Notes: generated from the letters alone by a model not told the origin. A stretch of DNA of 64,000 nucleotides from Pelagibacteraceae bacterium AG-325-C10 (GCA_003282975.1 QBYD01000004.1:1-64000); one strand, 5' to 3'. Counted from the first letter of the stretch, positions 1 through 64,000 are shown. Translations and numbers: made by a program.

Positions 1-731
1 CTTCTCAACCAATCTTGATCACTTTTTGTAAGTTCAGCATCTATCGCATCACTACCATAAGAGCCAATACTTCCACCTATGAATATTGTCCCATCATACA
101 TAGAGTCACCTAAATTTATTCCAACATTACCAAGAATAATAATTCTTCCTCTTTGCATCATAAAACCTGTAAATGCACCAGCGTCACCACCAATTATGAT
201 TGTACCGCCTTTCATATCAATACCAGTTCTAGCTCCAACACTACCTTTGCAGATTAAATCTCCACCTCTAATAGCTGCACCAAAACATGATCCAGCGTTC
301 TTTTCGATCACAACTTTACCAGCCATTAAGTTTTCCGCACAAGACCAACCAACTCTACCATTAATTCTAACTGTAGGACCATCACATGAACCCATACCAA
401 AATAACCCAAACTTCCTTCAAATATTAAGTTTAGTTTATTCAGTATACCAACACCTAAACTATGTTTTCCTTGAGGATTTTTAATAACAATAGTTCCATA
501 GCCTTGGCTCATAAGATTATCGATCTCTTTATTAGCTTCAGGTGCAGACATATCTTTGACATCAAGATCTGTTCTTTTATTAAAATCAACGTCGTAAGTA
601 CCAAAGTAATAAAAATTTTCAGCTTCATCAGGATTAAAAAACTTTTGTTGAGTTCTTCCTGTTAAAACCTCAGTGTGCATACCCATTGACTGGGCTTTTG
701 ATTGTTTCTCGTTTGTTTTTAGATTTGCCAT
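1..731 (-). CDS. mgsB: GXGXG-domain subunit of N-methylglutamate synthase (partial, 3' end beyond window)
   Basis: This is the minus-strand reading frame at the left edge; it is not in the ORF track because it has no stop inside the window. It begins MANLKTNEKQ with a GGGGAGG ribosome site 7 bases upstream. The visible 243 residues include glycine-rich repeats such as GKHSLGVGILNK and KNAGSCFGAAIRGGDL, typical of the right-handed beta-helix at the C-terminus of glutamate synthase (GlxC/GltB-3 family). It overlaps the end of mgsA by 13 bases. The order gmaS-mgsA-mgsB matches methylamine-using bacteria, so mgsC (FMN domain) is expected just outside. MgsB naming rests on this context; plain glutamate synthase is the alternative. 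Confidence 0.85.
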   Translation of the reverse strand, partial: MANLKTNEKQSKAQSMGMHTEVLTGRTQQKFFNPDEAENFYYFGTYDVDFNKRTDLDVKDMSAPEANKEIDNLMSQGYGTIVIKNPQGKHSLGVGILNKLNLIFEGSLGYFGMGSCDGPTVRINGRVGWSCAENLMAGKVVIEKNAGSCFGAAIRGGDLICKGSVGARTGIDMKGGTIIIGGDAGAFTGFMMQRGRIIILGNVGINLGDSMYDGTIFIGGSIGSYGSDAIDAELTKSDQDWLR

Positions 732-1663
732 ACTTTTACCTCCCCATCAAATGGATCATATGTATCAATTTCTTGTGGTAGAACAGATCTTATTGCTATT
801 TCTTCTGAACCCATAGCAACCAAATCATCTGACTCGTAAAGAACTAATGGTTTTGCTGCCATAGTATCTTTTGCCATTCCCAAAGAATCTTTTGTTGCAA
901 CAAAATAAGTAAATACCCCATCAAGACCGGTAAGTGATGCTTTCATTCCTTCTTCTAGACTTGCACCTTCTCTCATCTTTTGAGCGATATAAACAGCAAT
1001 TAACTCTGAGTCACACTCAGACATAAATCTCATACCTTTATTTTCCAACACTCTTCTATTGTTCCAGTAATTAGTTAACTGTCCGTTATGTACTACCGAA
1101 ACATCGCTAAAAGGATATCCCCAAAAAGGGTGTGCAGATTTAATATCAACCCCAGACTCAGTTGCCATTCTAGCATGACCTATTGCATGAGTGCCAACAA
1201 GTTTGTCTAAAGAATATCTATCACATACTGCTTTTGCATTTCCAAGATCTTTAATTACCTCTAAAGATTTACCCATTGAAAGAATTTCTACTCCTGGAAT
1301 ACTTTCAACTCTTTGTGAAAATTCTAATAAATCTTTTTTATCATAACTAATTTCATATCTAAGTGAGTAGGGAAGAGTTCTTTCCTCTTTAACAATCTTT
1401 GCACCTAATTCTTTAAGTGTTTCGTCAACTATTTTTTTTCTTTCATCATACACAGAGACATCTTCCATAATTGATGAACTTCCTTCACCAACATTTTCTC
1501 CAACTTTAAAACGCATAATGAAGTTTTTGCCATCTGTATCACCATACAAAGCATAACCAGTTGAATCTTCTCCTCTGTGTTTTAAGGCTTGAAGCATTCC
1601 TTGTAATTCACTTCCAACATTAGAAGATTTTCCTCTGTGAATTAATCCTGCAATTCCACACAT
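719..1663 (-). CDS. mgsA: class II glutamine amidotransferase subunit of N-methylglutamate synthase
   Basis: The protein starts MCGIAGLIHRG, giving the N-terminal catalytic Cys2 of Ntn-type glutamine amidotransferases (PurF/GltB/GlxB family). Other family marks are IGHARMATES, the VVHNGQLTNYW segment and SECDSELIA. At 314 residues it is a stand-alone amidotransferase domain, not a full GltB. It lies between gmaS (30-base gap) and mgsB (13-base overlap). In the N-methylglutamate pathway this subunit acts on gamma-glutamylmethylamide so that the methylamine group is moved to make N-methylglutamate. The function is assigned from family plus operon order. Confidence 0.87.
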   Translation of the reverse strand: MCGIAGLIHRGKSSNVGSELQGMLQALKHRGEDSTGYALYGDTDGKNFIMRFKVGENVGEGSSSIMEDVSVYDERKKIVDETLKELGAKIVKEERTLPYSLRYEISYDKKDLLEFSQRVESIPGVEILSMGKSLEVIKDLGNAKAVCDRYSLDKLVGTHAIGHARMATESGVDIKSAHPFWGYPFSDVSVVHNGQLTNYWNNRRVLENKGMRFMSECDSELIAVYIAQKMREGASLEEGMKASLTGLDGVFTYFVATKDSLGMAKDTMAAKPLVLYESDDLVAMGSEEIAIRSVLPQEIDTYDPFDGEVKVWQI

Positions 1664-1693
1664 ATTATTTTACCCCTCTGTTTTTGTTAAGAC

Positions 1694-3163
1694 CTATGGT
1701 AGACAATCCAGATATGTATCTAGATCCCATTGAGTTGTTGCACCTAGAAATCTTTCCCACTCATCATTTTTATACCAATGAAAGACTTTGTACATTTCAT
1801 CTGGCATAGCTGATTTAATTACTTCATCCTCAGCTAAACGGTCAAGTGCTTGACCAAGACTTAAAGGTAATTTTTTAACTTCTTTACCGGCTGCTTGAGC
1901 CTCATACATGCTTCTAGATTCTGGTTTTCCTGGATCGATGTTGTTTGAAATCCCATCATCAAAACATTTTAACAATCCTGATCCCATTAGATATGGATTA
2001 TGCATCGAGTCAACTGAACGGTACTCAAATCTTCCAGGCGCTGATACTCTTAATCCACAAGTTCTATTTTGGTATCCCCAGTCGGCATAAACTGGTGCCC
2101 AGAAACCTGTATCCCATAATCTTCTGTAAGAGTTGACTGTTGAAGATCCAATTGCAGTTAAAGCACCAAGGTGTTTCATAACACCACCAATAGCTTTTAA
2201 ACCAACTTTACCAGGTAATTGAACATCCTTAGTATCTGGCATGAAAGTATTAGTTCCACCTTCTACATAAGTAAACACTTCATCCATGGCAGGTATAGAT
2301 TTGTGACTTAATTTATTCACTTTATCTTTTCCACCTTTCCATAAAGACATATTAGTATGACACCCACTTGCAGATACTCCCATAAATGGTTTTGTCATAA
2401 AACATGCAATTAGATTAAATTCTCTTGCAACTTGAGCACAAATTTGTCTGTAAGTTGATAATCTATCTGCATTTCTTAAAACATCATCATACATCCAGTT
2501 TAATTCTAATTGTCCTGGTGCATCTTCATGATCACCTTGAATCATATCTAGACCCATAGCTCTTGCGTATTTCATAACTTGCATAAAAACTGGTCTCAAA
2601 GACTCGAATTGATCTATATGATAACAATATGGTTTAGAAAAACCTTTTCCAGTAGGTGTACCATCTTCATTTTTAGTTAGCCACATCATCTCTGGTTCTG
2701 TACCAACTCTTAATTGATAACCATGTTTTTTCTTAAATTCTTGCGCATGTATTCTTAAATTTCCTCTACAATCTGATGTTAAATGAGCACCAGGATTGTC
2801 TCTTTCTTCTCTGTTTCTAAAACAAGTTACAAATACTCTTGCAACTTTTTTATCCCAGGGTAACTGACAAAAAGTTTCTGGATCAGGTATACCCACGAGT
2901 TCTTTTGCCTCAGGCCCGTAACCAATATAATTACCATGTCTATCTGTAAACAAGTTGGCAGTTGCTCCGTAAACTAATTGAAAACCTTTTTCACATGTTC
3001 TTTCCCAGTGATCAGTTGGAATTCCTTTTCCAACAACTCTGCCTGTGACAGATATGAATTGAAAAAAAATATACTCAATACCAAGTTCATTAATTTTAGC
3101 CCTTACTTGTTTAACTAATTTGGCTCTACCAGGCTGATTTACGTGTTTTTCTAGGTCAGTCAT
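1694..3163 (-). CDS. gmaS: gamma-glutamylmethylamide synthetase (glutamine synthetase-like)
   Basis: This is a 489-residue glutamine synthetase homologue of the GlnT/GmaS type, which ligates methylamine to glutamate using ATP. Catalytic-domain motifs seen are GTEPEMMWL, GQLELNW, SGCHTNMSLW and RFEYRSVDSMHNP. The track starts it at a TTG (3178), but that TTG lies in the ribosome site (TTGAGGGGGAATATAATG), so ATG 3163 (MTDLEKHVNQ) is the better start. It is the first gene of gmaS-mgsA-mgsB, and this context is what separates GmaS from an ordinary glutamine synthetase. A 122-base AT-rich gap separates it from the FAD oxidoreductase upstream. Confidence 0.9.
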   Translation of the reverse strand: MTDLEKHVNQPGRAKLVKQVRAKINELGIEYIFFQFISVTGRVVGKGIPTDHWERTCEKGFQLVYGATANLFTDRHGNYIGYGPEAKELVGIPDPETFCQLPWDKKVARVFVTCFRNREERDNPGAHLTSDCRGNLRIHAQEFKKKHGYQLRVGTEPEMMWLTKNEDGTPTGKGFSKPYCYHIDQFESLRPVFMQVMKYARAMGLDMIQGDHEDAPGQLELNWMYDDVLRNADRLSTYRQICAQVAREFNLIACFMTKPFMGVSASGCHTNMSLWKGGKDKVNKLSHKSIPAMDEVFTYVEGGTNTFMPDTKDVQLPGKVGLKAIGGVMKHLGALTAIGSSTVNSYRRLWDTGFWAPVYADWGYQNRTCGLRVSAPGRFEYRSVDSMHNPYLMGSGLLKCFDDGISNNIDPGKPESRSMYEAQAAGKEVKKLPLSLGQALDRLAEDEVIKSAMPDEMYKVFHWYKNDEWERFLGATTQWDLDTYLDCLP

Positions 3164-3285
3164 TATATTCCCCCTCAAGAATAAATTTTGTATTAGAGAA
3201 ACGTTAACTGAAAATCTAATTAGTGTCTAATTTTTGTTGACTATAATAATTATATATAATTTTTATAAGTATTAGCTTGGAAAAA

Positions 3286-4614
3286 TTAACTCCAAGGGAA
3301 AGGACTGTTGGATGTTGGGTGTAGTTCACCTCTCTCGTAACGGTTGAATCTAAAAGGTTTTAAAAGATCACTTTCAGTTCCTAGAATTTCTTTTGCAACA
3401 AGCTCACCAACACCAATCATTTTGTATCCATGGTTTGCGTCAGCAATCATATAAACGTTTTCTAAAAATCTATCAAAAATTGGAAAAGAGTCTGGTGTCA
3501 TACATCCAAGACCACCTGATGGACCTTTTCTATAAAGATCAGATTTTCCTTCAAATCTTTTTTGACAATGAGCCAAGGCTGAACACCACATATCATTAAA
3601 AGCTTCTGTAGTTTGAAATTCTGGAGACTCAATTCCATATGGATCTACATTTACTTGATCAAAATGTTTATCAACTATGTAAGGTGAAGTTCCACCTTGA
3701 ACACCTAGACCTTCAATATCAGGTTTATAATAAATTCCCCAAATTTTGTCAGTGATTAATTTTTTTGTTTTGTCGGAATATAATGGAGCTGTTGAGTCTA
3801 CATGAATAACTGGTGGCTGCTGTCCATTATTCATTTTTAAAAAGTCTGCATCAACACCAATCACACCTTCTTGTAACATCCAATATGTCCACATGTCGGT
3901 TGTGTGCATTTTACCATCTTTACCCTTAATGTTTGCAGTTTTTGGTAGCTCTAGCATATTCCAAAAATCTCTAGCCCATGGTCCTGCTCCTACTACAACT
4001 TGTTCACACTCTATTGTTCCTTTATCAGTTTCTACACCTGTAACAGCTTTACTGTTACTTCCTCTTTTAAATCCTTTAACTGTTACACCTTTCATTACTT
4101 GAACACCATTTGAAGTGGACTTATTTTCAAGAGCTTTAATTGAATCTTTGTTAAAAGCATAACCACCTTTTTTTTCATGAAGCACAGAAGTAATGCCTTG
4201 CGCTTGCCAGTCATCAAACATACCCTTCATATAATTCGTACAATCTTTTTCACCTTCTATAAATTCAGAGTCGTAACCAATAGCTTTTTGTTGTTCATAG
4301 ATAGTTGCAACATCTTCATGCATTACTTCTGGGGAGATTTGTAAATATCCTACAGCATTATATTTAAACGCTTTGGGATCACTTTCCCAAACAGAAACTG
4401 AATGAGCCATTAGCTCTCTCATAGCTGGCTGAAAATAATTATTTCTTACCACACCACATGCAATACCACTCGCACCTGCCGCGATATCTTTTTTTTCTAA
4501 GACAACAATGTCACCTGGATTTTTATATGTTTCAGAAAGCTTCCAAGCAGTGCTTAAACCGTGAATTCCACCACCAATAATTACTACTTTAGCTTTATTT
4601 GGTAAAGTTGACAT
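3286..4614 (-). CDS. FAD-dependent oxidoreductase, DadA/sarcosine oxidase beta-like
   Basis: The protein has about 442 residues of the DAO (D-amino-acid oxidase) superfamily. The N-terminal dinucleotide motif reads KVVIIGGGIHGLSTAW and is followed by VVLEKKDIAAGASGIACG. The C-terminal FAD segment contains NVYMIADANHGYKMIGVGE. It resembles the beta subunit of sarcosine oxidase or N-methylglutamate dehydrogenase, but no small, alpha or gamma subunits are next to it. The ORF track begins it at TTG 4632; ATG 4614 (MSTLPNKAK) fits the fold better, although neither start has a strong ribosome site. Its place upstream of gmaS suggests a secondary amine or amino acid such as N-methylglutamate as substrate, which is inference. 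Confidence 0.72.
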   Translation of the reverse strand: MSTLPNKAKVVIIGGGIHGLSTAWKLSETYKNPGDIVVLEKKDIAAGASGIACGVVRNNYFQPAMRELMAHSVSVWESDPKAFKYNAVGYLQISPEVMHEDVATIYEQQKAIGYDSEFIEGEKDCTNYMKGMFDDWQAQGITSVLHEKKGGYAFNKDSIKALENKSTSNGVQVMKGVTVKGFKRGSNSKAVTGVETDKGTIECEQVVVGAGPWARDFWNMLELPKTANIKGKDGKMHTTDMWTYWMLQEGVIGVDADFLKMNNGQQPPVIHVDSTAPLYSDKTKKLITDKIWGIYYKPDIEGLGVQGGTSPYIVDKHFDQVNVDPYGIESPEFQTTEAFNDMWCSALAHCQKRFEGKSDLYRKGPSGGLGCMTPDSFPIFDRFLENVYMIADANHGYKMIGVGELVAKEILGTESDLLKPFRFNRYERGELHPTSNSPFPWS

Positions 4615-4754
4615 TGAACTAATTATTAACAAAATGAATTTGTGATGAAAGTATTATTTATAGTTCTAAAATTTATATATATATTTAATACGAGTTAATT
4701 ATTCGTTTTAAATATCATTTTAATAAATATTAAATTAAGTTAATTTTAGAAATT

Positions 4755-5693
4755 ATGAGCCATAAATACTATAAACCTGCTAGATCAAGACTTCAAAGAA
4801 GCGAATTAGCTGTTCCAGGATCTTCACCAAAAATGTTTGAAAAAGCATTAAATTCTGCAGCAGATTATATTTTTTTAGATTTAGAGGATGCAGTTTCACC
4901 AAATGATAAAGTAACAGCAAGAGCAAATATTATAAAAGCTCTAAATGAAATGAATTGGAGAAATAATGGAAAATCAATTTCTGTAAGAATTAATAGTCTT
5001 GATACCCACTATATGTATAGTGATTTAGTGGAACTTGTTGAACAAGCTGGAGAAAATATTGACACTATCTTAGTACCGAAAGCTGGAACTGCTAGCGATG
5101 TTTATATGGTTGATTGTTTATTGACGCAAATCGAAACTAACAAAAAATTAAAAAATAAAATTGGTATCGAGTGTTTAATTGAAACAGCCTTAGGAATGTC
5201 AAACATTAAAGAAATTGCAAAATCAAGTGAAAGATTAGAAGCATTACATTTTGGTGTTGCAGACTACGCTGCCAGTTTAAGAGCAAGAACAGTTGTGATC
5301 GGAGGGTTAAATCCAGATTACCCAGGAGATCAGTGGCACCATGGGTTATCAGAATTAGTTATGACTTGTCGAGCTTATGGATTAAGAGCAATAGATGGAC
5401 CATTTGGAGATTTTAATGATCCTGATGCTTACATTGCAGCTGCAAAACGCGGAGCGGCTATTGGTATAGAAGGTAAGTGGGCAATTCATCCATCTCAAAT
5501 TGAGCTTGCTAATGATGTTTTTTCGCCTCCTGAAGCCGAAGTAAATAAAGCTAAAAGAATTATAGAGGAATTAGATAAAGCTGCGAAAGAAGGTAAAGGA
5601 GCTGCTCAACTTGATGGTAGAATGATAGATGCAGCATCTGCTAGAATGGCAGAGAATATTGTAAATATTGATAAACTAATTAATAAAAAATAA
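4755..5693 (+). CDS. mcl: L-malyl-CoA / beta-methylmalyl-CoA lyase (HpcH/HpaI-CitE family)
   Basis: This 312-residue protein belongs to the CitE-like aldolase/lyase family. Motifs include RSELAVPGSSPKMFEKA near the start, FLDLEDAVSPNDK (metal and CoA site), IGIECLIETALGM with the metal-binding Glu, and HFGVADYAASLRARTVVIGG, which is characteristic of malyl-CoA lyases rather than citrate lyase. Downstream, after 2 bases, come the two subunits of a CoA ligase, so the likely reaction is malyl-CoA to acetyl-CoA plus glyoxylate. The gene is divergent from the FAD oxidoreductase across a 140-base AT-rich gap that must hold both promoters. Confidence 0.82.
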   Translation: MSHKYYKPARSRLQRSELAVPGSSPKMFEKALNSAADYIFLDLEDAVSPNDKVTARANIIKALNEMNWRNNGKSISVRINSLDTHYMYSDLVELVEQAGENIDTILVPKAGTASDVYMVDCLLTQIETNKKLKNKIGIECLIETALGMSNIKEIAKSSERLEALHFGVADYAASLRARTVVIGGLNPDYPGDQWHHGLSELVMTCRAYGLRAIDGPFGDFNDPDAYIAAAKRGAAIGIEGKWAIHPSQIELANDVFSPPEAEVNKAKRIIEELDKAAKEGKGAAQLDGRMIDAASARMAENIVNIDKLINKK

Positions 5694-5695
5694 AT

Positions 5696-6856
5696 ATGGA
5701 TATACACGAGTATCAAGCAAAAGAAATTTTATCTAGTTTTGGAGTAACAATACCAAGAGGTGGAATTGTTTATAGTCCTGAGACTGCAGAAAATAAAGCA
5801 AGAGAAATCGGTGGATCGAAGTGGGTTGTTAAAGCACAAATTCATTCTGGCGCAAGAGGAAAAGCAGGTGGAATAATTGTGTGTAACTCACCTTTGGAAG
5901 TTGCTCAGGCAACAGACAAATTATTAGGAAAAAAACTTATAACAAATCAAACTGGACCCGAGGGCAAAATAGTAAATAGAATTTATATTGAAGAAGCAAC
6001 TGATATTGAAAAAGAATTATATTTAGGTTTAGTTTTTGACAGAAGTTCTGAAAGTATAATGGTTGTAGCTTCAACAGAAGGAGGAATGAGTGTTGAAGAA
6101 ATTGCTAAAGAAAAACCAGAAACAATCATAAGATCTAAAATTGAAGTTGCAGTCGGTATTCAAAATTTTCAAGCAAGAGAACTTGCATTTGGATTAGGTA
6201 TTGAACCAGAATTAATTAGAAGGGCTTCAGAAACAATTATTGGATGTGCCAAAGCATTTAGTGAGCTAGATGCTACAATGGTAGAGGTAAACCCGTTGGT
6301 GATTTCTAAACAAAAACAAATTTTAGCTTTAGATTGTAAAATGAGTTTTGATAATAATGCAATGTTTAGAAGAGATAAAGTGTCTGAATTAAGGGATAAA
6401 ACTCAAGAAGATGAAAAAGAGGTTTATGCGTCTGATAGAGGGCTAAATTATGTGAGTTTAGAGGGAAATATTGGAAATATTATTAATGGAGCTGGGCTAG
6501 CCATGGCGTCTATGGATATGATTAAACTAGCTGGAGGTGAGCCAGCCAATTTCCTTGATGTTGGTGGAGGAGCAACTCCAGAAAAAATAGTTAAAGCATT
6601 TAGGTTAATTACCATGGATAAAAAAGTAAAAGTTATTTTAGTAAATATTTTTGCTGGAATAAATAGATGTGATTGGGTTGCTGAAGGAATAGTCCAAGCG
6701 CTAGAAAAAATAGAGGTTAAAGTTCCTTTAGTAATTAGATTAGCGGGAACTAATGTTGAAAAAGGAAATAAAATTCTTCAAGATAGCAAACTAAATTATA
6801 TTGAAGCAAATACTTTGGAGGATGCCGCAAATAAAGCAGTTGCAGCACTTAAATAA
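5696..6856 (+). CDS. mtkA: malate-CoA ligase (malate thiokinase) beta subunit, SucC-like
   Basis: The 386 residues match the length of succinyl-CoA synthetase beta. The protein opens MDIHEYQAKEILSSFGV, followed by an ATP-grasp domain (WVVKAQIHSGARGKAGGI; TMVEVNPLVISK; ALDCKMSFDNNA) and a C-terminal CoA-ligase domain (NFLDVGGGATPEKIVKAF; GINRCDWVAEGI). It starts 2 bases after mcl and ends 4 bases before the alpha subunit, so all three are one transcript. By sequence alone it could be the TCA-cycle sucC; the partner malyl-CoA lyase makes malate the more likely acid. A second sucCD pair elsewhere in the genome would support this. Confidence 0.78.
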   Translation: MDIHEYQAKEILSSFGVTIPRGGIVYSPETAENKAREIGGSKWVVKAQIHSGARGKAGGIIVCNSPLEVAQATDKLLGKKLITNQTGPEGKIVNRIYIEEATDIEKELYLGLVFDRSSESIMVVASTEGGMSVEEIAKEKPETIIRSKIEVAVGIQNFQARELAFGLGIEPELIRRASETIIGCAKAFSELDATMVEVNPLVISKQKQILALDCKMSFDNNAMFRRDKVSELRDKTQEDEKEVYASDRGLNYVSLEGNIGNIINGAGLAMASMDMIKLAGGEPANFLDVGGGATPEKIVKAFRLITMDKKVKVILVNIFAGINRCDWVAEGIVQALEKIEVKVPLVIRLAGTNVEKGNKILQDSKLNYIEANTLEDAANKAVAALK

Positions 6857-6860
6857 TTAA

Positions 6861-7748
6861 ATGGCAGTAATTATTCAAAAAGATACAAAAATATTAATTC
6901 AAGGGTTCACTGGAAAAATGGGAACATTTCATGCTGAAGAAATGATTAAGTATGGATCTAATGTTGTTGGAGGAGTAACGCCAGGAAAAGGTGGTCAAAA
7001 ACATTTAGATAGACCAGTATTCAATACAGTGAAAGATGCTGTTCAAGAAACAGGAGCCACTGCTTCAATATTATTCGTTCCTCCAGCTTTTGCTGCTGAC
7101 TCAGCAATGGAAGCTGCAGATGCAGGAATAAAAACTTGTGTTGCTATTGTGGATGGAATTCCTTCACATGACATGATTAGAATAAAAAGATACATGCGAA
7201 GATATTCCAGAAAAGAAAAAATGACATTAGTAGGACCTAACTGCGCAGGAATAATAAGCCCGGGTAAATCAATGCTGGGAATTATGCCGGGTCATATTTA
7301 TAAAGAGGGCAGAGTTGGAATTATTAGCAGATCTGGAACTTTAGGATATGAAGCAGCACAACAATTAAAAAATTTAAATATTGGTGTCTCCACAAGTGTT
7401 GGTATTGGAGGTGATCCAATTAACGGAAGTTCTTTTAGAGATATCATTGAAAAATTTGAAACTGATGATGAAACCGATGTAATTTTAATGATTGGTGAAA
7501 TTGGTGGACCACAAGAGGTTGCAGCTGGAGAATTTGCAAAAGAAAATATGAAAAAACCTATAATAGGTTATATTGCAGGATTAACCGCTCCAAAGGGAAG
7601 AGTGATGGGTCATGCCGGCGCAATTGTTTCAGCTTACGGAGAAAGTGCAGTTGAAAAAGTAGAACTTTTAAAAGACTGTGGTGTAACGATTTCTAAAAAT
7701 CCATCTGTTATGGGTGAAACAGTAAAAGAAGTATTAGATAGAAAATAA
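6861..7748 (+). CDS. mtkB: malate-CoA ligase (malate thiokinase) alpha subunit, SucD-like
   Basis: A 295-residue SucD-family protein. It has an N-terminal CoA-binding Rossmann domain (KILIQGFTGKMGTFHAEEM; GGVTPGKGGQKHLDRPVF), VGPNCAGIISPGKSMLGIMP, and the C-terminal ligase domain RSGTLGYEAAQQL. The phosphohistidine segment GRVMGHAGAIVSAYGE is intact, so the enzyme should be active. With MtkA it would convert malate, ATP and CoA to malyl-CoA, which Mcl splits to acetyl-CoA and glyoxylate. It is the last gene of the operon and converges on the small minus-strand gene at 7784 across 35 bases. Confidence 0.8.
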   Translation: MAVIIQKDTKILIQGFTGKMGTFHAEEMIKYGSNVVGGVTPGKGGQKHLDRPVFNTVKDAVQETGATASILFVPPAFAADSAMEAADAGIKTCVAIVDGIPSHDMIRIKRYMRRYSRKEKMTLVGPNCAGIISPGKSMLGIMPGHIYKEGRVGIISRSGTLGYEAAQQLKNLNIGVSTSVGIGGDPINGSSFRDIIEKFETDDETDVILMIGEIGGPQEVAAGEFAKENMKKPIIGYIAGLTAPKGRVMGHAGAIVSAYGESAVEKVELLKDCGVTISKNPSVMGETVKEVLDRK

Positions 7749-7783
7749 GCTGATTTTATTTAAAATATACGCTAACTAGAAAA

Positions 7784-8131
7784 TTAAAGTTCTAAATTTT
7801 TTAATTTTTCCATATATTCATCAAATTCTTTAACAAATGAATCGGTTGGTTTAATATTTTTTTTTCTTTGATCTGATGATGTTTTTTCTAAATAGAAAAA
7901 ATTATTTTCACATGCTTCATTAATAATTAATGCTGATTTAGGTCTAGACGTTTTAAATAGTTTTGTTTTTAGCTCTTCAACTGATAACTTTTCACCTTGT
8001 TTATATGAATTCATTACTAATAACATCATATGATAATGAGATGGTGATTTTCGAAAAAAATAATTACTAGAACTGTGAGAGCGCCTTACTTGATCTTCCC
8101 AAAACTCCAATAAATCTTTAGTGCCTTTCAT
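7784..8131 (-). CDS. small unknown protein, possible winged-helix
   Basis: I do not recognise this 115-residue gene with certainty. Its start overlaps the tdm stop in a TAATG junction, so it is translationally coupled to TMAO demethylase. The protein has no membrane segment or signal peptide. The middle part (SVEELKTKLFKTSRPKSALIINEACENNFFYLEK) has the spacing of a winged-helix DNA-binding domain with a following beta wing, similar in outline to MarR-type proteins, and the C-terminus is charged and helical. A regulator of methylamine genes is possible but unproven. Confidence 0.6.
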   Translation of the reverse strand: MKGTKDLLEFWEDQVRRSHSSSNYFFRKSPSHYHMMLLVMNSYKQGEKLSVEELKTKLFKTSRPKSALIINEACENNFFYLEKTSSDQRKKNIKPTDSFVKEFDEYMEKLKNLEL

Positions 8132-10458
8132 TAAGCTCTGACCCTAGATTTTGTTGGATCATAAAAAGGAAAAGGTACAACTTTTGCACCAATTCTTTTT
8201 TGATGACCATCTAATTTACCAATTTCAACTTCTGTTCCAACTTCAGAATATTTTACATCTACTCTACACAAAGCTATATTTTTTCCAAGTTTCGGAGATA
8301 ACATACCACTTGTAATTACACCAATTTGTCCTCGACCTACATGTACACAGTCACCATTTACAGCTGGTTCATGTCCAACAAGTTCTAAACCAACTAATTT
8401 TTTTTGTGGATTTGCTTTTCTCTTTATTAACTCTTCTTTACCTATAAAATCATCTTCTTTAGTTTTAAGAGGTACGGTAAAACCAATTCCAGCCTCAAAA
8501 GGATCTGTTTGATCATCAAATTCATATCCATAAAATATTAGCCCAGCCTCAATACGAACCATATCTAAAGCTTCTAATCCAAGAGGTGTTATATCAAATT
8601 CTTTCCCAGCTTCCCAAACTTTATCCCAAACTTCCCCTGCATCCTTTGGGTGACACCAAATTTCATATCCAAGTTCTCCAGTGTAACCTGTTCTTGAAAT
8701 TACAATTGGTGTTCCAGTTTCATGATCTATTCTTGCAATATTAAATCTAAACCATTCAAGTTCAGTTATTGATGGTTGAATAGGGGCTGTCCAAACAAAT
8801 TTTTCTAAAATTTTTCTACTGTTTGGCCCTTGTACAGCAATATTGTGAATGTGATCTGTTGCAGATTTGATCCAAACTTTATAATTTTTCTTTTTAGCTT
8901 GCTCTTTTAGCCACTCACCACTGTATTCATCTCCACCAATCCATCTAAAATTATCTTGTCCAAATTTAAATAGAGTACCGTCATCTAACATGCATCCATT
9001 TTCATAACACATAGCCGTATAAACTACTTGACCTACAGATAATTTCTTAACATTTCGTGTTAAAGTGTATTGCATCAAATTTTCTGCATCAGGACCTAAG
9101 ATTTCAAATTTTCTTAGAGGAGAAAGATCAGTTGCTATCGCACTTTCTCTACAAGCATTGTACTCTTTTATTGTTCCTGAATTTGTAAAGTTATTAGCTA
9201 ACCAAAAACCTTTATACTCAATAAAATTTCTTGTTAATTCAGATGTCTTTTTATGAAAACCAGTTTCTTGAGTTAATTTTGGTTCAGAGTCAGTTTTCAT
9301 TCTAAATGCAATTGCTTTTGAATATTTGTTATTTTTTGCATAAGTTCTAACAAAAATATCTGTAGGGTTCCACCCATTAGCAGCATCTACATCACAAGGG
9401 CAAGCAGATGATATACACGTTAGATCTTTAAGAGCTCTAAATAAAACATAATCACCAGGTCTTGACCAAGGTTCATCAAATGTTGCAACATTATTTGCAT
9501 CAATCCCAGTGTTAAAAAATAGATTTATTGCAGACCAACTTTTTCGAGGATCAATATCATATTTTTCCAAACCATTATTAAAGTTATCAGTACAATTTAT
9601 ATGACCCATATAACCAAGATCTTCATAATATTTCGAAGTACAGGCTAAATTAAAAGTATCATGCCTTCCAACTGTATCTCTTACAACTTCAATCATTGCC
9701 TCATGATTTCCATCATAAAATTTTGAAAATAATCCTGGACCAGGATATGCACTACCCATAAATGTTCTGGTAGCTTTGTCATCAATTATACTCTCAATAC
9801 CATCATTTAATTTATGGCTATCAAATGCTAAAAAATCAGAGCATTGTCTTCCACCTGTATCAATTATTTGTATATATTCTCCTGCTTTAACCTCATAAGT
9901 TTCTGCGGTTCTTCTTTTAACAAGCTGTTCAACTATTGGATCACTAAGAGGATCTGGCAAAATAAATTGCTCGTCTGTTTCAGAAAATTTTGCTCTATTT
10001 ACAAAAATTGTTAAATCAGTAGGTGGATTTTGTTCATGAACATTAAGAGGATGACCAGGTGCAGCAATTAAGACAAAGCATTTATCTTTTGATGATAGAA
10101 TTATTTTTTCTCCCATTAAACAATCCTCATTAAAGATAATCGACGATTTAGCTTTATTGAGATCTAAATTCCTCTTCTTAAAAATTTTTGTAATTTTTTC
10201 GTCATTTGTAATTGTTTTTTTTGAGAAATCAGCATTGGCATTTTCTCTTAAATTTAAAATGGATAAATCTGGTTTACCTTGTGCATCAAATACAACTATT
10301 TCACATATTTGTTTTCCTTCATCATTAATTATTTCAATTTTATCTTCTGGAAATATTTCGATTACAGATAAACCACCACCTTTGACAAAATATCTTTCAA
10401 CCCCTGGTGGTAAAGTTCTTAGACCTGGATTCCTAATATCGTTGCTAGTCCCTAACAT
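8131..10458 (-). CDS. tdm: trimethylamine N-oxide demethylase (DUF1989-GcvT fusion)
   Basis: This protein of about 775 residues fuses DUF1989 (roughly 1-370) to a GcvT/aminomethyltransferase folate-binding domain (roughly 400-775). This is the known layout of Tdm, which splits TMAO into dimethylamine and formaldehyde, the latter captured on tetrahydrofolate. Cysteines expected for the zinc site are visible in GGRQCSDFLAFD and SACPCDVDAANGW. GcvT marks include ISRTGYTGELGYEIW and GLEALDMVRIEAGLIFYG. ATG 10458 (MLGTSNDIRN) is preferred to the TTG three codons upstream used in the track. It is divergent from tmoX, the substrate-binding protein for its presumed substrate. Confidence 0.9.
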   Translation of the reverse strand: MLGTSNDIRNPGLRTLPPGVERYFVKGGGLSVIEIFPEDKIEIINDEGKQICEIVVFDAQGKPDLSILNLRENANADFSKKTITNDEKITKIFKKRNLDLNKAKSSIIFNEDCLMGEKIILSSKDKCFVLIAAPGHPLNVHEQNPPTDLTIFVNRAKFSETDEQFILPDPLSDPIVEQLVKRRTAETYEVKAGEYIQIIDTGGRQCSDFLAFDSHKLNDGIESIIDDKATRTFMGSAYPGPGLFSKFYDGNHEAMIEVVRDTVGRHDTFNLACTSKYYEDLGYMGHINCTDNFNNGLEKYDIDPRKSWSAINLFFNTGIDANNVATFDEPWSRPGDYVLFRALKDLTCISSACPCDVDAANGWNPTDIFVRTYAKNNKYSKAIAFRMKTDSEPKLTQETGFHKKTSELTRNFIEYKGFWLANNFTNSGTIKEYNACRESAIATDLSPLRKFEILGPDAENLMQYTLTRNVKKLSVGQVVYTAMCYENGCMLDDGTLFKFGQDNFRWIGGDEYSGEWLKEQAKKKNYKVWIKSATDHIHNIAVQGPNSRKILEKFVWTAPIQPSITELEWFRFNIARIDHETGTPIVISRTGYTGELGYEIWCHPKDAGEVWDKVWEAGKEFDITPLGLEALDMVRIEAGLIFYGYEFDDQTDPFEAGIGFTVPLKTKEDDFIGKEELIKRKANPQKKLVGLELVGHEPAVNGDCVHVGRGQIGVITSGMLSPKLGKNIALCRVDVKYSEVGTEVEIGKLDGHQKRIGAKVVPFPFYDPTKSRVRA

Positions 10459-10508
10459 TTTACCCAATTTATATATATTTTTTATAAGTTTATTATAATC
10501 AAAACGAG

Positions 10509-10537
10509 TTGACTAGAAGTTTAATTCAGAACATACT
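10509..10537 (+). promoter_or_regulatory. candidate sigma-70 promoter of tmoX
   Basis: TTGACT lies 17 bases upstream of CATACT (4 of 6 consensus -10 bases). The site ends 32 bases before the tmoX start, where AGAGGGGAAAAAA provides a ribosome site. It sits in the 111-base divergent gap between tdm and tmoX. This is pattern matching only. Confidence 0.45.
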
Positions 10538-10569
10538 TTCAAATTAATATATTAAAAGAGGGGAAAAAA

Positions 10570-11520
10570 ATGAAAAAAATAACATCATTAATATCTGCTC
10601 TGATAATCTCTGTGGTAAGTTTCACAGGAGTATCAAACGCAGCGGATAGTAAAAAGCCCATCGTAATTCCAACTCATAACTGGTCAAGCCAAATTGTAAT
10701 GGCTTATGTTATTGGTGGTATTTTCGAAAGTATGGGAAACAATGTGAGTTATGTAAATGCAGACTCACAAGCAGTTTACGAGTCAATTAGAATTGGTGAC
10801 GTAAGTTTATCTCACGAAGTATGGGAATCTGCTTTTGGTAAGTCATTTACTACAGCTTTAGACAAAGGTGGTTTACTTGACTACGGCGATCATGAAGCAA
10901 GAACTTTAGAGGATATGGGTTATCCTAACTGGGTTGCTGAAAAAGGATTATGCCCAGGTTTACCAGACTGGACTGCTTTAAAAAATCCTGATTGTGCGAA
11001 AAATTTCGTAACACCAGACTCTGGTGGAAAAGGAAGAATGCTTGAAGGTCCACAAACTTGGCATGGAGATCTAATACCTCAAAGGGTAGATGCTTTAGGT
11101 TTAGGAGATCTTTGGATGGTTAAATTTGCAGGAAGTGCCGATGCACTTTGGGCAGAATTATCAGCAGCTAAAAAAGAAGGAAGAGGAACTATAATCTTTA
11201 ACTGGACACCAAACTTTACTGATGGTGCTGGTTTTACATTTATCGATTTCCCTCCATATACTGCTGGTTGTAGACCAGAAGATGGTGGTGATGGAAAATG
11301 TGGTTCGCCAGATGGTTATTTGAAAAAAGCAGTTAATGCTGATTTTCCAAAAACTCATCCAAAAGCAGCTGCAGCGTTCAAAAAGATGTCATTTTCTACA
11401 AGTCAAATTGGTGCAATGGCAGCTTTAGTTGACGTTGACAAAATGACTCATGAAGATGCAGCCAAAAAATGGTTAGCTGACAATAAGAGTGTTTGGGAAG
11501 AATTTACCCACGCTCATTAA
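10570..11520 (+). CDS. tmoX: TMAO / betaine ABC transporter substrate-binding protein
   Basis: The 316-residue precursor has a clear signal peptide (MKKITSLISALIISVVSFTGVSNAA) and then an OpuAC/ProX-type periplasmic binding domain beginning KKPIVIPTHNWSSQIVMAYV. Many tryptophans (HEVWESAF, YPNWVAEKG, DWTALKN, QTWHGD) could form the aromatic cage that binds a quaternary or N-oxide amine. Its position next to tdm and upstream of tmoW/tmoV supports TMAO as ligand; glycine betaine or choline is the alternative. A strong terminator follows it at once, which should make this binding protein more abundant than the other transporter parts. Confidence 0.87.
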   Translation: MKKITSLISALIISVVSFTGVSNAADSKKPIVIPTHNWSSQIVMAYVIGGIFESMGNNVSYVNADSQAVYESIRIGDVSLSHEVWESAFGKSFTTALDKGGLLDYGDHEARTLEDMGYPNWVAEKGLCPGLPDWTALKNPDCAKNFVTPDSGGKGRMLEGPQTWHGDLIPQRVDALGLGDLWMVKFAGSADALWAELSAAKKEGRGTIIFNWTPNFTDGAGFTFIDFPPYTAGCRPEDGGDGKCGSPDGYLKKAVNADFPKTHPKAAAAFKKMSFSTSQIGAMAALVDVDKMTHEDAAKKWLADNKSVWEEFTHAH

Positions 11521-11546
11521 GGTCAAGTCACAATAAATTAATAAAT

Positions 11547-11579
11547 CTCCCCCAACAAAGTTGGGGGGGATTTTTTTTT
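11547..11579 (+). terminator. Rho-independent terminator after tmoX
   Basis: The stem CTCCCCCAAC pairs with GTTGGGGGGG (10 pairs, one of them G-T) around an AAA loop, followed by A and nine T residues. It begins 27 bases after the tmoX stop. It is the clearest intrinsic terminator in the window and is G+C rich against a very AT-rich background. Confidence 0.92.
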
Positions 11580-11595
11580 AAGGTTTAATTTCTAC

Positions 11596-12081
11596 ATGAT
11601 AATAAAAAAGATTAATTTTATGAAAAAGTATTCTTTACTTTTATTTGTTAGTTCATTTTTTATTAATTTTTCATCTGCGCAAGACATAAATATCCAAGAA
11701 AATATTAATTTAAGCTTTAAATGTAATTTAGATAAAAAAATAATTAAAAATTCAGAATATAATTATCAAACTTTTTTAGCGAAAGACTTAAATGAAAAAG
11801 GTATAGATAAATTTGAAATCGAAGCAATTAAACCAGAAAAGCTTTTAATAAAAGGTTTATCATTGTTTCTTTCAAAATCAGATAAGTTAAATGTTAAAGT
11901 TGTAAATAAAGATGTAGTTTTGTTTAAATCGATTGATGAAGAAAAAAAATACTCTGAGTCTGCTATTATAGATAGAAAATCTGGTGAATTAATTCATGAA
12001 ATTACTAAAAATATTAAAAGTGAAAATTCTGAAAAATATATTTCATTTTTTTCATGTAGTAAAAAGGAGAAAAAAGTCTAA
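11596..12081 (+). CDS. unknown exported protein
   Basis: An unrecognised protein of 161 residues, or 153 if it starts at ATG 11620, which would place a standard signal peptide (MKKYSLLLFVSSFFINFSSAQ) at the very N-terminus. The mature part is lysine-rich, mixed alpha/beta, with cysteines near the start (LSFKCNLDKK) and near the end (SFFSCSKKEKK) that could form a disulfide. It lies directly behind the tmoX terminator, so it needs read-through or its own promoter. No motif suggests a function, and it may be unrelated to TMAO uptake. Confidence 0.65.
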   Translation: MIIKKINFMKKYSLLLFVSSFFINFSSAQDINIQENINLSFKCNLDKKIIKNSEYNYQTFLAKDLNEKGIDKFEIEAIKPEKLLIKGLSLFLSKSDKLNVKVVNKDVVLFKSIDEEKKYSESAIIDRKSGELIHEITKNIKSENSEKYISFFSCSKKEKKV

Positions 12082-12115
12082 TTTTTTTTTAATAGATTTT
12101 GTGTAAAATATAAAA

Positions 12116-12493
12116 ATGAAAAAATACTTAATCAGCATAATTTTGAGTTTAATAATTACATCTTCAGCATCAGCACGAAGCACTGGATGTAAAGAAGGAA
12201 ATTGTGAAAATGGTTACGGTAAATGGGTTTATACAGATAAAACAACTTATGAAGGGGAATGGGTTGGAACAAAAAAACATGGTCAAGGAACTGAAACTTG
12301 GCCAAATGGATATATATACAAGGGTGAATTTAAAAATAGTTTGTGGAGTGGTTTAGGAACTCTTAGTTTCCCTGATGGATCAACTTATGAAGGGGAATGG
12401 GTTAATGGCTTTATGAATGGAGAAGGAACTTTTACTTGGTCAGATGGAAAACAAAAAACAGGAACTTGGACAAACGGAAAGTTGCAAGAATAA
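12116..12493 (+). CDS. exported MORN-repeat protein
   Basis: The 125-residue protein has a signal peptide (MKKYLISIILSLIITSSASA) and then about four MORN-type repeats, for example YEGEWVGTKKHGQGTETWPN, YKGEFKNSLWSGLGTLSFPD and YEGEWVNGFMNGEGTFTWSD. MORN repeats form an extended beta hairpin stack used for lipid or protein contacts. Only a CKEGNCENGYG segment precedes the repeats. It abuts the next gene with no spacer (stop 12493, ATG 12494). The domain call is secure; the function is unknown. Confidence 0.82.
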   Translation: MKKYLISIILSLIITSSASARSTGCKEGNCENGYGKWVYTDKTTYEGEWVGTKKHGQGTETWPNGYIYKGEFKNSLWSGLGTLSFPDGSTYEGEWVNGFMNGEGTFTWSDGKQKTGTWTNGKLQE

Positions 12494-13045
12494 ATGTCAA
12501 AAGAAAATTATTTTTATAAAATAAAAGAGTTACCTGAATCTATTAAACAATTTGGTGGGTTAGCACTACTAATGATAGTTGTAATATCTTCTTTTGCTAT
12601 TTTAAATAATATTTTTGGAGAAGGGGAAGAGCTGGTTGCAAAAATGAAAATTGAAGAGGAAAGAATTGCACAAACACGAAAATTAGATAAGTTAATTTCG
12701 AGTCTACCTTCAGGAATTTTAGTATCTTTTGATGGAACTGATCATTTTAGATTAACTGACGATGTTTATGAAAAAGTATGTAATGCTACAAAACTTATTC
12801 CACAGCGTGCAATTATGGGTGCGAATTTTTTAAATCACAGAGCGCACGAAATTTATACTATGAATGGTAACAAAATAAGTGAAACTTTTGTTAAATGGGA
12901 CAAAGAAAAAAGTAAATGTTTTGCAGGTTTTGTAGTCAGTGGAAAAAACGTTGGCGTAGACGAAACAATTACTGTGAGTGGTGAAGCTTTGAGTTTTTTA
13001 AGCACAGGAATTGATACAAGAGTTTATTTTATTAAAAATTTTTAA
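12494..13045 (+). CDS. unknown membrane-anchored protein
   Basis: An unrecognised 183-residue protein. A single membrane segment near residues 21-41 (GGLALLMIVVISSFAILNNIF) is followed by a charged helix (EELVAKMKIEEERIAQTRK) and a domain of about 110 residues carrying two cysteines (YEKVCNATK and KSKCFAGF). It is fused end to start with the MORN gene, so the two are probably made together. A perfect ribosome site (AAGGAGG) overlaps its stop codon, yet no ATG follows at the right distance. Function unknown. Confidence 0.65.
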   Translation: MSKENYFYKIKELPESIKQFGGLALLMIVVISSFAILNNIFGEGEELVAKMKIEEERIAQTRKLDKLISSLPSGILVSFDGTDHFRLTDDVYEKVCNATKLIPQRAIMGANFLNHRAHEIYTMNGNKISETFVKWDKEKSKCFAGFVVSGKNVGVDETITVSGEALSFLSTGIDTRVYFIKNF

Positions 13046-13109
13046 GGAGGAAAAAACAAATTATATCGATTTTATTTTATCTTAATTTCGTATAACTTAA
13101 TTGCAATCT

Positions 13110-14135
13110 ATGTCTGATCCAATAATCAAATGTGAAGGTGTTTATAAAATTTTTGGAGAAAACGCCAAAAAAATGCTTGATGAATCTAACGGCAATGTAG
13201 ACGCAAAAACTTTTCAAGAAAACGGATGTATTGTAGGAGTTAACAATGCCTCTTTTGAAGTTTCAAAAGGAGAAATGCTAGTTGTAATGGGTTTGTCTGG
13301 TTCAGGTAAGTCAACTTTATTAAGATGTATTTCAAGATTAACAGATGCAACAGGTGGAAAAATTTTTATAGAAGGTCAAGATTTACTTCAATTAAATAAC
13401 AAAGAGTTAATTGATCTTCGAAGAAACAAAATGGGAATGGTTTTTCAAAGTTTTGCCCTACTACCTCATAAAACAGTTGTAGAAAATATTGCTTTTCCAC
13501 TTCAAGTTAAAGGAATAAAAACAGAGGATAGTATTAGCAAAGCAATGGACATGGTAAAACTTGTAGGACTTGATGGAAGGGAAAATTATTTTCCAAGAGA
13601 GCTTTCTGGAGGCCAACAACAAAGGGTAGGTATTGCAAGATCATTAGCTGTAGAACCAGATATTTGGTTTTTAGATGAACCTTTTTCTGCATTAGATCCA
13701 TTAATTAGAAAAGAAATGCAAGACGAGTTTCTAAGACTTCAAGAAAAATTACAAAAAACAATCATGTTTATCACGCATGATTTTGATGAAGCCTTAAAAC
13801 TAGCAGATAGAATTGCAATCATGAAAGATGGAATTATTGAACAATTAGATACACCAGCTAACATTGTATTAAACCCAGCAACTGAATATGTAAGAAAATT
13901 TACTGAGGAAGTTCCTAGAGAAAAAGTTTTATTAATAGAGGATGTAATGGATGGATCTACAACAGACAATTTAAGTGACTTAAAAGTTTCAAAAGATGAA
14001 ATAATTGAAGATGTTGCAGAAAAAATTTTAACGCAAGAAAAAACAGTTGCTGTAATTGATAATAATAATGAAATCATAGGTTCTATTAATCCATCAAAAA
14101 TAATCAACACAGTCTTTGGAGGACGGAAAAAATAA
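13110..14135 (+). CDS. tmoW: TMAO / betaine ABC transporter ATPase with C-terminal CBS-like region
   Basis: About 341 residues of the ProV/OpuAA type. Walker A is GLSGSGKSTLLR, the signature is ELSGGQQQRVGIARSLA, Walker B is DIWFLDEPFSALDP and the switch histidine is in ITHDFDEAL. The last 90 residues (KILTQEKTVAVIDNNNEIIG) look like a CBS-type segment, which in osmolyte transporters tunes activity. The track starts it at TTG 13101; ATG 13110 (MSDPIIKCEG) is the likely start, although its ribosome site is weak. The permease follows after 10 bases. Substrate comes from context. Confidence 0.87.
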   Translation: MSDPIIKCEGVYKIFGENAKKMLDESNGNVDAKTFQENGCIVGVNNASFEVSKGEMLVVMGLSGSGKSTLLRCISRLTDATGGKIFIEGQDLLQLNNKELIDLRRNKMGMVFQSFALLPHKTVVENIAFPLQVKGIKTEDSISKAMDMVKLVGLDGRENYFPRELSGGQQQRVGIARSLAVEPDIWFLDEPFSALDPLIRKEMQDEFLRLQEKLQKTIMFITHDFDEALKLADRIAIMKDGIIEQLDTPANIVLNPATEYVRKFTEEVPREKVLLIEDVMDGSTTDNLSDLKVSKDEIIEDVAEKILTQEKTVAVIDNNNEIIGSINPSKIINTVFGGRKK

Positions 14136-14145
14136 TAGTTAGATT

Positions 14146-16299
14146 ATGGAATTAATGAAAAAATACCCCAAGCTATTTCAGTGGTTATTTTTATTAATTG
14201 TATTTTTTGCACTCTGTTTTGCTATTGATGTTCCTGAAACATATAAATTTATAAGAGGACAAGCAGAATTTATTAAAGACCCGAACCAAAGCTCATACGT
14301 TTTATTCGGTAAAGAGGTAAGATATTACGCTTTTGACGTTTTTTGGAGATTGCCACCACTTCTTGGATGGCTACCTATTTGGATAAATGACTCATTATTT
14401 TTCTTAATGAATGAATGGATGCCAATGGAGTTTTGGAACGAAGATACTCAAGAATTTAAAACTCGACCTTTAGTGTTGCAAATTACGCGAAATGTAACCT
14501 CTTTTATGACTTTTCTTATTGATTTAATTAGAGAAATTTTGTTAGGGGGACTTAATACTATTGTTGCATTTTCAAGTTGGGATTGGATTGATGCAAATCC
14601 TTGGGCAGAATTACCAGGATTACCATGGACCATTGTTGCGGCTGGAGCAACAATTTTAGCTTACAAGCTTAGTGGCAAGGGTTTAGCTTCATTTGCTGCC
14701 ATAGTCATGATTTATATTTCCATTTTTGGTCAATGGAAACCTTCAATGCAAACACTTTCTTTTATATTAGTAGCAGCACCATTATCATTTATTTTTGGTT
14801 TAAGTTTAGGTATTGCAGCATTCAAAAGTAAAAGAGTTGAGAAAGCTTTGTACCCAATACTATTAGTAATGCAGACAATGCCTCAATACGCAGTTTTAGT
14901 CCCAGCAATTGTTCTTTTTGGAGTTGGTGATCATGCAGCAGTAATTATAACTATGGTTGTTGCGGTTCCACCAATGATATTATTAACTTTGTTAGGTCTT
15001 AGAGGAATATCTCCAGAAGTTATTGAGGCTGGTAAAATGAGTGGATGTACTAATTGGCAACTAATGACAAAAGTGCTTATCCCTACCGCTAGAAGAGATA
15101 TTTTGATTGGCGTTAATCAAGTTATTATGGTCTGTTTCTCTATGGCAGTTATATCAGCTTTTATTGGAGCAAAAGGTTTGGGCTTCAATTTATTGTTAGC
15201 ATTAAATCAATTGAATATTGGATTAGCTTTAGAAGCAGGTTTATGTATCAGTCTGATCGCCATACTATTAGATAAAATGTCATTAGCGTGGGCTAATAAA
15301 CAAATTGATTATTTTGGTAATTTAACTTTTTTTCAACGTCATAAAAATACATTCTTTTTTATCACAGCAATAATATTAGGAATTTTATTTGCATATTTTG
15401 GATCATTTTATTTTAAAGAAGGGTATAATTATCTTTTTGAAGTTCCACACAATAAAGGAATATCAACAGCTGATTTTTGGAACAAAGGTGTTGATTGGAT
15501 TTTTGATACATTCTTTGTATATATAAAAGCATTTAATACCTGGTTAATTGTTGACGTTCTTCAGCCAATGAGAGCGTTATATTTAAGAATGCCTGCTGTT
15601 GCTACATTAGTTTTAGTTGTTGGAGCAGGCTACATAATAGGTGGTATTCGTTCTGCCTTAGTTGTTTGTGGGTTAACATTATTTATAGCCTTAAGCCCTT
15701 GGTGGGATAGAGCTTTGGTTACAACATATATGGCTACTTTTGGAGTTATCATATCTTGCATAATTGGATTTACAGTTGGAACTTTGTGCTTTCAAAATAA
15801 AAGTTCAGCAAGTTTTATGTTAGGTGTTTGTGATATTTTTCAAACATTTCCATCATTTGTATATTTAATTCCTGTAATGATGCTTTTTGGAATAACAGAT
15901 ACATCAGTATTAATTGCGGTGATAGTTTATGCAACTATACCCGCTACAAGATATACTATAGAAGGTCTTAGAAGTGTTCCAACTGCTTTGCATGATGCAG
16001 CTACCATGTCTGGAGTTACCAAATTTCAAAGATTATTTAAAATAGAGTTTCCTCTAGCATTTCCTCATATGATGCTTGGATTAAATCAAACAATAGTATT
16101 TGCTCTATTTATGGTGATAATTGGAGCGTTTATTGGAACTGAAGATTTAGGACAATACATTTTAAAAGCACTGTCAGACAAAAAAGGTGCTGGAATAGGC
16201 TTAACATTAGGTATTTGTGTTGCTTTTATAGGTTTGATTTTTGATAATTTAATAAGAACTTGGGTTGGTCAAAGAAAAAAACACCTTGGAATTGATTAA
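14146..16299 (+). CDS. tmoV: TMAO / betaine ABC transporter permease, double-length
   Basis: At 717 residues this is about twice the size of a ProW permease and contains two permease halves. Each half has its own ATPase-contact loop: EAGKMSGCTNWQLMTKVLIP in the first and DAATMSGVTKFQRLFKIEFP in the second, each followed by a GLNQ/GVNQ segment. An N-terminal membrane segment and a long periplasmic stretch precede the first half. The fusion supplies both transmembrane domains from one chain. It is cotranscribed with tmoW (10-base gap). Choline or betaine transport is the alternative reading. Confidence 0.86.
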   Translation: MELMKKYPKLFQWLFLLIVFFALCFAIDVPETYKFIRGQAEFIKDPNQSSYVLFGKEVRYYAFDVFWRLPPLLGWLPIWINDSLFFLMNEWMPMEFWNEDTQEFKTRPLVLQITRNVTSFMTFLIDLIREILLGGLNTIVAFSSWDWIDANPWAELPGLPWTIVAAGATILAYKLSGKGLASFAAIVMIYISIFGQWKPSMQTLSFILVAAPLSFIFGLSLGIAAFKSKRVEKALYPILLVMQTMPQYAVLVPAIVLFGVGDHAAVIITMVVAVPPMILLTLLGLRGISPEVIEAGKMSGCTNWQLMTKVLIPTARRDILIGVNQVIMVCFSMAVISAFIGAKGLGFNLLLALNQLNIGLALEAGLCISLIAILLDKMSLAWANKQIDYFGNLTFFQRHKNTFFFITAIILGILFAYFGSFYFKEGYNYLFEVPHNKGISTADFWNKGVDWIFDTFFVYIKAFNTWLIVDVLQPMRALYLRMPAVATLVLVVGAGYIIGGIRSALVVCGLTLFIALSPWWDRALVTTYMATFGVIISCIIGFTVGTLCFQNKSSASFMLGVCDIFQTFPSFVYLIPVMMLFGITDTSVLIAVIVYATIPATRYTIEGLRSVPTALHDAATMSGVTKFQRLFKIEFPLAFPHMMLGLNQTIVFALFMVIIGAFIGTEDLGQYILKALSDKKGAGIGLTLGICVAFIGLIFDNLIRTWVGQRKKHLGID

Positions 16300-16316
16300 T
16301 TAAAATTTAAAAAATT

Positions 16317-16484
16317 ATGAAAAATAAGACAATTAACTTTATTGGATGGTTAATGTTTATTATTTCAGCAGTTGGATTTATTATTTCTAGTATCGGCAGT
16401 TTTTGGGCAATGTTTGGAAGTTTGTTTTTTTTTGCAGCCTGCTTTGTATTTCTAATTCCTTTTTTTAGAAAAGAGGATAACTAA
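16317..16484 (+). CDS. small two-helix membrane protein downstream of tmoV
   Basis: A 55-residue reading frame, too short for the ORF track, begins 17 bases after tmoV: MKNKTINFIGWLMFIISAV... and ends FRKEDN. It holds two hydrophobic stretches (about 7-26 and 28-49) separated by a short turn, with lysines at both ends, so both termini probably face the cytoplasm. It could be an accessory to the TMAO permease or independent. Its codon pattern reads cleanly to a stop before the convergent tmm gene. Confidence 0.6.
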   Translation: MKNKTINFIGWLMFIISAVGFIISSIGSFWAMFGSLFFFAACFVFLIPFFRKEDN

Positions 16485-16514
16485 GCCAATTTTTTTAAAA
16501 TAGCTTAATTCATT

Positions 16515-17846
16515 TTATTTGTTTAAAAATGTTTTTAAAGAGTCATCCATAGCATTTCCCCAAGGTGTATGATGTACTGGAGCTACTGAACCAGTAACAG
16601 GAGAAGAAAATGATTTATTTCTATAAGTCATAATATCCTCAACTTTATGGTGCTCCCATTCTTTAAAATGTTTTCTAATTAATTCAAAATCAATTTTAGG
16701 ATAATCAGACATTGCATGAAGTTCTTTTGTATACTCAGTTTGAAAATCAATCATTTGATCAGGGTTCTCTAATTTCTCTTCCATTGATACCCATTTATTA
16801 ATATCATTTTCTACTTCTGAAGTATCTGGGATTTTAATTTTTTCCATTATAACGTCTCTTGCAAACCAAGCCTGACAATCAAACATATTAAATGTATGAA
16901 ATTGATCCTGCATACCAAGATATAAAAGTTTATGATTATTTTGCCACACTACACCTTTGTATAACATTGGTGGATACAATCTATTAGACGTTTGTAGTTT
17001 AAGTTCTTCTGATAAAAATGGAAAATGATGAAGATAACCAGTGCATAGTATGATTGCATCTGTCTCTTGTTCGTGACCATCTTTAAAAATTGCTTTACTT
17101 CCTTCAAGTCTATCAAGATGAAAAACTTCTTTCATACCCTTAGGCCATTTAAATCCCATAGGGTTATGTCGATAACCTATTGTTACACTTTTCGCACCGT
17201 ATTTATGACATTGAAGCGCTACATCTTCAGCAGAGTAACTACTTCCTAAAACCACAACATTCTTATCTCTAAATTCTTCTGCATCTCTAAAATCATGTGA
17301 ATGCATAATTCTTCCTGGAAATGATTTCATACCTTGATATTCAGGAATAAATGGGACTGAGAAATGACCTGTAGAAACTACCACATAATCAAAAATATCT
17401 TTTGATATTTTATCATTTTTCTTATCACGATAAGTAACCTCAAATTTTTGACCATCAAAATTTGTACCCATCACACAGTGATTAAATTTTACTTTATCTT
17501 TTAAATTTCCTTTAGAGACTCTACCCAATATATAATCATATAAAACGTCTCTTGGTGGAAAAGAGGGTATTGGTTTTCCAAAATGCTCATCAAATGAATA
17601 ATCAGCAAATTCCAAACATTCTTTTGGACCATTTGACCAAAGGTATCTATACATACTATTTGGAACAGGATCTCCATATTGATCTGAACCTGTTCTCCAA
17701 CTATAATTCCATAGACCACCCCAATCATCTTGTTTATCAAAACAAACGATTTCTGGTATTTTCTCACCTTTTTTCTCAGCTTGCTCAAACGATCTAAGCA
17801 TTGAAAGCCCACATGGACCTGCACCAATTATAGCTACTTTAGTCAT
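16515..17846 (-). CDS. tmm: trimethylamine monooxygenase (flavin-containing)
   Basis: 443 residues, the usual size of bacterial Tmm. The FAD motif GAGPCG lies at residues 8-13, FDKQDDWGGLWNYSWRTG follows, the FMO-type segment FPGRIMHSHDFRD is present, and the second nucleotide motif VVLGSSYSAEDVA binds NADPH. It oxidises trimethylamine to TMAO, which TmoXWV and Tdm nearby would handle. The gene converges on the tmo operon and is divergent from glpK (94-base shared upstream region). An indole- or sulfide-oxidising FMO is less likely given the context. Confidence 0.91.
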   Translation of the reverse strand: MTKVAIIGAGPCGLSMLRSFEQAEKKGEKIPEIVCFDKQDDWGGLWNYSWRTGSDQYGDPVPNSMYRYLWSNGPKECLEFADYSFDEHFGKPIPSFPPRDVLYDYILGRVSKGNLKDKVKFNHCVMGTNFDGQKFEVTYRDKKNDKISKDIFDYVVVSTGHFSVPFIPEYQGMKSFPGRIMHSHDFRDAEEFRDKNVVVLGSSYSAEDVALQCHKYGAKSVTIGYRHNPMGFKWPKGMKEVFHLDRLEGSKAIFKDGHEQETDAIILCTGYLHHFPFLSEELKLQTSNRLYPPMLYKGVVWQNNHKLLYLGMQDQFHTFNMFDCQAWFARDVIMEKIKIPDTSEVENDINKWVSMEEKLENPDQMIDFQTEYTKELHAMSDYPKIDFELIRKHFKEWEHHKVEDIMTYRNKSFSSPVTGSVAPVHHTPWGNAMDDSLKTFLNK

Positions 17847-17940
17847 TAATTATTTCTCCAGTATAAAAATTTAATTAATATACTTTACTAACAATTTTTC
17901 AAAAATTACAATAAAAAAAATCTAATTGAAGTGAGAATTT

Positions 17941-19419
17941 TTGAAAAAATTAATACTATCTATAGACCAAGGAACGACATCATCGAGATCAATTTTGTTT
18001 GATCTAAATGGAAAAAAAATTTTTTCATCACAGCATGAATTTAAACAAATATTTCCAAATCTAGGATGGGTTGAGCATGATCCAGAGGAAATTTGGAGAG
18101 TAACTTTAAAATCAATAAAAGATGTAATTAAAAAAAGTAATAAAATTAAAGCTAAAATTATTACAATGGGAATAACAAATCAGAGAGAGACAACAATTCT
18201 TTGGGATAAGAATACCGGTAAACCAGTATATAACGCAATTGTTTGGCAGGATAGAAGAACAAATAGAATTTGTGAAAATTTAAAAAAAAAAAAATTAGAA
18301 AATTTATTTAGAAAAAAAACTGGACTGTTTATTGATCCATATTTTTCTGCAACAAAAATTAAGTGGATTTTAGATAATATTTCATCAACAAAAAAACTTT
18401 TAAAAAATAATCAATTGATGTTTGGGACTATAGATACTTTTTTAATATGGAGACTAACAAATAAAGATAGTCATTTAACAGACGCAACTAATGCTAGCAG
18501 AACTTTAATGTATAATATTAATTCTAATAAGTGGGATGAGGAAATATTAAAAAAAATAGGTATACCTAAATCAATTTTACCAGAAGTTAAAAATTCTGCT
18601 GATTTTTTTGGAACAACTTCTAAAAAAATTTTAGGACAAGAAATTCCAATTAATGCAGTTTTAGGCGATCAACAAGCTGCAGCCGTAGGTCAGGCTTGCT
18701 TTCATAAAGGTTCTGTCAAATGCACATTTGGAACAGGCGCTTTTGCAATAATGAATACTGGAAATAAAAAAATTTTATCAAAGAATAAACTATTAACTAC
18801 AATTTGTTATCAATTAAAAAATAAAAATACATATGCATTAGAAGGTTCAATCTTCATTGCTGGTGCAGGTGTTCAATGGTTAAGAGATAAAATTAAATTG
18901 ATAGACAATGCATACGAAACAGAAAAAATTGCAAAATCAAAAAAAAGCAACGATGGAATTTATGTAGTACCAGCTTTTACAGGTTTGGGAGCTCCTTATT
19001 GGAATTCAGAATCTAGAGGAATTATTACAGGATTAACAAGAAACTCAGATTGGAAAAATTTAGTAAGGGCTGTTGTTGAGTCAGTTGCTTTTCAGAGCTA
19101 TGATTTATTTGAAGCTATGAGAAAAGATGGATCTAAAGCCAAAATTATTAAAGTTGATGGCGGAATGATAACCAACAACTGGTTTGCACAATTTTTATCA
19201 GACATTTTAAACATTAACATACTAAGACCAGTAATTGAGGAAACCACGGCACTTGGTGTAGCATTTTTTGCTGCTTATCAAACTGGTGAATTTAAATCTC
19301 TTAATGAAATAGAAAATAAATGGAAAAAAGATGCAATTTTTAAACCAAAAATTGGCCAAAAATTAAGAAATAACCTATTGCAAGGGTGGCAACAAGCAAT
19401 TAGAAAAACTTTAGCTTAA
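17941..19419 (+). CDS. glpK: glycerol kinase
   Basis: The 492-residue FGGY-family kinase opens with the hallmark SIDQGTTSSRSILFD and also has TNQRETTILWD, IVWQDRRT, GDQQAAAVGQACF and KVDGGMITNNWFAQF. The start is TTG: an in-frame stop lies just upstream and the TTG matches the usual position of Met in MKKxILxIDQG. It phosphorylates glycerol to glycerol-3-phosphate, which gpsA, 9 bases downstream, can oxidise. No glycerol facilitator gene is nearby. Confidence 0.93.
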   Translation: MKKLILSIDQGTTSSRSILFDLNGKKIFSSQHEFKQIFPNLGWVEHDPEEIWRVTLKSIKDVIKKSNKIKAKIITMGITNQRETTILWDKNTGKPVYNAIVWQDRRTNRICENLKKKKLENLFRKKTGLFIDPYFSATKIKWILDNISSTKKLLKNNQLMFGTIDTFLIWRLTNKDSHLTDATNASRTLMYNINSNKWDEEILKKIGIPKSILPEVKNSADFFGTTSKKILGQEIPINAVLGDQQAAAVGQACFHKGSVKCTFGTGAFAIMNTGNKKILSKNKLLTTICYQLKNKNTYALEGSIFIAGAGVQWLRDKIKLIDNAYETEKIAKSKKSNDGIYVVPAFTGLGAPYWNSESRGIITGLTRNSDWKNLVRAVVESVAFQSYDLFEAMRKDGSKAKIIKVDGGMITNNWFAQFLSDILNINILRPVIEETTALGVAFFAAYQTGEFKSLNEIENKWKKDAIFKPKIGQKLRNNLLQGWQQAIRKTLA

Positions 19420-19428
19420 TTATAGCTT

Positions 19429-20457
19429 ATGAAAAAAATAATAATTATAGGTGCTGGTGCGATGGGATCTGCTTTTGCAGTACCCTGTGTTGATAACAAA
19501 AATGATGTAACAATTGTAGGAACTCATTTAGAAAATGATTTAATAGAAAAGATAAAATCTAATGATCAAATTCATCCAACTTTAAAAACTAAATTATCTA
19601 ATGACATTCAATTTGAAAAATTTGAAAAATTACAAACTATTTTAGACCAAGATCTAGATGTTTTAGTATGTGGTGTAAGTTCAATAGGGATAGAGTGGTT
19701 TGTTCAGCAAATATCAAAAAAATATAAAAAAGGGATACCAATTATTTTATTAACAAAAGGCTTATCAATACTTGATAATGAACTTACTACACTTTCAGAT
19801 AAAATTAGAACCCTATTAAGTAAAGATGGTCATTCTGAAATTAATATTTCAGCTATCAAAGGACCTTGTTTAGCAGCTGGTTTAGCAAACAAAATGAGAA
19901 CAGGAACAATTATTGCAAATAAAAAAGTTAAAGAAGCTCAATTATTAAAAGGAATTATCTCTACAAACTATTATTCTACTGAAATATCAGAGGATATTAA
20001 TGGAGTAGAGTTATCAGGTGCGATTAAGAATATTTATTCTATGTTAATTGGTGCATCTGAAGGATTAAGTAATTCTAAAGCTCCAAAAGAAATTCAATCA
20101 AAATTTTTTTTAAATACAGCAGCATCTCTAATTCATAGATCTATTTCAGAGATGGTTGAATTCGTATCTCATTATGGAGGCAAAGCAGAAACAGTCTATG
20201 GTTTATCAGGTCTTGGAGATTTATATGTAAGTGCTATAGGAGGCAGAAATAGTTTGATGGGAAAATATTTAGGTGAAGGCTATTTATATAATGATGCAAA
20301 AGAAAAATTTATGAAAAATATTACAGTTGAAGGAGCACAGTTAGCAATAGAAATTGGACCAAAAATTTTACAAGATTTAAATCCACAACATTTTCCACTT
20401 ATGTTTAGTATGCTTCAAACAATTTGTGAAAATAAAAAATTAGAAATTAATTGGTAA
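19429..20457 (+). CDS. gpsA: NAD(P)-dependent glycerol-3-phosphate dehydrogenase
   Basis: A 342-residue GpsA-family protein. It begins with the Rossmann motif IIIIGAGAMGSAFAVP and has the substrate and cofactor segments ILLTKGLS, SAIKGPCLAAGLA, ELSGAIKNIYSM (catalytic Lys region) and GLSGLGDLYVSAIGGRN. It interconverts dihydroxyacetone phosphate and glycerol-3-phosphate. Lying directly after glpK it could serve glycerol catabolism as well as lipid synthesis, which is plausible because no glpD is seen here. The next gene starts at the base after its stop. Confidence 0.88.
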   Translation: MKKIIIIGAGAMGSAFAVPCVDNKNDVTIVGTHLENDLIEKIKSNDQIHPTLKTKLSNDIQFEKFEKLQTILDQDLDVLVCGVSSIGIEWFVQQISKKYKKGIPIILLTKGLSILDNELTTLSDKIRTLLSKDGHSEINISAIKGPCLAAGLANKMRTGTIIANKKVKEAQLLKGIISTNYYSTEISEDINGVELSGAIKNIYSMLIGASEGLSNSKAPKEIQSKFFLNTAASLIHRSISEMVEFVSHYGGKAETVYGLSGLGDLYVSAIGGRNSLMGKYLGEGYLYNDAKEKFMKNITVEGAQLAIEIGPKILQDLNPQHFPLMFSMLQTICENKKLEINW

Positions 20458-21615
20458 ATGAAATCAAATTGGAATTATCCAACAAATATTTGGGTTGGTG
20501 AAGAAAGATCTTTAGATTTAATAGAATCTTGCAATGTATCAAAAGTAAGGAAACCATTATTTGTAACCGATAAAGATCTTGTGTCTTTACCCATGACTTT
20601 AGAAATTATTGCAAATCTTAAAAATAGTTTTGGTAAAATAGATGTTTTCTCAGACTTTACTGGAAATCCTACAGGCAAAAATATTACTGAGGGAGTAAAA
20701 ATTTATAATAATAATTCTTGCGACGGTGTTATAGCGTTTGGTGGAGGGAGTGCCTTAGACGTTGGTAAAGCAATTGCATTTATGTGTGGACAAACAAGGC
20801 CTATATGGGATTTTGAGGATATTGGTGACTATTGGAAAAGAGCAGATGAGAGCAAGATTTCTCCAATTATCGCAATACCTACAACAGCTGGAACAGGATC
20901 AGAAACTGGAAGAGCTTCAGCAATAATTAATGAGGAAACTGGGGTAAAAAAAATAATATTTCATCCAAAATTTATGCCCACAATTGTGATACTTGATCCA
21001 ATATTGACATTAGATCTTCCTCCAAGAATTACTGCTGCAACAGGAATGGATGCTTTAGCTCATAACTTGGAAGCATTTTGCGCACCTGGTTTTCATCCCA
21101 TGGCAGATGGAATTGCATTAGAGGGCATGAGATTAGTTAAAAATTCTTTAAATGAAGCCGTAAAGAATGGAAAGAATATTAATGCTAGATTAGAAATGTT
21201 AGCAGCAGCCAGCATGGGATCTACAGCATTTCAAAAAGGATTGGGTGCAATTCATTCTTTAAGTCATCCTGTAAATGCACAATTTAATGTTCATCATGGT
21301 TTATCAAATGCTATATTTATGCCATATGTTTTAACTTTTAATAGAACAGAAATTTCAAAAAAAATTATATCTGCATGTGATTATATGGGTTTAGAAAAAT
21401 CTTTTGATAAATTTCTTCAATGGATTTTAGATCTTAGAAAAGAATTTAACATTCCCCATACACTTTCAGAAATAGTTGAAAAAGATAAAATTGATTTAGA
21501 TAAATTATCAGAAATGGCACATGCTGACCCTTCAACAAATGGTAATCCAAAGAAATTAACTGTCAATGATATGAAAACTCTATACCAACATAGTATTACA
21601 GGAGAACTATTTTAA
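20458..21615 (+). CDS. iron-containing (group III) alcohol dehydrogenase
   Basis: A 385-residue Fe-ADH. The NAD-binding GGGSALDVGKAIAF and the TTAGTGSETGRAS loop are present. The metal ligands can be placed as Asp and His in GMDALAHNLEAFC, His in AIHSLSHPVNAQF and His in VHHGLSNAIFMP. Family members act on small alcohols and aldehydes such as ethanol, lactaldehyde or 1,3-propanediol. With glpK-gpsA upstream and an overlapping amidotransferase downstream (TAATG), the substrate may be a small polyol or aldehyde, but the sequence does not fix it. Confidence 0.85.
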   Translation: MKSNWNYPTNIWVGEERSLDLIESCNVSKVRKPLFVTDKDLVSLPMTLEIIANLKNSFGKIDVFSDFTGNPTGKNITEGVKIYNNNSCDGVIAFGGGSALDVGKAIAFMCGQTRPIWDFEDIGDYWKRADESKISPIIAIPTTAGTGSETGRASAIINEETGVKKIIFHPKFMPTIVILDPILTLDLPPRITAATGMDALAHNLEAFCAPGFHPMADGIALEGMRLVKNSLNEAVKNGKNINARLEMLAAASMGSTAFQKGLGAIHSLSHPVNAQFNVHHGLSNAIFMPYVLTFNRTEISKKIISACDYMGLEKSFDKFLQWILDLRKEFNIPHTLSEIVEKDKIDLDKLSEMAHADPSTNGNPKKLTVNDMKTLYQHSITGELF

Positions 21616-22397
21616 TGAAAAAAATTTTACTTGTTGAAGGTAATTTAAAAGAAGCAAATCAAGAATTTACTGAAAATGGAATTAAAACACACACGGAGAG
21701 TCTTCAAGAGAGCATTAGTTATTACACAAACAGCCTTGAAATTGACTCAGTAAATCCTTCTTCAGATAAAGATATTTTTGATAAAGTTAAAGACTTAAAC
21801 AAATATGATGGTTTAATTTGGGGTGGCAGTAGCCTTAATATCTACAGCGATACAAAAGAGATTAGAAGACAAATTGAATTTATGAAAGAATGTCAAAAAA
21901 GAATTAAATATATTCTTGCAATTTGTTGGGGAATGCAAGTTGCTGTAACAGCCGCAGGTGGTGTGGTTAATAGAGGCAAAAATGGAGCTCATAGAGGAAT
22001 AGCTCATGAAATAGTAATTAATTCAGATGGATTAAATCACCCCATTTATAAAGATAAAGATAAAATTTTTAACACACCAGCTTTTAATTATGATGAAGTA
22101 GTGACTTTACCTAAGGATGCAATTTTACTCTCATCAAATAAAGTCAATAATGTAATGGCTTTAAATTTTGAGACAGAGTTTAGTAAAATTTGGAGCATAC
22201 AATATCACCCTGAAATTACTTATGAGAAAATGATTACTTTAATAAAATTTAGAAAAGAAAGGCTTCTTGAAAATAAATCTTTTTCAGATGAGAAAGATTT
22301 AGAATCTCATATTTTAATGATTGAAAAAGAGGATAAAATTACCAAAAAAGAGTCTAGAATGAGAGAGTTAAAAAACTGGTTAGATTTGATAGCTTAA
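21615..22397 (+). CDS. class I glutamine amidotransferase-like protein
   Basis: A 260-residue stand-alone class I amidotransferase. The nucleophile elbow ILAICWGMQVAVTAAGG supplies Cys, and the partner His-Glu appears in SIQYHPEITYE, so the triad is intact. It starts in a TAATG overlap with the alcohol dehydrogenase. Homologues include GuaA-type and gamma-glutamyl hydrolase-like proteins such as PuuD. No synthetase partner is adjacent. In a genome that makes gamma-glutamylmethylamide, hydrolysis of a gamma-glutamyl compound is one idea, flagged as inference. Its end is 4 bases from the convergent fhs. Confidence 0.78.
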   Translation: MKKILLVEGNLKEANQEFTENGIKTHTESLQESISYYTNSLEIDSVNPSSDKDIFDKVKDLNKYDGLIWGGSSLNIYSDTKEIRRQIEFMKECQKRIKYILAICWGMQVAVTAAGGVVNRGKNGAHRGIAHEIVINSDGLNHPIYKDKDKIFNTPAFNYDEVVTLPKDAILLSSNKVNNVMALNFETEFSKIWSIQYHPEITYEKMITLIKFRKERLLENKSFSDEKDLESHILMIEKEDKITKKESRMRELKNWLDLIA

Positions 22398-22401
22398 TCT
22401 T

Positions 22402-24087
22402 TTAAAATAAGCCCTCTATTTCTCCATCTTTATTTAACTTAATAGAATCTGCAGCTGGCACTCTTGGCAATCCTGGCATCGTCATTATTTCTCCACAGAC
22501 AACAACTATAAATTCAGCACCAGATGACAACCTTACTTCTCTAACTGGTAAAACATGACCAGTTGGCGCTCCTTTTAAATTTGGATCTGTTGAAAAGCTA
22601 TATTGAGTTTTAGCAACGCATACTGGAAGGTTACCATAACCTTTCTCCTCAAAATCTTTTAACTGTTGTCTAACTTTAGTATCAGCAACTACATCGTTTG
22701 CGTGATAGATTTCTTGAGCGATTTTTTCTATTTTTTTAAATAATGATAATTTATCTTCATATAAGTATTTAAAAGTATTTTTATTTTCCTCACAGATTTC
22801 TACTACATTTTTTGCCAATTCTTTTGTTCCTTCTCCACCATGAGACCAGTGCGTACATTTTGAGGCTTTTACTCCTTGAGTTTTACAAAAATCAAGTAGT
22901 GCATTCATTTCATTATCTGAATCAGTAATAAAATGATTTACTGCAATAGTAACTGGAAGACCAAACTTTCTTGTATTATTAATGTGTCTTTCTAAATTAA
23001 TTAATCCTTTTTTTAATGCATCTACATCTTCTTTTTTTAGATCGTCTTTTGCAACTCCTCCATGCATTTTAAGTGCTCTTATCGTTGCAACGATAACCAC
23101 ACAATCTGGTTTAATTCCTGATTTTCTACATTTTATATCCAAAAATTTTTCCGCACCAAGATCAGCACCAAATCCTGCTTCAGTTACAACATAATCTGAT
23201 AATTTTAAACCAGCTTTCGTAGCTATAACTGAGTTGCATCCATGAGCAATATTTGCAAATGGCCCACCATGAATAATAGCTGGATTGTTTTCTAAAGTTT
23301 GAGTAACATTAGGCCTAATCGCTTCTTTTAAAAGCACAGTCATAGGACCTTGAGCATTTAAATCTTTTGCATAGATAGCTTTTTTGTCTCTAGTATATGC
23401 AATTGTAATATTTCCAATTCTTTTTTCTAAATCTTGCAAATCTGTAGCTAAGCAAAATATTGCCATGATTTCAGAAGCAACAGTTATATCAAATCCATCT
23501 TGTCTCGGATAACCATTTGCTACACCACCTAAATCAACAACAATAGATCTCAAGGATCTATCATTCATATCCATAACTCTTTTCCAGACAACTCTTCTAA
23601 TATCTATATTAAGTTTATTCCCCCAATAGATATGATTATCTATTAGAGCTGAAAGTAAATTATGTGCCGAAGTTATTGCGTGAAAGTCACCTGTAAAATG
23701 TAAATTAATTTGTTCCATTGGAACAACTTGAGCATAGCCACCACCAGCTGCACCACCTTTCATTCCAAAAGATGGACCAAGACTTGGTTCTCTTAAACAA
23801 ACAATTGACTTTTTACCAATTTTATTTAGCCCATCACTTAATCCAACTGATGTAGTAGTTTTACCTTCTCCAGCAGGAGTGGGCGTAATTGCAGTGACCA
23901 AGATTAATTTACCGTCTGGTTTATCTTTTAAAGTATCAAGGTATTCCAAATTAATTTTTGCGATATGTCGACCCATAGGACTGAATGTTTCACTTTCGTC
24001 TGGCACATTAATCTTAGCCAAAATGTCTTTAATTGGTTGCATTTTAGCTTCCCTTGCTATTTGAATATCTGACTTCACATCGCTCAT
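22402..24087 (-). CDS. fhs: formate-tetrahydrofolate ligase
   Basis: The 561-residue protein matches the family length. The ATP loop is [19 protein letters not shown]; other family motifs are [48 protein letters not shown] and the C-terminal [12 protein letters not shown]. It joins formate to tetrahydrofolate with ATP, or runs in reverse to recover ATP from formyl-THF. It is divergent from soxBDAG, whose reaction produces methylene-THF, and the 128-base AT-rich gap must carry both promoters. Confidence 0.95.
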
Positions 24088-24215
24088 TTTAAATCCTATA
24101 CTTTATAAATTTTTCTTGAGGTCTTCTTATCCTTTTTTAACATCTTTGGAAACTTCTAAAAATTATATATAAAAAAAATAAGAACTATTTATATTCTTTT
24201 ATATAAAATTTATTT

Positions 24216-25472
24216 ATGCAAAAATATTCAATTTTTAATCTGGTTAAAAACGCATTTGCCAATCATCAAAATTGGGATTTAGCCTGGAAGGATCCAACTC
24301 CAAAAAAAGAGTATGATGTTGTTATTATTGGCGGCGGTGGCCATGGTTTAGCTACAGCTTATTATCTAGCTAAGGAACATAACATTACCAATGTAGCAAT
24401 TATAGAAAAAGGCTGGATTGGTGGTGGAAATGTAGGAAGAAATACTACCATTATAAGATCAAACTATATGCACGACGATAATGCATTGTTTAGTGAGTTT
24501 GGAATGGATCTATGGCGAAAGATGAGTCAGGATTTAAATTACAACGTAATGTTTTCGCCAAGAGGAATTATCAATCTTGCTCATTCAGACGCCCAAATGA
24601 ATGTTTATGCAAGAAGAGGCAACTCTATGAGATTAAATGGTATTGATGCAGTTTTATTAAATAGAGAACAAGTAAGAGAAATAATTCCAATGGCAGACTT
24701 TTCAGAAAATGTTCGCTTCCCAATCTTCGGAGGTTTAATGCAACCAAGCGCTGGAACAGCAAGACATGATGCTGTTGCGTGGGGTTATGCTCGACAAGCA
24801 GATTCAATGGGAGTTGATATTATTCAAAATTGTGAAGTAATTGGTTTTGATATATCAGGTGGAAAAATAAATGGAGTTAGAACATCAAGAGGTGACATAA
24901 AAGCAAAAAAAATTGGTTTATGTGTTGCTGGTAGCACTAATGTTTTAGCTGAAAAATTAAATATGACATTACCAATTGAAACACATCTTTTACAAGCGTG
25001 TGTTTCGGAACCAGTTAAACCAGTTTTAGATGGTGTTGTTACCTTTGGTGCAGGACATTTTTATATTAGCCAATCAGACAAAGGTGAAATGGTAATGGGC
25101 GGTGATTTGGATGGTTATAATAGTTATGCTCAAAGAGGAAATTTACCGACATTGCAACATGTACTAACAGAAGGAATTGCGATGATGCCTTTTTTAAGCA
25201 AATTAAAAATGCTTAGAACTTGGGGTGGAATTATGGATATGTCAATGGATGGTTCGCCAATCATTGATAAAACTCATATTGAAGGATTATATTTAAATTG
25301 TGGTTGGTGTTATGGTGGCTTTAAAGCTACTCCAGCATCAGGTTGGACATTTGCACATACTATTGCACAAGATAGAGTTCATGAATTAAATTCTGGTTAT
25401 AGCCTTAATAGATTTAATACAGGTCATCTATTAGATGAAAAAGGTCTTGGCACAAAAACTTGGATTTCATAA
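24216..25472 (+). CDS. soxB: sarcosine oxidase beta subunit
   Basis: A 418-residue DAO-family flavoprotein, the usual length of the beta subunit of the four-part sarcosine oxidase. The FAD motif is VVIIGGGGHGLATAYYL. SAGTARHDAVAWGYARQ contains the His to which FMN is covalently linked in the family, and the C-terminus has LNCGWCYGGFKATPASGW. The order B-D-A-G with overlaps is diagnostic. N-methylglutamate dehydrogenase (mgdABCD) has the same architecture and cannot be excluded by sequence alone; fhs next door fits either reading because both use folate. Confidence 0.87.
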   Translation: MQKYSIFNLVKNAFANHQNWDLAWKDPTPKKEYDVVIIGGGGHGLATAYYLAKEHNITNVAIIEKGWIGGGNVGRNTTIIRSNYMHDDNALFSEFGMDLWRKMSQDLNYNVMFSPRGIINLAHSDAQMNVYARRGNSMRLNGIDAVLLNREQVREIIPMADFSENVRFPIFGGLMQPSAGTARHDAVAWGYARQADSMGVDIIQNCEVIGFDISGGKINGVRTSRGDIKAKKIGLCVAGSTNVLAEKLNMTLPIETHLLQACVSEPVKPVLDGVVTFGAGHFYISQSDKGEMVMGGDLDGYNSYAQRGNLPTLQHVLTEGIAMMPFLSKLKMLRTWGGIMDMSMDGSPIIDKTHIEGLYLNCGWCYGGFKATPASGWTFAHTIAQDRVHELNSGYSLNRFNTGHLLDEKGLGTKTWIS

Positions 25473-25745
25473 ATGCTCTATATTAATTGCCCACATTGCG
25501 GAATGAGATCACAAAATGAGTTTTCTTATGGGGGTGATGCAACTGTAAAAAGACCAGATTTAAACAAAGAAATATCAGATCAAGAATGGGATAACTTTGT
25601 TTACAATAGAAAAAGCTTGAGAGGAAAACATTGGGAATTATGGCAACATATATCAGGATGTAGACAGTGGATAAAAGTTGAAAGAGATACAGCCACTCAT
25701 GAAATTTTTATGACATTAAAAGCTAATGAGGAAATTTCTTTATGA
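25473..25745 (+). CDS. soxD: sarcosine oxidase delta subunit
   Basis: The 90-residue SoxD-family protein begins at the base after the soxB stop. It carries the zinc-site pattern NCPHCGMRSQNEF near the N-terminus and HISGCRQWIKVERDT further on, giving Cys, Cys, His and Cys ligands. The middle segment DQEWDNFVYNRKSLRGKHWELW is typical. It is a structural subunit of the oxidase. Its stop overlaps the soxA start (ATGA). Confidence 0.9.
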   Translation: MLYINCPHCGMRSQNEFSYGGDATVKRPDLNKEISDQEWDNFVYNRKSLRGKHWELWQHISGCRQWIKVERDTATHEIFMTLKANEEISL

Positions 25746-28738
25746 CACAAAGTTTTAGATTAAATGATGTTGGTCTTATTAATAGAGACAAAAAAATTTC
25801 ATTTAAATTTAATGGTGTAACTTATTATGGATATGAAGGAGATACTTTAGCTTCAGCTTTGATAGCTAATGGAGTTCATTTAGTTGGTAGAAGTTTTAAA
25901 TATCATAGACCAAGAGGATTTTTTGGAGCAGGAGTTGATGAACCATATGCGATTGTTCAATTATATAGAAATGGTGAGACTGAACCAAATATTAAGGCAA
26001 CAGAACAAGAGCTTTTTGAAGGTCTTGAAGCTAAAAGTGTAAATTGTTGGCCGAGTGTTAATTTTGATGTTGGGGCAATAAATAATTTTTTAAAAATATT
26101 TCTTCCAGCAGGATTTTATTACAAAACATTTATGTGGCCCAAAAGTTTTTGGTATAAAGTTTACGAACCATTTATCAGAAAAGCTGCAGGTTTAGGTGTT
26201 GCATCTACAAAACATGATAAGGAAAGATACGAACACAAATATGAATATTGTGACTTATTAATTGCAGGATCAGGACCATCTGGATTAGCAAGCGCTTATG
26301 CTGCTGCTAAAAATGGAGCAAGAGTTATTTTAGCAGAAGATAAATCTAGATTTGGAGGAACTTTACTAACTAGCGATGTAAATATTGGAAATCAAACAGG
26401 TAAAGAGTGGGCTGATGGAATTATTTCTGAGTTAAAAGAAATGCCAAATGTAACTGTAAAAAATAGATCACAAGTATTTGGTTATTATGATCATAATATG
26501 CTGGTGATGTCAGAAAGAATAAGTGATCACTTACCATCAACAAAAAAATTTCATCCTAAACAAAGGCTTTGGTACATTAGAGCAAAAGAGGTTTTAATCT
26601 CCTCTGGTTCAATAGAAAGACCATTAGTGTTTGGAAACAATGATACGCCAGGTGTAATGCTTTCATCTGCTGCAAAAGAATATCTTAAAGTTTATGGAGT
26701 GCTTGTCGGAAAAAAACCCCTAATTTTTACTAATAATGACAGTGGTTATGAGACTGCAATTGAATTAAAAAAAAATGGTGTTGATCCAATAATTTTAGAC
26801 ACAAGGAAAGATCCTCATTCAGAAATTATAGATGAAGCAAAAAATTTAGGAATAGAAATTAAATTTTCTTATGTAGTAGTGGCAGCACAGGGATACAAAA
26901 AAGTCAAGTCTGCTGATATATCTAAGATTTCAGATGACAAAGAGCAGCTTGGTACAATTGAAAATATTAAATGTGACTGCATTTGTGTTTCTGGTTTTTG
27001 GACTCCAACAATTCATTTAGCTTCTCAGTCGGGAAATAAAACTCAATTTAAAGAAGAAATTGATGCATTTATTCCAGGAGAGTCTAAACAAAACGAAAAA
27101 ACATTAGGTGCTGCTAATGGTATCTATACTTTAGATGAAACATTAAAAAGTTCTTTTGAGGTAGGTAATGAAATATCAAAAAAAATTACTAACAAAGAAA
27201 ATAAAGTATCTTTCCCAAATGTGGTTGAAAAGAAATCAACAGTTCACGATAAATTTTGGTGCGTTCCTTTACCAAAAGGGAAAAATTATAAAAGATTTTT
27301 AGATTTTCAAAATGATGTTGCAGTTTCAGATATAGAAATTGCTCTTAGAGAGGGGTATCGATCAATTGAACACGTAAAAAGATACACTACCCTTGGCATG
27401 GCAACAGACCAAGGCAAAACAAGTAACCTTAATGGTTTACAATTAGTTTCTAAAATAGAGAATAAAGTTGTTCCAGCAGTTGGACATACAACTTTTAGAC
27501 CGCCATATACACCCGTTTCTATTGGAGCAATTGTAGGAAGAGAAATTGGAAAACATTCTAAACCAACCAGAAAGTCACCAATGCACTTTTGGCATGAAAA
27601 AAATAATGCTGTTTTTGTTGATGCAGGTGTGTGGCTTAGACCAAGGTATTATAAACAGGGAAATGAAACTTTATTTGAAGGATCTAAGAGAGAAGCTAAA
27701 AATGTAAGAACAAATGTAGGTGTTTGTGATGTTACCACGCTAGGTAAAATAGATATCAAAGGACCAGATGCAGCAGAGTTGCTGAATAGGGTTTATACAA
27801 ATGCGTGGCTAAAATTGCCAGTAGGTAAGGCAAGATACGGCGTTATGTTAAGAGAAGATGGAATTGTTATGGATGATGGTACGACCACAAGAATTTCAGA
27901 AAATCATTATCATATGACAACTACTACTGCTCAAGCAGCTAATGTCCTTTCTCACTTAGAATATTATTTACAACTTGTATGGCCAGATTTAAACGTGAAT
28001 GTAGTTTCAAGCACAGAACAGTGGGCTGGTGCTGCAATTGCTGGACCCAAATCTAGAGACTTATTACAGAAATTATTTCCTAATTCAGATGTGTCTAATG
28101 AAGGATTGCCTTTTATGGGCTATATGGAAGGAGACTTATTTGGAGTAAAAGCGAGAATTTTTAGAATTTCATTTTCAGGTGAACTTGCATACGAGGTGAA
28201 CGTAGAATCCGATTATGGAAACTTTATGTGGGAAAAAATTATGGAAATTGGTGAAGAATTTCAAATCCAACCATATGGTACAGAGGCCTTATCTACACTT
28301 AGAATTGAAATGGGTCACGTTGCTGGATCAGAACTTGATGGAAGAACAATTCCTTATGATAATTCTCTTGAAGGATTATTAAGCAAAAAGAAAGATTTTA
28401 TTGGCAAAAGATCTTTAACAAGAGAGGCATTTACTGCAGAAGATAGACAAAAAGTGGTTGGTGTTGTTCCTTTAGATAAAAAAACGAGTATTCCAGAGGG
28501 GTCTCATTTAGTTAAAGACTCTAATGCTCCACTACCAAATCCTAAATTAGGTTATATCTCAGCGTCATGTTGGAGTGTTGAGCATGATAATCCATTTTCA
28601 TTAGCAATTCTTAAAAATGGAAAAAATATGATTGGGGAAAAACTGTATGTAATGTCACCACTTAAAAATAAAGTAATTCCAGTTGAAATAGTATCTTCGC
28701 ATTATGTTGATCCAAAAGGGGAGAGAGTAAGATCATGA
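25742..28738 (+). CDS. soxA: sarcosine oxidase alpha subunit
   Basis: A 998-residue multidomain protein. An N-terminal 2Fe-2S-like fold (FNGVTYYGYEGDTLASALIA) is followed by an NAD-binding region (LLIAGSGPSGLASAYAAAK; SSGSIERPLVFGNNDTPGVM) and, from about residue 600, a GcvT-like folate-binding domain (YGVMLREDGIVMDDGTTTRI; FRISFSGELAYEVNV). It uses tetrahydrofolate to catch the sarcosine methyl group as methylene-THF. It overlaps soxD and soxG by ATGA junctions. MgdC of N-methylglutamate dehydrogenase is the alternative. Confidence 0.88.
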   Translation: MTQSFRLNDVGLINRDKKISFKFNGVTYYGYEGDTLASALIANGVHLVGRSFKYHRPRGFFGAGVDEPYAIVQLYRNGETEPNIKATEQELFEGLEAKSVNCWPSVNFDVGAINNFLKIFLPAGFYYKTFMWPKSFWYKVYEPFIRKAAGLGVASTKHDKERYEHKYEYCDLLIAGSGPSGLASAYAAAKNGARVILAEDKSRFGGTLLTSDVNIGNQTGKEWADGIISELKEMPNVTVKNRSQVFGYYDHNMLVMSERISDHLPSTKKFHPKQRLWYIRAKEVLISSGSIERPLVFGNNDTPGVMLSSAAKEYLKVYGVLVGKKPLIFTNNDSGYETAIELKKNGVDPIILDTRKDPHSEIIDEAKNLGIEIKFSYVVVAAQGYKKVKSADISKISDDKEQLGTIENIKCDCICVSGFWTPTIHLASQSGNKTQFKEEIDAFIPGESKQNEKTLGAANGIYTLDETLKSSFEVGNEISKKITNKENKVSFPNVVEKKSTVHDKFWCVPLPKGKNYKRFLDFQNDVAVSDIEIALREGYRSIEHVKRYTTLGMATDQGKTSNLNGLQLVSKIENKVVPAVGHTTFRPPYTPVSIGAIVGREIGKHSKPTRKSPMHFWHEKNNAVFVDAGVWLRPRYYKQGNETLFEGSKREAKNVRTNVGVCDVTTLGKIDIKGPDAAELLNRVYTNAWLKLPVGKARYGVMLREDGIVMDDGTTTRISENHYHMTTTTAQAANVLSHLEYYLQLVWPDLNVNVVSSTEQWAGAAIAGPKSRDLLQKLFPNSDVSNEGLPFMGYMEGDLFGVKARIFRISFSGELAYEVNVESDYGNFMWEKIMEIGEEFQIQPYGTEALSTLRIEMGHVAGSELDGRTIPYDNSLEGLLSKKKDFIGKRSLTREAFTAEDRQKVVGVVPLDKKTSIPEGSHLVKDSNAPLPNPKLGYISASCWSVEHDNPFSLAILKNGKNMIGEKLYVMSPLKNKVIPVEIVSSHYVDPKGERVRS

Positions 28739-29319
28739 GCACAATATCAGCTTTAGCTAACGTTCATTCTACTGGTCAATTCGGAGATTGTGAAAATAAA
28801 AATGACAATCTTTTAAATATCTCTGAGATTAAAAATTTATTAATAGTTCAAATAGTTCAGTATAAAAATTCTTCAATTTCTTTTGAAAGTATTGATATTG
28901 ATGGTTTAAATTTGAAAGATGAACCCTTAAGCGTAGTAAACAACAATGAAACAAGAATTTTATGGAATGGCCCAAAAAATTGGTTTTTAATATCAACCAA
29001 AAAAGATTTATTAAACAATGTTTTAGAAGTATTTAAAGAAACAGACTTTGCTGTAACAGATTTGTCTCACTCAAGAGCTATAATTGAAATAGAAGGAGAA
29101 GAAGCCATAGAAGTTTTGAAGAAAGGATGTCCTTTTAATTTTAATACTTTAGAAAAAAATAATTCAATAAACTCTACCTATAACGGAATAGCATTTACAG
29201 TTGATAAGTTGGATAACAATCCTAATAAAATAAGGTTATTTACTCTTCGAAGTTTTGGAGAGTCTTTATATCATTCTATTACAGATGCTTCTTTGGAATT
29301 TGGATATAAATCTTTATGA
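28735..29319 (+). CDS. soxG: sarcosine oxidase gamma subunit
   Basis: A 194-residue SoxG-family protein whose ATG overlaps the soxA stop. Recognisable segments are WNGPKNWFLIS, VTDLSHSRAIIEIEGEEA and LKKGCPFN, followed by a C-terminal stretch ending SFGESLYHSITDASLEFG, which match the GcvT-like fold of gamma subunits. It completes the BDAG set. Its stop lies 13 bases from the convergent EamA gene, with no obvious terminator between. Confidence 0.85.
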   Translation: MSTISALANVHSTGQFGDCENKNDNLLNISEIKNLLIVQIVQYKNSSISFESIDIDGLNLKDEPLSVVNNNETRILWNGPKNWFLISTKKDLLNNVLEVFKETDFAVTDLSHSRAIIEIEGEEAIEVLKKGCPFNFNTLEKNNSINSTYNGIAFTVDKLDNNPNKIRLFTLRSFGESLYHSITDASLEFGYKSL

Positions 29320-29332
29320 GAAAGATAAGATT

Positions 29333-30181
29333 TTAATCTCGGGTTGCAATATAAACTCCTATTGTTGTTATTAAAAAACCTAGGAGATCTAAATTAGTTA
29401 GATTTTCATTTAAAAATAACCAAGCCATAAAAGCAGATGTGGCCGGAATTAAGAAAAATATCGAGACAGTTTTGCTTGCTGAATTATTTTTAATTAGATA
29501 CATCAAAATTGTAAAAGCACCAAATGATACTAAAAATATTTGATGACTCATTGCAATTATAAAAGTTTGTGAAAAATCAATATATGGTTTTGCAAAAAAT
29601 ATCACTAACAATAGATGAAAGGAAAAACCACCTATAGCTTGGTACATGTTACTTACTGATAGAGGCAAATTGTTACTAATCTTTTTTTGCCAAATTGTAG
29701 AAGAAGTAATTGCTAATAAAGCTATGATAGTAGCAATTAAACCAGTTATTGGAATTTTGGATCCTATATCCAAACCTAAAACTAAAATTGCACCTATAAA
29801 TCCTAATAAAACTCCAACCCATTGTTTAATTGTTACTTTTTCATTTAAAATTGGTCCACTTAATGCATTGGTGAGGATTGGTTGAAGTGTAACTATCAAT
29901 GCAGCAATTCCTGTTGGCATTCCTTTTGAAATTGAAAAAAAAACTCCACCTAAGTAAAGACCATGAAAAAGAACTCCACTAAAAAATGATTCAAAAAAAT
30001 TTTTTTTATTAATAAATATGTTTTGTTTTGTAAAGATTGAAAACAAAAAAAAACCAATTGCTACCATTGAAAATCTGAACGCTAGTGCAGAAAATGGATC
30101 GCTATTATCTATTATTGGTTTAGTCGTGATAAATGCTGATGACCATAATAATATAAATATGAATGGAAAAATTTTAACCAT
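29333..30181 (-). CDS. EamA/DMT-family exporter
   Basis: A 282-residue membrane protein with about ten hydrophobic segments arranged as two EamA repeats. Family signatures are IFILLWSSAFITTKPIIDNSDPF at the start, ALIVTLQPILTNALSGPILNEKVT, and MAWLFLNENLTNLDLLGFLITTIGVYIA at the end. Members export amino acids and other small metabolites; the substrate cannot be told. It follows the 146-residue unknown gene on the same strand by 23 bases. Confidence 0.85.
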   Translation of the reverse strand: MVKIFPFIFILLWSSAFITTKPIIDNSDPFSALAFRFSMVAIGFFLFSIFTKQNIFINKKNFFESFFSGVLFHGLYLGGVFFSISKGMPTGIAALIVTLQPILTNALSGPILNEKVTIKQWVGVLLGFIGAILVLGLDIGSKIPITGLIATIIALLAITSSTIWQKKISNNLPLSVSNMYQAIGGFSFHLLLVIFFAKPYIDFSQTFIIAMSHQIFLVSFGAFTILMYLIKNNSASKTVSIFFLIPATSAFMAWLFLNENLTNLDLLGFLITTIGVYIATRD

Positions 30182-30204
30182 CTTAAATAATAAATCTTAT
30201 CAAA

Positions 30205-30645
30205 TTAATCTAAGATATTTAAGGTAATTAATTTTTCTTGTTTAGTTTCTTTACACCACATTTCATAACTTTCACAGACTCTCCATAGATGATCAAAAGC
30301 TCTTTGTGAAATTTCTAACGGAAAGTGACTTTTAGTGTAATATAATTTTGGAATTTTCATTAGAAATTTTAACATTGAGTCTTTCTGTAGCTCTAACAGT
30401 TTAATAGTTTCATTATTGATTTTTTTCTTTGTCATTTTATCTACAAACTCATTATTTTTTAATTCTAGAAACCATTGATTATGGTATTCTCCAGAACTAA
30501 TTAAATCATAATCTTTAGTAGTCATAAATATTTCAAAAGCTTGGATATTGTTAATTTGAGGATTTTGTTTTTTTATATCAGTTATCTTTAAGTAAATAAA
30601 TTCAGCAACTCTTAAAACATATGGTTTGTCAGTATTTTTTGGCAT
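30205..30645 (-). CDS. unknown cytosolic protein
   Basis: I do not recognise this 146-residue gene. It is mainly helical by eye, rich in Lys, Glu and aromatic residues, with no signal peptide or membrane segment. The C-terminal part (FDHLWRVCESYEMWCKETKQEK) holds two cysteines and several aromatics. It starts 3 bases after the racemase stop and so belongs to a minus-strand transcript with the racemase and EamA genes. Confidence 0.6.
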   Translation of the reverse strand: MPKNTDKPYVLRVAEFIYLKITDIKKQNPQINNIQAFEIFMTTKDYDLISSGEYHNQWFLELKNNEFVDKMTKKKINNETIKLLELQKDSMLKFLMKIPKLYYTKSHFPLEISQRAFDHLWRVCESYEMWCKETKQEKLITLNILD

Positions 30646-30648
30646 AAA

Positions 30649-31395
30649 TTATCGATTGTGTTCATTCATTGCAGAATTTGCAAGTATCAAGTTTGGATCC
30701 AAAAATATTTTAGAAGATTTCACATTTTTAAAGGATTTAAATGCAAAAATTGCAATAGGGAGCTCTGTACATCCTAAAATTATTTTTTTACATTTCATTT
30801 TTAACAGAGAGTTTATTGCAGGTTTAATTGTTTGAGCTGCAGCTTTCACATTTCCCATTTTGACAAGTTTTATAGCTTTATTAACTGATTTTTTTTGTAA
30901 AGCGTGAGAAGGATGTATCAAATTATAATCTTTATTAAAAAAATTATGATAAACACCTGTTTTTAAAGTTCCTTCAGTAGCCAAAAGTCCTATTTTAGAA
31001 TTTTTTTTACATTTATTTTTTGTAAACTTAAAAACTTCTTTTGGCATATTAATAATTGAGATATTTATTTTTTTTTGTAAATCATCAAACCAATAATGTG
31101 CAGTGTTACAAGGAATAACAATAAATTTACATTTATTCTTTTCGAGTAACTTACATCCATGAAGTAAACTTTTTAAAACTTTGTTGTATTTAATTTTGCT
31201 AATTTTGTTTGAAGATTTATTGGATATATTGCTGGTTTGAACACCTATAGACTCAGGTCTGCCTGGAATATTTGATTTATTATAAAGTAGAAATAGCGGG
31301 TATTCTTGATCTATCTTCCCTCTATTTAAAATTGCTAATTTATTACAGAAATCAAGCCCTGCTTGAGTACCCATTCCACCTAAAATTCCGATCAT
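30649..31395 (-). CDS. aspartate/glutamate racemase family protein
   Basis: A 248-residue protein of the cofactor-independent Asp/Glu racemase family. It starts MIGILGGMGTQAGLDF; both catalytic cysteines are seen, in FIVIPCNTAHYWFDD and in KIILGCTELPIAIF, each followed by the usual Asn-Thr or Thr-Glu. The length fits aspartate racemase rather than MurI. Substrate specificity is not fixed by sequence. The gene sits 19 bases downstream of the cupin. Confidence 0.83.
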   Translation of the reverse strand: MIGILGGMGTQAGLDFCNKLAILNRGKIDQEYPLFLLYNKSNIPGRPESIGVQTSNISNKSSNKISKIKYNKVLKSLLHGCKLLEKNKCKFIVIPCNTAHYWFDDLQKKINISIINMPKEVFKFTKNKCKKNSKIGLLATEGTLKTGVYHNFFNKDYNLIHPSHALQKKSVNKAIKLVKMGNVKAAAQTIKPAINSLLKMKCKKIILGCTELPIAIFAFKSFKNVKSSKIFLDPNLILANSAMNEHNR

Positions 31396-31414
31396 ATCTA
31401 TATGTAATTTATTA

Positions 31415-31762
31415 TTAGATTGGTTTATTTATACCTCTCATAAAAACTATAAGTAGGCAACCATTTTTAGTAAATGAATTATGAGTTGATCCAGGTTCAA
31501 AAGTTACAAAATCACCTTTTTTAAAAACTTTACCATCAGCATCTTCCAACTCTCCATCTATTACATAAAATTCTTCAAATCCCTGGTGTTTGTGAGGTAA
31601 ACTTTTTGATCCAGGATCCATTTTTAAAATGTAAGTCCCAAATCCACCATTTTTTTTATCATAACTAATTTTATACCAACTCATACCTTTGACTGGTTCA
31701 CCATAATTATCAAATGGTTTAAAATCTAGCTCATTTAGATTGTTGATATATCTTTTACTCAT
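31415..31762 (-). CDS. small cupin-domain protein
   Basis: A 115-residue single-domain cupin. Motif 1 reads LPHKHQGFEEFYVIDGELED, giving metal ligands His, His and Glu; motif 2 region GDFVTFEPGSTHNSFTKNG supplies the last His. The track begins at GTG 31777; ATG 31762 (MSKRYINNLNELDF) is the likelier start. It resembles ChrR-type anti-sigma cupins and small metabolic cupins. A DMSP lyase of the DddK/DddQ type also has a cupin fold, but this protein lacks the tyrosine-rich context I would expect, so I leave the function open. Confidence 0.75.
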   Translation of the reverse strand: MSKRYINNLNELDFKPFDNYGEPVKGMSWYKISYDKKNGGFGTYILKMDPGSKSLPHKHQGFEEFYVIDGELEDADGKVFKKGDFVTFEPGSTHNSFTKNGCLLIVFMRGINKPI

Positions 31763-31826
31763 TTTAATAATACACACTGTACTATTAATTTTTATAATTG
31801 GGAATTGTGTTAAAATTATTTTATGT

Positions 31827-31881
31827 ATTGGCTGAAATATAAAATTATTATCTATTTAATTAGATATTTATTTCAGCCAAT
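31827..31881. repeat. long inverted repeat downstream of cspA
   Basis: A perfect 13-base inverted repeat, ATTGGCTGAAATA and TATTTCAGCCAAT, brackets 29 bases that hold a second nested palindrome (TATCTA/TAGATA). It begins 14 bases past the cspA stop on the minus strand and lies upstream of the cupin gene. The T-tract after the stem is weak, so this may be an RNA-stabilising 3' hairpin, a Rho-independent terminator of atypical form, or a protein-binding operator. Confidence 0.75.
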
Positions 31882-31894
31882 AGGAAGTGTGAAA

Positions 31895-32101
31895 TTATGC
31901 AGTTTTTAAGTTAACTGCTGAAGGACCTTTTGGACCATCTTCAACATCGAAAGTCAAAGCCTGACCCTCATCTAAACCGTTCATACCAGCATCTCTTACT
32001 GCTGAAACATGTACAAACACATCTTTTTCTTTATCTTCTCTTTCAATAAAACCAAAACCTTTGGTTGGATTGAACCATTTTACTTTTCCTTGTAGACTCA
32101 T
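31895..32101 (-). CDS. cspA: cold-shock domain protein (CspA family)
   Basis: A 68-residue single cold-shock domain. RNP1 is [11 protein letters not shown]2 is VFVHVSAV, and the start [18 protein letters not shown] is canonical. It binds single-stranded RNA and DNA and opens RNA secondary structure. It stands alone with upstream and downstream palindromes, consistent with post-transcriptional control of its abundant mRNA. Confidence 0.95.
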
Positions 32102-32133
32102 ATTTATCTTCTTACTTTTCGTTGTATTAATTT

Positions 32134-32153
32134 ATTACTTATAATTAAGTAAT
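32134..32153 (-). promoter_or_regulatory. palindrome in the cspA leader
   Basis: ATTACTTA and TAAGTAAT form an 8-base perfect inverted repeat around TAAT, 33 bases upstream of the cspA start. On the minus strand a consensus -35 box TTGACA (32183-32188 region) lies further upstream, so the palindrome is probably transcribed as part of the leader. The -10 box is not clear to me. Confidence 0.4.
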
Positions 32154-32215
32154 TCTGGCTTTGTTTAGATTTTATAGGGTTTTGTCAACATATTATTAGA
32201 TAATTAAACTTAATT

Positions 32216-32686
32216 TTATGAAATGTTGTTAATTAACTTAGTTAAATAAACAGAGTTTGTATCCTCTTTGTAGTGAGCAAAGGGTTTACAGGGTTCGAAT
32301 CCACATTGTTTAAATAGTTTTCTAGCAGGTATAAAAAAATCTCCAGCACCAGTTTCTATACTTAATCTTGATATATTTAATTTTTTTGCTTCAGTTATTA
32401 AATGATTAATTACGTTAATACCATTACCTTTTTTTCTAAAATTGTCATGAATTCTTATGGATTTAAATTCACCATGTCCTTTATCTAAAAATTTTAAGGC
32501 CCCACATCCCATTAATTTATGATTTTCCCATAAACTCCAAAATTTGATAGAGGGAACTTTTAAACCAGGAATGTCTAAAACATGAGCACTACCTTCTGGT
32601 GATGCAGCTCTTAGTTCAATAAAGTGTTTAATTAAGAGTTCATTCACTTCAGGATGTTCAAAATTTCCCTCAATAGATTTTAACAT
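32216..32686 (-). CDS. GNAT-family N-acetyltransferase
   Basis: A 156-residue acetyltransferase. The acetyl-CoA loop is RIHDNFRKKGNGINVINHLI (the R-x-x-G-x-G type pattern), preceded by the beta strand MGCGALKFLDKGHGEFKSI and followed by LSIETGAGDFFIPARKLFKQCGF, typical of ElaA/PhnO-like small GNATs. Its start is next to the purK stop with no spacer, so it is cotranscribed with purEK; a link to purine synthesis is not implied. Confidence 0.83.
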   Translation of the reverse strand: MLKSIEGNFEHPEVNELLIKHFIELRAASPEGSAHVLDIPGLKVPSIKFWSLWENHKLMGCGALKFLDKGHGEFKSIRIHDNFRKKGNGINVINHLITEAKKLNISRLSIETGAGDFFIPARKLFKQCGFEPCKPFAHYKEDTNSVYLTKLINNIS

Positions 32687-33733
32687 TTAAATTAAAGTAG
32701 TTAGATGTCCCATTTTTCTTTTGTCTTTTATCTCTTTTTTTAGATAATCAAAGAAAAATTCATTATCATTTAATTTTGATATATTTCTGTATTTTAAAAT
32801 TTCATCTCCAATAAGATTGATCATTTTAGCATTAGAAATTTTTTTTAATGGAATTTGTTCCAGTCCACATACTGCTCTAACATGATTTTCAAATTGGCTA
32901 ACATTATAAGCATTGATTGTTAAATGACCTGAGTTATGAACTCTTGGTGCAATTTCGTTAACATAAAGATTATTATTCCTGTCGATAAAGAATTCTACAC
33001 ATAAAGTACCTACATATTTCAGTTCCTCAGAAATTGTCATAGCCCAATCTTTTGATTGTTCAAAAATTTTATTATCAACATCAGCAGGGATTTTTGAGTT
33101 TCTCAAAATTTGATCTTGATGAGTATTTTCAATAGGTTCATAAATTTCATATTTTTGATTTTCAAATCTTGTTATTATTATTGAAATTTCTTTCTTTAAT
33201 TTTACTAATTTCTCAAGAATATATCCTTTAGAAAAATCTATATTAAGTGAATTAAGTTCGTCAATAGATTGAATTGGATGTTGCCCTTTACCATCATATC
33301 CAAGTGTGGTGGTTTTTAAAATTCCAGGTAAAAAATCTTCAAGAGAATCTAGATCAGATTTTTTTTCAATAGAGACGTACCTAGTCGTTCTAATGTTTAA
33401 TTTGTTAATGAAGTCTTTTTCAGCCAATCTATGTTGAATAAGTCTATTTACAGCAGGTTTTGGTAAAACAGGTTTTAATTTATTAATCTCATTTAAAGTT
33501 TTATAGGGAATATTTTCAAACTCAAAAGTTACAATGTCTACAAGCTTTACAAATTCAGCAATTTTTTCTTTATTATCATAACTTCCACAAATAAAATCAT
33601 TACAAAAGTTTTGAGCTGGCGCATCAGCCTCATCACAAAAAATTACAGTTTTAATATTTAATTTTTTAGCAGCTATAGCCATCATGCTCCCAAGTTGACC
33701 ACCACCAATTATTCCAAGTGTAATATCGGACAT
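32687..33733 (-). CDS. purK: N5-carboxyaminoimidazole ribonucleotide synthase
   Basis: A 348-residue ATP-grasp enzyme of purine synthesis. N-terminal GIIGGGQLGSMMAIAAK, then VTFEFENIPYKTL, the ATP-grasp core GYDGKGQHPI and EKLVKLKKEISII, and the catalytic end VNEIAPRVHNSGHLTINAY with the Asn-Glu-Arg set for metal and substrate. It carboxylates AIR using ATP and bicarbonate and hands the product to PurE, encoded 2 bases upstream. Confidence 0.93.
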   Translation of the reverse strand: MSDITLGIIGGGQLGSMMAIAAKKLNIKTVIFCDEADAPAQNFCNDFICGSYDNKEKIAEFVKLVDIVTFEFENIPYKTLNEINKLKPVLPKPAVNRLIQHRLAEKDFINKLNIRTTRYVSIEKKSDLDSLEDFLPGILKTTTLGYDGKGQHPIQSIDELNSLNIDFSKGYILEKLVKLKKEISIIITRFENQKYEIYEPIENTHQDQILRNSKIPADVDNKIFEQSKDWAMTISEELKYVGTLCVEFFIDRNNNLYVNEIAPRVHNSGHLTINAYNVSQFENHVRAVCGLEQIPLKKISNAKMINLIGDEILKYRNISKLNDNEFFFDYLKKEIKDKRKMGHLTTLI

Positions 33734-33735
33734 TA

Positions 33736-34227
33736 TTATTTAGGTTTTTTTTTTACAGATTTTGTTTGAGCTACTCTCCAATTATTTAATTTATTTTTTA
33801 CTGATTGATTATTATTTCCAACAATTGAAGCTGCAAGTAACGCAGCATTTATTGCACCATCTTCACCAATAGCAAGCGTACCTACAGGGATGCCTTTAGG
33901 CATTTGAACTATAGATAGCAAACTATCTAAGCCTTTTAATTTTTTACTTTCAATAGGCACCCCAAGAACTGGTAAAGATGTTAATGCAGATATCATTCCT
34001 GGTAAATGAGCAGAACCACCAGCTCCAGCTATAATTACTCCTATGTTATTTTTTTTTGTTGCTGTAGCATAGTCATACATTCTTTTTGGAGTTCTATGTG
34101 CCGATATGATTTTAGTCTCAAAAGGCACACCTATTTTTTTAAGTGTTTTTTCAGCAAGATGCATAATTTTATAGTCAGATTGACTACCCATCACTATTGA
34201 AACTTTTAATGATTTATTTTTTTTCAT
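33736..34227 (-). CDS. purE: N5-carboxyaminoimidazole ribonucleotide mutase
   Basis: A 163-residue class I PurE. The active-site loop VSIVMGSQSDYKIMHLA and the ISAHRTPKRMYDYA segment with the catalytic His are intact, as is AGAGGSAHLPGMISALT. It rearranges N5-CAIR to CAIR. It is the first gene of purE-purK-GNAT and is divergent from the M19 homologue across 92 bases. Confidence 0.94.
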   Translation of the reverse strand: MKKNKSLKVSIVMGSQSDYKIMHLAEKTLKKIGVPFETKIISAHRTPKRMYDYATATKKNNIGVIIAGAGGSAHLPGMISALTSLPVLGVPIESKKLKGLDSLLSIVQMPKGIPVGTLAIGEDGAINAALLAASIVGNNNQSVKNKLNNWRVAQTKSVKKKPK

Positions 34228-34319
34228 GAAATTTAACTAAAATCTTTATTTCAAAATAAACTCAAAATTTCAATAAAATTAATAGTATTTAAAAACATAT
34301 TGATTAGAATTAGCTTTTT

Positions 34320-35285
34320 ATGAATTTTAAAATAGATAATCTACAATATTGTAATTGGTCTAGAGAGATTTTTGAATTTAATAGAGAAGCAAATCTAGAC
34401 GCAGTACATGTAACCATTGTATATCATGAAGATTATGATGAACTAATTAGTGAAACTAGAAAATGGGAAAAACTCTTTTCAGAAAACTCAGATTTAATTT
34501 TTTTAGGCAATGATTTTAAAGATATCGAAAAAGCAAACGTTGAAAAAAAAACAGCAATTTTTTTTGGGTTTCAAAATTGTTCACCAATTGAAGATGATAT
34601 TAGTTTAGTAGAAAAAGTACATTCTTTGGGATGCAGATTTATGCAGCTAACTTATAATAATCAGTCACTTCTCGCAACTGGCTGTTATGAAAAAATTGAT
34701 AGTGGTGTAACTAATTTTGGTCGTGAAGTTATAAAAGAAATGAATAGAGTTGGTATTGTTGTTGATATGTCTCATTCAGCAGAGAAAAGTACATTTGATG
34801 CAATAGAATTAAGTGAAAAACCAATAGCCATTACTCATGCTAATCCATCTTTTTGGCACGCTGCTAAAAGAAACAAATCTAATGATCTTTTAAAAACATT
34901 AAGCAAAAGTGGTGGTATGCTAGGTTTGTCTTTATATCCACATCATTTAAAAGAAAATACCAATTGTACAATAGAAAGTTTTTGCGAGATGGTTGCAAGA
35001 ACAGCAGAAATTATGGATATAAAAAATATTGGTATTGGATCAGATCTTTGTTTAAATCAACCTGATACAGTTGTTGAATGGATGAGAAATGGTACCTGGT
35101 CTAAAAACAAAAATTATGGAGAAGGATCTAAGAATAAACCTGGATTCCCAAAACAACCAGAATGGTTTGAGGATGCTAGAGGATTTAAAAATATTGAAAA
35201 TGGTCTTAAAAAAACAGGGTTTTCAGATAGTGAGACACAAGGAATACTTGGAAATAATTGGTACAATTTTTATAAGTCAATTTAA
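34320..35285 (+). CDS. M19 (renal) dipeptidase homologue with degenerate metal site
   Basis: A 321-residue TIM-barrel protein clearly related to M19 dipeptidases: IVVDMSHSAEKSTFDAIE, PIAITHANPSFWHAAKRN, LGLSLYPHH and IGIGSDLCLN keep the later His, His and Asp positions. However, the N-terminal His-x-Asp ligand pair is missing (the start reads KIDNLQYCNWSREIF) and the bridging Glu position appears as Gln in FFGFQNCSPI. One of the two zinc sites is therefore probably lost. No signal peptide. It leads an operon with three unknown genes (2-base gaps), suggesting a hydrolase or lyase on a non-peptide substrate, or a binding role. Confidence 0.75.
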   Translation: MNFKIDNLQYCNWSREIFEFNREANLDAVHVTIVYHEDYDELISETRKWEKLFSENSDLIFLGNDFKDIEKANVEKKTAIFFGFQNCSPIEDDISLVEKVHSLGCRFMQLTYNNQSLLATGCYEKIDSGVTNFGREVIKEMNRVGIVVDMSHSAEKSTFDAIELSEKPIAITHANPSFWHAAKRNKSNDLLKTLSKSGGMLGLSLYPHHLKENTNCTIESFCEMVARTAEIMDIKNIGIGSDLCLNQPDTVVEWMRNGTWSKNKNYGEGSKNKPGFPKQPEWFEDARGFKNIENGLKKTGFSDSETQGILGNNWYNFYKSI

Positions 35286-35287
35286 TT

Positions 35288-36952
35288 ATGAAAGTTGAAT
35301 TAAGAGACCCAAACACAATAATGAAATTATCTAGATTAGGATCATTTCATCAATCAAAATTATCTTTTTTAAGAAGTTTTTTAAGTGAATTCAAAGATTG
35401 GGATTACAATAGAGATTTATTTAATTTAGATAAAGATGGTTATGGAGAAGCAATATATTCATTTAAAAAAAAAGATAGAGTTTATTCATTAGTTTGTTTT
35501 GCCAATAAGATTGAAGATGAAGAAAGATCCGATAGAGTAATAGCTACTAAGTGGGATGCTGCTTTTACGCTTTATGATGGTGTACCCAGTAAAGATGATA
35601 TTAAAAGATTAAAAAACGAAGTCCCTAAACAAGAAATAGGTAGACTAACGTTTAAAGAGTTAACTTTATCAAGAGCGAATAAATCTGTTAGAGTTTTTAA
35701 TCATGTTGTAAAAAATTTAAGTGAAGGTAAACAACCTGATTTAGACTTATTGTCAAAAGTTGGTTATTTATACAGAACTACAGCAGTTTATGGATCTGGA
35801 AAATTTGGTTTAGCAGATAGATTTCGGATTAAAAATAGAGAGGAAATCAATGGTCCTTTTAGATTAGAAATGATGTTAGTTTATTTAGTAAGACAATTTA
35901 CGTTTGATCAGGTAAACCATGTTGCTCATAATATAAATCCTAAAACAGCAGTAAAACTAAATAATCAAATTTGTAAAAATTTAGGTATTGGAAACTCCAC
36001 TGGTCTTGGTATGGCTCCTTTTATAGTTAATCACCCAACATTATTAAATAATTGGATTTTAAGTAGAGAAACAGCATTAAAAAAGATTAGGGAAATTAAA
36101 ATTGTTAAAGATCAAGACAGTGAACTTTTTAAAGATTGTTTAAAGAAATCATTAAAAAATATTACTAGCTGGAATACAGACAGTGAATATCAACAGAATA
36201 AAATTAGATTATTATTAAGAGATGTTAAAAAATTTATAAATCATGTTGAAAATGATTTTGATTTTCAGTCTGAGTTTCCATTTAATCAGATATATTTGTG
36301 GTTAGAGCAGAATTCATGTGAGGAGTGTATAGAATATGTAGTTTCTATAATGATGGAGCCTTATAATGATATAACTGGGCCTTTGGTTAGCAATATGAGC
36401 TCTGAAGAAGAGAAGTATTTTAATATTCCAACTAATCGAACAGTACAAGAATTACTAGAAATTATAAAAACTAGATATCCAAATATTTTGGACATAAATT
36501 TTGATCAAAAAGAAAATCATCAAAATTTCTGGTTTATATCAAAAAATAAAGAAGAACCTAGGATGGCTGACAGGTTTGAAGAACATGGATCTGAATTAGA
36601 ACAACCTCTAGCTATAGCAAGGGATATAAAAAAACTTTATGAGGAATTACTTTCTTTAAAAAATGACTCAATAACAATTGCTCAATTTTTATCATTAAAC
36701 CCAAATTTAAGACACGTTGTTAGAAGAGCTTTTATAATAGAAAAATTTCCATATTCTGAGATACAAGATAATACAATTGGTAAAAGCATTGTTCCTATTG
36801 ATATGCTTAGACTTAAATTATCTTTTTTTGGTGCGTTAAAATTTGACCCAAGATCAGATAAATGGCTAAGAATTTGTATGTTTCAAGGCGCTCCACTACC
36901 AAATGAATTAAAAAACTATGACGAGCAATGGGTTTATAAAGCTAATAATTAA
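35288..36952 (+). CDS. large conserved-looking protein of unknown function
   Basis: I do not recognise a family in this 554-residue soluble protein. It has no signal peptide or membrane segment. Notable parts are SKVGYLYRTTAVYGSGKFGLADRFR, a region rich in small and charged residues (about 155-185) that could bind a phosphate or acidic group; FDQVNHVAHNINPKTAVKLN; a CEECIEYVV segment around 345; and EEPRMADRFEEHGSELEQPL near 430. The length and even codon use argue for a real enzyme. It sits 2 bases after the M19 homologue and 2 bases before the DUF3726-like gene. Confidence 0.75.
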   Translation: MKVELRDPNTIMKLSRLGSFHQSKLSFLRSFLSEFKDWDYNRDLFNLDKDGYGEAIYSFKKKDRVYSLVCFANKIEDEERSDRVIATKWDAAFTLYDGVPSKDDIKRLKNEVPKQEIGRLTFKELTLSRANKSVRVFNHVVKNLSEGKQPDLDLLSKVGYLYRTTAVYGSGKFGLADRFRIKNREEINGPFRLEMMLVYLVRQFTFDQVNHVAHNINPKTAVKLNNQICKNLGIGNSTGLGMAPFIVNHPTLLNNWILSRETALKKIREIKIVKDQDSELFKDCLKKSLKNITSWNTDSEYQQNKIRLLLRDVKKFINHVENDFDFQSEFPFNQIYLWLEQNSCEECIEYVVSIMMEPYNDITGPLVSNMSSEEEKYFNIPTNRTVQELLEIIKTRYPNILDINFDQKENHQNFWFISKNKEEPRMADRFEEHGSELEQPLAIARDIKKLYEELLSLKNDSITIAQFLSLNPNLRHVVRRAFIIEKFPYSEIQDNTIGKSIVPIDMLRLKLSFFGALKFDPRSDKWLRICMFQGAPLPNELKNYDEQWVYKANN

Positions 36953-36954
36953 TA

Positions 36955-37563
36955 ATGAAATCTTTAAGTGAAATTGAAACTGCAGTTAAAAGAGCTAGTA
37001 GAGCAGTAGGTTTTTCCTGGGGAGTTTCTGAAGAAGTTGGAAAGTCTATAAGATTATTAGAGTTATTTGGGTTGGCAGGAATACAAAATTTAAATCAGTA
37101 CTACAAAGAAAGAGAAATTAAAAAATTTGAAAATTTAAATTCAATCAGTAAGACAAATTTTGCTAAAAAAGCTTTCTGTCCAATTACCCTTGGTGTTAGT
37201 TTTTTAGATCAAATTAAGATAATAGAGAATTTTGAGACGATACACTTTAAAAATATTGCATATCCAGTAATATTTTTGTCATTTTTAAGTAGAGCATCTG
37301 AAATAGGTGGAAAAAAAATATATGTTAAATTTGATCAATATGAAATTTTACTAAATTTGAATGTAAATATTTTCTCGAATGGATTTAATAAAGATTTTAG
37401 CAAACATTCAAATAATATAGAGGTAAAATTTTTAGATAACCATGATAATTTTACAGATACAGAGTGGAATAGTTTATACAAATTAGCTGAAAAAACATTT
37501 GTAGAGGAAAGTGATAGTTTGAAACAAAGTGGAGCAGGAGCGGGCCTTACAGATAATGACTAA
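36955..37563 (+). CDS. DUF3726-like protein
   Basis: A 202-residue protein that I assign tentatively to DUF3726 from its opening (MKSLSEIETAVKRASRAVGFSWG, then SEEVGKSIRLLELFGLAGIQNL). It has no clear catalytic motif. The C-terminal WNSLYKLAEKTFVEESDSLKQSGAGAGLTDND ends in a glycine-rich tail. Such proteins have no known function. Its stop lies inside the next gene's first codons (8-base overlap), so the two are translationally coupled, and both follow the 554-residue protein. Confidence 0.7.
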   Translation: MKSLSEIETAVKRASRAVGFSWGVSEEVGKSIRLLELFGLAGIQNLNQYYKEREIKKFENLNSISKTNFAKKAFCPITLGVSFLDQIKIIENFETIHFKNIAYPVIFLSFLSRASEIGGKKIYVKFDQYEILLNLNVNIFSNGFNKDFSKHSNNIEVKFLDNHDNFTDTEWNSLYKLAEKTFVEESDSLKQSGAGAGLTDND

Positions 37564-37723
37564 CAAATCAGAAAATAGTTATGATGAGGAAATTATTAAA
37601 GAACTAGATAATGTTTGCGAGGAATGCAAAAAAGAAGATGAGAGTGTGTCTCAAAATTTAATTTTAACTAGTTATAAACTTTGTTCGTCTTGTAGAGTAT
37701 CTAAAACTATTTTTCCAATCTAA
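37556..37723 (+). CDS. 55-residue microprotein with two CxxC pairs
   Basis: The track lists a longer frame from 37529, but ATG 37556 (MTNKSENSYDEEI) is the probable start because it overlaps the DUF3726 gene by 8 bases, as coupled genes do. It has an acidic first half and two Cys pairs, CEEC and CSSC, 24 residues apart, which suits a zinc ribbon or a small redox protein. Its stop TAA interlocks with the stop of the convergent minus-strand gene. It probably serves as a partner of the upstream proteins. Confidence 0.65.
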   Translation: MTNKSENSYDEEIIKELDNVCEECKKEDESVSQNLILTSYKLCSSCRVSKTIFPI

Positions 37724-38265
37724 CTAATCTGGCTAACAGGCAACATATTCATTCTACTCATTACAAAAGAGATAGATAAGAATGCTATAATTAAAAATGA
37801 TAAAAAAACTATACCAAAAGATTTTATGTTAGATTTTAAGCCTAATACTTGCTTTGTAGAAATAATTAATCCTGCAAAAATCCAAAATTGTGTCAGAAAA
37901 ATAATTGGTATCATCATATTGGGTGTTACTGCGAAAAATCTAAGTAAACCAGGTGCATGAGCGAACCCAACTGCTGTTAGAACTTTTTTAAAAGGAACCT
38001 TTGCTTTTTTGTCTGGAAAAAGTTTAACACCAATCACATAAATAAAGATTGCCCAAACTAACCAAGTTAAAATTGATGTAAGTCCTGACATTGCAACTGC
38101 AGTTTTAATTACTGTGTTGGCGGCAACAGCACCTGCAATGCCATCTAAAATCATAATTAAACCAGCAAAATAAACTGAAGCTTCACCAAAATTTTTACTA
38201 TCTGAATATAAAGATTTATCTAACTTTATAGATTTAAAAACTATACTTAAAAATTCAGCAAACAT
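37720..38265 (-). CDS. Yip1-like integral membrane protein
   Basis: A 181-residue protein with about five membrane segments (for example YFAGLIMILDGIAGAVAA, LTWLVWAIFIYVIGVKLF, MMIPIIFLTQFWIFAGLII and SFGIVFLSFLIIAFLSISFV). The layout and a GFAHAPGLLRFFAV segment resemble Yip1-domain proteins of bacteria, whose role is unclear. Its start overlaps the stop of a 33-residue frame (TAATG). The 3' end overlaps the convergent CxxC microprotein gene by 4 bases. Confidence 0.68.
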   Translation of the reverse strand: MFAEFLSIVFKSIKLDKSLYSDSKNFGEASVYFAGLIMILDGIAGAVAANTVIKTAVAMSGLTSILTWLVWAIFIYVIGVKLFPDKKAKVPFKKVLTAVGFAHAPGLLRFFAVTPNMMIPIIFLTQFWIFAGLIISTKQVLGLKSNIKSFGIVFLSFLIIAFLSISFVMSRMNMLPVSQIS

Positions 38266-38366
38266 TATTTTTTATTCTTTTGTGCTTTATATGAAACTAA
38301 TAATGGAAATACTATTAAAGCAATCACAATAATAATGCAAACTACTATCAAAAAACCTTTAGTCAT
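38265..38366 (-). CDS. 33-residue single-span membrane protein
   Basis: Too short for the ORF track: MTKGFLIVVCIIIVIALIVFPLLVSYKAQKNKK. One hydrophobic helix (5-25) with a basic C-terminal tail, so N-out/C-in topology. Its stop and the next gene's start share TAATG, which is the usual coupling in this genome and supports translation. It may be a small accessory to the Yip1-like protein. Confidence 0.5.
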   Translation of the reverse strand: MTKGFLIVVCIIIVIALIVFPLLVSYKAQKNKK

Positions 38367-38374
38367 TGAAGAAA

Positions 38375-38400
38375 TGGGGGAGTTTTAATTTACTCCCCCA
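38375..38400 (-). terminator. hairpin after the DmdA-like gene
   Basis: TGGGGGAGT pairs perfectly with ACTCCCCCA (9 bases) around an 8-base AT loop. It starts 8 bases beyond the stop of the minus-strand demethylase gene and precedes the 33-residue gene. The downstream strand reads ATTTCTTC, a poor T-tract, so termination may be partial. Confidence 0.7.
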
Positions 38401-38408
38401 AAATAAAT

Positions 38409-39767
38409 TTAGCCTTTTACAACTTCTCTTGTATTAGCGTTAAAAGACTCTTTGAATGGAATATCCACTACTACTGCATTAACAGGAGTTCCTGGTGTAT
38501 CAGAGTATTTTTCAGGCAGGTGAACTTTAAATTTAGTTCCTACCTTACCTTTTGGAAAACCATTTGCATTTAATGTTCCATCAAACGGTACATATCCCAT
38601 TGCTATGTTTTGTTTTTTTTCTGGGTGATACCAAGGAGAAGTGATAAATCCAACAGGATCTCCACCATTCTCTGGTGATACTAGCCAAAAATCAGGAGCG
38701 TACTCTTCAATAGGTTTTCCACCTAATTCAAGTCCAACTAATTGAAGCTTGTAAGGTTTTTTACCATCTTTAAGTTCAGCACCCATTTTTTCTAATGCAG
38801 CTTTACCTACATAGTCACCTTTTTTAGCCCATTCACCTTTTCCAGACAAAGAAACTTGATAACCTAAGTTACACTGAAAAGGATTATGTTGTTGATCCAT
38901 ATCTTGACCCCATGAAAGAATTCCTGCTTGAATTCTTCTATGGTGAGCAGGAGCAATAACCATTAGGCTATGTTTTTTACCTGCTTCAAGAACAGCATTC
39001 CACATATCTTCAGCGTATAAAGTCGAGTCTCTTAGATATATTTCATATCCAGCTTCTCCAGAGAAACCAGATTGAGAAATTACACAACTTCTTCCACCTA
39101 CTTTAACTTCCGCTAAACCATAGAAAGGCATATTATCAAAATCAACTTGATCTCCACAAAGGTCTTTCATTAAAGCTTTTGATTTTGGTCCTTGTATCTG
39201 TACAGGACTGACATCAATTTCTTCAATTGTACAATCAAATCTTCCATCAGCATTTACACCTTGAAGGTACATACCAATATCAGAGTCTGATAATGAAAAC
39301 CAAAATTCATCTTCAGCAATTCTAAGAAGGATTGGATCATTTAATACTCCTCCATAAGCATTACATAAAATTACATATCTTGCTCTCATTGGAGAAATTT
39401 TTGTTGCATCTCTTGTTATTACATAGTCTGTAAATTTTTCTGCATCCGGACCTTTAATTCTTATTTGTCTTTCAACAGCAACGTTCCACATAGTAACGTG
39501 ATTTACAATTGCATCATACTCAACCATTGCTCCACCATCTTCTGGTTTTACATATCCTCTTGGGTGATAAATACGATTGTAAACAGTTGCTCTCCAACAA
39601 CCTGCCTGCATTGATAAATGCCAATAGGGTGATTTTCTTACTCTTGTCGAGATAAGCATTTCAACTTTAGTTGGCCCACTTTGTCTTAAGTTATATGGTA
39701 CTGCACGATCTGATTGATCAACTGAAGTAACATGTTTTAGTTTAGTATAGTCAAATTCATTAGACAT
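38409..39767 (-). CDS. DmdA-like tetrahydrofolate-dependent demethylase (GcvT family)
   Basis: A 452-residue GcvT-family protein. It shares with DmdA the run VTMWNVAVERQIRIKGPDA, GGVLNDPILLRIAEDEFWFS, DVSPVQIQGPKSKALM and SGFSGEAGYEIYL. It is about 80 residues longer than DmdA, with a 40-residue N-terminal extension and a longer C-terminus, and the DmdA segment ERIEGGLLSYGNDM is RRIQAGILSWGQDM here. It should move a methyl group to tetrahydrofolate. DMSP, a methoxylated aromatic (LigM-type) or another methyl donor could be the substrate. An 8-base overlap joins it to methylene-THF reductase upstream. Confidence 0.75.
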   Translation of the reverse strand: MSNEFDYTKLKHVTSVDQSDRAVPYNLRQSGPTKVEMLISTRVRKSPYWHLSMQAGCWRATVYNRIYHPRGYVKPEDGGAMVEYDAIVNHVTMWNVAVERQIRIKGPDAEKFTDYVITRDATKISPMRARYVILCNAYGGVLNDPILLRIAEDEFWFSLSDSDIGMYLQGVNADGRFDCTIEEIDVSPVQIQGPKSKALMKDLCGDQVDFDNMPFYGLAEVKVGGRSCVISQSGFSGEAGYEIYLRDSTLYAEDMWNAVLEAGKKHSLMVIAPAHHRRIQAGILSWGQDMDQQHNPFQCNLGYQVSLSGKGEWAKKGDYVGKAALEKMGAELKDGKKPYKLQLVGLELGGKPIEEYAPDFWLVSPENGGDPVGFITSPWYHPEKKQNIAMGYVPFDGTLNANGFPKGKVGTKFKVHLPEKYSDTPGTPVNAVVVDIPFKESFNANTREVVKG

Positions 39768-40503
39768 AACTATTCTCCTTCAACCACTTGTTTGTTTCCT
39801 TCAAGCCGCCGAATGTATAAATGTGGAAGTTATCAGTATGCGATTTAACTTTCCCAATTAAATCATTAGGGTCTTTAGGTTTTAATAAATCTAACGCCTT
39901 ACTAAAATTAGATTTAAGAAAATTTAAGGAATTTTTTGCTCCAACAATATTAGCAAACTTTATTAAGCTTGTTATTTTTAGAGGTCCAGTAATTCCAACA
40001 TGCACTGGTACGCTTTGTTTAGAAATAAAATCTATGATAGGCTGAGGGTCTAATAACCACTGAGTTACTATATAATCAGCATAAGGCTTTTTATCTATCA
40101 TAGCTTTGTCTAAATCGGTATTGGATATGTCAGGACTTCCCTCGGGATGTCCAGCAATTCCTATTTTCATATTTTCAAAATAACCTGTTTCTAAAAGTTG
40201 AAATGAACTATCAAATTTTCCCATTGGTTCTCTACCACCACCAATAATTAATGCTTGTTTTACTCCACCGTCTTTACATCTTGAAACGTAATCTTTTAGC
40301 TCAGAATCGTTTTCAATTGATCTTGCGGGAAAATGAGGCACAGGATTAAAACCTTTTTTTACAAGTTCAATAGATTGATCTGAAGTCTCTTTATAGTCTC
40401 CACCAGGTAGCATTGTGACGTAAACATCCTTAACAGGAGGTAACGTTTCAAGGTCAGTTTTAGGACCAATTTCTAGTGAAAAATTCATTTTTTTCTCGAT
40501 CAT
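39760..40503 (-). CDS. metF: methylenetetrahydrofolate reductase-like protein
   Basis: A 247-residue MTHFR-family TIM barrel, shorter than E. coli MetF (about 296). Segments KKGFNPVPHFPARSIENDSEL, QALIIGGGREP, IGIAGHPEGSPDI and LDPQPIIDFI follow the folate and FAD site pattern. Paired by overlap with the GcvT-type demethylase, it probably oxidises the 5-methyl-THF formed there, or supplies methyl-THF to methionine synthesis. The start is uncertain: ATG 40503 or ATG 40488, the latter with GAG-rich sequence before it. Confidence 0.78.
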   Translation of the reverse strand: MIEKKMNFSLEIGPKTDLETLPPVKDVYVTMLPGGDYKETSDQSIELVKKGFNPVPHFPARSIENDSELKDYVSRCKDGGVKQALIIGGGREPMGKFDSSFQLLETGYFENMKIGIAGHPEGSPDISNTDLDKAMIDKKPYADYIVTQWLLDPQPIIDFISKQSVPVHVGITGPLKITSLIKFANIVGAKNSLNFLKSNFSKALDLLKPKDPNDLIGKVKSHTDNFHIYTFGGLKETNKWLKENSYV

Positions 40504-40739
40504 TATCTTATTTCAAAATGCTGTCAAAGAAATTCAACTACCTTAGAGAACCACTTGTGGAGAGAATTTTATTTTGATTTTACTCATTTTATGATACGAT
40601 TTTTTATGTTTTGGGTTGGTCCAGAATTTGTCAACGGATTTACATACAGCTTAAATTGTCAGACTGTATTTCAGCAAATAATTATTAGAGAATCGTAATT
40701 AAAACCTAATTTTCTAAATTTAACTAGAAAAGGAGGTTT
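40504..40739. promoter_or_regulatory. 236-base divergent control region
   Basis: This is the longest gap in the window, between metF (minus) and the Rieske gene (plus). It holds a CCACTTGTGG palindrome (40551-40560), two TTGTCA -35-like boxes (near 40627 and 40660), and two short plus-strand frames of 19 and 35 codons (40518-40577 and 40591-40698). A strong ribosome site AAAGGAGG sits only 3-4 bases before the Rieske ATG. I could not match it to a riboswitch class by eye. Confidence 0.4.
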
Positions 40740-41933
40740 ATGAAATTACAAAATTTAGATGAATTATCAAAAATTGTTGACTTAAATAAAATTGAGTCAG
40801 CAAAAAATTCAATTAATGAAGCAAATGGTCTTCCTAATGAGTGCTATTTAAATGATGAATATTTTAAAATAGAAAGGGAGAGAGTTTTCTTTAATAACTG
40901 GGTAGTTGTGGGCGTATCTAGTTCAGTGCCTGAAATTGGTGATGCAAAACCTTTTGATTTAATGGGAGTACCATTATTAATTTTACGAGATAAGAATAAT
41001 AAAATCAGAGTATTCCACAATGTTTGTAGTCACAGAGGTATGATACTTGTAAATGAAGAATGTAAATTAAAGAATACTATAAGATGTCCATATCACTCAT
41101 GGTCATATAATTTTGACGGCGAATTGATAGCTACACCTCATGTTGGTGGAATGAATATACATGAGGCAAATGGTTTTATTAAATCAAAAAGCAATCTTAA
41201 AGAAGTTTCGACACATGTATGGATGGATTTAATATTTATTAATATCAATAAAAACAAAAAAAATTTTGAGGAAAGCATCCATCCTTTAGAACAACAATGG
41301 TCAAAGTTTATATCAAAAGAAGATCAAAAATTAATAAGACATGCTAAAGATTTTGGTTATTTTAATATGGAAGTACAAAGTAATTGGAAATTAGCAATTG
41401 AAAATTATTGTGAAAGTTATCACTTACCTTGGGTTCATCCAGAGTTAAATAGAGTTTCAAATTTAAAAGATCATTATCATATAGAGGATATTACAGAAAC
41501 TTTTTCTGGACAAGGCAGCAATAAATACAGTCAACAGTTTGATGGAAATAAAAAACTTTCAACATTTCCAAATTGGCCTAATGATCTTTATCAAAACTCA
41601 GAATATGTTTCTTTGTTTCCAAATGTTATGCTTGGTATACATGTTGATCATTTTTATGCATTTTGGTTAGAACCGTTGTCAAATAAAAATACAAGAGAAC
41701 ATTTTGAAATGTATTACGTTGGAGATGAAAGTGCTTCAAGTGATGAATATAAAGAAATAAGAAAAAAAAATTTTGCATTTTGGCAAGAAGTTATGAATGA
41801 GGATGTTGGAGTAATAGAAGGAATGCAAAAGGGTCGAAGTTCTCCTGCGTATAATGGCGGAAATTTTTCCCCAGTAATGGATACTCCCACTTTGATGTTT
41901 CATAAGTGGGTTGCAATTAACTTAACCGAATGA
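40740..41933 (+). CDS. Rieske non-heme iron oxygenase, probable glycine betaine monooxygenase-type
   Basis: A 397-residue oxygenase alpha subunit. The Rieske centre is CSHRGMILVNEE...CPYHSWSYNFDG, and the mononuclear iron site is ENYCESYHLPWVHPEL with the Asp in NEDVGVIEGMQKG. Size and site match GbcA/stachydrine/carnitine-type demethylases. The genes after it (BHMT, dimethylglycine dehydrogenase) make glycine betaine the likeliest substrate, giving dimethylglycine and formaldehyde. No dedicated reductase is adjacent; the 2Fe-2S ferredoxin at 50640 is one possible donor. Confidence 0.82.
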   Translation: MKLQNLDELSKIVDLNKIESAKNSINEANGLPNECYLNDEYFKIERERVFFNNWVVVGVSSSVPEIGDAKPFDLMGVPLLILRDKNNKIRVFHNVCSHRGMILVNEECKLKNTIRCPYHSWSYNFDGELIATPHVGGMNIHEANGFIKSKSNLKEVSTHVWMDLIFININKNKKNFEESIHPLEQQWSKFISKEDQKLIRHAKDFGYFNMEVQSNWKLAIENYCESYHLPWVHPELNRVSNLKDHYHIEDITETFSGQGSNKYSQQFDGNKKLSTFPNWPNDLYQNSEYVSLFPNVMLGIHVDHFYAFWLEPLSNKNTREHFEMYYVGDESASSDEYKEIRKKNFAFWQEVMNEDVGVIEGMQKGRSSPAYNGGNFSPVMDTPTLMFHKWVAINLTE

Positions 41934-41944
41934 AAGGATAAATT

Positions 41945-42985
41945 ATGAAAAAAGATCTTATTACTAGATTAAATGAAGGCCCAATAATGTGTGCCGAAGG
42001 TTACCTTTTTGCAATGGAAAGAAGAGGATATTTATCTGCAGGACCTTTTGTTCCAGAAGTTGTGTTAGAGCATCCGGAAGTAGTAACTCAATTACATAGA
42101 GAATTTATTAGAGCTGGCTCAGATGTTGTTCAAGCTTTTACATATTACGGGCATAGAGAAAAACTGCGAATAATAGGTAAAGAGCATTTATTAGAACCAA
42201 TGCAAAAGAATGCTCTTAAAATTGCAAAAGATGCAGCTGCTGAATTTAAAGATCTAGATCTGATGGTTTGTGGAGATGTAGCAAATACAAATGTATTTGA
42301 TCCAAATGATGCGAATACTCATAAACAATGTCAACAAATGTATGAGGAACAAGTAGCTTGGGCTAAAGAAGCAGGTGTTGATTTTGTGGTTGCCGAAACA
42401 ATTAATTGGACAGATGAAATGAAAATTGCATTAAAAGCTATAAAAGATGCTGGCTTAATTGCGGTATGTAATTTTGCTATTCCAAGAGGTGACAAAACAA
42501 GAGAAGGACATAACGCTGAAGATGCTTGTAAGATGATGGAAGATCTAGGTGCAGATGTTGTTGGTTTGAATTGTTATCGAGGACCAGAGATGACAATGAA
42601 ATTATTAAAAAAAGTTAGAGATAAAATTTCATGTCATGTGGCAGGACTCCCTGTTCCTTACAGAACAACTGAAGAGGAACCTGGCTTTTTAAATATTTCT
42701 GATCATGGTTGTGATTGTATTCCTGGAGGTAATGCTTTCCCTGTTGCTTTAGATAATTTATTTTGTAATCGATATGAGATGGCTGAATTTGCTAAAGATT
42801 GCGTTAAAAGAAAAATAAATTTTATTGGTATATGTTGTGGAGCAGAAGCTCATCACGTCAGGGAGATGTCTGTTGCAATTGGGAAGAAACCAATTTCAAT
42901 GAAATATATGCCTGATATGAGTAAACACTTTCATCACGGAACAGATAAGTCTTTGAAAAAAGTAAATAAAGAGATCAAATATTAA
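41945..42985 (+). CDS. bhmT: betaine-homocysteine S-methyltransferase
   Basis: A 346-residue homocysteine S-methyltransferase family barrel. Zinc ligands are seen in DVVGLNCYRGPE (Cys) and NFIGICCGAEAHHVRE (adjacent Cys pair). QAFTYYGHREKLRIIGKE near the N-terminus fits BHMT rather than the MetH N-terminal domain. It would move a methyl from glycine betaine (or dimethylsulfoniopropionate, a known alternative donor for the family) to homocysteine, making methionine. It lies 11 bases after the Rieske gene with an AAAGGA ribosome site and 1 base before dmgdh. Confidence 0.88.
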   Translation: MKKDLITRLNEGPIMCAEGYLFAMERRGYLSAGPFVPEVVLEHPEVVTQLHREFIRAGSDVVQAFTYYGHREKLRIIGKEHLLEPMQKNALKIAKDAAAEFKDLDLMVCGDVANTNVFDPNDANTHKQCQQMYEEQVAWAKEAGVDFVVAETINWTDEMKIALKAIKDAGLIAVCNFAIPRGDKTREGHNAEDACKMMEDLGADVVGLNCYRGPEMTMKLLKKVRDKISCHVAGLPVPYRTTEEEPGFLNISDHGCDCIPGGNAFPVALDNLFCNRYEMAEFAKDCVKRKINFIGICCGAEAHHVREMSVAIGKKPISMKYMPDMSKHFHHGTDKSLKKVNKEIKY

Positions 42986-42986
42986 T

Positions 42987-45392
42987 ATGGAAAAATATGC
43001 TAAGGTAGTTGTTATTGGAGGGGGAGTTGTTGGATGTTCAATCCTTTATCATCTTTCTAAGTTCGGGTTGAAAGATTGTATTCTTCTTGAAAGAAACGAA
43101 CTGACTTCAGGATCATCTTGGCATGCTGCTGGAAATGTACATGTAATCTCCTCTGACCCAAATATCTCTCGGATGATGGCTTACACAATTGGATTATATA
43201 ATGAGATTGAAAAAGAATCTGGTCACTCTGTTGGTTTTAAACCAAGTGGTGGATTTTATTTGGCATCAAATGAAGTTTGGGCAGATTATTTAAAAAGAGA
43301 AAGATCAAAAGCAAGATACATGGGGCTTGATCAAGAGTTTATTTCTCTAGAAGAAGTAAAAAAGAAACATCCATTAATAGATCCTTCAAGATATTTGTTA
43401 GCTCTTTGGGATCCAATTGATGGGGAAGTTGATCCTTCGGGTGTTACGTATGCTTTTGCAAAAGCTGCTAAAGTACATGGTGGTAAATATTATACTCACA
43501 CTGTGGTCAAAGATACCAAACAAAAAGAGGATGGAACTTGGGATGTGATCACTGATAAAGGAAATGTAAATGCTGAAATTGTTATAAATGCTGGAGGTTT
43601 GTGGGCAAGAGAAGTTGGTCAATTAGCTGGATTAAACCTTCCAGTTCAACCAATGGAACATCATTATTTAATAACTGAACCTATTCCAGAAATAGAGGCT
43701 ATGGGTGATCAAAGATTACCTATTGGTACTGATTTTGAGGGTAATATTTACTTTAGACAAGAAGGAAAAGGTATGTTGCTTGGAACTTATGAGCAAAAAT
43801 CTACGCCATGGAAAATTGAAGGGACACCTATGAATTTTGGCCATGAGTTGTTAGAACCAAAATTGGATAATATTCAAGATAGGCTAGCGATTGGGTTTGA
43901 AAGAATGCCAGCATTGGAACGTGCAGGAATTAAAAATATTGTGAATGGGCCTTTTACATTTGGTCCTGATGGTAGTCCCTTAATTGGACCAGTACCTGGA
44001 ATGAAAAATTATTGGGTAGCAGTAGGCGTCATGGCTGGTTTTTGTCAGGGAGGAGGAGTTGGGAAATGTATTGCAGAATGGATAATAGATGGAGAGCCAT
44101 CAATTGATGTTTGGGCTATGGATGTAGCAAGATTTGGTGATTATGCATCGCCGCAGTATGGAACAATTAAATCTTCAGAAAATTATGAAAGAAGATTTAT
44201 AATGACATTTCCAAATGAAACTCTTCCAAAAGGTAGAAAACAAAAAACTACATCCTTATATGATCGATTTATAAATCAAGGAGCAGTAATGGGAGATAGC
44301 TTTGGTTTAGAAAATGTATTGTGGTTTGCTAACAATAAAGAAGATGCTTATGAAGAACCAACTATTAAAAGATCTAAATCTCATAACTATGTTTCTAAAG
44401 AAGTAATTAATGTCCGCGAAAATGTAGGGATAATTGAAGTTGCTAATTTTTCTAAACATGAGTTCAAAGGACCAGATGCTAGAAAATTTTTAGATTTTAT
44501 TATGGCTGGAAGATTACCAAAGCCTGGAAGAATTTCATTATCTCCAATGTTATCTTATAGAGGAAAGTTGTGCGGAGATTTGACAGTAACTTGTTTGGAT
44601 GAAAATGAATTTATTGTTTTTGGTTCTGGAGCAGCACAAGAAATGCATAGAAGATGGTTTGAAAGCCATCTTGGTAAATTTAACGTGAATTATAATAATA
44701 GATCTGATGAATTTCATGGTCTTTCAATTGCAGGACCAAATTCAAGAAAGGTTTTGGAAAAAATTGTCAGAGAAGATATTTCAAATGAAAAATTTAAATT
44801 TAGAGATTCGAGAAGAATGTATGTTGGAGGCGTCCCAGCAATAGTGAATAGAATTTCATTTACAGGAGAACTTGGTTATGAAATTTATGTAGCTCCACAT
44901 TATCAAATAAAACTTTATGAAGAGCTGATACAAGCTGGTAAAGAATTTACTATTAAACCCTTTGGTGGAAGAGCTCTTATGTCTATGAGGTTAGAAAAAA
45001 ATTGGGGTGCATGGACTTTAGACTATAGACCTGATTTTACTGCAAAAGAAACAGGCTTAGATACCTTCATTAATTGGAATAAGGAGTTTATAGGTAAAGA
45101 AAATGCTAAAAAAGATAATAGTACTAACAAAATAGTACCTTTAATTGTTGAAACTAATGAAATTGACGTAACAAATAATGAGGCTGTTGTGAACGGCAAA
45201 GATAGTATCGGCTATGTTACCTCGGGAGGTTTTGCTCATTATGTTAATAAAAGTGTTGCTTTTACTTTTTTAGATCAAAATAAAATTAACTACGATAATA
45301 AAATTCAAATAGAAATTAATGGAAATTTATTTAATTGCTCTTTAATTAAAGACTCACTTTATGATCCAACAGGACAAAAAATGAGAAGCTAA
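42987..45392 (+). CDS. dmgdh: dimethylglycine/sarcosine dehydrogenase (FAD-GcvT fusion)
   Basis: An 801-residue fusion: an N-terminal DAO-type flavoprotein (VVVIGGGVVGCSILYHL; GSSWHAAGNVHV, where the His is the expected covalent FAD site) and a C-terminal GcvT folate domain from about residue 430 (LSIAGPNSRKVLEK; ISFTGELGYEIYV). It demethylates dimethylglycine or sarcosine, forming methylene-THF and passing electrons to ETF. The operon position behind BHMT and the Rieske oxygenase makes dimethylglycine the likely substrate. A paralogue lies at 53717. Confidence 0.87.
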   Translation: MEKYAKVVVIGGGVVGCSILYHLSKFGLKDCILLERNELTSGSSWHAAGNVHVISSDPNISRMMAYTIGLYNEIEKESGHSVGFKPSGGFYLASNEVWADYLKRERSKARYMGLDQEFISLEEVKKKHPLIDPSRYLLALWDPIDGEVDPSGVTYAFAKAAKVHGGKYYTHTVVKDTKQKEDGTWDVITDKGNVNAEIVINAGGLWAREVGQLAGLNLPVQPMEHHYLITEPIPEIEAMGDQRLPIGTDFEGNIYFRQEGKGMLLGTYEQKSTPWKIEGTPMNFGHELLEPKLDNIQDRLAIGFERMPALERAGIKNIVNGPFTFGPDGSPLIGPVPGMKNYWVAVGVMAGFCQGGGVGKCIAEWIIDGEPSIDVWAMDVARFGDYASPQYGTIKSSENYERRFIMTFPNETLPKGRKQKTTSLYDRFINQGAVMGDSFGLENVLWFANNKEDAYEEPTIKRSKSHNYVSKEVINVRENVGIIEVANFSKHEFKGPDARKFLDFIMAGRLPKPGRISLSPMLSYRGKLCGDLTVTCLDENEFIVFGSGAAQEMHRRWFESHLGKFNVNYNNRSDEFHGLSIAGPNSRKVLEKIVREDISNEKFKFRDSRRMYVGGVPAIVNRISFTGELGYEIYVAPHYQIKLYEELIQAGKEFTIKPFGGRALMSMRLEKNWGAWTLDYRPDFTAKETGLDTFINWNKEFIGKENAKKDNSTNKIVPLIVETNEIDVTNNEAVVNGKDSIGYVTSGGFAHYVNKSVAFTFLDQNKINYDNKIQIEINGNLFNCSLIKDSLYDPTGQKMRS

Positions 45393-45396
45393 AAAT

Positions 45397-46632
45397 ATGA
45401 GATTTAAAAGAAAAATAGCACCAGACTTCAAACTAAGGCAAAACTTCATAACAAAAAAAAGATTTAGAGAAGATGAAATAAATTTTAACCATTTAAGATC
45501 TTATCGTTTAGATAGGGTTAAAAAAGAATTAGAAAAAAATAATTTAGAAGCATGTATATTATTTGACCCTGTTAATGTGCGCTATGCATTAGATACAGTA
45601 AATATGAGTGTTTATAACATGCATAACTTAACCAGATATTGCTTTGTTCCAGTTAACGGACCAACAATTCTCTATGAGTACTTTAATTGTGAAATATTAT
45701 CGAAACATTTAAATTTAATTGATGAAATAAGGCCAGCAATTACATGGGATTATTTTAGTAATGGAGATCAAGCTAATACACAATTAGAAAAATGGATAAA
45801 TGAAGTATATGACTTATCAAAAAAATATTTTAAATCTAAAAAAATTGCAATTGATGTTCTAAATGGTCCTGCAGTTACAGCTTTAAACAAAAAAGGAATT
45901 GAAGTTGTAGATGCAAAATTAATTTTAGAACAAGCAAGAGTTATTAAATCACCTGATGAATTGATTTGTATGAAAGCCGCTATAGAAGTTGCAGAAGAAG
46001 GTGTATCAAAAATGAGATCAGAACTAAAAGCAGGAATGACAGAAGATGAACTTTGGTCTATTTTGCACAAAACAAATATTGCAAATGGAGGAGAGTGGAT
46101 TGAATGTAGAATATTATCATCTGGTGAAAGAACAAATCCGTGGATGCAGGAGAGTAGCAACAAAGTAATGCAACAAGGAGAAATAGTTGCATTTGATACC
46201 GATATGGTAGGGCCCTATGGTTATTGCGCAGATATTTCTAGAACTTTTGTTGTGGGACATAAATTTAATGATGAACAAAAAAAATTATATTCAATGGCTG
46301 TAGACCAAATAAATTATAATTCTGCTTTAATTAGAGATGGTTTGTCATTTAAGGAGTTTGTAGAAAAATCTTGGGTTTTACCTGAAGAGTATTACCCTAA
46401 CAGGTATTCTGTAATGGTTCATGGAATTGGATTATGTGATGAATGGCCTGCGATAAGATACCCTTCGGACGGTGGGGAAAAGGGAGGTATTTTTAAAGAA
46501 AATATGACTATTACTGTTGAAAGTTATATTGGAAAAGTTGGCGGTAAAGAGGGTGTAAAACTTGAGCAACAATATTTAGTGGGTCAAAATGGACTTGAAT
46601 TGATGTCCAATCATCCGTTAGAAGATATCTAA
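45397..46632 (+). CDS. DddP-like M24 metalloenzyme (possible DMSP lyase)
   Basis: A 411-residue M24-fold protein strongly reminiscent of DddP: LRSYRLDRVKKELEKNN, NIANGGEWIECRILSSGERT, NPWMQESSN and VHGIGLCDEWPAIRYP. The six metal ligand positions known in DddP can be placed: Asp-x-Asp in AFDTDMVG, Asp in CADISRTF, His in MVHGIGLC, Glu in TVESYIG and Glu in KLEQQYL; the active-site Tyr (RYSVMVH) and Asp (GLCDEW) also match. DddP splits DMSP to DMS and acrylate. Its place after dmgdh (4 bases) also allows a role on another betaine. Confidence 0.78.
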   Translation: MRFKRKIAPDFKLRQNFITKKRFREDEINFNHLRSYRLDRVKKELEKNNLEACILFDPVNVRYALDTVNMSVYNMHNLTRYCFVPVNGPTILYEYFNCEILSKHLNLIDEIRPAITWDYFSNGDQANTQLEKWINEVYDLSKKYFKSKKIAIDVLNGPAVTALNKKGIEVVDAKLILEQARVIKSPDELICMKAAIEVAEEGVSKMRSELKAGMTEDELWSILHKTNIANGGEWIECRILSSGERTNPWMQESSNKVMQQGEIVAFDTDMVGPYGYCADISRTFVVGHKFNDEQKKLYSMAVDQINYNSALIRDGLSFKEFVEKSWVLPEEYYPNRYSVMVHGIGLCDEWPAIRYPSDGGEKGGIFKENMTITVESYIGKVGGKEGVKLEQQYLVGQNGLELMSNHPLEDI

Positions 46633-47039
46633 TGAAAATAATTTTAATAATGGGTCTACCGGGCTCAGGAAAAACAACTTTAGCAGAACAACTAGCGCCT
46701 CTATTAAATGCAAAAAGATTAAATGCAGATGAAGTTAGAAAAGAAGCAAATGATTGGGATTTTTCTGAAGAGGGAAGAAAGAGACAAGCTAAAAGAATGT
46801 CCGATTTTGCTTTAAAATTAAAAGAGCAAGGGTTTAATGTTGTAGTAGATTTTATTTGCCCAACACCAGAAGCGAGAAGCTTATTTCCTGCTGATTATAT
46901 TATATGGGTAGATACTATTAAAGAAGGAAGGTTTGATGATACTAACAAAATGTTTGTCAAACCAGATAAGTTTGACTTTCATGTAACTACACAAGATGCT
47001 AAAAATTGGGCACCAAAAATACTTAAAGATATAATTTAA
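46632..47039 (+). CDS. short P-loop kinase, APS kinase-like
   Basis: A 135-residue P-loop protein: Walker A IMGLPGSGKTTLAEQLA, then LNADEVRKEANDWDFSEEGRKRQAKRM, which follows the APS-kinase pattern, and GFNVVVDFICPTPEARSLF. It is 50-60 residues shorter than CysC and lacks its C-terminal part, so adenylylsulfate is unlikely to be the substrate. It starts in a TAATG overlap with the DddP-like gene and is followed by a nucleotidyltransferase. Phosphorylation of a small hydroxylated compound is an inference from this pairing. Confidence 0.72.
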   Translation: MKIILIMGLPGSGKTTLAEQLAPLLNAKRLNADEVRKEANDWDFSEEGRKRQAKRMSDFALKLKEQGFNVVVDFICPTPEARSLFPADYIIWVDTIKEGRFDDTNKMFVKPDKFDFHVTTQDAKNWAPKILKDII

Positions 47040-47055
47040 AATAAGGGGTAAAATC

Positions 47056-47430
47056 ATGTCATATAATTGGGATAATAAAAAACCAACAGCTCAAATGTTA
47101 GGAAGATGGCAGCCATTTCATGACGGTCATTATACTTTATTTAAAGAAATAATAAAAAAAACTGGTCAGGTATGCATTCAAATAAGAGATGTTAAAGGAG
47201 TTGACGACAATCCGTTTGATTTTGAAACTGTAAAAAAAAATATTGAAGATAGATTAAATCCAGAATTTGAAGGACAATTTAAAATTATGATGGTTCCAAA
47301 CATTACTAATATTTGTTACGGTAGAGGAGTTGGTTATAAAATTGAAGAAATTGAACTTTCAAAAGAAATTCAAGAAATTTCAGCCACAAAAATTAGAGCT
47401 AAAATGAGAGAAGAAGGTAAATTAGAGTAA
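47056..47430 (+). CDS. cytidylyltransferase-like nucleotidyltransferase
   Basis: A 124-residue protein of the HIGH-superfamily nucleotidyltransferases. The nucleotide loop is MLGRWQPFHDGHYTLF (the H-x-G-H like site) and the C-terminal motif EISATKIRAKMREEGK matches the ISSTxIR element. It is shorter than NadD or CoaD. A ribosome site AAGGGG precedes the ATG. With the preceding kinase it could form an NDP-activated small molecule; a minimal NMN adenylyltransferase is the main alternative. Confidence 0.75.
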   Translation: MSYNWDNKKPTAQMLGRWQPFHDGHYTLFKEIIKKTGQVCIQIRDVKGVDDNPFDFETVKKNIEDRLNPEFEGQFKIMMVPNITNICYGRGVGYKIEEIELSKEIQEISATKIRAKMREEGKLE

Positions 47431-47435
47431 AATTT

Positions 47436-48287
47436 ATGAATGACAGACTTAAAACTATTGTTGATCTAGAAAAATATCCTATCCATGATTTAGATTCTCC
47501 AATTATAAAAAATTTAATTAAGAAATGTAAAAAAGAATTAGATGAAGATAGTTGTTCTACGATACCAAATTTTATTTTACCCAAGTCCTTAGAAACAATG
47601 AATTTAGAATTAGAAAAGCAACTTGATGAAGTTTATATGTCTAAAGAAAAAATTAATGCATACTTATATGCTAAAGATGATCCATCTTTACCCAAAGAAC
47701 ATCCTAAGAGAAATTTTATGGAAAGATATAATGGATATTTAAATTCTGATTGTTTTCAAAAAAGTTCTGAAATGAAATATCTTTATGAAACTGAAGAACT
47801 TTTGAAATTTGTATCTGCTTGTCTTGGTGTTTCACCAATATATAGATGGGCAGATCCATTAGCTTGTCATGCATACAATGTAATGAAACCTGAAGGAATT
47901 CTTCCATGGCATTTTGATAGCTGTGAATTTACTTTAAGTTTAATGATCCAGAAACCTGAAAATGGGGGAATTTTTGAATATTGTCCAAATATAAGAGAGC
48001 CAGGAAATGAAAATTTCGAGGAAGTTAAAAAAGTTTTAAGTGGAGACAGGACAAGAGTTAAACAATTAAAGTTAGAACCAGGTGATTTACAAATATTCAA
48101 AGGTAGATTTACACTTCATAGAGTAACAAAAGTTCAGGGTAAAAAATCAAGATATATGTGTATACCAGCATATGTATTAGACCCATGGAGAGTTAATACC
48201 CCGGAACATTCAAAAGCTATATATGGTAAAGTTTTACCAATTCACATAGAAAGAAATCAAGCAAGATCCGATGGTTTAACTGATTAA
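47436..48287 (+). CDS. 2OG-Fe(II) oxygenase-like protein (BesD/ArpA-like)
   Basis: A 283-residue protein. The iron site reads LPWHFDSCEFTLSLMIQKPE (His-x-Asp) with the distal His in FTLHRVTKVQGKKSRY and an Arg after it for 2-oxoglutarate. The run PENGGIFEYCPNIR resembles the BesD/HalB amino-acid halogenase and hydroxylase group. Because Asp is present where halogenases have Gly or Ala, hydroxylation is expected rather than chlorination. It sits 5 bases after the nucleotidyltransferase and abuts the crotonase gene. Substrate unknown; a free amino acid is plausible. Confidence 0.72.
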   Translation: MNDRLKTIVDLEKYPIHDLDSPIIKNLIKKCKKELDEDSCSTIPNFILPKSLETMNLELEKQLDEVYMSKEKINAYLYAKDDPSLPKEHPKRNFMERYNGYLNSDCFQKSSEMKYLYETEELLKFVSACLGVSPIYRWADPLACHAYNVMKPEGILPWHFDSCEFTLSLMIQKPENGGIFEYCPNIREPGNENFEEVKKVLSGDRTRVKQLKLEPGDLQIFKGRFTLHRVTKVQGKKSRYMCIPAYVLDPWRVNTPEHSKAIYGKVLPIHIERNQARSDGLTD

Positions 48288-49067
48288 ATGTTAAGCAATA
48301 TTAAAATAAAAAAAATCAACAAAGAAATATCATCAATAATTATTGATGAGCCGCAAACTTATAATTCCTTATCATTTAAAAATCTTTCTGATTTATTAAA
48401 GAATTTAAAAAAATTAGATGCTGATAAAAATGTTAAAGTTATAATTTTGGAGGGTGCTGGCAAAGGTTTTAGCGCAGGTCACAATTTAAAAGAAGTAAGA
48501 GGACTTAAAAAAAAAGAAAAATATCAAAAATTATTCAATCTTTGCTCAAAAGTAATGCTTCAAATTGTTGAAGGAAGGAAACCAGTTATTGCTAAAGTAC
48601 ATGGAGCAGCTTTTGCTGCAGGATGTCAGCTAGTTGCTAGTTGTGATCTAGCGTATAGTACTAAAGAAGCTTTATTTGCTACTCCAGGAGTAAATATTGG
48701 TTTGTTCTGTAGTACTCCAATGGTTGCCGTAAGTAGAAAAATTAATAGAAAGCCTATGATGAAAATGTTGTTAACCGGCGAACCTATAAGCGCAAATTAT
48801 GCAAAAGAAATAAGTCTTATTAATGATTATTTTGCTGTATCAAAATTAAATTCTGAAGTTTTAAAAGTTGCAAAACTTATTGCATCAAAATCAAATCTAA
48901 CAATTAAAATTGGAAAACAAGCTTTTTATAAACAATTAGAGATGCCTTTAGCTAAAGCTTACGCATATACAAGTAAAATGATGACAATTAATATGATGGC
49001 AATGGATGCAAAAGAAGGAATTTCAGCTTTCTTAGAAAAAAGAAAACCAAAGTGGAAAAATAAATAA
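48288..49067 (+). CDS. crotonase-fold protein, ECHDC3-like, catalytic glutamates absent
   Basis: A 259-residue enoyl-CoA hydratase superfamily protein. The CoA-site and oxyanion-hole segments LEGAGKGFSAGHNLKEVRG and VHGAAFAAGCQLVASCDLA are clear. The two catalytic glutamates of classical hydratases are replaced: Gln in AGCQLV and Gly in FATPGVNIGLF. This pattern matches the ECHDC3 branch, so it should not act as a simple hydratase and is not a safe DmdD candidate. It begins at the base after the 2OG-oxygenase stop. Confidence 0.85.
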   Translation: MLSNIKIKKINKEISSIIIDEPQTYNSLSFKNLSDLLKNLKKLDADKNVKVIILEGAGKGFSAGHNLKEVRGLKKKEKYQKLFNLCSKVMLQIVEGRKPVIAKVHGAAFAAGCQLVASCDLAYSTKEALFATPGVNIGLFCSTPMVAVSRKINRKPMMKMLLTGEPISANYAKEISLINDYFAVSKLNSEVLKVAKLIASKSNLTIKIGKQAFYKQLEMPLAKAYAYTSKMMTINMMAMDAKEGISAFLEKRKPKWKNK

Positions 49068-49264
49068 TGCTTAATAAAAAAAATTTTTTTATCATTATTT
49101 TTATAATTGCAGGAATGTTTTTTATTTTAAGTTTTAATGATCATAATTTTAAAAGAGCTGTAGACGCATGTCTTGCAGGTAGTCAAAAATTATCTGAGTC
49201 AAAAATAACAGATTTAAAAGAAGCAAAAAAGTTTTGTGAAGAACAAATAAATAAAAATAAATAA
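49067..49264 (+). CDS. small exported or membrane-anchored protein
   Basis: A 65-residue protein beginning in a TAATG overlap with the crotonase gene. A single hydrophobic helix (FFIIIFIIAGMFFILSF, about 7-23) is followed by a charged region with two cysteines (VDACLAGSQ and KKFCEEQ), placed to form a disulfide outside the cytoplasm. No known family. It ends 2 bases before the methanethiol oxidase gene. Confidence 0.6.
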   Translation: MLNKKNFFIIIFIIAGMFFILSFNDHNFKRAVDACLAGSQKLSESKITDLKEAKKFCEEQINKNK

Positions 49265-49266
49265 TT

Positions 49267-50640
49267 ATGAATAATATTATAAATGAAAAAAAAGCATGTT
49301 GTGGTCCTGGGTATGCCAGCCCAACCGAAGCAATAAGAGCACCAAGTGAAAAACTTTTATATACAATAGCTATTTACACGGGAACTGGAATTCAAAAACC
49401 AGATTATCTTGCAACTATTGATGTTGATCCAGACAGTCCCACATATTCAAAAGTTATCCATCGACTTGAAATGCCAGGTATAGGAGATGAATTACATCAT
49501 ATGGGGTGGAATGCTTGTTCTTCATGTCATGGTGATGAAGGTATGAGTAGAAAATATCTTTTAGTTCCAGGTGTAAGATCTAATAATATTCATGTAATTG
49601 ATACTGCAACAGACCCATTTGCACCAAGAATTCATAAAATTATTGAAGGTGCAGAAATTAAATCTAAAACTAATTTATCAGGTCCTCATACAGTTCACTG
49701 TTTAGGCTCTGAAATAATTATTTCTTTTTTGGGTAATGCAAGAGGAGAAGCACCAGGTGGATATTTACATCTAAACAAAGATTTTGAAATCGTTGGGAGA
49801 TGGGAAAATTCTATGGGAGATATACCATTTAGTTACGATTTTTGGTATCAGCCACGTCATAATGTGATGGTAAGTTCAGAGTGGGCAGCGCCAAATACAT
49901 TTATGCCAGGTTTTGATTTAGAAGAAGTCGGTCATTTAAAATATGGACGTAGATTACATATCTGGGATTTTAAAAAGAAAGAGCCAGTTGAAACAATGTA
50001 TCTAGGAGAAGACGGTTTAATACCTTTGGAAGTTAAATTTATGCACAACCCTGATAGTAGTCATGGTTTTTGTGGAGCAGCCCTAAGCGCAAATGTAATT
50101 CATTTTTGGAAATCAAAAGAAGGAAAATGGGAATGGGAAAAAATCATAGATATAGAAAACGAGCCACATCCAGATTGGCCAATCCCAGTACCTGGAGTTA
50201 TGTCGGCCATCCTTGTATCAATGGATGATAAATATCTTTATCTCAACAACTGGCTACATGGAGATATGAGACAGTATGATATTTCAGATCCCCATAACCC
50301 AAAGTTAACCGGCCAAGTATGGATGGGTGGTCTTTTAGGTAAAGCACCCGTTGTTAATGGTGTGAAGATTGCTGGTGGTCCACAAATGTATCAGTTATCG
50401 TTAGATGGTAAACGTATGTATGTCACAACGTCATTGTTTTCTACTTGGGACAATCAATTCTATCCTGAAATACGTACACAAGGTGGAGCTATGATAATGA
50501 TAGATTGTGATATTGAAAATGGCGGCATGAAAATTAATAAAGATTTTATAGTTGATTTTGGTAAAGAACCAAACGGTCCAAGCAGGTGTCACGAAAGTAG
50601 GTACCCAGGTGGAGATTGTACAAGCGATATTTGGCTTTAA
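49267..50640 (+). CDS. mtoX: SBP56 / methanethiol oxidase
   Basis: A 457-residue selenium-binding protein 56 family member. Hallmarks are CCGPGYASPTEAIRAP, PDYLATIDVDPDSPTYSKVIHRL, MGWNACSSCHGDEG and SGPHTVHCLGSE, all close to the SELENBP1/MtoX pattern with its Cys-Ser-Ser-Cys and His metal residues. It oxidises methanethiol to formaldehyde, sulfide and peroxide. Unlike many bacterial MtoX it shows no N-terminal signal peptide, so it is probably cytosolic. Methanethiol would come from DMSP demethylation. It overlaps the ferredoxin start (TAATG). Confidence 0.88.
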   Translation: MNNIINEKKACCGPGYASPTEAIRAPSEKLLYTIAIYTGTGIQKPDYLATIDVDPDSPTYSKVIHRLEMPGIGDELHHMGWNACSSCHGDEGMSRKYLLVPGVRSNNIHVIDTATDPFAPRIHKIIEGAEIKSKTNLSGPHTVHCLGSEIIISFLGNARGEAPGGYLHLNKDFEIVGRWENSMGDIPFSYDFWYQPRHNVMVSSEWAAPNTFMPGFDLEEVGHLKYGRRLHIWDFKKKEPVETMYLGEDGLIPLEVKFMHNPDSSHGFCGAALSANVIHFWKSKEGKWEWEKIIDIENEPHPDWPIPVPGVMSAILVSMDDKYLYLNNWLHGDMRQYDISDPHNPKLTGQVWMGGLLGKAPVVNGVKIAGGPQMYQLSLDGKRMYVTTSLFSTWDNQFYPEIRTQGGAMIMIDCDIENGGMKINKDFIVDFGKEPNGPSRCHESRYPGGDCTSDIWL

Positions 50641-51002
50641 TGCAGATCACAATCGCAAATCGAGGTAATAGTGTTTATAAAGTTTCTGGACGAATGTCTT
50701 TACTTCAAGAATTGAGAGAACAAGGCGTGGATTTACCTTATGGTTGTCAATACGGAGGATGTATTACTTGTGCAGCTAAATTAATTGAAGGTGAAATAGA
50801 CCAACGTTCACAAGTAGCACTTAATAACCGTCAAATAAATAATGGATATATAATCTTATGTGTTGCAAGACCAAAAACAGATTGCACTATTGAAATTGGA
50901 GTTGAAAGTCATGATAAGCTCTATAGAAATCCTTTTCTTGACCCACTTGCACCGCATGAGCTAAAAGCTGATATTGCTACTCAAAAAAATAAAAAAAAAT
51001 AA
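50640..51002 (+). CDS. 2Fe-2S plant-type ferredoxin
   Basis: 120 residues from ATG 50640, which shares TAATG with the mtoX stop; the track's longer start at 50616 lies inside mtoX and is unlikely. The cluster ligands are in LPYGCQYGGCITCAAKL (C-x4-C-x2-C) and ILCVARPKTDC. The C-terminal extension is basic. It could feed electrons to MtoX-linked chemistry or to the Rieske oxygenase of the upstream operon, which has no adjacent reductase. Partner not determinable. Confidence 0.87.
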   Translation: MQITIANRGNSVYKVSGRMSLLQELREQGVDLPYGCQYGGCITCAAKLIEGEIDQRSQVALNNRQINNGYIILCVARPKTDCTIEIGVESHDKLYRNPFLDPLAPHELKADIATQKNKKK

Positions 51003-51007
51003 CATTT

Positions 51008-51457
51008 ATGAATCATAAAGAGCCTTACTCAGATGAATATTTAAGAAATATACTTAGTTCAGTAAAAACAATCGCAATGGTTGGGGCAAGTCCTGATAAA
51101 ACAAAATTTAGTTATGGTGTACTTAGAGTTTTGCATGAGACAGGTTATGATATGATTCCAGTGAATCCACGTCCTGGTATAACTGATATAAGAGGTTTAA
51201 AAGTTTATCCAGATTTAAAAGCAATTGATAGACCTATAGATATGGTAGAAGTTTTTAGAAAACCTGAAGATCTTTACGCTATTGCAGAAGAAGCTATAGC
51301 TATTAATGCTAAAGTTTTATGGGGACAAATTGGTGTTGTTGATCATGAGGCTGCAAAATTAGCAGAAGAAGCTGGTCTTAAGGTAGTAATGAATAGATGT
51401 CCAAAAATTGAGCTATTTAGACCATTCTGGAAACCTAGACTTGATCTTAAAATTTAA
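51008..51457 (+). CDS. CoA-binding domain protein (YccU family)
   Basis: A 149-residue stand-alone Rossmann CoA-binding domain: IAMVGASPDKTKFSYGVLR, DMIPVNPRPGITDIRGLKVY and MNRCPKIELFRPFW. Family members bind CoA or acyl-CoA in vitro, physiological role unknown. It lies 5 bases after the ferredoxin and 28 before the transporter, in the same direction as the whole mtoX group. Confidence 0.84.
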   Translation: MNHKEPYSDEYLRNILSSVKTIAMVGASPDKTKFSYGVLRVLHETGYDMIPVNPRPGITDIRGLKVYPDLKAIDRPIDMVEVFRKPEDLYAIAEEAIAINAKVLWGQIGVVDHEAAKLAEEAGLKVVMNRCPKIELFRPFWKPRLDLKI

Positions 51458-51485
51458 GTTATTGTAAAATAAGATCAATAACATC

Positions 51486-53096
51486 ATGAAAAAAATATTT
51501 AAATTTTTAGATGATACTTTTTTAGACTTAGGTCGTCAGTTTAAATGGACTTATCTTCCACCGTTAATGGTGTATTTGGCAGCAGGAATTTCTGGACTTA
51601 CAGGCATTGTAGGAACTTTTTTTGTTAAAGATTATTTAAATTTATCTGCTGCATTTTTAGCAGGGTTAGGATTTTGGGCTGGAATTCCGTGGGCTTTAAA
51701 AATGCCTTTAGGTCATTTGGTTGATCTTATCTGGGAAAGAAAAAATTACATGGTTTATGTTGGTGCATCCTTAATAGCCATTAGTTTAATAATTATGTAC
51801 GGTCTAATTATACACACTGAAGATATGGCCCAAATATTTTCAGTAGAAACCTGGTTTGTAATTAGTGTAATTTTGGCTCCAGTTGGATATGTAGTTCAGG
51901 ATGTTGTTGCTGATGCAATGACAGTTGAAGCAGTTCCTTTGAATGATGATGAAGGAAATGACTACAGTAAAGATCAAATCAAAACAATGCATACAACAAT
52001 GCAGACATTAGGTCGTTTTGCAATAATTGGTGGTACAGTTCTAGTTGCTTTAGTGAATGTAATTTTATTCAGAGATGTAGAAAATTTAGATCAAGCGAAT
52101 AAAATTCAACTGTATGGCTCCATTTATATTTATGCTTTAATAATACCATTTGTGTCTATTTTAGGTGTTGGACTAGCAAAATATTTAAAAAATAAAAAAA
52201 TAAAAATTCTAAAATTACAAGGCTTGACCTTTAAAGATGAGAGAGGATCAGAAAAAACAAAAATAAATTGGTGGATATTAGGGGGTAGTTTAATTTTTGT
52301 TATTTTTACGTTATCAATTGGCTCATTTAAAGTTCCATTTGCACAAGAAATCGTTTTTGTTGGTTCGGTAATAATAATTTTATTTTTAATGTTTAAACTT
52401 ATTAAAGAGTTACCTGAAAACTTGAGATTAACAATTGTTGGAACCGCTGTAATTATATTTATATTTAGAGCAATGCCAGGCCCAGGCCCAGGACTTTCTT
52501 GGTTCGAAATAGATGTACTTAAATTTAATGAACAATTCTTCTCAGTTTTATCTCTTTTAGCATCCATCTTAACTCTAGCTGGTATTGTATTGCTTCGACC
52601 ATTTATGGCTAATAATTCAATTGCTAAAATAATAGTTGTTTTAAGTATTGCAGGATCAATTTTATTTTTACCAAGTATTGGAATGTATTATGGTTTTCAT
52701 AATTGGACATCTTCTTTGACGAGTGGTGTTGTAGATGCAAAATTTATTGCAATCATTAACACTGCTTTAGAATCACCCTTGGGACAAGTCTCTATGATAC
52801 CATTGTTAGCTTGGATAGCAAAAAATGCTCCATCTCATCTGAAAGCAACTTTTTTTGCAGTTTTTGCATCGTTTACAAATCTTGCACTATCAGCGAGTGC
52901 CTTGTTAACAAAGTATTTAAATCAAATATTTGTAGTCACAAGAGAAGTAAAAGATAAAGTAAGTGGAGATATCCAAACAACAGCAGATTATTCTGAGCTC
53001 GGTATTTTATTAATTGTTGTAACACTATTAACTTTAATTTTACCTATTCTATTTGTATTTATAATTAATAATAGCAAGTACAAAACATCAGAATAA
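51486..53096 (+). CDS. large MFS-type transporter, BT1/folate-biopterin-like
   Basis: A 536-residue protein with about 12 membrane segments. The N-terminal part (YLPPLMVYLAAGISGLTGIVGTFFVKDYLNL; IPWALKMPLGHLVDLIWERKNYMVYVG) resembles the folate-biopterin (BT1) branch, with the typical loop DVVADAMTVEAVPLND in the cytoplasm. A PGPGPGLSW loop and another six segments follow. Folate or pterin uptake would be attractive in a genome so dependent on tetrahydrofolate, but the substrate is not shown by the sequence. Confidence 0.68.
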   Translation: MKKIFKFLDDTFLDLGRQFKWTYLPPLMVYLAAGISGLTGIVGTFFVKDYLNLSAAFLAGLGFWAGIPWALKMPLGHLVDLIWERKNYMVYVGASLIAISLIIMYGLIIHTEDMAQIFSVETWFVISVILAPVGYVVQDVVADAMTVEAVPLNDDEGNDYSKDQIKTMHTTMQTLGRFAIIGGTVLVALVNVILFRDVENLDQANKIQLYGSIYIYALIIPFVSILGVGLAKYLKNKKIKILKLQGLTFKDERGSEKTKINWWILGGSLIFVIFTLSIGSFKVPFAQEIVFVGSVIIILFLMFKLIKELPENLRLTIVGTAVIIFIFRAMPGPGPGLSWFEIDVLKFNEQFFSVLSLLASILTLAGIVLLRPFMANNSIAKIIVVLSIAGSILFLPSIGMYYGFHNWTSSLTSGVVDAKFIAIINTALESPLGQVSMIPLLAWIAKNAPSHLKATFFAVFASFTNLALSASALLTKYLNQIFVVTREVKDKVSGDIQTTADYSELGILLIVVTLLTLILPILFVFIINNSKYKTSE

Positions 53097-53104
53097 TAAC
53101 AAAA

Positions 53105-53161
53105 ATATAAGGGAATATTAAATATATGCGTCATCACGCATGTTATATTAAGGGAATATTT
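53105..53161. repeat. direct repeats flanking a small hairpin
   Basis: AAGGGAATATT occurs twice (53109-53119 and 53150-53160), 41 bases apart start to start, about four helical turns. Between them ATGCG and CGCAT form a 5-base stem with a TCATCA loop. It lies between the transporter stop and the DUF4864-like gene and could be an operator for a dimeric regulator or part of a terminator. Confidence 0.55.
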
Positions 53162-53186
53162 TGCTGTACCAATATTCATTAAAAAA

Positions 53187-53660
53187 ATGTTAAAAATCTT
53201 AAAAACAAAATTAAATATTTTAATAATTATTCTATTTTGCACCTCAATTTCCAATGCTGACTTATTAGAGCCTAATGAAAGTATTTTACCTTCTGAGGTT
53301 GTTAAAATTCAGCTTGCTGGGCTTCAAAAAAATGATCTAAATTTTAAAGATAGTGGAATTGAACAAACTTGGAATTTCGCTCATCCAAATAACAAGAAAG
53401 TAACAGGACCTTTGCCTAATTTTAAAAGAATGCTGAAAGGGGACTCTTACCAAATGATGATTGATCATTTAAGTCACACAATAACTAAGCTTGGAAGTAG
53501 CGATAATTGGGCTCAATTTGAAGTAATTATTTTAGATAAGAATAAGATTTACCATAAGTTCAATTGGCAAGTAGAAAAATACATAGAGGATGGTGCTCTT
53601 AAAGACTGTTGGTTGACCACAATGGTGTCAAATCCTATCCCACTTGGTAGTTCAATTTAA
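53187..53660 (+). CDS. exported DUF4864-like protein
   Basis: A 157-residue protein with a signal peptide (KTKLNILIIILFCTSISNA) and a mature domain LPSEVVKIQLAGLQKNDLNFKDSGIEQTWNFAHPNNKKVTGPL..., which fits my memory of DUF4864. It has one cysteine in the mature part (GALKDCWLTTMVS). A nuclear-transport-factor-2-like fold is plausible for such domains. No functional link to the neighbouring dehydrogenase is visible. Confidence 0.65.
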   Translation: MLKILKTKLNILIIILFCTSISNADLLEPNESILPSEVVKIQLAGLQKNDLNFKDSGIEQTWNFAHPNNKKVTGPLPNFKRMLKGDSYQMMIDHLSHTITKLGSSDNWAQFEVIILDKNKIYHKFNWQVEKYIEDGALKDCWLTTMVSNPIPLGSSI

Positions 53661-53716
53661 TTATCCACATATACAATTTTGTTTCGTTTTTTAAAAAAAT
53701 TTAGTAGGAATTGCTC

Positions 53717-56149
53717 ATGAAAACAAAAACTAAAGTTGTAGTAGTCGGAGGTGGAGTAGTAGGAGTAAGTGCGCTTTACCATTTAGCAAAAAAAGGATGG
53801 TCAGATGTAGTCCTTGTAGAACGTAAAGAATTAACTTCAGGCTCAACATGGCACGCTGCAGGATTGTTACCATTGTTTAATATGAGTTATTCTGTTGGAC
53901 AACTTCATAAATACGCTGTTGATCTTTATAAAAAATTAGAAGAGGAAACTGGTCAAAATGTAGGCTTTAGTGTTGTATCAAATATTCGATTAGCAAGTAC
54001 AAAAGATAGAATGGATGAATACCATCAATACGCTGGCGTTGCACAAACAATAGGTGTTGATGTAAAATTTTTAACACCTCAGCAAGTTAAAGAAATTTGG
54101 CCTCTATGTCATACAGATGATTTAGTTGGTGCAATTCAACATCCAGAAGATGGATATATTCAGCCAGCAGATTTAACACAAGCAATGGCTACCGGTGCAA
54201 GAAATATGGGAGCTGAAATTTATAGAAACACAACTGTACTTTCTATGAAACAAACTAAAGATGGCTGGGTAGTTGAAACTGATAAAGGATCAATTGAGTG
54301 TGAGCATATTATTTCTTGTTCAGGAAATTTCGCAAGACAAACAGGAGAGATGGTTGGACTAGACATACCGGTTATACCAGTTGAGCATCAGTATATTGTA
54401 ACTGAACCTCATCCTGAAATTCAAAAAAGAAAAAAAGATGGCTTACCAGAAATGGGTGTGCTTAGAGATAGTGATAGTAGATGGTACATGAGAGAAGAAG
54501 CTGGAGGATTAATTTTAGGACCATATGAAGATGGTGCCCCAGCTTGTTATGTCGAAGGACCTTCAAAAAATTCTGAATATGAATTATTCCAAGAGGATTT
54601 AGATAGGTTAGCCCCACATATTGAAGGTGCAATTCATCGAGTGCCTGCTTTTGGTGAGGTTGGTGTAAAAAAAGTTTATAACGGAGCGATCTGTTACACC
54701 CCAGATGGTAATCCAATAGTTGGACCAGCTTGGGGATTAAAAAATTTTTGGATAAATGAAGGACATAGTTTTGGTATCACAGCTGCAGGTGGAGCTGGAT
54801 GGCAACTTGCAGAGTGGATAGTAGATGGTGAACCTACTATAGATATGCTAGGAGTTGAACCAAGACGATATGGAAATTATGCTACAAAATCTTATCTAAA
54901 AGCAAAAAATGAAGAGGCTTATAGCCATGTATTTATCACTCACTATCCTGACGAAGAGAGACCAGCTGCAAGACCATTGAGAACAGCACCATGTTATGAA
55001 AGGATGAAAAACCTTGGAGCAGTATTTGGACAAAAATTTGGTTGGGAGAGGCCTAATTTTTTTGCAACTGATGGAATGGAACAAAAAGATGATTGGTCAT
55101 TTAGACGATCTAAATGGTTCGACGCAATTAAAAAAGAATGCGAGAATGTAAAAAAAAATGTTGGGTTATTAGATATGACTGCATTTGCTAAATGTAGAAT
55201 AAAAGGACCTAAATCAGAGGAGTTCCTGGATTATTTGGTTGCAAACAAACTACCAAAGAAAATTGGGAGAATTAATTTATGTCATGCTCTTAATACAAAA
55301 GGCGGTGTTCACTCTGAATTCACAATTATGAAAGAGGCAGAAAATAGTTATTACTTAGTATCTGCAGGATCCAATTTAAGACTAGATCATGATTGGATAC
55401 AAAAATGGATGCCAACAGATGGATCAGTGATATTTGAAGATTTAACAAATAGTACGGGTGTATTAGTGTTGGCTGGACCAAAAGCAAGAGAATTGATGCA
55501 AAAAGTTTCAACAGATGACTTTTCTAATGAAAATTTTAAATGGTTAACTGCAAAAAAAGTTGACGTAGGGTATGCGCCAGTTAATGCAATGAGAGTAAAT
55601 TTTGTTGGAGAGTTAGGTTGGGAATTACATCATCCAATTGAATATCAAAATCATATATTTGATAAATTAATGGAAGCAGGACAAGATTTGGGTATTAAAC
55701 CTTTCGGTATAAGAGCAATGAATAGTTTAAGATTAGAAAAATCATATAAACTAGTTGGTACAGAGCTATCTATTGAGTATTCACCTTATGAATCTGGTTT
55801 AGATAGGTTTGTTCACCCTAATAAAGGAAATTTCATAGGCTTAGAAGCTCTCAACAAGTGGAGAGAAAAGGGATTTGATAATAAACTAGTAACTTTAGAA
55901 GTTCACAACACAAAAGATGCAGATGTATTAGGAAATAACCCTATATACAAAGATAACAAAGTTGTAGGTAGAGCAACAGGTGGTGAATTTGGTTTCAGGT
56001 TAGATAAATCAATAGCTTTAGCAATGGTCAAACCAGACTTTTCAAACGTAGGCGACAAATTACAAGTTGATATTTTAGGAGAAATGTACGACGCTACTGT
56101 AATTGAAGAGAGTCCGTATGATTCTGAAAATAATTTATTAAGAGCTTAA
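53717..56149 (+). CDS. second dimethylglycine/sarcosine dehydrogenase-type protein
   Basis: About 810 residues with the FAD-GcvT fusion layout: [34 protein letters not shown] with the probable covalent-FAD His, then a folate domain from about 420 ([26 protein letters not shown]). ATG 53717 is preceded by AGGAA at a good distance; the track's TTG 53711 is unlikely. It differs clearly from the paralogue at 42987 (around half of the aligned N-terminal residues by eye). It overlaps etfB (TAATG), so its electrons go to ETF. Dimethylglycine, sarcosine or dimethylamine-like substrates are possible. Confidence 0.86.
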
Positions 56150-56898
56150 TGAAAATATTAGTCGCTGTAAAAAGAGTAATTGATTACAATGTTCAAATAA
56201 GAGTCAAAGAAGACGGCTCAGGAATAGTTACTGAAAACGTTAAGATGTCAACTAATCCACCAGACGATAATGCTATTGAAGAGGCAGTAAAGATTAAAGA
56301 AGCTGGAAAGGCTACTGAAGTTATTGCCATAACTGTTGGTGAGGAAAAATCTCAAGAAACTGTAAGAAAAGCATTAGCTGTAGGCGCTGATAGAGGGATA
56401 CATGTTAAGGCAGATGGTATTATTGAGCCATTAGCAGTTTCAAAAATATTACAAAAAATAGTCGAAAAAGAAAAACCTGATTTAGTATTTATGGGAAAAC
56501 AAGCTATAGATGATGATTGTAATCAAACAGGACAGATGTTAAGCGCGTTATTAGATTGGCCACAAGCCACATTTGCATCAAAAATAAATGTAGAAGAGGG
56601 AAAATTAAAAGTTACAAGAGAAATTGATGAAGGTTTAGAAACTATTGAAATTAATACTCCTGCAATAGTAACTTGCGATTTAAGATTAAATGAACCTAGA
56701 TATGCTTCTTTACCCAATATTATGAAAGCAAAGAAAAAACCTATAGAGCAATTGATTGCTTCTGATTTAGGTGTAGATATAAATCCAAGAGTTCAACAAA
56801 TAAAAGTAGAAGAACCTCCTCAACGAAAAGCAGGTATCAAAGTAGCTAGTGTTGCAGAATTGGTTCAAAAATTAAAAAATGAGGCTAAAGTAATATAA
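56149..56898 (+). CDS. etfB: electron transfer flavoprotein beta subunit
   Basis: A 249-residue EtfB. It opens [20 protein letters not shown] and has [34 protein letters not shown] and the family signature around [23 protein letters not shown]. It binds AMP and forms the heterodimer with EtfA that accepts electrons from acyl-CoA and methylated-amine dehydrogenases. It is locked between the dehydrogenase and etfA by TAATG overlaps, showing a dedicated electron path. Confidence 0.94.
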
Positions 56899-57851
56899 TG
56901 TCAGTATTATTAATAGCAGAACATAATAATAAAGAATTAAAAGCTTTTACTTTAAATGCTGTAACTGCCGCCTCCCAGATAGATGGCGATGTTCACGCTT
57001 TAATTATTGGTAATAGTTGTGGAGATGCTGCAAAAGCAGCTTCTGAATTACCTCTTGTAAAAAAAGTAATTACAGTTGATGCTCCCCATTACGAAAATTT
57101 TATAGCTGAAAATTTTGCTCCTGTAATAATAAAACTTGCAGAAAGCTACTCACACATTGTTTGTTCCGCCAATACATTTGGAAAAAATTTAATGCCACGT
57201 GTTGCTGCTAAATTAGATACTTCACAAATAAGTGATATTACTAAAGTCGAGTCTGCAGATACTTTTGTAAGACCAATTTACGCTGGAAATGCTTTTGCAA
57301 CGGTTAAAAGCTCAGATCCTAAGAAATGTGTAACTATTAGACCAACTTCTTTTGAGGCTTGCGCAAGTTCAGGAGGTTCTGCGCCAGTAGAAAATATTGA
57401 TGCAGATGAAGAGTTTTCTTTAACAAAATTTGTAAATAGGGAAGAAATTAAATCAGATAGACCAGAACTTGGCACTGCCAGAGTTGTTGTTTCAGGTGGA
57501 AGAGGAATGCAAAATGGAGATAATTTTAAACTAATTACGGCAGTTGCAGATAAGTTAAATGCAGCAATAGGTGCATCAAGAGCTGCTGTAGATGCTGGTT
57601 ACATTAGTAACGATCATCAGGTAGGCCAAACAGGTAAAGTTGTTGTTCCAGATTTATATATTGCAGTAGGAATTTCAGGTGCAATCCAACATTTAGCTGG
57701 TATGAAAGAAAGTAAAGTGATTGTTGCTATTAATAAAGATGGTGAAGCACCAATTTTTAGTGTCGCAGATTATGGTTTAGAGGCAGACTTATTTGAGGCT
57801 CTTCCTCAGTTTTTAGAAGAACTGAACAAATTAAACACTATACAAAAATAA
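56898..57851 (+). CDS. etfA: electron transfer flavoprotein alpha subunit
   Basis: A 317-residue EtfA. The C-terminal FAD domain shows [40 protein letters not shown] and the signature [20 protein letters not shown]. Together with EtfB it carries electrons from the upstream dehydrogenase to ETF-quinone oxidoreductase, encoded 22 bases downstream. Length and motifs are complete. Confidence 0.95.
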
Positions 57852-57873
57852 TTCTTAAAGATAAAAATACCAC

Positions 57874-59493
57874 ATGGGTAGAGAGTCGATGGAGTATGAC
57901 GTGGTTATTATTGGAGGTGGTCCTTCAGGTTTAGCCACAGCGATTAGATTAAAACAATTAGATTCAGAATTGAATGTTTGTTTACTCGAGAAAGCTTCAG
58001 AAATTGGAGCTCATATTCTTAGCGGCAATGTTTTTGAAACTAGAGCGTTAGATGAACTTCTTCCTAATTGGAAAGAGCTTAACTCACCCATAAAAACAAA
58101 AGTTTCAAAAGAAAAATTTTTATTTTTAGGAAAAACTAAATCATTGAGTTGGCCTACATGGTTGCTTCCAGCAGTCCAACAAAATCATAATAATTATATT
58201 ATTAGTTTAGCAAATTTATGTAGATGGCTCGCAGAACAAGCAGAGGCATTAGGTGTTGAAATTTTTCCAGGATTTCCTGCAAGTGAAATTTTATACAATG
58301 ATGATGGTTCAGTTAAAGGTGTTGCAACTCAAGATATGGGAATAGATAAAGAAGGTAATCAAAAAGATAGTTTTGAACCTGGGATAGAATTATTAGGTAA
58401 GGTTACTGTGTTTGCTGAAGGGTGCAGGGGCCATTTAGGAAAGCAATTAATTGAAAAATTTAATCTTTCAGACGGCAAAGATCCGCAACAATACGGAATT
58501 GGTTTTAAAGAAATTTGGGAAGTAGAAGAAAAAAACCATGAAGAGGGAATGGTAATGCATACTGCTGGATGGCCTTTAGATAATAATACTTATGGCGGAA
58601 GCTTTATGTATCATGCAGAAAATAAACAAGTTTTCTTAGGTTATGTCATTGGATTAGATTATAAAAATCCTCACCTATCTCCATTTGATGAATTTCAAAG
58701 ATTTAAAACTCATCCAGCAATTAGAAAGATAATTTCTGGAGGAAAAAGAATTTCATATGGTGCCAGAGCATTAATTGAGGGAGGAATACAAAGTCTTCCT
58801 AAAATGTATATGCCAGGCGCACTATTGGTTGGATGTGATGCTGGAACCTTAAATATGCCTAAAATAAAAGGTTCACATACTGCAATGAAAAGTGGAATGA
58901 TTGCAGCTGAAACTATAATTAAATATATTAAAGAAAATAAAGATTTATCTAATTACGAAGAAAAATTTAAAAATAGTTGGGTATATAAAGAGCTTCATGC
59001 TGCACGAAATGTCAAACCTAGTTTCAGCTGGGGTTTAATTCTTGGTATTATATTTACAGGAATTGACCAAATTTTATTTAAAGGAAAGTTACCATTTACC
59101 CTTAAACATAAACACGCAGATCATGAAACTTTAAAACCAGCAAATGAAATGCCCAAAATAGAATATCCAAAATATGATAACGTCATAACATTTGATAAAA
59201 CTAGTTCGGTATATCTTACTGGAACTAACCATGAAGATAATCAGCCTGTTCATTTAAAACTTAAGGATCCAAATTTACCAATTAGTTACACTTTAGAAAA
59301 ATTTGATGAACCTGCTCAAAGATATTGTCCAGCAGGTGTTTATGAGGTTCAAAAAGAAAATAATGTAAATAAATTTGTAATTAATTCTCAAAATTGTATT
59401 CACTGTAAAACTTGCGATATTAAAGAGCCTTCACAAAATATTACTTGGGTAACACCAGAGGGAAGTGGCGGTCCTAAATACGGAAATATGTAG
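57874..59493 (+). CDS. etfD: electron transfer flavoprotein-ubiquinone oxidoreductase
   Basis: A 539-residue ETF-QO. The FAD motif VVIIGGGPSGLATAIRL lies near the N-terminus, LEKASEIGAHILSGNVFE follows, and the C-terminal 4Fe-4S cluster cysteines are in RYCPAGVYEV and NCIHCKTCDIKEP, ending ITWVTPEGSGGPKYGNM as usual. It delivers ETF electrons to quinone at the inner membrane. Either ATG 57874 or the Met six codons in (MEYDVV) could start it. Its stop is 1 base from the convergent DUF2237 gene. Confidence 0.95.
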   Translation: MGRESMEYDVVIIGGGPSGLATAIRLKQLDSELNVCLLEKASEIGAHILSGNVFETRALDELLPNWKELNSPIKTKVSKEKFLFLGKTKSLSWPTWLLPAVQQNHNNYIISLANLCRWLAEQAEALGVEIFPGFPASEILYNDDGSVKGVATQDMGIDKEGNQKDSFEPGIELLGKVTVFAEGCRGHLGKQLIEKFNLSDGKDPQQYGIGFKEIWEVEEKNHEEGMVMHTAGWPLDNNTYGGSFMYHAENKQVFLGYVIGLDYKNPHLSPFDEFQRFKTHPAIRKIISGGKRISYGARALIEGGIQSLPKMYMPGALLVGCDAGTLNMPKIKGSHTAMKSGMIAAETIIKYIKENKDLSNYEEKFKNSWVYKELHAARNVKPSFSWGLILGIIFTGIDQILFKGKLPFTLKHKHADHETLKPANEMPKIEYPKYDNVITFDKTSSVYLTGTNHEDNQPVHLKLKDPNLPISYTLEKFDEPAQRYCPAGVYEVQKENNVNKFVINSQNCIHCKTCDIKEPSQNITWVTPEGSGGPKYGNM

Positions 59494-59494
59494 A

Positions 59495-59869
59495 TTAAGA
59501 TAGATCTATTGCAAACTTTTTTAATTTTTCAATTGGCAAATGCTTAAGTGTATTTTTGTGAGTTCTCTTTAAAAATATTGGACAACCTTTTCCAGCTTCA
59601 ACTGCTCTTGCATACCACATAGCACATACACACCAACCATCTCCATCTTTTAAACCTGGGAATCCAAATTCAGGATGAGGAGTTATTAAATCATTACCTG
59701 CTTCTTTTAACCATTCTAAAAATTCTGTTGTAACTTTTGCACATACAGTATGCACACCATGATCGTTTTCGTCAGTATTGCAACATCCATCTCGATACCA
59801 TCCAGTTAAAGGATCATTAGAGCATTCTTCTAGATCTTCACCTAGAACATTTTTTTGTTTTTCACTCAT
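59495..59869 (-). CDS. DUF2237 protein
   Basis: A 124-residue protein with the DUF2237 pattern: NVLGEDLEECSNDPLTGWYRDGCCNT, DHGVHTVCAKVT, and LKDGDGWCVCAMWYARAVEAG. The many cysteines are characteristic. Function unknown in the family. It follows hisI without a spacer (hisI stop 59870, this ATG ending at 59869), so the pair share an mRNA. Confidence 0.85.
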   Translation of the reverse strand: MSEKQKNVLGEDLEECSNDPLTGWYRDGCCNTDENDHGVHTVCAKVTTEFLEWLKEAGNDLITPHPEFGFPGLKDGDGWCVCAMWYARAVEAGKGCPIFLKRTHKNTLKHLPIEKLKKFAIDLS

Positions 59870-60337
59870 TTAAATTTTTGTAGGATTTGGTTGTCCTTTA
59901 TATACTTCTTCTGGATCAAATTTTTTTTCTTTTTCTAAAAATTCCATTTCAATTTTTCGACCATTATCAATTGGTCCAATTGGAATTGATCTATAAAAAC
60001 AAGATCTATATCCTACATGACAACTTGCACCATCACCTATATCAACAGTCATCCATATTGAGTCTTGATCATCATCAATTCTTAGTTCAGTTACTTTTTG
60101 AGTAAATCCGCTGGTTTTACCTTTGTGCCAAATAGCTTTTCTAGATCTACTGAAATAATGAGCTTCTTTAGTTTCAATCGTTTTTTTAAAAGCTTCAACA
60201 TTCATATATCCATGCATCAATATATCTTTTGTTTTATAACACATAGTTATTACTGGAATTAAGCCATCATTATCAAATTTAGGAGAAAGTAAGTTTCCTT
60301 CCTCAATTTCCTCCACATTTTCTCTTTTTTTGAACAT
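59870..60337 (-). CDS. hisI: phosphoribosyl-AMP cyclohydrolase
   Basis: A 155-residue HisI domain without the HisE part. Markers are LMHGYMNVEAFKKTIETKEAHYFSRSRKAIWHKGKTSG, the acidic metal site RIDDDQDS (Asp-x-Asp-x-Asp) and the zinc Cys pair in ASCHVGYRSCFYR. It opens the purine ring of PR-AMP in histidine synthesis. It is not in a his operon here; its divergent neighbour is folE, which performs a similar ring-opening chemistry on GTP, probably coincidental. Confidence 0.92.
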   Translation of the reverse strand: MFKKRENVEEIEEGNLLSPKFDNDGLIPVITMCYKTKDILMHGYMNVEAFKKTIETKEAHYFSRSRKAIWHKGKTSGFTQKVTELRIDDDQDSIWMTVDIGDGASCHVGYRSCFYRSIPIGPIDNGRKIEMEFLEKEKKFDPEEVYKGQPNPTKI

Positions 60338-60413
60338 ATGATGTGATTATTTAGCATATATTTGAACATATTAAATATTTTAAAATTAAGTAATTACTGT
60401 ATAAAAAGGCGCT

Positions 60414-61031
60414 ATGAAATTAGTAAAAGATAATGACAGCAAAATTATAGACCCAAATAATGTCTCAGATAAGGAGGCTGAAGAGGCTATCAAAATTCTT
60501 CTAGCTTGGATGGGTGAAGATCCTAAGCGTGAGGGATTGTTAGAAACTCCAAAAAGAGTAGTTAAAGCATTTAAGGAATATTTCGCAGGTTATAAAGAAG
60601 ACCCTAACAAAATTTTAGATAAAACTTTTGGTGATGTTGACGGATACGATGATATGGTTATACAAAAAAATATATCTGTGCAAAGTCATTGCGAACATCA
60701 TATGGCTCCAATCATTGGTAAAGCTCATGTTGCTTATATTCCAAAAGAAAGAGTTGTCGGTTTAAGTAAACTTGCAAGAGTTGTCGAGGTATTTTCAAAA
60801 AGATTACAAACTCAAGAAAGACTTACTATGCAAATTGCAAAAACTTTAATGGAATCATTGGATGCAAAGGGTGTAGCAGTAACAATTGACTCTACACATC
60901 AATGTATGACTATGAGAGGTATTAAAAAAGAACAAGCATCTACTGTTACTAATTATTACTTAGGTCAGTTTAAAGAGGATCTTAGTTATCAAAATAGGTA
61001 TTTAAGATTTATTAGTATAGCAAAAGACTAA
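60414..61031 (+). CDS. folE: GTP cyclohydrolase I
   Basis: A 205-residue FolE. Motifs: GLLETPKRVVKAFKEYFAGY, QSHCEHHMAPIIGKAHVAYIP with zinc Cys and His, VVGLSKLARVVEVFSKRLQ, and STHQCMTMRGI with the second zinc Cys. It makes dihydroneopterin triphosphate, the first step to folate, in keeping with the heavy tetrahydrofolate demand of the surrounding genes. The next gene starts at a GTG 1 base after its stop. Confidence 0.95.
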   Translation: MKLVKDNDSKIIDPNNVSDKEAEEAIKILLAWMGEDPKREGLLETPKRVVKAFKEYFAGYKEDPNKILDKTFGDVDGYDDMVIQKNISVQSHCEHHMAPIIGKAHVAYIPKERVVGLSKLARVVEVFSKRLQTQERLTMQIAKTLMESLDAKGVAVTIDSTHQCMTMRGIKKEQASTVTNYYLGQFKEDLSYQNRYLRFISIAKD

Positions 61032-61032
61032 A

Positions 61033-62037
61033 GTGTCAGATCATTTTAAAGCATTAATCCTTAATCAAGACGGCGAAAATTTTACAAGAGAAGTCAAATC
61101 AATTGATAAAAGTTTTTTAAAACATGGAGATGTTACTGTAAAAGTTGAATTTTCAGGACTTAATTATAAAGATGCTCTTATATTAAAGAATGGCGCAAGA
61201 TTAGTTAAAGAATTTCCTCATATACCTGGCATAGATTTTTCTGGAACAGTTGAAGAGAGTGCAAATAAAAATTTTAAGGTAGGTGATGAAGTTATTTTAA
61301 CAGGTTGGAGAGTGGGAGAAATTTATTTTGGAGGCTATTCTCAATACGCAAAAGTAAAAGGTGAATTTCTAGTTAAAAAACCAAAAAATCTATCTTTAAA
61401 ACAAGCAATGATAATGGGAACAGCTGGATTTACTGCTTTACAAAGTTCATTTACAACCAAAACAACTAGAGAAGAATTGTTATTGGGGGAAAAAGTTGAA
61501 AATGTAATTGTAAGCGGAGCTTCAGGTGGTGTTGGTAGTATGAGTGTAATGATACTTAATAAACTTGGTTGCAATGTAACAGCTGTTACAGGAAAAGATA
61601 CTAATGCTGATTATTTAAAATCAATAGGTGCAAAAAACATCATAAACACTAGTGAATTAACTAAAGAGGCCAGACCATTAGACAAAGGATTGTGGGATGG
61701 TGCAGTAGATACTGTTGGTGGCAATGTTTTAGAAAATATTTTATCTCAAACAAAAGATGGTGGAATAGTTTCTACATGCGGAAATGCAGCTGGAATAAAA
61801 TTAAATACAACTGTTATGCCATTTATTATTAGAGGTGTTAAATTATGGGGAATTAATTCTGTAACTGCGTCTTTACCTAGAAGACAATTTTTATGGAACG
61901 AAGCATCAAAATTAATAGATTTTGAATTATTAGAAAAATCAGTAAAAGAAATTAGCCTAGATGATTTAAGTAATATCTATGGCAAAATGTTAAAGGGTGA
62001 AACTTCAGGTAGATATATCATCAACCTGAATAAGTAA
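61033..62037 (+). CDS. acuI: acrylyl-CoA reductase (AcuI/YhdH family)
   Basis: A 334-residue medium-chain reductase starting at GTG 61033. The AcuI/YhdH signatures are FSGLNYKDALILKNGARLV, FPHIPGIDFSGTVEES, GDEVILTGWRVGEIYFGGYSQYAKVKG, MIMGTAGFTAL and the NADPH loop VSGASGGVGSMSV. It reduces acryloyl-CoA to propionyl-CoA and detoxifies acrylate from DMSP cleavage, which would complement the DddP-like protein at 45397, although the two genes are far apart. It overlaps the LysR gene by TAATG. Confidence 0.87.
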   Translation: MSDHFKALILNQDGENFTREVKSIDKSFLKHGDVTVKVEFSGLNYKDALILKNGARLVKEFPHIPGIDFSGTVEESANKNFKVGDEVILTGWRVGEIYFGGYSQYAKVKGEFLVKKPKNLSLKQAMIMGTAGFTALQSSFTTKTTREELLLGEKVENVIVSGASGGVGSMSVMILNKLGCNVTAVTGKDTNADYLKSIGAKNIINTSELTKEARPLDKGLWDGAVDTVGGNVLENILSQTKDGGIVSTCGNAAGIKLNTTVMPFIIRGVKLWGINSVTASLPRRQFLWNEASKLIDFELLEKSVKEISLDDLSNIYGKMLKGETSGRYIINLNK

Positions 62038-62924
62038 TGGATTGGGATAAATTAAAAATTTTTCATGCAGTTGCAGAAGCGGGTAGCTTTACAAACGCTA
62101 CAATTAATTTAAATTTAAGCCAATCAGCAATCAGTAGACAAATACAATCACTCGAACAAGATTTAAAAGTTCAATTATTTGAAAGACATGCAAGAGGTTT
62201 AACTCTTACAGAAAACGGTGAGTATGTTTTTAAAACTGCACATGAAGTTATCAGTAAACTTAAAGAGGTTGAAACATCATTAGGCGATCAAAAAAATAAA
62301 CCAACTGGAAAATTAACAATTACAACTGTTAGAAGTTTCGGAACTCACTGGTTAACTCCAAGAATTCAAGAATTTATGAGACTTAATCCTGAAATTGAAA
62401 TTGAATTAGTTTTTGATGACAAAGAATTAGATTTAAGCACACGCCAAGCCGATATTGGTATATTCATGAGAAGACCAAAACAACTGAATTATATTCAAAA
62501 AAAACTAGTTGATATTAAATATTATATTTATGGTTCAAATAAATACTTAGAAAAATTTGGAATGCCTAAAACAATCAGTGATTTAAACAAACATAATTTC
62601 ATTTCTTTTGGCAAGGGAGCTCCTTCACCAGTATATAATCCTGATTGGGCTTTGAAACTTGGAATGCATGACGGTAAAAAAAGAAAAACAGTAATGAAAG
62701 TGAATAGTGTTATGGGTTTACTTTTAGCAGTAGAGACAGGGGTAGGCTTAGCTGCTTTACCAGAATATTTAGTTTCAAATTCTAACAATGTAATTAAAGT
62801 ATTACCAAAATCTGAAGGTCCAATTACTGAAGCCCATTTTGTATATCCTCAGTCACTTAAAAATACTGCAAGAGTTCAAGCTTTTAGGAACTTTTTATTC
62901 AGTAAAATAGGTGATTGGAAATAA
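62037..62924 (+). CDS. LysR-family transcriptional regulator
   Basis: A 295-residue LTTR with N-terminal helix-turn-helix (KIFHAVAEAGSFTNATINLNLSQSAISRQIQSLEQDL) and a periplasmic-binding-fold effector domain (TITTVRSFGTHWLTPRIQEFM; VETGVGLAALPEYLV). It is encoded in the same direction as acuI with a TAATG overlap rather than divergently, so its targets cannot be guessed from the usual layout. folE-acuI control or control of distant genes is possible. Confidence 0.92.
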   Translation: MDWDKLKIFHAVAEAGSFTNATINLNLSQSAISRQIQSLEQDLKVQLFERHARGLTLTENGEYVFKTAHEVISKLKEVETSLGDQKNKPTGKLTITTVRSFGTHWLTPRIQEFMRLNPEIEIELVFDDKELDLSTRQADIGIFMRRPKQLNYIQKKLVDIKYYIYGSNKYLEKFGMPKTISDLNKHNFISFGKGAPSPVYNPDWALKLGMHDGKKRKTVMKVNSVMGLLLAVETGVGLAALPEYLVSNSNNVIKVLPKSEGPITEAHFVYPQSLKNTARVQAFRNFLFSKIGDWK

Positions 62925-62986
62925 TAACTTTTTACTTCAATAGTTTTAAATTTATCTAATAATTATATTTACAACTGCGACAATAT

Positions 62987-63030
62987 ATGCGATTGATAAT
63001 CATTCGCATTGAGAATAATTCTCATTCGCA
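62987..63030. promoter_or_regulatory. tandem Fur-box operator
   Basis: Two palindromes lie in tandem before the iron-binding protein gene: ATGCGATTGATAATCATTCGCAT (62987-63009, core TGATAATCA) and TGAGAATAATTCTCA (63010-63024), a perfect 7-1-7 Fur repeat. TCATTCGCA occurs twice, 22 bases apart, so the units face the same side of the helix. Repression by Fur (or another member of its family) when iron is ample is the expected role. Confidence 0.85.
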
Positions 63031-63056
63031 AATTAACAATATAAATTAAGGATAAT

Positions 63057-64000
63057 ATGAGAAAAATATCAATTATAGCATTAATTTCGACTTTATTTGT
63101 ATCAGCTTTTGCTGTTGCAGCTGAAGTAAATATTTTTAATGCAAGACACTATAAAGCAGACGCTGAGCTTTATAATAAGTTTACAAAGAAAACTGGAATT
63201 AAAGTAAATTTAATTAACGGCAAATCAGGCGCTCTTGAAAAAAGAATGATCGAAGAAGGAGCCGATTCTTCTGCTGATCTTTATATTACTGCTGATGCTG
63301 GTAGATGTGGTGCTTTCCAAGCTAAAGGAATGACACAGAAGGGACTAGTATCTCCAACAATTAAATCATCAGTTCCAAAAAACTTCAGAACAACTCATTG
63401 GGTAGGTGTAGCAAAAAGAGCTAGAATTATCTATTACTCTCCTGAAAGAGTAACAGGTGCTGAATTATCTGGAATGTCTTATGAAGGTCTAGCTGATCCA
63501 AAATGGAAAGGTAGATTAGTAATAAGAAAATCAAGCAACATTTATAACAAATCATTAGTAGCATCATTAATTGAGAATAATGGAAAAGTAGCTACACGTG
63601 AATGGGCTAAAGGTGTTGTTGCAAACATGGCAAGAGACTCTAAAGGAAACGATAGAGCTCAAATTATGGCAGTAGCTGCTGGTGAAGCAGATATTGCAGT
63701 TGCAAATACTTATTACTTAGCACTTATGTTATCTGGTAAAAAAGGTGCAGAACAACAAGCAGCTGCTAAAAAAGTTAAAGCGTTTTTCCCTAATCAACAA
63801 GGCAGAGGAACACATATGAATATTAGTTGTGCTGCTTTAGTAAAAGGTGCGCCTAACAAAGCAAATGCAATAGCTCTAGTTGATTATTTACTATCACCAG
63901 AAGCTCAAGAACATTTTACAAATAATACTTTTGAGTTTCCAATGATAGGTGGAGTTTCACCAAATCCATTAGTAGTAAACAATTTAGGATTAGATTTTAA
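63057..64000 (+). CDS. fbpA: ferric iron ABC transporter substrate-binding protein (partial, 3' end beyond window)
   Basis: Not in the ORF track because it runs off the right edge. ATG 63057 has an AAGGA ribosome site. The first 22 residues form a signal peptide (MRKISIIALISTLFVSAFAVAA). The mature 290 visible residues match FbpA/FutA: VNIFNARHYKADAELYNKF, LYITADAGRCGAF, ADPKWKGRLVIRKSS, and the ferric-binding tyrosine pair in VANTYYLALML. It captures Fe(III) in the periplasm; permease and ATPase genes are expected further on or elsewhere. Typical length is near 335-340 residues, so roughly 25 are missing. Confidence 0.9.
   Translation, partial: MRKISIIALISTLFVSAFAVAAEVNIFNARHYKADAELYNKFTKKTGIKVNLINGKSGALEKRMIEEGADSSADLYITADAGRCGAFQAKGMTQKGLVSPTIKSSVPKNFRTTHWVGVAKRARIIYYSPERVTGAELSGMSYEGLADPKWKGRLVIRKSSNIYNKSLVASLIENNGKVATREWAKGVVANMARDSKGNDRAQIMAVAAGEADIAVANTYYLALMLSGKKGAEQQAAAKKVKAFFPNQQGRGTHMNISCAALVKGAPNKANAIALVDYLLSPEAQEHFTNNTFEFPMIGGVSPNPLVVNNLGLDF

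Follow-up and report, generated by a model that had tools for sequence, protein, structure and literature searches.

The genes for an M19-like hydrolase, the unnamed protein P554 and a DUF3726 protein form a conserved catabolic cassette in SAR11 and other Proteobacteria. With a probability of roughly one half, these three proteins make up the irreducible core of a catabolic route whose substrate is a cyclic, N-methylated zwitterion carrying a 2-carboxylate; homarine (N-methylpicolinate) is the likeliest candidate. Bacteria of both ocean and soil appear to use this enzyme set to convert an N-methylated ring compound, most likely algal homarine, to N-methylglutamate. The cassette lies in a window (the whole stretch of DNA analysed, 64,000 nucleotides) from a 1.09-Mb genome of the Pelagibacterales (SAR11), which is 80% complete and whose nearest named relatives, among the matches listed, are Pelagibacteraceae single-cell genomes.

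The original prediction had grouped four genes at this locus, spaced by 2, 2 and -8 bases, as a unit with one function, possibly a catabolic pathway or a multi-protein enzyme. The ORF coordinates and strand confirm the spacing (gaps of 2 and 2 bases, then an 8-base overlap, all on the plus strand; Table 1), and the idea of a catabolic pathway or multi-protein enzyme is supported. A shared function is upheld for the M19-like, P554 and DUF3726 genes, whose linkage is conserved and which are not scattered in relatives; it does not extend to the fourth gene, a CxxC microprotein that is an unrelated neighbor. To this the comparison adds a full operon in other bacteria, a fusion of P554 with DUF3726, an LDH2-like predicted fold for DUF3726 and a link to mgdABCD-like genes.

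Table 1. Features of the window discussed in the text.
Feature	Position	Strand	Remarks
mgdA-like (beta) subunit, annotated as soxB type	24216..25472	+	63% to Aminobacter aminovorans mgs-linked subunit
mgdB-like (delta) subunit, 90 aa	25473..25745	+	ORF between the beta and alpha genes
mgdC-like (alpha) subunit	25742..28738	+	TIGR01372 soxA family
mgdD-like (gamma) subunit	28735..29319	+	Position after the alpha gene, as usual for gamma; no Pfam match
M19-like hydrolase, depleted metal site, 321 aa	34320..35285	+	PF01244, E 9e-70
P554, unnamed protein family, 554 aa, proposed ring-opening subunit	35288..36952	+	Without Pfam, NCBIfam or PDB match
DUF3726 protein, 202 aa, LDH2-like predicted fold, probable obligate P554 partner	36955..37563	+	PF12525, E 4e-19
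CxxC microprotein, 55 aa, judged a neighbor outside the system	37556..37723	+	Site kept without the cassette
Yip1-like ORF	37720-38265		Authors' reading; no Pfam match

P554 was detected in 39 of 289 genomes of the class and in 29 of 399 genomes of a phylum sample, with at least 582 loci among species genomes, and most full-length members elsewhere in the class are about 40-59% identical to the window protein. The original prediction could name no family for it, and this still stands: there is no Pfam match at E<=1 and no NCBIfam match, PDB sequence searches with the protein alone and as a profile gave nothing usable, and no well-known enzyme family was found to match. An IMG/VR scan gave no P554 relative. 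Invariant blocks are found around GYL-RTTAVYGSGKFG and GIGNSTGLGMAPF, and the alignment contains one invariant histidine (His249) and several invariant glutamates; inspection by eye for a diiron or 2-His-1-carboxylate site found no recognisable motif. The AlphaFold model, for which only SAR11 sequences were used as input, has a pLDDT of 73 and a pTM of 0.80. A Foldseek comparison of this model with the PDB returned nothing at E<=0.001; because the conserved loops are weak regions of the model, a new fold is not claimed. No relationship was seen between P554 and the profiles of DUF3726 or of the reductase described below.

The DUF3726 protein (68.8 bits against PF12525, with a cut-off of 22.1) is probably an obligate partner of P554. 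The family was detected in 32 of the 289 class genomes and stands beside P554 in all 32, while the seven P554 genomes that have no DUF3726 match mostly contain fragmentary or divergent P554 copies. In Mesorhizobium sp. 131-2-1, the two proteins are fused. The AlphaFold model of DUF3726 (pLDDT 88) may share the overall fold of LDH2-type NAD(P)H dehydrogenases, a group that includes ureidoglycolate dehydrogenase and DpkA (Foldseek E 2e-3, prob 1.00, TM 0.4-0.5), and the N-terminal 63 columns of the family align with the profile of the operon reductase (hhalign E 9e-5, probability 59%). However, DUF3726 is shorter than these dehydrogenases, and the SHG motif with the catalytic histidine, invariant in the operon reductases, is absent from its alignment; it is probably a non-catalytic LDH2-like partner. 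A tail with AGAG, disordered in the AlphaFold model, ends 30 of 40 DUF3726 sequences. A literature search for DUF3726 or for the operon by name found none. A family so far without function gains a partner and a candidate pathway.

Beyond SAR11, the three genes belong to a larger operon with the order LysR / aldehyde dehydrogenase - M19 - P554 - DUF3726, followed by an imine reductase or RidA. It was found on annotated plasmids of Phaeobacter, Sulfitobacter, Mesorhizobium, Aminobacter, Shinella, Tritonibacter, Aliiroseovarius and Alisedimentitalea, most of which add a reductase of the Ldh family or RidA, as well as BCCT or glycine-betaine transporters. ORF layouts place the core widely across the Alphaproteobacteria and reveal the same arrangement, with RidA, in Vibrio and Caballeronia. 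The operon with betaine-type transporters spans the Alpha-, Beta- and Gammaproteobacteria. A distant set, about 25% identical and accompanied by IclR, M19 and polyamine-type ABC genes, is present on Sinorhizobium and Aminobacter plasmids.

At five loci from the Alpha-, Beta- and Gammaproteobacteria, the operon's aldehyde dehydrogenase most resembles alpha-ketoglutarate-semialdehyde / 2,5-dioxovalerate dehydrogenases, at scores that do not reach the curated NCBIfam cut-offs. The best PDB match of the reductase profile is delta1-piperideine-2-carboxylate reductase (1wtj, E 7e-92). The native substrate of DpkA is piperideine-2-carboxylate, and the enzyme also converts 2-oxo acids and methylamine to N-methyl amino acids (PMC6775277). 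Of 60 non-distant P554 loci with sufficient flanking sequence, the reductase is found at 27, RidA at 12 and both at none (Fisher p 3e-4, ignoring shared descent); among the 33 loci with the aldehyde dehydrogenase in range, the corresponding counts are 16, 12 and 0 (p 2e-5, again ignoring shared descent). The range took in 7 kb upstream and 4 kb downstream of P554 and was chosen once the results of a first table were known; two loci (L130 and L163) have the reductase plus a RidA gene just beyond this range, in another gene group. Since one imine or enamine can be either reduced or hydrolysed, the alternation suggests an imine intermediate.

A further enzyme is linked to the cassette. In the window, mgdABCD-like genes lie 5 kb from it, and such genes directly adjoin the operon in the second Phaeobacter copy, Aliiroseovarius, Shinella and two genomes of our sample (G125 and G050); in all of these except G050, an AraC/GlxA-type regulator adjoins the mgd-like genes. 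The window genes (24216-29319) had been considered as a soxBDAG-like sarcosine oxidase, an assignment that was revised to mgdABCD-like once their beta subunit proved to group with the mgs-linked copy. That subunit matches the mgs-linked copy of Aminobacter aminovorans at 63% and the second copy in its own genome at 57%, and scores 478 bits against the solved sarcosine oxidase beta subunit, whereas the second copy scores 588. The mgdC-like protein has an orthologue at 66-94% in relatives and a second paralogue at 46-51%. By sequence, then, the genes are classed as N-methylglutamate-dehydrogenase-like, closer to the mgs-linked type than to sarcosine oxidase, a comparison that concerns the beta subunit only.

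The mgd-like enzyme is a probable downstream step of the cassette pathway. Within the genus, mgd genes of the window type occur in 18 of 23 cassette-bearing genomes and in 6 of 14 cassette-free ones (p 0.03, confounded by linkage and by genome incompleteness), a weak association. In Ruegeria pomeroyi, tmaR adjoins mgdABCD (PMC13390433), a placement like that of the AraC/GlxA-type regulator beside the mgd-like genes described above. Mgd also serves methylamine use.

The gene set, its linkage, the fusion, the alternation of reductase and RidA and the family assignments are observed; the substrate, the reactions of the core proteins and the order of steps that we infer are as follows. A complex of P554 and DUF3726 would dearomatise and open the N-methylpyridinium ring, turning homarine into an N-formyl or enamide semialdehyde. 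The M19-like hydrolase would cut the opened N-acyl or enamide product, with the extra ring carbon of homarine ending as formate and an imine being formed. The aldehyde dehydrogenase of the alpha-ketoglutarate-semialdehyde type would then oxidise the five-carbon semialdehyde to give N-methyl-2-iminoglutarate. This the DpkA-like reductase would reduce to N-methylglutamate, or else RidA would hydrolyse it, and MgdABCD would convert N-methylglutamate to glutamate. Taken together, the presumed five-carbon semialdehyde, N-methyl imine and N-methylglutamate indicate an N-methylated ring with a 2-carboxylate, a description that homarine fits. The ring-opening step is proposed for P554-DUF3726 by elimination, and hydrolysis is proposed for the M19-like protein from its family; the operon core contains no recognisable oxygenase or flavoprotein, and no cofactor could be recognised for the P554-DUF3726 and M19 steps.

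It is possible, if short of an even chance, that N-methylpyridinium carboxylates are dearomatised or opened by a new class of enzyme, made up of P554 and the LDH2-like, probably non-catalytic DUF3726 and acting together with the metal-depleted M19 hydrolase, and that SAR11 carries the minimal, three-gene version. The conserved catabolic module, most likely for homarine or a close relative, includes two protein families to which no function had been assigned. SAR11 and roseobacters take up a large share of the small nitrogenous osmolytes in the sea, and P554, a putative enzyme family present in hundreds of species genomes and tied to the N-methylglutamate route, would offer both a marker and an enzyme to test in studies of how homarine and other N-methylated ring compounds are turned over.

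Several known pathways resemble the one proposed. In trigonelline degradation (TgnABCDE), a flavin monooxygenase system opens an N-methylpyridinium carboxylate, and an aldehyde dehydrogenase and hydrolysis follow. The proposed pathway has a like logic, in which ring opening leads to an aldehyde dehydrogenase and hydrolysis; however, no counterpart of the flavin monooxygenase genes was recognised in the present operons. The N-methylglutamate pathway (gmaS, mgsABC, mgdABCD) has its last step, N-methylglutamate to glutamate, in common with the proposed pathway, but there N-methylglutamate is made from methylamine, whereas here it would come from ring catabolism.

An operon for homarine catabolism, homABCDER, reportedly published by Ferrer-Gonzalez and colleagues in 2026, is said to consist of five genes and a regulator. 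The LysR operon has the same number of genes, which is a lead and no more. By its title, the 2026 article (Nat Microbiol 11:1531) describes a wide environmental spread, which fits that of the operon. A passage of PMC13390433 that cites a 2026 article gives Mgd a part in homarine catabolism, and Mgd-like genes are likewise linked to the present operon. The operon may be the same as, or part of, the published homarine pathway.

The product side of the operon (the type of aldehyde dehydrogenase, the handling of the imine and Mgd) is pinned down better than the substrate, the glycine-betaine-type transporters indicate no substrate specificity, and the operon is common in soil bacteria too. A pathway of the same type might therefore begin from another N-methylated cyclic amino acid or betaine whose breakdown converges on the same five-carbon semialdehyde and imine level, such as N-methylproline/stachydrine, N-methylpipecolate or trigonelline. 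We consider this rather unlikely: an imine-level intermediate suits an aromatic or unsaturated ring more than a saturated one of the stachydrine type, trigonelline has its carboxylate at C3 while the reductase family acts on 2-carboxylates, and the sole literature link found, in the passage of PMC13390433 on Mgd, is to homarine.

The window organism seems to carry a reduced version of the pathway. Its genome, 80% complete, contains nothing closely related to the dedicated aldehyde dehydrogenase or to the dedicated reductase, and its relatives agree. Across nine Pelagibacterales genomes, aldehyde dehydrogenase matches reach 37% identity at best, and in the genus of the window the best reductase match, at 30-35% identity, occurs in cassette-bearing and cassette-free genomes alike. 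As the dedicated enzymes were not found, other enzymes would have to supply those steps. The same absence, with the reductase match of about 33% held regardless of the cassette, could mean instead that the three SAR11 genes have drifted to a job other than that of the operon elsewhere, and in a sister family, a betaine-aldehyde-dehydrogenase-like enzyme and a polyamine-type ABC transporter adjoin the cassette. Such drift is improbable. SAR11 P554 and M19 retain the residues that are invariant in their families, the sister-family genus g3 keeps the reductase beside the cassette and, at one locus (L204), mgdABCD-like genes as well, and SAR11 genomes are streamlined and may share enzymes among pathways.

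The 55-residue microprotein has two CxxC pairs, is present at 75 of 80 SAR11 loci and overlaps the DUF3726 gene by the 8 bases noted above, which speaks for a place in the system; the original prediction saw in it a possible zinc ribbon or redox partner within one four-gene system. Comparison with other SAR11 genomes contradicts this membership and makes a four-gene system very improbable. At three loci (L198, L199 and L200), the microprotein gene lies between purE and the Yip1-like gene in the absence of M19, P554 and DUF3726; in one genome (G030), microprotein and cassette are on different contigs; and sister family f2 has the cassette without the microprotein. The microprotein is a resident SAR11 gene and no part of the system.

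The M19-like protein (235.8 bits against PF01244, with a cut-off of 26) had been described as lacking the N-terminal His-x-Asp and as having glutamine for the bridging glutamate, and hence as no ordinary dipeptidase. Alignment to human renal dipeptidase (1itq) bears this out. The bridging Glu125 is replaced by Gln85 and His152 by Tyr112, while His198, His219 and Asp288 have unchanged counterparts in His152, His173 and Asp242; His20-x-Asp22 corresponds to Leu8-x-Tyr10, placed by eye because the alignment stops short of the N-terminal motif. The M19-like protein shares the fold family of the M19 dipeptidases but is without three of their metal-ligand positions. Leu8, Gln85, Tyr112, His152, His173 and Asp242 do not vary among the 29 aligned members, none of which has the His-x-Asp and bridging glutamate of the dinuclear zinc site, and the replaced ligand positions, Tyr10 included, are invariant or nearly so. 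The best PDB match, the solved PA5396-like chain 2i5g of P. aeruginosa, belongs to the same fold family and carries the same leucine and glutamine replacements. Given this conservation and the replacements common to 2i5g, the protein belongs to an established M19 subfamily whose metal site is depleted and is not the product of a decayed gene. That it is instead an ordinary metal dipeptidase with chance neighbors, as its strong family match might suggest, is scarcely credible in view of the invariant residues at the swapped ligand positions and of the M19 gene adjoining P554 at 56 of the 60 loci.

Genes for methylated compounds are abundant in the window, as judged from the trimethylamine monooxygenase and the methanethiol-oxidase-like protein (table). 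The GcvT-like/MTHFR-like pair, whose short MTHFR-like member scores slightly under the Pfam cut-off, adjoins the cassette (M19-like hydrolase, P554 and DUF3726 genes) in most SAR11 loci. The row containing the amidotransferase may encode a variant gamma-glutamyl or N-methylglutamate route; its glutamine-synthetase-like protein scores under the type III cut-off.

Features in the window and at compared loci
Feature	Location	Strand	Remark
Class-II glutamine amidotransferase, glutamine-synthetase-like protein, soxB-like flavoprotein	window 719-4632	-	consecutive
Trimethylamine monooxygenase	window 16515-17846		exceeds NCBIfam cut-off
GcvT-like protein, short MTHFR-like protein	window 38409-40503	-	side by side
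Methanethiol-oxidase-like protein	window 49267-50640		under own cut-off
Small Asp/Asn beta-hydroxylase-like protein	L204 5012-5641; L205 6829-7428		sister family; close to cassette
868-aa ORF	L159 8550-11156		distant match to P554

In Phaeobacter inhibens DSM 17395, plasmid pPGA1_262 (L164, L214) carries a second copy of the operon that houses the cassette in other Proteobacteria; genes resembling those for N-methylglutamate dehydrogenase (mgdABCD-like) adjoin this second copy, and DMSP demethylation genes lie close to each of the two. The ORF in L159 that distantly matches P554, the 554-residue protein, is possibly a fusion or a frame read-through.

L205, from the sister family, also has a type III glutamine synthetase close to the cassette, and a polyamine-type ABC transporter accompanies these cassette neighbours.
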